DNA of 18,427 bases. Source: an uncultured Lachnospiraceae bacterium. GTDB lineage: Bacteria; Bacillota; Clostridia; Lachnospirales; Lachnospiraceae. Position 1 is the first letter of the stretch, and every line of letters starts with the position of its first letter. The DNA is taken from the NCBI GenBank assembly GCA_947068385.1, contig CAMTBF010000014.1, positions 1 to 18,427 of the forward strand, read 5' to 3'. The position numbers were made by a program, and so were the translations under genes. The notes beneath the pieces were generated by a model that saw only the letters and a program-made list of their open reading frames with translations, did not search any database and was not told the DNA's origin. Positions 1-18,427 of the stretch are shown here, in pieces.

Positions 1-74
1 AACGGTGTCCATTCATAAAATAAGACTACGGTCTTGACTTTGTGAAACAACCCTGGCGATGCTGACCGTACCTA

Positions 75-104
75 TTGACACAAAAATACAGGAAATGGTA
101 TAAT
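75..104 (+). promoter_or_regulatory. Sigma-A-type promoter of the sensor kinase operon
   Basis: A perfect -35 (TTGACA, 75-80) and a perfect -10 (TATAAT, 99-104) are separated by 18 bp. A TG one base before the -10 (96-97) makes it extended. Transcription would start near 111. It is the only promoter seen upstream of the kinase gene. A short inverted repeat (AAGAC 22-26, GTCTT 31-35) lies upstream without a clear role. Confidence 0.85.
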
Positions 105-119
105 ATATAAGTAGCTATG

Positions 120-151
120 AAAACCCTGCCACAGGGAGCGGCAGGGTTTTT
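120..151 (+). terminator. Terminator-like hairpin in the kinase leader
   Basis: An uninterrupted 11-bp stem (120-130 with 140-150) has a 9-nt loop. Its arms begin with AAAA and end with TTTT. It lies about 10 nt downstream of the predicted start of transcription and before the kinase start codon, so it could stop most transcripts at about 40 nt. Because the T-run is part of the stem and only one further T follows, it may work in both orientations, possibly also ending transcription that enters from the right. A G/C-rich stretch at 163-186 can form competing small stems (GGGAGG with CCTCCC; CCTCC with GGAGG). No anti-terminator is obvious. Confidence 0.55.
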
Positions 152-203
152 CTGTCCTGTGAGGGAGGGGGCCTCCCCCCGGAGGGCGGAACGGAGAGTG
201 CCT

Positions 204-2771
204 ATGAAAGAGAAGCCTGACAGAAGGGAAAAGAGGAGAAGACCCTCCCTTCTGCTCTCTATTTTACTGGTCTTCTGCATTTTCGGAACCATAGTTTATG
301 CCATATCCCGGAAGCTGTCACGGGAGATGTCCACGGCGGCCATACAGAACCTCAGCGAGAGCCTGGACCTGATCGAATGCACCATTGAGGCCATTCTGGT
401 GAACGAGGCGGAGTTCCAGGAGCTGATCGCCCAGGAGCTGGCCAGGATGGAGGATCCAGAGGAGTATATCCTGGCCTATGAGAAGAACCATACGATGGCC
501 AGGATATCTCTGATTCTGGCTGGGGAGACGGAGGGCGTCTCCAGCACCGGGGAACCCTTCACGGAGGAGGGGCTGGATTTCTCCGCCGGCGGGACCGTGG
601 CGGGAATGCAGGTCTCCCAGTCCTACCTGAACTACATGGGGACATGGGCCTATACCATGAAATGCCCCGTGGAGAGGCAGGGGCAGGAGATTGGGACGCT
701 CTATGTGGAATATATATACGATACCATCGACAAATCCCTGCCCAACGGCTTCTATGGGAAAAAGGCCTCGCTGTACATCATGGACGCGGAGAGCGAGCGC
801 TTCGTCCTCAAGCCCAAGGGCATGGGGCAGCGCAGCGCGGGCCATCTGAACCTGGACGATTTCTACCGGGCCAACGATATCAGCGATGCGGGGATCCAGG
901 CCGAGGTGGAGGAGGGCCTGGAGAGCGGGAAGAATATCCTGTTCTACCACGATATCCGGGGGGTCAGGGCCCTCATCTACATGTGGTCGGTAAATGACGG
1001 CACGGTTTTCCTGGTGGGCTATGTGCCGGTGGAGGCCATCCAGCAGGAGGGCAAGACGGTGACCCAGAACCTGTTCATCGTGGTGGCGGCCATGCTGGCG
1101 GCGTTCTTCCTGTGCGTCCTCCTGTATTACATCAACTGGAGGCAGCAGGACAAGGTCCGCAAGGAGCGGGAGGAGGAGCGCAGGATGCACAACCAGCAGC
1201 TTGCCCAGGCCCTCCAGGCCGCCCAGATAGCCAGCAATTCCAAGACCATGTTCCTCTCCAACATGTCCCACGACATCCGCACCCCCATGAACGCGGTGCT
1301 GGGCTTTACGACGCTGCTGGCGGCGGACGCGGAGAACCCGGCCAAGGTGCGGGAATACACGAAGAAGATCATGTCCTCGGGCCAGCATCTGCTGAGCCTG
1401 ATCAACGATATCCTGGACGTGTCCAAAATCGAGAGCGGCAAGGTGGTGCTGAACCTGGAGGAGTTCGCCCTGAACGACGTGGTCTCCTCCGTGGACGCGA
1501 TTATCCGGCCCATGGCGAAGGCCAAGGGACAGGCGCTCCATGTGGAGGTCACGGGGATCCGGCACGAGCGCCTGGTGGGGGACGAGACCAGGATCGACCA
1601 GATCCTGCTCAACCTCCTGTCCAACGCGGTGAAATACACCCAGGAAAAGGGCAATATCTGGTTCCGCATCATCGGGCTGGGACAGCGCTCCGGCCAGTAT
1701 GAGCATATCCGGATCGAGGTGGAGGACGACGGCTACGGCATGACGCCGGAATACCTGGAGACGATCTTCGATGCCTTCACCAGGGCGGAGAACAGCACCA
1801 CCAACAAGGTCCAGGGCACGGGGCTGGGCATGGCGATCACCAAGAGCATCGTAGAGCTCATGGGCGGGACCATCGATGTGTCCAGCCAGGTGAACCAGGG
1901 GACGGTCTTCCGCGTGGAGCTGGAGCTGCGGATTCTGGAGGGCAAGGCGGACAGGGAATTCTGGGAGAAGCGGGGGATTTCGGGCATCCTCGTGATAGAG
2001 GCGGACGAAGGGTGCTGCGGGGACATAAAAGAGCTCATGCGGGATACGGGCCTTGGGCTGGAGGCCGTGGGACAGGTGCAGGAGGCCGCGGACATGCTGC
2101 GGGAGCATGGCGGGGACTACCAGCTGCTCCTGCTGGACTGGGATGTCTGCGGCCGGGACGGCGCCCGGAGCGTGAGGGCGCTGGAGGAGGCCGCGCCGGA
2201 GGCGCGGATTCTGATCCTGGCGGACAGCGAGGCGGAGGGCGTGGAGGAGGCGCTTTCGACAAGGCGGACGGGCATGCTCGCCAAGCCCTTCTTCGTCACC
2301 GCGTTCCGGGACAAGGTGGCGGAGCTGTGGGCGGACGTGAGCCGGGAGAGCGCCCCGGCGTCCCCGGAGGGCCACAGCCTGGCGGGGCTGCGCTTCCTGG
2401 CGGCGGAGGACAATGAGATCAATGCGGAGATCCTGAAGGAGATTCTGGAGATGGAGGGCGCTTCCTGTGAGATCGTGGAGAACGGCCGCCTGGCGGTGGA
2501 GCGCTTCCGAAACGGCGCGGCAGGGGAATTCGACGCCATCCTCATGGATGTGCAGATGCCCGTGATGAACGGCCATGACGCCGCCAGGGCCATACGCGGC
2601 CTGGAGGGGCAGGGCGGGGCCCATATCCCCATCATCGCCATGACGGCCAACGCCTTCGCGGAGGATGAGAAGGCGGCGCGGGACGCGGGTATGGACGCCC
2701 ATGTGGCCAAGCCCCTGGACGTGGAGCTGCTGAAGAAGGCGGTGGCGCAGTGCACAAAACGGGAATCGTGA
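204..2771 (+). CDS. Membrane hybrid histidine kinase with two receiver domains
   Basis: This 855-residue protein is a membrane sensor kinase that should autophosphorylate on His and pass phosphate to its own receivers. Two membrane segments (about 15-34 and 290-310) enclose a 255-residue extracellular sensor, possibly Cache-like. A coiled linker (about 315-350) leads to the HisKA motif SHDIRTPMN with His356. The ATPase domain shows Asn474 (N box), DDGYGM at 508-513 and GTGLGM at 538-543. The first receiver (about 592-711) keeps Asp645 and Lys694 but has a divergent acidic pocket. The second (about 728-850) is canonical, with Glu735/Asp736, Asp782, Thr814 and Lys836. There is no HPt domain or DNA-binding output. 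The ATG at 204 has GGAG at 193-196. The frame stays open upstream to 117, but that part overlaps the leader hairpin. A lipoprotein gene follows 52 bp later, probably in the same operon. Confidence 0.93.
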   Translation: MKEKPDRREKRRRPSLLLSILLVFCIFGTIVYAISRKLSREMSTAAIQNLSESLDLIECTIEAILVNEAEFQELIAQELARMEDPEEYILAYEKNHTMARISLILAGETEGVSSTGEPFTEEGLDFSAGGTVAGMQVSQSYLNYMGTWAYTMKCPVERQGQEIGTLYVEYIYDTIDKSLPNGFYGKKASLYIMDAESERFVLKPKGMGQRSAGHLNLDDFYRANDISDAGIQAEVEEGLESGKNILFYHDIRGVRALIYMWSVNDGTVFLVGYVPVEAIQQEGKTVTQNLFIVVAAMLAAFFLCVLLYYINWRQQDKVRKEREEERRMHNQQLAQALQAAQIASNSKTMFLSNMSHDIRTPMNAVLGFTTLLAADAENPAKVREYTKKIMSSGQHLLSLINDILDVSKIESGKVVLNLEEFALNDVVSSVDAIIRPMAKAKGQALHVEVTGIRHERLVGDETRIDQILLNLLSNAVKYTQEKGNIWFRIIGLGQRSGQYEHIRIEVEDDGYGMTPEYLETIFDAFTRAENSTTNKVQGTGLGMAITKSIVELMGGTIDVSSQVNQGTVFRVELELRILEGKADREFWEKRGISGILVIEADEGCCGDIKELMRDTGLGLEAVGQVQEAADMLREHGGDYQLLLLDWDVCGRDGARSVRALEEAAPEARILILADSEAEGVEEALSTRRTGMLAKPFFVTAFRDKVAELWADVSRESAPASPEGHSLAGLRFLAAEDNEINAEILKEILEMEGASCEIVENGRLAVERFRNGAAGEFDAILMDVQMPVMNGHDAARAIRGLEGQGGAHIPIIAMTANAFAEDEKAARDAGMDAHVAKPLDVELLKKAVAQCTKRES

Positions 2772-2823
2772 ATATCCTGATATCAGGGAAAACTTGCGTA
2801 AAGCATGAATGGGAGGTGCGGCC

Positions 2824-4143
2824 ATGAAGAACAGGGGAAAGGGAATATCCGGAAAGCGGATCGCCGCCTGCCTGGCGGGCATCGCCGTTTTGGCGCTGAC
2901 AGCCTGCGGGGGGAAGGACGACCTGAACAACCTGATAAAAGCGGAAGATGAAGAGGAACACGTAGTCAATATGTTCAGCCCCATGGAGAAGACGGCTCCC
3001 GACGCGGAGAACGTGGCCAGGAGCGCTTCGGATCTGACGGTGGCCATGGCGGAGGAGGCGCTGGGGGTGACCGTGGCGTACAAGACCTATACGGCGGAGG
3101 ACCATCAGGACAAGACCTATGACGAGGTGGCCCTGGACAGGGCCCGCAACGATATGGACGATCTGTACCTGCTCAATCCGGATACGGTCCTGGCTTTGGG
3201 GGAGGAGGGGAAGCTGATGGACCTCTCGGGGCTGGACAGCGCCAAGAACCTGCGGGAGATCATCAGGACCGCCAACACGGTGGACGGGAAGCTGGTGGCC
3301 ATACCCCAGGAGGTGGTGGCCTACGGGCTGTTCGTCAACGTGGACATGTTCAGGCAGCATGGGCTGGAGCTGCCCCATACGCCGGAGGAGTTCCTGGAGT
3401 GCTGCAGGGTGTTCCGGGAGAACGGGGTCGAGACGCCCGTGGGGGCCAACCGCTGGTGGCTGGAGACCTTCGTCTTCGCCCAGGCCTACGCGGACCTCTA
3501 CAACGGCGGGGACACGGAGGCGGAGATCGCCGCCCTCAACAGCGGGGAGGCCAGATACAGCGACTATATGCGCCCGGGCTTCGAATTCCTGCAGGAGATG
3601 ATCGACCTGGGCTACATCGATGCCGGGAAGGCTCTGGTCAGCGAGGCCATAGAGGGGGAGGGCGCGGATTTCCTGGCCCAGAAGACCCCGATCGTCATGG
3701 CCTACTGGGGCGCGGCCAACACGGAGACGGCATACGGGAAGACGGATTTCGAGATGCAGGTCATCGGCTTCCCCAGCAGCAGGGGGCAGATGCCGGTGAT
3801 GCCCATGACAGGCTTCGGGGTGGGCGCCAATGCGGCCCATAGAGAGGACGCGGCGCGGGTGCTGGACATCATGGTGTCCGACGAGGCGCTGCGGGTCTAT
3901 TCGGAGACCAACCGGGTGATTTCGCCCTCCAAGAACGTGTCCGTGGAATGCGTCCCTGCGCTGAAGCCCCTGAACGACAGGATCGAGGAGGGAATCTATG
4001 TGCTGGGGTCCAACGCGGGGATGCAGGTGGAGCAGTGGGGGAACACCTGCCTCATCGTGCGCAGGCTGCTGGAGGGCGCTACGGTGGAGGAGTGCATGGC
4101 TGAGTTCGACCGGCTCCAGGAGGAGGCGCGGAACAGTCAATAA
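2824..4143 (+). CDS. Extracellular sugar-binding lipoprotein paired with the kinase
   Basis: This 439-residue protein resembles family 1 extracellular solute-binding proteins of sugar ABC importers (type II periplasmic-binding fold). The signal peptide has basic residues (KNRGK, SGKR), a hydrophobic core and the lipobox LTAC with Cys28, so the mature protein should be lipid-anchored outside the membrane. The ATG at 2824 follows GGGAGGTG (2811-2818). An in-frame ATG at 2809 is less likely because it would lie upstream of that site. The gene starts 52 bp after the kinase and no permease or ATPase is adjacent. It could therefore deliver ligand to the kinase sensor, as other binding proteins do for some kinases, or serve a distant transporter. 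The sensing role is inference and the ligand is unknown. Confidence 0.85.
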   Translation: MKNRGKGISGKRIAACLAGIAVLALTACGGKDDLNNLIKAEDEEEHVVNMFSPMEKTAPDAENVARSASDLTVAMAEEALGVTVAYKTYTAEDHQDKTYDEVALDRARNDMDDLYLLNPDTVLALGEEGKLMDLSGLDSAKNLREIIRTANTVDGKLVAIPQEVVAYGLFVNVDMFRQHGLELPHTPEEFLECCRVFRENGVETPVGANRWWLETFVFAQAYADLYNGGDTEAEIAALNSGEARYSDYMRPGFEFLQEMIDLGYIDAGKALVSEAIEGEGADFLAQKTPIVMAYWGAANTETAYGKTDFEMQVIGFPSSRGQMPVMPMTGFGVGANAAHREDAARVLDIMVSDEALRVYSETNRVISPSKNVSVECVPALKPLNDRIEEGIYVLGSNAGMQVEQWGNTCLIVRRLLEGATVEECMAEFDRLQEEARNSQ

Positions 4144-4180
4144 GAAAACGTAATAAAGTTTAAGCGAAAGCAATGGAAGA

Positions 4181-4222
4181 AAAGGCCGCCTGTGCGATGG
4201 ACATGAAGCACAGGCGGCCTTT
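4181..4222 (-). terminator. Terminator between the convergent SBP and GH127 genes
   Basis: A perfect 15-bp G/C-rich stem (4181-4195 with 4208-4222) has a 12-nt loop. On the minus strand the stem is followed by TTTTCTTCC, as expected for an intrinsic terminator of the GH127 gene, whose stop is 41 bp away. On the plus strand the stem ends CCTTTG with little T-run, so stopping the binding-protein transcript there is possible but weaker. Confidence 0.8.
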
Positions 4223-4262
4223 GCGCATGGCTGCGGAATCCCTGTTTTCCGGAGTTCCTTTT

Positions 4263-7200
4263 TTATGTCAGGCAGATCTGGAAATAAGTGTGATACGCCA
4301 CATTCTGGGCCGCGTAGGAGGGCACGAACTTCAGGTCGTCATACCACAGCACGGGCATCCCATCCTCCCAGTCGATGGCGAAGGCGTCCTCCGGCACCGG
4401 GGGGAGGTTCAGCCGGATCCAATCGGTGCTGCCGCTCAGGGCCGTCATCACCAGGGGCCCGTACATCACGCTGGCCGCCGGATATCCCTGGTAAGGGTCC
4501 TCCGTATAGCACAGGTGCAGCGAATAGGGCATCTCCACCGTGACCACGTCCCCGTCCCGGAAGCTCCTCTCCAGCAGATAATACCCGGCTCCCGGCTCCG
4601 CCGCGGGAAGCGCCTCCCCGTTGACCCGGATCCGGAAGGCCTCCCGGCACCAGTAGGGGATCCGTATCTTCAGCCGCAGAGGGGCTTGCCCCGGGACATG
4701 CACCCTCAGGCTGCAGGACTCACACGGGAAGGGACTGTCCATCTCCAGCCGCACGCCCTTTTCCTTCCAGTCATACATGGAGGGCAGGAACAGGTTCACG
4801 TACAGGGTGCCATCCTGGCCATGGTAGTAAATGTGCTCGGCATACCGTACATGGTTCTCCATGCCTGTGCCGTGGCAGCAGGTGAAGTCGTCATAGTCGT
4901 TGCCGTACTGCTTCCTGGCCCCCGGGCCGATGGGCAGCATGTAGGTCACCCCGTGGTGGGCGGATCTGCGCACCGTGGGGTTCTGGCTGGCGGCGATGTG
5001 GTTCGCCAGCGCCCGCTCGCAGTAATCCATGTATGCGCTGTGGTCCGGGGCGTACTGATAGAGCATCCCCGTGAGCTTTATCATGTTGTAGGTGGCGCAG
5101 GTCTCACAGTTCCTGTCGCCCTCGATGTTCTTCGCCAGCAGCCCCGGCTCCCTGAAGTTCTCCCCCCGGCCCACGCCGCCGATGGCGTACATATAGCGGT
5201 TCACCACCAGCTCCCAGAAGTTCCTGGCCAGATGATAATAATGAGGGTCGCCGGTGGCCCTGAACTCCTCCATGGCCCCGATGATCTGGGGGATGTGCTG
5301 GTTGGCATGGATGCCGGTGATGGCGTCCCTGCCGTGGGACAGCCCCTGGAACAGGGAGGCATTGTCGAACATCTTCGCCGTCTCCAGATAATCCGGGTTC
5401 CCCGTGATCTCATAGAGCCTGCCCATGGACTCGTTCATGCCGCCGTACTCCCCGGCGATGTACATCCGCCACATCTCCTCCCGCTGCTCCTTCGTGGTGG
5501 CGGAGAGCCTGGAGAAGACCCAGTCCCCGATGCCGCAGGCCACGGACAGGGCGTCGTCGCTGTGGAGCAGCAGATAGCAGTCGATCAGGCCCGCCAGGAT
5601 CTTGTGCAGGGTATAGTAGGGAGCCCATATGGTGGCATAGGGCGTGAACTGCTCCAGCAGGGCGAACTGGTCCGGGGAGTAGGCGCTCAGGAACCCCTTT
5701 CCCCAGGTGCCCGTGTCCTTGCTCCAGAGGGACTGCACCGCGTTGGCGGGGGAGCAGGCCGTCCGGAAGGCCGCGGGATCCCCCAGGGCCGTGTCCTGGA
5801 GCCTGCGCAGCTCCTCTATCATGTACGCCGCCTTCTCCCGGAAGCCCTCCTCCCCGGTGGAGGCATAGGCTGCGGCCAGGGCCGACAGGAAATGGCCCGT
5901 GGAATGGCCCCGCAGGAGCCCCGAGGGCTCCTCCCAGCCCCCCAGAGGCATGGCGTCCCCCGTGGATGCTCCAAAGGCTTTGCGGAAGTTGTAGAGCATC
6001 CTGTCCGCGTCCAGGAGCCGCAGATAGGCAAGGCAGCGCTGCTGGTTCTCATAGAAGACGCTCTCCCCTGTGAGCCGGACGCAGTCCCTGGGCGCGGGCG
6101 CTGCCTGGGCCCGGGGGGCCTGTCCTGTGGCGGCGCTGTCCGTTCCCCGCGGGGCCGCTGCCTGCCCCAGAGGGGCGGCGGGTATGTATTCCGTTCTGGG
6201 GAGGCTGCGGCAGGCGTCCGGAAGCATGCGGATCGGAAATGCCCGGCTTACGCTGGCCGCGCCATAGGTGGAGGTCAGGGTCAGCTCCAGCTCCACGGCT
6301 TCCCCCCGGGGCCTCTGCCCTATATGCCCGCAGGCGTCCATCAGCTCCGGACGGCTGCTCTCCCAGCGGAAGACGGAGCCGCCTTCGCCCTTCTCCGGCA
6401 GGGCCAGATCCGAGGCCACATGCCCGGGAAAGGGCAGCGCCACCCGGTCGGCGTCTGCCTGGGCGATTTCCGCATCCTGGGGCAGGGGCGGTACCTGGAA
6501 GCAGAATTCCTGCACCTGGCTCTGCCCCTGGAAGGTCAGCGTGGCCTGCAGCCTTCCCGTCAGCCCAGGGCGGCCCGGCGCAGGGCGCTCAAACCGTCCA
6601 TCGTCCGAGACGGCTTCCGGGGTCAGGCTCTTCCAGAGGATCTCCGCGCCCAGCTGTCCGCTTCCCGGCAGGACGGGGGGCTTTTCCAGCGGCCCGTCAA
6701 AAAGGGGAGCCAGGTTCTGAACCTCCAGGCGCAGCCTCTCCCGGGGCGCTATGTGGAACAAGGAGGCCATATCCGCCTCGTCCAGCACGCCCCCGAAGAT
6801 GCGCATGTCCGCAAGGCAGGCGTCCAGAGGGACCAGCGCAAAGGTGCCGAAGCCGAAATAATTGTCCGTTGCGCCCGCCAGCGCCCGGGCCTCCATGCGG
6901 CGGTGGGCCAGCTCCGCTTTCTTCTCGCCGTCGATGTAGAGCGCTATGGGAGCGGGGAGGCCGTTCCCGAAGGAGGCCGCTATGTGGAACCAGCGGCCCA
7001 GGGGAACCGGAACCCACTCCTGCAGGCAGGCCTCCTGGCTCCTGCCCCCGGCCGTGGCGCAGGGGGAGAGGAAGGCCTTCGATTCCTCCTCTTCCCCGGA
7101 CAGCACGGACAGATAGAAGCAGTTGTCCCTGCCGAAGGAAAAGAGATTGGTGTATTCCGTGACCGCGCCGATCCTGCAGTAGAAGCTGACGGTGACGCCC

Positions 7201-7457
7201 TCGGCGCCGTTCAGCACGCCGTCGGGCAGCTGCAGGTAGCCGCCCTGGGGGCCTCCGGTGAGGCGCAGCACCGGCAGCTCGCGCCCGAAGACGGTGTCCT
7301 GGCCCATGGCGGCCCCGCCCCTGTCGCATCCCCGGATGACGCCGGCATAGCCGTTCCCCGTCTGGTCGGGGACGATGGTGCTGCTGACCCCGGTGAAGTC
7401 ATAGCTGGCCAGAAGGGGGGCCGCCTGGGTGCCTGCGGCTTTCGTGATAGTGGACAT
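4263..7457 (-). CDS. GH127-type beta-L-arabinofuranosidase with LamG-like and Ig-like modules
   Basis: This 1064-residue protein carries a DUF1680/GH127 domain (about 460 to 970). Residues matching the characterised Bifidobacterium enzyme HypBA1 are visible: Glu766 in GENF (proposed acid/base), Glu785 and Cys787 in CETC, and Cys860-Cys861 in TCCHGTG. Together the last four would form the zinc-cysteine centre with a cysteine nucleophile. N-terminal parts are a LamG/concanavalin-like domain (about 15-230), an atrophied Ig-like region (about 250-415) and an Ala/Pro-rich linker (about 426-458). No signal peptide is visible, so it is probably cytoplasmic and acts on imported oligosaccharides. The ATG at 7457 has a strong AAGGAGGA site; an upstream in-frame extension lacks one and would begin inside the promoter. 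It is divergent from the LacI-transporter operon. GH146 or another DUF1680 subfamily cannot be excluded. Confidence 0.88.
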   Translation of the reverse strand: MSTITKAAGTQAAPLLASYDFTGVSSTIVPDQTGNGYAGVIRGCDRGGAAMGQDTVFGRELPVLRLTGGPQGGYLQLPDGVLNGAEGVTVSFYCRIGAVTEYTNLFSFGRDNCFYLSVLSGEEEESKAFLSPCATAGGRSQEACLQEWVPVPLGRWFHIAASFGNGLPAPIALYIDGEKKAELAHRRMEARALAGATDNYFGFGTFALVPLDACLADMRIFGGVLDEADMASLFHIAPRERLRLEVQNLAPLFDGPLEKPPVLPGSGQLGAEILWKSLTPEAVSDDGRFERPAPGRPGLTGRLQATLTFQGQSQVQEFCFQVPPLPQDAEIAQADADRVALPFPGHVASDLALPEKGEGGSVFRWESSRPELMDACGHIGQRPRGEAVELELTLTSTYGAASVSRAFPIRMLPDACRSLPRTEYIPAAPLGQAAAPRGTDSAATGQAPRAQAAPAPRDCVRLTGESVFYENQQRCLAYLRLLDADRMLYNFRKAFGASTGDAMPLGGWEEPSGLLRGHSTGHFLSALAAAYASTGEEGFREKAAYMIEELRRLQDTALGDPAAFRTACSPANAVQSLWSKDTGTWGKGFLSAYSPDQFALLEQFTPYATIWAPYYTLHKILAGLIDCYLLLHSDDALSVACGIGDWVFSRLSATTKEQREEMWRMYIAGEYGGMNESMGRLYEITGNPDYLETAKMFDNASLFQGLSHGRDAITGIHANQHIPQIIGAMEEFRATGDPHYYHLARNFWELVVNRYMYAIGGVGRGENFREPGLLAKNIEGDRNCETCATYNMIKLTGMLYQYAPDHSAYMDYCERALANHIAASQNPTVRRSAHHGVTYMLPIGPGARKQYGNDYDDFTCCHGTGMENHVRYAEHIYYHGQDGTLYVNLFLPSMYDWKEKGVRLEMDSPFPCESCSLRVHVPGQAPLRLKIRIPYWCREAFRIRVNGEALPAAEPGAGYYLLERSFRDGDVVTVEMPYSLHLCYTEDPYQGYPAASVMYGPLVMTALSGSTDWIRLNLPPVPEDAFAIDWEDGMPVLWYDDLKFVPSYAAQNVAYHTYFQICLT

Positions 7458-7529
7458 AAATCCTCCTTTCTGCCGGGGAGTCCGCGTCCGCCGGCCGGGG
7501 GCAGGCTCTGCCCCATGGTGCATGGAATT

Positions 7530-7559
7530 ATTATATGAATATGAAAAATATAAAATCAA
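7530..7559 (-). promoter_or_regulatory. Promoter of the GH127 gene
   Basis: On the minus strand, TTGATT (7559 to 7554) and TATAAT (7535 to 7530) are spaced by 18 bp in an AT-rich stretch. Transcription would begin near 7523, giving a leader of about 65 nt before the start codon at 7457. The upstream operator copy lies 20 bp beyond the -35. Confidence 0.7.
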
Positions 7560-7578
7560 TATAAAAAATGCACAAAAT

Positions 7579-7590
7579 TTAAACGATTAA
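7579..7590. promoter_or_regulatory. Probable LacI-family operator, copy 1
   Basis: TTAAACGATTAA is a near-palindrome (TTAAwCGwTTAA) with the central CG typical of LacI-family operators. It sits between the two divergent -35 boxes. The identical 12-mer recurs at 7777-7788. Assignment to the LacI protein encoded at 7845 rests on proximity and repetition. Confidence 0.65.
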
Positions 7591-7608
7591 CTTGTGAAAA
7601 ATGCGGAA

Positions 7609-7638
7609 TTGACAGGGGGACAAATCCGGCAGTATAAT
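7609..7638 (+). promoter_or_regulatory. Promoter of the LacI-ABC transporter operon
   Basis: A perfect TTGACA (7609-7614) and a perfect TATAAT (7633-7638) are spaced by 18 bp. Transcription should begin near 7645, leaving a leader of about 200 nt that contains operator copy 2. No other comparable promoter was seen before the binding-protein gene, so this one probably drives 7845 to 15485. Confidence 0.8.
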
Positions 7639-7644
7639 ATTTAG

Positions 7645-7844
7645 CAAGGAACCCAGAACCAAAAGCATGGAAAATACACCAGGATTAGTAAAAAAACTTG
7701 GCGAATTGGCGTATGGCCAGGATGCAGACTGTTGCCGGAGGAGAGCAGGACAGGGAATGGAACAGACAAAATGGGGTTAAACGATTAAACCCCTCTGACA
7801 GGATCCGGGCGTCAGGCCTGGATGAGGGAAAGAGAGGTGGCGGG
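7645..7844 (+). other. Long untranslated leader of the LacI operon
   Basis: About 200 nt separate the predicted transcription start from the ATG at 7845. The leader contains operator copy 2. That copy is flanked by GGGG and CCCC, so the RNA could form a 6-bp GGGGTT/AACCCC stem (7773-7778 with 7788-7793). A seven-codon reading frame (7757-7780) overlaps the operator but has only a weak ribosome site. No known riboswitch was recognised. Confidence 0.45.
7777..7788. promoter_or_regulatory. Probable LacI-family operator, copy 2
   Basis: This is an exact second copy of TTAAACGATTAA, centred 198 bp from copy 1 and about 130 bp downstream of the predicted transcription start. A roadblock or a DNA loop with copy 1 would explain such a placement. 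Confidence 0.65.
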
Positions 7845-8957
7845 ATGGCGACATTAAAGGATGTGGCGGAGCGCGCGGGAGTCTCTACGGCCACGGTCTC
7901 CTACGTGATGAACAATAAGGAGAACAAGGTCAGCGAGACCGTGGCGCAGAAGGTGCGCAGGGCGGCGCGGGAGCTGGGATACCAGCCCAACATAGCGGCC
8001 CGGGCGCTGCGGTCCAGCAGGAGCAACATCATCGGCATCGTCTCGGAGGACATCTCCACCTTTCAGGTCAACAACATCGTCCAGGGCATCAACCAGGCGG
8101 CGGACAGGGAGAACTACCAGATCCTCCTGGGGGACCTGAACCTGTGCGGGAAGATTTGGCATGACGGCAGGCAGGACTACAGCCTGACCATGAACTACCG
8201 CAAGGAGGTCAGGGACAAGATAGAGATCTTCCGGACGGTGGGCGCCTGCGGCATCATCTACGTGGGGATGCACGACCGGGACATCACCGGGCTGATCCGG
8301 ACGGACATGCCGCTGGTATATGCCTACAGCTATACCAAGAACCCCGGCGACTACATGGTGAACAATGACAACCAGCGGGTGGCCACCCAGGCCGTGGAGG
8401 CCATGCTGAGGCAGGGGCGCAAGAGGATAGGGCTGATCAGCGGCCCGGTGGAATCGGTTCCGGCCTACAAGCGCCTCATGGGCTACCAGACGGCGCTGAT
8501 GGAGGCCGGGGCGGCCATGGATCCGGCGCTGATTGAGTACGGCGACTGGAGCCCCTATTCCGGGGAGAAGGCCTGCCGCAGGCTGATGGCCCTGGAGGAG
8601 AGGCCGGACGCGCTCTTTTGCATGAACGACTGGATGGCGGTGGGGGCCATGAAGGTATTGAAGGAGATGGGGATAGCCATCGGGGAGGAGATCGTCCTCA
8701 TCGGCTTCGACGACATAGAGCTGTGCGATTACGTGGAGCCGGCGCTTACGTCCATCTCGATTCCCCTGGTGGAGATCGGGCGGCTGGCGGCGGAGAAGCT
8801 GATCAGGCTGACGGCGGGAGGGCAGGAATGCCGCCACAGGGAGGAGCTGCCCTGCCAGATCATAGGGCGGGAGACCTTCGTGTATGAAAGCGCCCCGGAG
8901 AAAGAGATTGGCAAGTCTGTCAAGACTGTTGATAAAACCGCGGAGATGTCCGCATGA
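7845..8957 (+). CDS. LacI/GalR-family transcription regulator
   Basis: This 370-residue protein has the LacI-family layout. A helix-turn-helix at residues 3-23 (LKDVAERAGVS, then TATVSYVMN) is followed by the hinge region (about 47-58, ARALRSSRS). From about residue 60 comes the sugar-binding effector domain, with the family signatures IGLISGP, CMNDWMA and IGFDDIE. The ATG at 7845 is preceded by AGAGG. The frame is open to 7698, but that extension has no ribosome site and would precede the conserved N-terminus. It starts the transporter operon, with the binding-protein gene 18 bp downstream, and faces the GH127 gene across two operator copies. It probably represses both units and itself until an arabinose-containing ligand binds; the ligand is inferred from the neighbours. 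Confidence 0.93.
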   Translation: MATLKDVAERAGVSTATVSYVMNNKENKVSETVAQKVRRAARELGYQPNIAARALRSSRSNIIGIVSEDISTFQVNNIVQGINQAADRENYQILLGDLNLCGKIWHDGRQDYSLTMNYRKEVRDKIEIFRTVGACGIIYVGMHDRDITGLIRTDMPLVYAYSYTKNPGDYMVNNDNQRVATQAVEAMLRQGRKRIGLISGPVESVPAYKRLMGYQTALMEAGAAMDPALIEYGDWSPYSGEKACRRLMALEERPDALFCMNDWMAVGAMKVLKEMGIAIGEEIVLIGFDDIELCDYVEPALTSISIPLVEIGRLAAEKLIRLTAGGQECRHREELPCQIIGRETFVYESAPEKEIGKSVKTVDKTAEMSA

Positions 8958-8975
8958 AATCAAGGAGGGAATAAA

Positions 8976-10793
8976 ATGAGGAAGAAAGTATTAGCGATGC
9001 TTCTGACCGGCGCCATGGCATTTTCCATGCTCACAGGCTGCGGCAGCGGCTCAGGGGGAGGCGGCAAAGAGCAGGACCTGTCTTCCGCCGACCTGAAGGG
9101 AGAGCCCAACGAGTGGGGCTGGGTAGTGCCTGAGGAGACCCTTGTCCTGGACGTATACGCCGGACAGGGCGACCAGCAGGAGCTGGAGGCCGACGAGAAG
9201 GGCGGCAAGGCCATCATGGACAAATGGCTGCTGGACAACCTGAACGTCCAGATCAACTTCCAGTACAGCAACATGGAGATGGACCAGCAGCTCCAATTGT
9301 GGCTTACCAGCGGCGACTATCCCGCCATCATCACCAACATGACCGACGACATGGCGGAGAAGTTCATCGCCCAGGGGAAGGCCCTTGACCTGACCGACGC
9401 CCTGGCCCAGTACGGCGACAACATCACCCGCCGCTACGGCAAGTACATGAACATGATGAAGAGCAGCGACGGCAAGGTCTACAAGCTGGCCACCCTCTAC
9501 GGCGACAACGTGAACGTGGCCGGAAGCGACTTCGGCATCCGCTACGACTACTGGAAGGAGCTGGGCGAGGACAAGATCTACGAGACCCCTGAGGAGTACT
9601 ATGAGGTGCTGAAAAAAGTCCTGGCCAACCATCCCACGGACGATAACGGCAACAAGGCATACGGCCTGTCCGCCACCGACAAGAAGGGCCAGAACCTCCT
9701 GAACTGCATGCTGGGCGCATACGGCTTCATCGGCGGCTACAAGTATGACGAGGGAAACGGAGAGATGACCCACTGGCTGAACACGGACGAGGGCCTGGAG
9801 ATGGCCAAGTTCATGAACAAGCTGTTCCGGGAGGAGATCATCGATCCTTCTTTCCTGAGCACCGATTACGAGAAGCTGATGACCGATATCCACAACGGCA
9901 CCATCGTGGGCAACTGCGACGCATGGTGGTACGGATGGACGGGGGGGCACCAGTACTGGGCTACCCAGGACGCTGAGAACTGGGAGCTGGAGAAGAGGAT
10001 CGCCAATGTCTCCGTCCATGCGGATGGCGTTGCCATGGAGGACACCACGCTGCTGACCTCCAGGTTCCTGGGAAGCTACCGCTGCATCGTCACCGACAAG
10101 TGCAAGGACTTAGGCATGGTCATGAGATACCTGAACTGGGAGAACAGCGAGCTGGGCAACTTCGTCATCGGCTGGGGCGCTCCCTCTGCGGACAACGTAT
10201 GGGACATCGCCAAGGAAGACACTAAAGTAGGCAACTGGGTGGACGGCCAGTGGGTGGAGGACTGCGTGGACATCAAGGCTGGCACCTGGCTCATGAAGGA
10301 CGTCATCCTGGACGTGGACAGGAAAGAGGAGATCGGCTCCTACCACGACCTGAAGGAGAAGAACGGCGCGGGCATCTACTCCATCGCCCTGAACGGCAAC
10401 TGGCTCTACACCAATGAGCTGCAGAACTTCGACCTGATCGATCCCCGTGTGTCCCACGTCTCCATCTACGACTACTGGCCGGTGAACCCGGACACGGGCG
10501 AATTCTCCAATGAGGGCGTGAAGCTCAGCTGGGGCTTCTACACCGCTCCCATGCAGGACACTTCCCTGTTCGCCGTGACCTGGGACGCTACCCAGGACAT
10601 CACTATCAAGAACGAGAACGTGAAGTCCAAGCTGGAGGAGGCATGGGCCAACATGATCACCGCCGAGTCCGAGGAGGAGTGCGAGAGAATCTTCTATGAG
10701 TCCAGGGAGACCTGTAACCAGCTGGGCCTGGAGGAGATCACGGAGTACGTGAAATCCCAGCACGACAGCAACGCGGAGAAGTACAACGGCTAA
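8976..10793 (+). CDS. Large solute-binding lipoprotein of an oligosaccharide ABC importer (YtcQ/LipO type)
   Basis: This 605-residue extracellular binding protein belongs, by size and neighbours, to the large YtcQ/LipO-like group that works with LplB/LplC-type permeases. The signal peptide ends in the lipobox LTGC with Cys22, followed by a Ser/Gly-rich tether, so it should be anchored to the outer face of the membrane. It should capture an oligosaccharide and hand it to the two permeases downstream. The ATG at 8976 has AGGAGGG at 8963-8969. Many aromatic residues in the body (for example WWYGWTGGHQYW, about 310-325) would suit sugar stacking. It is co-transcribed with the LacI gene. The 127-nt gap to the first permease holds two hairpins that could raise its expression over the permeases. 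Confidence 0.92.
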   Translation: MRKKVLAMLLTGAMAFSMLTGCGSGSGGGGKEQDLSSADLKGEPNEWGWVVPEETLVLDVYAGQGDQQELEADEKGGKAIMDKWLLDNLNVQINFQYSNMEMDQQLQLWLTSGDYPAIITNMTDDMAEKFIAQGKALDLTDALAQYGDNITRRYGKYMNMMKSSDGKVYKLATLYGDNVNVAGSDFGIRYDYWKELGEDKIYETPEEYYEVLKKVLANHPTDDNGNKAYGLSATDKKGQNLLNCMLGAYGFIGGYKYDEGNGEMTHWLNTDEGLEMAKFMNKLFREEIIDPSFLSTDYEKLMTDIHNGTIVGNCDAWWYGWTGGHQYWATQDAENWELEKRIANVSVHADGVAMEDTTLLTSRFLGSYRCIVTDKCKDLGMVMRYLNWENSELGNFVIGWGAPSADNVWDIAKEDTKVGNWVDGQWVEDCVDIKAGTWLMKDVILDVDRKEEIGSYHDLKEKNGAGIYSIALNGNWLYTNELQNFDLIDPRVSHVSIYDYWPVNPDTGEFSNEGVKLSWGFYTAPMQDTSLFAVTWDATQDITIKNENVKSKLEEAWANMITAESEEECERIFYESRETCNQLGLEEITEYVKSQHDSNAEKYNG

Positions 10794-10807
10794 TATACAG
10801 GAAGGCT

Positions 10808-10887
10808 TGTCTGCGGGCGATGCTTTGCGGCGGGGCCTGCGGACATTGGAAATGTCAATGGGGGGCGGCTTCGGCAACCTCCCATTG
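10808..10887 (+). other. Tandem mRNA hairpins between binding protein and permease
   Basis: The first hairpin pairs 10808-10817 with 10836-10845 (10 bp, two G-U). The second pairs 10856-10865 with 10878-10887 (10 bp, one G-U) and closes on a UUCG tetraloop at 10870-10873. Neither is followed by a T-run, so they are not classical terminators. They resemble the intercistronic structures of other sugar importers that protect the binding-protein mRNA from 3' decay and so keep that protein in excess. That role is inferred. Confidence 0.6.
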
Positions 10888-10920
10888 CGCTTCCGTGGAA
10901 TAAGGATTCAGGAGGGGTAG

Positions 10921-11859
10921 ATGAAAAGTAAAGAGAATAAAGCCAAAAAGAGGAAGGAGCTGATCAGGTCCTTCCGGACACAGAGGCAGATGTGGGCAAT
11001 CAGCGCAGTGGCCATTCTGTGGGCCATCATATTCTGCTATATCCCCATGCTGGGCAATGTCATTGCCTTTTTCGACTATACGCCGGGACAGAGCCTGGTG
11101 GACTGTAAATTCGTGGGCCTCAAGTACTGGATCGATTTCTTCCAGCTGCCGGACATGGGGCGGGTGTTCCGCAATACCCTGGTGATCAGCGGCCTGTCCA
11201 TGACCATCGGGTTCGTGGCGCCCATCATATTCGCGCTGCTGCTGAATGAGATCCATCACACGCTGTTCAAAAAGGTGGTGCAGACGATCTCCTATCTGCC
11301 GTACTTCATCTCCTGGGTGGTGGTGGCCAGCATCCTGTTCACGCTGCTTGGGACGGACGGCAACATCAACGAGCTTCTGCTGCACATGGGCGTGATTGAG
11401 AAGCCGATCGCGTTCCTGAACGAGAAGAGCTATTTCTGGGGGATTCTGACCACATCCAATATCTGGAAGGACGTGGGATGGTCTGCCATCATCTATATTT
11501 CCGCCATCGCGGGCGTGGACGGCACGCTGTATGAGGCGGGGTCCGTGGACGGGCTGGGGCGGTTCGGCAAGGCCTGGCACATCACCTTGCCCGGCATCGC
11601 GCCTACGGTGATCATGCTGTTCATCATGGGCATCGGAGGCATCCTGAACGCCGGCTTCGAGCAGCAGCTGCTGATCGGTAATCCGCTGACCCAGGAAGTG
11701 TACGAGAATATCGATACATACGTGTACCGCTACGGCATGCAGCTGGGGAGATATTCCTTCGCTACATCCATCGGCCTGATGAAGTCGATCTTCGGCTTTA
11801 TCCTGGTGCTGATTTCCAATAAGATTTCGGCGAAAGTCACCGATATGAGACTGTTCTGA
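10921..11859 (+). CDS. Sugar ABC transporter permease, LplB/YteP type
   Basis: This 312-residue integral membrane protein is the first of two permease subunits. About six hydrophobic segments are visible, beginning at about 25-50. The cytoplasmic loop that contacts the ATPase is present at about 205-227 (YEAGSVDGLGRFGKAW, then LPGIAP). The start (PMLGNVIAFFDY, KYWIDFF) and the ending (LVLISNKIS) resemble the LplB family of polysaccharide importers. The ATG at 10921 follows AGGAGGGG. Its stop is 16 bp before the second permease start, so the two are surely co-translated. No ATPase gene lies in the window, which is common in this family, where one MsmX/MsmK-like ATPase serves several importers. 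Confidence 0.93.
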   Translation: MKSKENKAKKRKELIRSFRTQRQMWAISAVAILWAIIFCYIPMLGNVIAFFDYTPGQSLVDCKFVGLKYWIDFFQLPDMGRVFRNTLVISGLSMTIGFVAPIIFALLLNEIHHTLFKKVVQTISYLPYFISWVVVASILFTLLGTDGNINELLLHMGVIEKPIAFLNEKSYFWGILTTSNIWKDVGWSAIIYISAIAGVDGTLYEAGSVDGLGRFGKAWHITLPGIAPTVIMLFIMGIGGILNAGFEQQLLIGNPLTQEVYENIDTYVYRYGMQLGRYSFATSIGLMKSIFGFILVLISNKISAKVTDMRLF

Positions 11860-11875
11860 GACGGGGGTGAGCAGA

Positions 11876-12778
11876 GTGAAGAAAAAAGGCACAAAAATCA
11901 AAACAAGTTTGGGATCCAAGATATTCGATGTCTTCAATGTATGCTTTATGCTGGTGTTCGCGTTCGTGATGATCTATCCCTTCTGGAATCAGCTGGTGAT
12001 CTCCTTCAACGAAGGGTCGGACACGGTGAAGGGCGGGCTGACGTTCCTGCCCAGGGCGTTCACGTTGGAGAACTATTCCTACATCTTCACCCGGACGAAT
12101 ATCTGGAAGGGCGCGATCATCTCCGTGCTGCGGGCCGTGGTGGGCACCACCCTGACCATTATGTGCACGGGGCTTCTGGGCTATATCACCACCATCCAGC
12201 ATTTCGTGGGCAAGCGCTTCGTGCGCCTGGTGTTCATCATCACCATGTACTTCGGCGGCGGGCTGATCCCCACGTTCCTGCTGTACTCCAACCTGGGGCT
12301 GCTGGACACCTTCACGGTGTACTGGCTGCCGGCCCTGTTCAGCGCGTATTTCATGATGCTGATGGCATCCTTCATCCAGGGGCTGCCTGATTCCCTGGCG
12401 GAGAGCGCCAGGCTGGACGGCGCCAACGAGCTGACGATCTATTTCCGGGTGATACTGCCCCTGTGCACGCCGGTCATAGCGGCCACGGCCATCATGACGG
12501 CGGTAGGGCACTGGAACTCCTGGTTCGATGTCATGATCTACAACTCCGGCGGGAACTGGGACACGCTGCAGGTGTACCTGCGCAAGATCCTGATGGAGAG
12601 CGAGCAGGCCTCCAAGCTCTTGAGCGAGCAGAAGCAGTTCGAGGCCATGCGGAACCTGACCACGTCCTCCGTGCGGGCCGCCACCACCATGGTGGTGACG
12701 ATACCGATTGTGTGTATCTATCCGTTCTTCCAGAAGTATTTCGTGGGCGGCATCACCATCGGAGCGGTGAAGGGCTAA
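11876..12778 (+). CDS. Sugar ABC transporter permease, LplC/YtcP type
   Basis: This 300-residue second permease has about six hydrophobic segments and the ATPase-contact loop at about 176-200 (ESARLDGANEL, then LPLCTPV). The ending, with EQKQFEAMRNL, PFFQKYFVGG and ITIGAVKG, is characteristic of LplC/YtcP proteins. The start is taken as GTG 11876, 5 nt after GGGGGTGA (11863-11870), which matches the anti-Shine-Dalgarno sequence well. The in-frame GTG at 11867 lies inside that site. With the binding protein and LplB-like subunit it forms the importer. The 890-residue protein gene follows 34 bp after its stop. Confidence 0.93.
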   Translation: MKKKGTKIKTSLGSKIFDVFNVCFMLVFAFVMIYPFWNQLVISFNEGSDTVKGGLTFLPRAFTLENYSYIFTRTNIWKGAIISVLRAVVGTTLTIMCTGLLGYITTIQHFVGKRFVRLVFIITMYFGGGLIPTFLLYSNLGLLDTFTVYWLPALFSAYFMMLMASFIQGLPDSLAESARLDGANELTIYFRVILPLCTPVIAATAIMTAVGHWNSWFDVMIYNSGGNWDTLQVYLRKILMESEQASKLLSEQKQFEAMRNLTTSSVRAATTMVVTIPIVCIYPFFQKYFVGGITIGAVKG

Positions 12779-12812
12779 GAAGGGAAAAATAAGCAAGAAG
12801 CAAGAGGGAATC

Positions 12813-15485
12813 ATGGGAGAGAAGTATTATTTCTGCAACAGCCGGTTCAAGGCGCAGGTTCAGGACGGGATGCTCCGTTCGGTGTCTATGATGGGGGATG
12901 GTGAAAACATCCCCTATCTCAATGAGGAAAAAGGGTATGGGAACCTCTATCTGGCCTGGGAGAGCGCCGGGGAGAGGCGGCAGTGGCGGCCTTTCGAGGA
13001 CGAGGGATTTAAGGATGACAAGCCTGTAGTGCGCGGGCGCTCTGTCAGGTATGAGGGGAGCGTCCGGGGGGAGGAGCTGAAGGTCACGGTGCGCTTCTGC
13101 CTGGGAGAGGTGATGGAGCAGGAGATCCTGGTGAAGAACGTATGTTCTGGACCGGTGCGGCTCCTGGACTTCGGCCTGCGGCTGGCCTGCCATACGAAGT
13201 TCGCCTGGGGCGGCGACGCGGGGCGGGAGGTGATCGGACATCATTTCATCTCCGGCCACGGCTCCCATTCCACGCTGTACCGCTGTGACGGCAGGGGGAG
13301 CCTGCTGGCCGTGCTCCCCTGGGGGGACAGCCAGTGGGTGCACTATGAGGAGGAGGTTCCGGAGCCCATTCCCGGACGGGACGGGACGGACGGCAAGGGG
13401 ATGGTGATCCTCTACAGCTTAAGCGGCGGGGTCGGCGCGAAGCGGAAGGAAGAGGGCGCGAGGCTGCGGATTGAGCCGACGAGCGTCCTGCTGGAGCCCG
13501 GGGAGAGCTATCGCTACCGGGGGAGGATTCTGTTCGCCGGGGATTATGAGGACTGCCGGAGCCGTCTGGTGGAGCAGGGGCAGGTGATGGCGGAGAGCAT
13601 CCCGGGGTATACGGTCCCCAGGGAGCAGCCGGTGCTGCTGGCGCTGCGCTGGGACGGGGAGGCGTGCCAGGCGGAAGGCCTGCGGGTGGAAGGAGAGGAC
13701 ACCGAGGTGGAGGCCCTGGGGACGAACGGGGCATACCACATCTTCCGTCTCAGCTTCCGGCGGCTGGGCGAGCGCACGGTCCGGGTGCTTTACGGCGGGA
13801 AGTATATGCATTTATATTATTTCGTCACACAGGACGTGCGGACCATGCTGGGGAAGCGGGCGGCTTTCATTGCGGGCAAGCAGATTAAGGACGGGGAGAA
13901 ATGGTACAACGGGCTGTTTTCTGAGTACAACAACGAGACGGGGGCGGTGCTGAGCCCGGACAATTATGACAGGATCGGGGGGTGGCGGATCTACGAGGTG
14001 ACCTGCGACGATCCGGGGCTGTCCAAGCCGGCGTTCCTCTCTACGGCCCAGACGGTGTGCCCTGTCCAGGCTCAGGTGGACGCGCTGGACGATTATATCG
14101 AGCATTTCGTCTGGGGCGGGCTGCAGCAGACAGAGGATGAGCCTTTCCCTTATGGCATCTATGGGATTCCGGACTGGCATGTGCTGCGGGGATCGGAGGA
14201 TCCGGGGAACGGCGGGCGGACGCATCTTTGGCGGGTGTATGATTATCCGCACATTGCGCTGATGTATTTTAATATGTATCAGGTGGCGGCTTTTGCGGAA
14301 GGGATTGCTACGAGGCTGCCTGCGAAGGAGTATCTGCGACGGGCCTACGGCACGGCCAGGGCGATGTTCACGGTTCCGGCGGAGCTGGAGGGATGGTCGG
14401 CTTATGAGACGGGGTTCTACAATGAGCTGGCGATTCCGGAGATCGTGGGGGCTCTGCGGCGGGAAGGGATGGAGCTGGAGGCCCAGGTGCTGGAGGGGCA
14501 CTGGAACCGGAAGATGGGGTATTTCGTGAAGGAGTGCAAGGATGTGTTCGGGTCGGAGTATCCTTTTGACACTACGGGGTTCGAGAGCACTCATGTGCTG
14601 GCGGCCAGGGGGCTGGAGATGGCTGAGATGCGCTGCAGGAAGCTGCCTTATGGGGAGGATATGGATTATGGCAGGGCTGTGGAGTTCATGGAGAATCAGA
14701 CGGCCTGCAATGTGGCGTGCAGGGGGGTGCTGGAGCCTGCTTATTTCTGGTATGGCAGTGATTACCGGGGGGATAACCTGCATTATACGCTGAGTTATAT
14801 GACGCAGATGGGCGGGGAGTCGCTGTTGGATTATGCCTGTTATTATGCGCTGGAGCCTTTTAGGATGCTACGGCTGGCTTATGGGTCGCTTTTGGGGAGC
14901 TGGGCGCTGCTGAACTGCGGGGATGCGGAGAGCGATTACGGTTATTGGTTCCCTGGGAAGGAGAAGGACGGGTGTGCCAGCGGGGGGTTTGAGCCGCTGT
15001 ATGGCGGGGAGACTTGGCTGAACCAGCCTCATCATGGCGGGGCTTGGTATTATTCCTGTGAGATTGATCTGGGGTTCTGTGGGGGGCTGCGGGGGGCTGC
15101 TACGGTGGTGGCGGAGGATCCGGTCTTCGGCAGGGTCTGCTATGGCGGCTCCCTGGAGGAGGTTCCTGAGGGGCTGCGGGTTCGGTGCCGGGACGGCGTG
15201 GGGCGGCGGTTCCATTATATCGGGGGTCGGGGGCGCTTCCATGCGGTTTGTGAGCATGGGGAGTGGGCTTTGGCGGACGGGGTTCTCTTGAAGGGGGACT
15301 GCGGGTGTATTGAGCTGAAGGCGGAGTCAGGGGCTTGGAAGAAAGAGGCGCTGTCGGTTCGGGTGATGGTTGAAGGGTTTGGAGATTACCGGCTGGCTGG
15401 GACGGATACTATCCTGCGGGATGGGGAGTGGTGTGAGCTGCCTTTGCCGGAGGGGGAGGCTAGGTTTCGGTTGGAGCGGGTTTAG
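12813..15485 (+). CDS. Putative glycosidase or carbohydrate-active protein of an uncharacterised family (DUF5695-like)
   Basis: This 890-residue protein has no visible signal peptide or membrane segment and should be cytoplasmic. By memory it resembles proteins labelled DUF5695; I am not certain. Residues about 1-340 look beta-rich, like the sandwich domains preceding catalytic toroids. About 350-760 is helix-rich with many Trp, Tyr and acidic residues (WYNGLFSEYNNETG at 364-377, GGWRIYE at 389-395, HLWRVYDYPH at 471-480, AYETGFYNELA at 530-540), as in alpha/alpha-barrel glycosidases. The C-terminus again looks beta-rich. The ATG at 12813 follows AGAGGGA. It is the last gene of the LacI-transporter operon, so it probably acts on the imported sugar, perhaps with GH127. 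Codon use changes sharply near codon 475, from C-ending to T-ending. No catalytic pair can be named. Confidence 0.72.
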   Translation: MGEKYYFCNSRFKAQVQDGMLRSVSMMGDGENIPYLNEEKGYGNLYLAWESAGERRQWRPFEDEGFKDDKPVVRGRSVRYEGSVRGEELKVTVRFCLGEVMEQEILVKNVCSGPVRLLDFGLRLACHTKFAWGGDAGREVIGHHFISGHGSHSTLYRCDGRGSLLAVLPWGDSQWVHYEEEVPEPIPGRDGTDGKGMVILYSLSGGVGAKRKEEGARLRIEPTSVLLEPGESYRYRGRILFAGDYEDCRSRLVEQGQVMAESIPGYTVPREQPVLLALRWDGEACQAEGLRVEGEDTEVEALGTNGAYHIFRLSFRRLGERTVRVLYGGKYMHLYYFVTQDVRTMLGKRAAFIAGKQIKDGEKWYNGLFSEYNNETGAVLSPDNYDRIGGWRIYEVTCDDPGLSKPAFLSTAQTVCPVQAQVDALDDYIEHFVWGGLQQTEDEPFPYGIYGIPDWHVLRGSEDPGNGGRTHLWRVYDYPHIALMYFNMYQVAAFAEGIATRLPAKEYLRRAYGTARAMFTVPAELEGWSAYETGFYNELAIPEIVGALRREGMELEAQVLEGHWNRKMGYFVKECKDVFGSEYPFDTTGFESTHVLAARGLEMAEMRCRKLPYGEDMDYGRAVEFMENQTACNVACRGVLEPAYFWYGSDYRGDNLHYTLSYMTQMGGESLLDYACYYALEPFRMLRLAYGSLLGSWALLNCGDAESDYGYWFPGKEKDGCASGGFEPLYGGETWLNQPHHGGAWYYSCEIDLGFCGGLRGAATVVAEDPVFGRVCYGGSLEEVPEGLRVRCRDGVGRRFHYIGGRGRFHAVCEHGEWALADGVLLKGDCGCIELKAESGAWKKEALSVRVMVEGFGDYRLAGTDTILRDGEWCELPLPEGEARFRLERV

Positions 15486-15503
15486 GGTTTGCGGCGAGGG
15501 GAC

Positions 15504-15637
15504 GGAGACCGGGGCCGGGCGGGCTTGTCTCGGCAGGGGTACGTTCCGATGAATCCGCTGCTTACTTCGTAAGCGGTGGATTTGATCGGAACGTACCCCT
15601 ATGGTGCTGTCGCCAAGCCCGCCCGGCCCCGGTCTCC
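15504..15637. repeat. 134-nt nested palindrome
   Basis: Three stems nest on one axis. The outer is a perfect 24-bp stem (15504-15527 with 15614-15637). The middle is a perfect 16-bp stem (15535-15550 with 15585-15600). The inner is a 15-bp stem with three G-U pairs (15551-15565 with 15569-15583), closed by a 3-nt loop. The octamer TTTGCGGC flanks it on both sides (15488-15495 and 15641-15648). It begins 18 bp after a stop codon. It may act as a strong terminator or mRNA end, or be a small mobile palindromic element. The 217-bp gap around it (15486-15702) contains no gene. Confidence 0.85.
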
Positions 15638-15702
15638 TGTTTTGCGGCAGGGCTGTAGGTTTTTAGTGACGAACGAAAATGCGGAAGTGAGGGTGTGTTG
15701 AG

Positions 15703-16944
15703 ATGAAAAAGGAATTTTATCGGGGAAATAGAAATAGGGTTTATGCGGAGATGGAGCCGAATTCTTTGTTGGTTATGTTTTCGGGGGTGGAGGTTCGGAA
15801 GACCAATGATGAGTTTTATCCGTTTTATGCGGATCGGAATTTTTTGTATTTGACGGGGTTGGATTGTAAGGAGGCTGTGCTGCTGGCTTGGAAGGATTCG
15901 GAGGGGTGCACGGGGGAGAGGGTTTATGTTTTGCCGCCGGATTTTTTGAAGGAGCGTTGGACGGGGGTCAGGGTTAAGCCTCAGGAGGCTTCGGAGCTGT
16001 CGGGGATTGGGGATGTGGCTTTTGTGGGGGAGTTTGAGGCGGATTTCCATAGGATGGCTTCGCTGGGGAATTATGGAAATCTGTATCTGGATACGTATCG
16101 GACGGAGCCGGGGGACAGGGAGACGCAGGCGCATGGGCTATGCAGGCGGGCGGCGGTGGATTATCCTTATCTGCGGATCCGGAATGCAAATGGGATTTTG
16201 AGGAGGCTGCGGACTATTAAGCAGCCTTGTGAGATAGAGGCTATCCGGGAGGCTGAGAAGATTACCAGGGATGGGATTGTGGCTATGATGCGGGCTTCGA
16301 AGCCGGGGATGTATGAGTATCAGTATAAGGCTGTGTTCGATCATGCGCTGGGGCAGCATGGGCCTCAGGGGGCAGCGTTTCCTTCTATTATTTCCGCGGG
16401 GAGGAATAATTTCTGTATTCATTATTATGCTTATAGGGGGCAGGCTCAGGACGGGGATATGATTTTGAACGATGTGGGGGCTTGGTATGACAATCTGATG
16501 ACGGATGTGTCCAGGGGATGGCCCTGCAACGGGAGGTATAGTGAGAGGCAGAGGTTGTTGTATGGATGTGCGCTGGATACGTCTGATCATATGTTTTCTG
16601 TCATTAAACCGGGGATGGCCATGGAGGATGTGGACAGGGAGGCCAGGCGGTATAATGCGGGGCTGTTGAAGGACGTGGGCGTGCTGAAGGATGTGGAGGA
16701 TATCGGGACTTATATGTGGCATGGGGGCTCTCATCATGTGGGGTATGACGTGCATGATGTGGTGGAGCGGCCGCAGTTCATCGCTCCTGGGATGGTGTTC
16801 TGTGTGGATATCGGGATTTATCATGAGGAGTGGGGGATCGGGTTTCGGCTGGAGGACAATTGTCTGGTGACAGAGGATGGGTGCGAGAATCTTTCGGTTA
16901 TCACGCCCAGGACCATAGAGGAGATTGAGGGGATCATGGGATAG
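15703..16944 (+). CDS. M24-family metallopeptidase (Xaa-Pro aminopeptidase-like)
   Basis: This 413-residue cytoplasmic protein has the two-domain layout of aminopeptidase P. An N-terminal domain ends near 165 (FYADRNFLYLTGL at 41-53) and a pita-bread catalytic domain follows. Metal ligands align as Asp257, Asp268, His344 (in HGGSHHVGYDVHD) and Glu384. The remaining ligand, Glu in the usual EPG motif, is Asp369 here (CVDIGIY). His340 and His351 match the other conserved histidines. The ATG at 15703 follows GTGAGGG at a rather long spacing. It should cleave peptides before or after proline, but the Glu-to-Asp change may alter metal binding or activity. The gene is very poor in C and prefers T at third positions. 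It lies beyond the big palindrome, so it may be transcribed separately; no clear promoter was seen. Confidence 0.9.
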   Translation: MKKEFYRGNRNRVYAEMEPNSLLVMFSGVEVRKTNDEFYPFYADRNFLYLTGLDCKEAVLLAWKDSEGCTGERVYVLPPDFLKERWTGVRVKPQEASELSGIGDVAFVGEFEADFHRMASLGNYGNLYLDTYRTEPGDRETQAHGLCRRAAVDYPYLRIRNANGILRRLRTIKQPCEIEAIREAEKITRDGIVAMMRASKPGMYEYQYKAVFDHALGQHGPQGAAFPSIISAGRNNFCIHYYAYRGQAQDGDMILNDVGAWYDNLMTDVSRGWPCNGRYSERQRLLYGCALDTSDHMFSVIKPGMAMEDVDREARRYNAGLLKDVGVLKDVEDIGTYMWHGGSHHVGYDVHDVVERPQFIAPGMVFCVDIGIYHEEWGIGFRLEDNCLVTEDGCENLSVITPRTIEEIEGIMG

Positions 16945-16950
16945 GGGAGC

Positions 16951-17028
16951 GGGAAAGTGCCGGGTGCACTTAAGGACAGGGCCTTTTCCGCCGAAATGGT
17001 ATTGGAAGGGACGTTACGGGACTGGAAA
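16951..17028. repeat. Intergenic repeat, copy 1
   Basis: This is the first of two copies offset by 102 bp. It forms a 9-bp stem (16949-16957 with 16983-16991, one G-U) around a loop containing GCACTTAAGGACAGG. A conserved segment ending GGGACTGGAA follows. A second hairpin begins inside the copy and ends beyond it: GGGACGTTAC (17008-17017) pairs perfectly with 17031-17040. Confidence 0.8.
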
Positions 17029-17040
17029 CAGTAACGTCCC
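17008..17040. repeat. Inverted repeat in the spacer upstream of the YitT gene
   Basis: A 10-bp perfect stem (17008-17017 with 17031-17040) encloses CTG-GAAA-CAG, which can itself fold on a GAAA tetraloop. No T-run follows, so it is not a typical terminator. The left arm recurs in repeat copy 2 with one change, but no right arm is present there. Confidence 0.7.
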
Positions 17041-17052
17041 TGAGAATGCCGG

Positions 17053-17130
17053 GAGAAAGAGCTGGCCGCACTTAAGGACAGGTCTTTCTCCGCTGGGGTG
17101 GTATTGGAAGGGACGTTGCGGGACTGGAAT
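17053..17130. repeat. Intergenic repeat, copy 2, abutting the YitT ribosome site
   Basis: This copy shares 15 bases exactly (GCACTTAAGGACAGG, 17068-17082) and a long 3' part (GGTATTGGAAGGGACGTT, then GCGGGACTGGAA) with copy 1. It keeps a perfect 9-bp stem (17052-17060 with 17083-17091) although both arms differ from copy 1. The copy ends one base before AGGAGG (17131-17136), the ribosome site of the next gene. Confidence 0.8.
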
Positions 17131-17144
17131 AGGAGGCTTTGGTT

Positions 17145-18014
17145 ATGAATGGTGATTTGCGGATGCATTGGTCGGTGCGGTCGGTTGTGGCTATTTTGCT
17201 GGGGAATGTTCTGTATGCGCTGACGGTGAAGGTGTTCCTGCTTCCGGCGAACCTGGTCAGCGGAGGGGCCACGGGCATTGCGCTGGCGGCGAACCATCTG
17301 ACAGGGGTGTCGGTTTCGGGCTTTCTGTTTTTGGTGAACGTGAGCATGCTGATATTGGGGCTGATCGTGCTGGGGAGGGCTTTCGTGGCCACGACGCTGG
17401 CCAGCACTTTCCTGATTCCGGCGGCGCTGGAGGTGTTCGAGCGGCTGTTGGGGGATTTCGTGCTGACGGATGACATTCTGCTTTGCACTTTGTTCGCGGG
17501 GCTGGGCGTGGGGGTGTCCCTGGGGATTGTGATCCGCACGGGGGCTTCCACGGGGGGCATGGACATTCCGCCGCTGATTTTGTACAAATGTTTCCGGGTG
17601 CCGGTGTCGGTGAGTCTGTATGCTTTTGATGTGTGCATCCTGCTGCTCCAGGCGCCGTTCCAGAAGGCGGATAATATCCTGTATGGCATTGTGTTCGTGC
17701 TGTTGTCGGCCATCGCGCTGGACAAGACTATGATGATCGGAACGACGCAGACGGAGGTGAAGATCATGAGCGGCAAGTCGGAGGAGATTAGGGACGCTAT
17801 CCTGAAGCAGCTGGACAGGGGGGTGACGCTGCTGAACGCGGAGGGCGGGTATCTGCATGACAAGAGCCCGATGATATTCAGCGTCATCTCCAACAGGGAG
17901 CTGTTCAAGCTGGAGAAGCTCGTCCATGGCATAGATCCGGCCAGCTTCATGGTGGTCACCAGGGTCAGCGAGGTGAAGGGACGGGGATTTTCCATGGACA
18001 AAAATGCGTTGTAA
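17145..18014 (+). CDS. YitT-family integral membrane protein
   Basis: This 289-residue protein has an N-terminal membrane region of about five to six segments and a soluble C-terminal domain (about 200-285) of the DUF2179 type. Family-typical glycine motifs are SGGATG (about 41-46) and STGGMDI (about 142-148). The function of YitT proteins is not firmly known. The ATG at 17145 has AGGAGG 8 nt upstream; a TTG at 17139 would be too close to that site. The leader is repeat copy 2, so its translation could be affected by that structure. Codon use moves back toward C-ending codons in the last 300 bp. A link to the sugar module is not evident. Confidence 0.9.
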   Translation: MNGDLRMHWSVRSVVAILLGNVLYALTVKVFLLPANLVSGGATGIALAANHLTGVSVSGFLFLVNVSMLILGLIVLGRAFVATTLASTFLIPAALEVFERLLGDFVLTDDILLCTLFAGLGVGVSLGIVIRTGASTGGMDIPPLILYKCFRVPVSVSLYAFDVCILLLQAPFQKADNILYGIVFVLLSAIALDKTMMIGTTQTEVKIMSGKSEEIRDAILKQLDRGVTLLNAEGGYLHDKSPMIFSVISNRELFKLEKLVHGIDPASFMVVTRVSEVKGRGFSMDKNAL

Positions 18015-18069
18015 GAACAAGGCATTGTCCTGTATGAACGAATCGATGCTCTGTGAGAACAGTATATTA

Positions 18070-18104
18070 CCCCGGGAAAGCGAGGCATGCCTGCTTTCCC
18101 GGGG
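18070..18104. other. Strong hairpin after the YitT gene
   Basis: A perfect 12-bp stem CCCCGGGAAAGC/GCTTTCCCGGGG (18070-18081 with 18093-18104) lies 55 bp after the YitT stop. The following plus-strand sequence is A-rich rather than T-rich, so it is not a standard terminator for YitT, although it may protect the 3' end. Confidence 0.6.
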
Positions 18105-18105
18105 C

Positions 18106-18148
18106 AACAAAAAAAGGAGGATGCCAGGGAGCTTTCGTCCCCTGGCAT
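18106..18148 (-). terminator. Minus-strand terminator-like hairpin
   Basis: A perfect 9-bp stem ATGCCAGGG/CCCTGGCAT (18121-18129 with 18140-18148) is followed on the minus strand by CCTCC and a run of seven T. It would end transcription entering from the right, and with the preceding hairpin may serve both directions. No minus-strand gene is visible between here and the window edge. Confidence 0.5.
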
Positions 18149-18243
18149 AATTATGAAAAAGTTTTAAGTAAACAGTAACTGTGGCTGATGGTTATAGTAT
18201 AGAGAAAAGAAATGTCTAAACAATAATGATAAATTGAAAATTC
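18149..18243. other. AT-rich spacer without a gene
   Basis: No gene, RNA gene or convincing promoter was found in this stretch. Its base composition becomes clearly AT-rich compared with everything to the left and stays so to the edge of the window, which suggests a junction with DNA of different origin. Confidence 0.5.
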
Positions 18244-18427
18244 TTTGAATGATTTGTGAACAAAGCATGGATGACTATGCGGGCATGATCGTTCATTCGC
18301 TTTCTATGCCCGGAATCCAATATCGAGCATAGTATGGAGGAAGACCGTTATATTGCAATTGGTATGGTTGGCGATTTATTGTTTGTTGTATTTTTAGACA
18401 ATATCAAACATCGCCACGTAACAATAC
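18244..18427 (+). pseudogene. Degraded BrnT/DUF497-type toxin gene, truncated by the window edge
   Basis: The frame from 18244 reads FE-stop-FVNKAWMTMRA-stop, then SFIRFL, then HSMEEDRYIAIGMVGDLLF and on to HVTI at the edge. BrnT (DUF497) proteins begin with a FEWD motif, have a KHG-SF motif in the first third, and carry an HS--E-RYI-IG segment followed by LFVV. The match is therefore recognisable but interrupted by TGA at 18250 and 18286. The middle is about ten residues shorter than I would expect. BrnT is the RNase-like toxin of type II systems, with a BrnA antitoxin gene usually just downstream, here out of view. An ATG at 18334 could in principle start a fragment, but no good ribosome site precedes it. 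Family assignment is from memory of motifs. Confidence 0.6.

Follow-up and report, generated by a model that had tools for sequence, protein, structure and literature searches.

What does an uncharacterised protein of 890 residues do in a gene cluster whose other members point to the uptake and breakdown of arabinosides? The question arises from a stretch of 18,427 nucleotides (hereafter the window; 60% G+C), one part of the 3.78 Mb draft genome, 89.5% complete, of an uncultured Lachnospiraceae bacterium, in which an earlier note had seen a distinct form of the pathway for hydroxyproline-linked beta-L-arabinosides known from Bifidobacterium longum. Gene order, control motifs, protein families, fold, GH146 catalytic residues and neighbourhood enrichment were computed, and the features are collected in Table 1. 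The GH127-clan enzyme, LacI regulator, importer and 890-residue protein that the note had named all lie where it had placed them, as judged from open reading frames and Pfam matches. The module is real, and larger than had been thought: its end had been set at 15485, leaving out the downstream M24 peptidase gene, which is probably part of it. The gaps between successive plus-strand genes from lacI to that of the 890-residue protein are 18, 127, 7 and 34 bp, while a weak terminator-like site at 15641-15659 makes co-transcription of the M24 gene with this operon a candidate only. The start of the GH146 gene is better placed at ATG 7457, which has an AGGAGG site ahead of it.

Table 1. Features of the arabinoside module and its control region (positions are those of the window).
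Feature	Position	Strand	Evidence or remark
GH146-type beta-L-arabinofuranosidase (predicted), 1064 aa	4263..7457	-	Pfam PF07944 E 3.7e-92, solved matches, residue alignment
Promoter-like site for GH146 gene, TTGATT-18-TATAAT	7530..7559	-	consensus scan, 10/12
First operator-like 12-mer, TTAAACGATTAA, flanked by the divergent promoter-like sites	7579..7590	.	motif comparison
Promoter-like site for lacI operon, TTGACA-18-TATAAT	7609..7638	+	sigma-70-type consensus scan, 12/12
Second operator-like 12-mer, identical, in lacI leader	7777..7788	.	core of 20-base dyad GGGGTTAAACGATTAAACCC
LacI-family regulator, 370 aa	7845..8957	+	PF00356, PF13377
Extracellular solute-binding protein, lipoprotein-like, 605 aa	8976..10793	+	lipobox-like LTGC read by eye
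ABC permease 1, BPD_transp_1	10921..11859	+	PF00528
ABC permease 2, BPD_transp_1	11867..12778	+	PF00528
DUF5695 protein, 890 aa	12813..15485	+	beta-sandwich domain then (alpha/alpha)6 domain (structure model)
M24 Xaa-Pro aminopeptidase-type protein (AMP_N + Peptidase_M24)	15703..16944	+	Pfam

The two permeases are presumably of the LplB type (permease 1) and the LplC type (permease 2). The binding protein matched no Pfam or NCBIfam family and has 9pmy as its only, weak, solved relative (E 2.5e-11); its homologues are found near DUF5695 genes in 23 of 81 loci, counting the window alongside the best 80 of 145 relatives. By eye, no signal peptide was seen on the GH146, DUF5695 or M24 proteins, so that these window enzymes would act after import. 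Pfam found no GH43 in the window, and the Pfam and NCBIfam models searched, a set with none for GH121, recognised no such arabinobiosidase there either. Nothing of relevance came from looking for RNA families, tRNAs or tandem repeats.

The GH146 gene (minus strand) and the lacI operon (plus strand) have one divergent control region in common, at 7458-7844. This sharing, already proposed in the earlier note, is well supported by the divergent promoter-like sites and by two operator-like 12-mers that are unique in the genome: their pattern, TTAAWCGWTTAA, has exact matches in the whole 3.78 Mb only at these two sites, against a chance expectation of 0.14 (from base composition, 60% G+C assumed), and the reversed control pattern has no exact match. 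Promoter-like sites number 7 in the 9.9 kb region compared with 4.2 in shuffles. Among 11 related loci examined, the operator motif recurs without mismatch in the control regions of four (L007, L008, L009, L010), four others have TTAAAGGTTTAA (L011, L012, L013, L017), and the motif was not found in the last three (L014, L016, L048) with up to one mismatch allowed. The genome-unique pair and its recurrence in related loci support one local LacI switch for both arms. A wider LacI regulon was considered and rejected, a search for exact matches having given no third operator in the genome.

The minus-strand enzyme, previously read as GH127, comprises Laminin_G_3 and aBig_2 domains followed by GH127 catalytic and middle domains. 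Its best solved match is 5opj (E 1.2e-83), which we take to be GH146 BT0349, followed by 8k7y (E 2.9e-43) and 8k7x (E 6.4e-43), presumably GH146 Bll3HypBA1; 4qjy, 3wre, 3wkw and 7exu score from E 3.6e-11 to 7e-10, the last three (2.9e-10 to 7e-10) being on our assumption GH127 HypBA1. The molecule names and construct lengths of the entries agree with these identities. In an alignment that uses the residue numbering given for Bll3HypBA1 (PMC10850190), the Cys3-Glu zinc site of the window enzyme (E785, C787, C860, C861) and its acid/base Glu fall on E723, C725, C804, C805 and E694, and the counterparts of W429, E578 and N630 are kept, while that of T631 is Gln. Zinc site, acid/base and main substrate-site residues are thus those of BT0349 and Bll3HypBA1, from which the enzyme differs by the aBig and LamG domains ahead of its catalytic domain and by having no visible signal peptide. 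On the strength of the closer GH146 matches and the kept residues the GH127 label is rejected, and the enzyme is placed in GH146 (clan GH-P) as a predicted beta-L-arabinofuranosidase. Two GH146 enzymes, Bll4HypBA1 and XeHypBA1 (still named GH127 in PMC6085000; now GH146, PMC10850190), are reported to cleave arabinose directly off hydroxyproline (Araf-beta-Hyp; PMC10850190, PMC6085000). The host genome holds two HypBA1-like GH127 genes elsewhere.

The 890-residue protein belongs to DUF5695 (PF18951; 120.2 bits against a Pfam gathering score of 25.2). Its structure model predicts a beta-sandwich and an (alpha/alpha)6 barrel as in PL27, with a good match to one solved enzyme, a PL27 Rha-GlcA lyase, and PL27 entries are its only close solved relatives. 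Plain PL27 membership was rejected on sequence, since phmmer gave E 0.0012 for the window protein against 5no8 but 1.4e-114 and 1.1e-116 for the clear members L091 and L092, from the same bacterial family as the host. Compared with PL27 BACCELL_00875 (PDB 5no8), the protein has 18% identity, a longer C-terminal part and different gene company. Some residues of the PL27 motif are kept in the DUF5695 profile alignment and others changed; the invariant E489 and the majority residue H488 (L092 numbering) align with T587 and D586. E591, E641, E750 and D752 are invariant acidic residues of DUF5695 and candidates for a catalytic role. Foldseek gave a weak match to GH121 6m5a (E 0.012, TM 0.24), and GH121 is not among the VIA structure matches listed for the model.

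Of 7997 candidates scored, 1131 are relatives of DUF5695 at E 0.001 or better. In the host's own family DUF5695 is rare, with matches in 6 of 299 genomes, the host among them; PL27-type proteins account for two of the weak ones. The nearest named relatives of the window protein are from Lachnospiraceae: L010 (92% identity) and P0002 (89% identity, 68% query coverage). Large, secreted-looking versions with LamG and Ig-like domains occur in two further genomes of this family. Twin-arginine-like leaders are visible on several Gram-negative members (e.g. L042, L049, L076, L080, L084), which fits a periplasmic site in these. A single paper was found to name DUF5695, which it mentions incidentally when tabulating domains of fungal proteins. 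In the portions of the literature surveyed on hydroxyproline glycan breakdown outside the bifidobacterial and Xanthomonas systems, neither DUF5695 nor a second arabinobiosidase family for these glycans appeared.

A search for GH127 genes beside the 890-residue family, as the earlier note had suggested, was made on 80 DUF5695 loci, the best 80 of 145 confirmed relatives from a genome scan, whose open reading frames were clustered and then scored with profiles built from the clusters. GH127/146 genes lie in 36 of these 80 loci and M24 genes in 20, with one or the other in 40 and both in 16; for the 28 Firmicutes loci within the set, the corresponding numbers are 20 (GH127/146) and 13 (M24). Enrichment was tested on 49 of the 80, with expected counts derived from the genome-wide numbers of each family. 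The selection was made by hand: near-duplicates from Bradyrhizobium and Nitrospirillum were set aside, as were several short contigs and certain other loci. GH127/146 was present in 33 of the 49 (1.13 expected), M24 in 20 (0.97 expected) and the Pro_racemase family (proline-racemase/hydroxyproline-epimerase) in eight (0.15 expected). The 31 dropped loci include only three with GH127/146 (L010, L014, L065) and none with M24, so that the choice raises the observed fraction and favours our reading, but too little to erase enrichment of such size; the loci are mutually related and not phylogenetically independent, which makes the computed P values too small and overstates the evidence.

The pairing of DUF5695 with GH127/146 spans Clostridia, Paenibacillaceae, sphingomonads, Acidobacteriota, Verrucomicrobia and Planctomycetes. 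A PF07944 gene occurs somewhere in 48 of the 49 genomes and in 77 of 150 from the host's family, a comparison that is only indicative given the many phyla among the 49. In nine clostridial loci (L011-L013, L016-L020, L027) DUF5695 is immediately followed by a HypBA1-like GH127 gene, whose cluster representative matches HypBA1-type structures. To judge by the GH127/146 counts, the DUF5695 family appears not to occur mostly with unrelated sugar systems, the outcome that the earlier note had set against its own proposal, although some such association may still hold for the 44 of 80 loci that have no GH127/146 in the stretch examined, some stretches being short. Within the stretches examined, GH127/146 is missing from 15 of 17 Bradyrhizobium and all five Nitrospirillum loci, none of these 22 has M24, and the Bradyrhizobium genome of L050 has no PF07944 or PF05544 gene at all. 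On other contigs GH127, M24 and Pro_racemase genes are seen together in the absence of DUF5695 (by eye; e.g. G329 contig 1), indicating that the neighbourhood signal reflects in part the substrate theme rather than DUF5695.

The hydroxyproline part of the earlier proposal is strengthened by the M24 and Pro_racemase counts and by catabolism-type cassettes next to DUF5695 in five loci, L026 and four from sphingomonads. Directly upstream of DUF5695 in L026 (Paenibacillus alkalitolerans) lies a hydroxyproline-catabolism-type operon for an FAD amino-acid oxidase, two Pro_racemase-family proteins, a DapA-like protein and an alpha-ketoglutaric semialdehyde dehydrogenase-like protein, a set with what we take to be the layout of the known trans-4-hydroxyproline pathway. 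None of these proteins scores above a curated cut-off; for the first Pro_racemase protein, proline racemase is the best model and 4-hydroxyproline epimerase the second-best (358.3 of 376 bits needed). The sphingomonad loci (L042, L047, L062, L084) present GH146, an unassigned gene, DUF885, GH43, DUF5695 and M24 in this order, followed by an FAD oxidase, a DapA-like and a Pro_racemase-family gene; the L042 GH43 is nearest to arabinofuranosidase/xylosidase structures (E 4.4e-51). The genomes of L044 and L060 (Gemmatimonadota) and L046 (Akkermansiaceae) also have a Pro_racemase match close to that of DUF5695, at a distance of 177-330 bp. The M24 genes near DUF5695 are of two subfamilies in different lineages, with AMP_N in the window and L076 and Creatinase_N in L015, L040, L047 and L084, which suggests repeated recruitment of a proline peptidase.

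For the host itself, a hydroxyproline dehydratase was sought and rejected, with none above the cut-off among the three scanned of four glycyl-radical matches in this 89.5% complete genome: L101 reached 528.8 bits with the trans-4-hydroxy-L-proline dehydratase model (cut-off 1100), less than with two further models from that superfamily, while the remaining two scanned proteins did not match the dehydratase model. The open reading frame next to the fourth match, L102, looks by eye like a ribonucleotide-reductase activating enzyme.

Set beside described systems, the window resembles in plan the beta-arabino-oligosaccharide locus of B. longum, reported to comprise BauR, BauABC, HypBA1, HypBA2 and HypAA (PMC7263609, PMC5928203), in that a LacI regulator, an ABC importer and a PF07944-clan beta-L-arabinofuranosidase stand together. 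Unlike that locus, it has DUF5695 where the GH121 arabinobiosidase would be, GH146 and not GH127, a proline peptidase gene following, and enzymes with no visible signal peptide, whereas HypBA2 and HypAA are extracellular. Breakdown of Ara4-Hyp in Xanthomonas is described as removal of the alpha-1,3 arabinose by GH43, release of arabinobiose by GH121 and removal of the last arabinose from hydroxyproline by XeHypBA1 (PMC6085000). The sphingomonad loci resemble this X. euvesicatoria set of XeHypAA (GH43), XeHypBA2 (GH121) and XeHypBA1 (GH146) in having GH43 and GH146 around one further enzyme; they differ in that the further enzyme is DUF5695 and that hydroxyproline-catabolism-type genes stand alongside. 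It is this occurrence of DUF5695 at GH121's place, together with the arabinobiose-splitting type of GH127 that follows it in the nine clostridial loci, that leads us to propose an arabinobiosidase-type step for DUF5695.

The explanation we favour, and hold to be rather probable, is that the window carries a locally regulated module that imports hydroxyproline-bound arabinose chains and breaks them down inside the cell, their source being extensin-type hydroxyproline-rich glycoproteins (HRGPs) or the glycopeptides of these. A pathway for arabinose chains on such glycoproteins is well supported, and the GH127/146 neighbourhood counts support, at the level of sequence, the distinct version with an uncharacterised partner enzyme that had been proposed; the substrate, its import, the order of steps, their cell location and above all the DUF5695 reaction are what we infer. 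The LacI repressor would hold both divergent promoters through the TTAAACGATTAA sites, and the binding protein and two permeases, served by an ATPase encoded elsewhere, would import the glycoside or glycopeptide. DUF5695, PL27-like in build but taken here as a hydrolase, would cut the beta-1,2-arabinosyl chain, standing in for the GH121 beta-L-arabinobiosidase HypBA2. GH146 would then release the final arabinose from hydroxyproline, beta-arabinobiose would be split by GH127 enzymes whose genes lie outside the window, and the M24 peptidase would open Xaa-(hydroxy)proline bonds.

Arabinogalactan proteins (AGPs) are a live alternative substrate because the only solved relative of DUF5695 is a lyase acting on their side chains. 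DUF5695 would then be a PL27-related lyase or hydrolase removing a capping sugar, much as PL27 enzymes, its only close solved relatives, are reported to release rhamnose from gum arabic (PMC8377490), and GH146 would remove terminal beta-1,3-arabinose like Bll3HypBA1, an enzyme with LamG modules whose target in AGP is Araf-beta-1,3-Araf (PMC10850190); the window enzyme has one such module. AGPs also contain hydroxyproline, so that peptidase and Pro_racemase genes would fit, and GH43, seen in 4 of 78 non-Firmicutes neighbours scanned, counts AGP exo-galactanases among its members as well (PMC10850190). Yet the sphingomonad GH43 resembles an arabinofuranosidase/xylosidase, with no entry named galactanase among its 21 solved matches, and the GH43-DUF5695-GH146 set fits the extensin-type pathway of Xanthomonas, and we consider action on AGP glycans unlikely. 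The neighbour-family scans took in 87 of 113 listed open reading frames from Firmicutes and 78 of 173 from other groups and list the 25 commonest families for each, so rarer AGP enzymes may occur.

With the substrate left as hydroxyproline-linked arabinose, DUF5695 might itself cleave the sugar-hydroxyproline bond or an alpha-1,3 cap, the beta-1,2 work falling to GH146 and GH127. The Pro_racemase matches so near DUF5695 in L044, L046 and L060 look as if it frees hydroxyproline, but cleavage of Ara-Hyp is an established activity of GH146 enzymes (PMC6085000, PMC10850190) and GH43 supplies the likely alpha-1,3 step in sphingomonads, and this division of labour appears to us decidedly doubtful. 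A role of the module in using oligosaccharides of pectic arabinan or rhamnogalacturonan that end in beta-L-arabinofuranose, the peptidase being a chance neighbour, is highly improbable: the closest solved relative of the window GH146, taken as BT0349, does belong to a rhamnogalacturonan-I locus (PMC10850190), but the enrichment of M24 and Pro_racemase among the 49 loci would go unexplained.

A broader proposal, for and against which we see about equal chances, is that DUF5695 represents a new family of enzymes in which a PL27-like scaffold has been adapted to hydrolysis and removes the sugar from hydroxyproline. It would replace GH121 in a pathway spread over several phyla, by which hydroxyproline glycopeptides of plants are imported or made accessible, freed of arabinose and opened, and their hydroxyproline is catabolised. 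DUF5695 may merit a new glycosidase family if an assay confirms its activity. Hydroxyproline-rich glycoproteins are a source of both protein and sugar in plant food, and the gene company of DUF5695 connects the removal of sugar with proline peptidases and the catabolism of hydroxyproline. Several bifidobacterial strains are reported to miss hypBA2 while having the rest of the system, for which the authors speculate on other unidentified enzymes (PMC5928203). DUF5695 is a concrete candidate for such a missing step in other bacteria, and a function established for it could extend to the 1131 relatives.

Upstream of the proposed arabinoside module, the window carries a hybrid histidine kinase gene followed by a second solute-binding protein gene, which apparently form a distinct unit. 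The long frame antisense to the GH146 gene looks, from its codon-position G+C, like a shadow frame of this high-G+C gene, and no tie to the module was seen for the YitT/DUF2179 gene beyond its other end.

Features in the window and in loci and genomes compared with it
Source	Position	Strand	Feature	Basis or setting
Window	117-4143	+	Hybrid histidine kinase (two receiver-domain stretches), then second solute-binding protein	Domain matches
Window	4173-7538	+	Open frame, 1121 aa, antisense to GH146 gene	ORF and codon-position G+C
Window	17139-18014	+	YitT/DUF2179 membrane protein	Downstream of M24 gene
L091	562-2400		Clear PL27-type protein	Genome of host's family
L092	535-2472		Clear PL27-type protein	Genome of host's family
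L099	7400-13237		Very large DUF5695 protein, 1945 aa	Secreted-looking
L100	7344-15326		Very large DUF5695 protein, 2660 aa	Secreted-looking
L027	9785-13132		DUF5695 frame continuing into GH127-profile match	96 bits
L016	14818-16821		GH31 enzyme	Downstream of DUF5695-GH127 pair
L020	14718-16727		GH31 enzyme	Downstream of DUF5695-GH127 pair
G329	contig 1, about 2575112-2581128		GH127, M24 and Pro_racemase-family cluster	DUF5695 on different contig
G328	contig 127, about 12375-35815		GH127, M24 and Pro_racemase-family cluster	DUF5695 on different contig

DUF5695 is the family of the 890-aa window protein. The two very large proteins from the host's family carry LamG, Ig-like and leucine-rich domains, and a LacI gene precedes that of L099. 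Twin-arginine-like leaders start several Gram-negative members (L042, L049, L076, L080, L084 and others). A distant second DUF5695 gene is present in several of the genomes concerned. The run-on in locus L027 is possibly a fusion or a frameshift. The host's family also encodes clear proteins of the PL27 (rhamnose-glucuronate lyase) type, with 926 relatives at E <= 0.001 among 7988 candidates; lactobacilli and bacilli are named as sources of some, and one entry (P0209) bears a phage label.

In two loci the DUF5695-GH127 pair has, on its downstream side, a GH31 enzyme, which could, as a guess, be an alpha-galactosidase for the serine-linked galactose of extensin. Since the clusters of G329 and G328 stand on contigs apart from DUF5695, a hydroxyproline-glycan locus type may exist in forms both with and without DUF5695.
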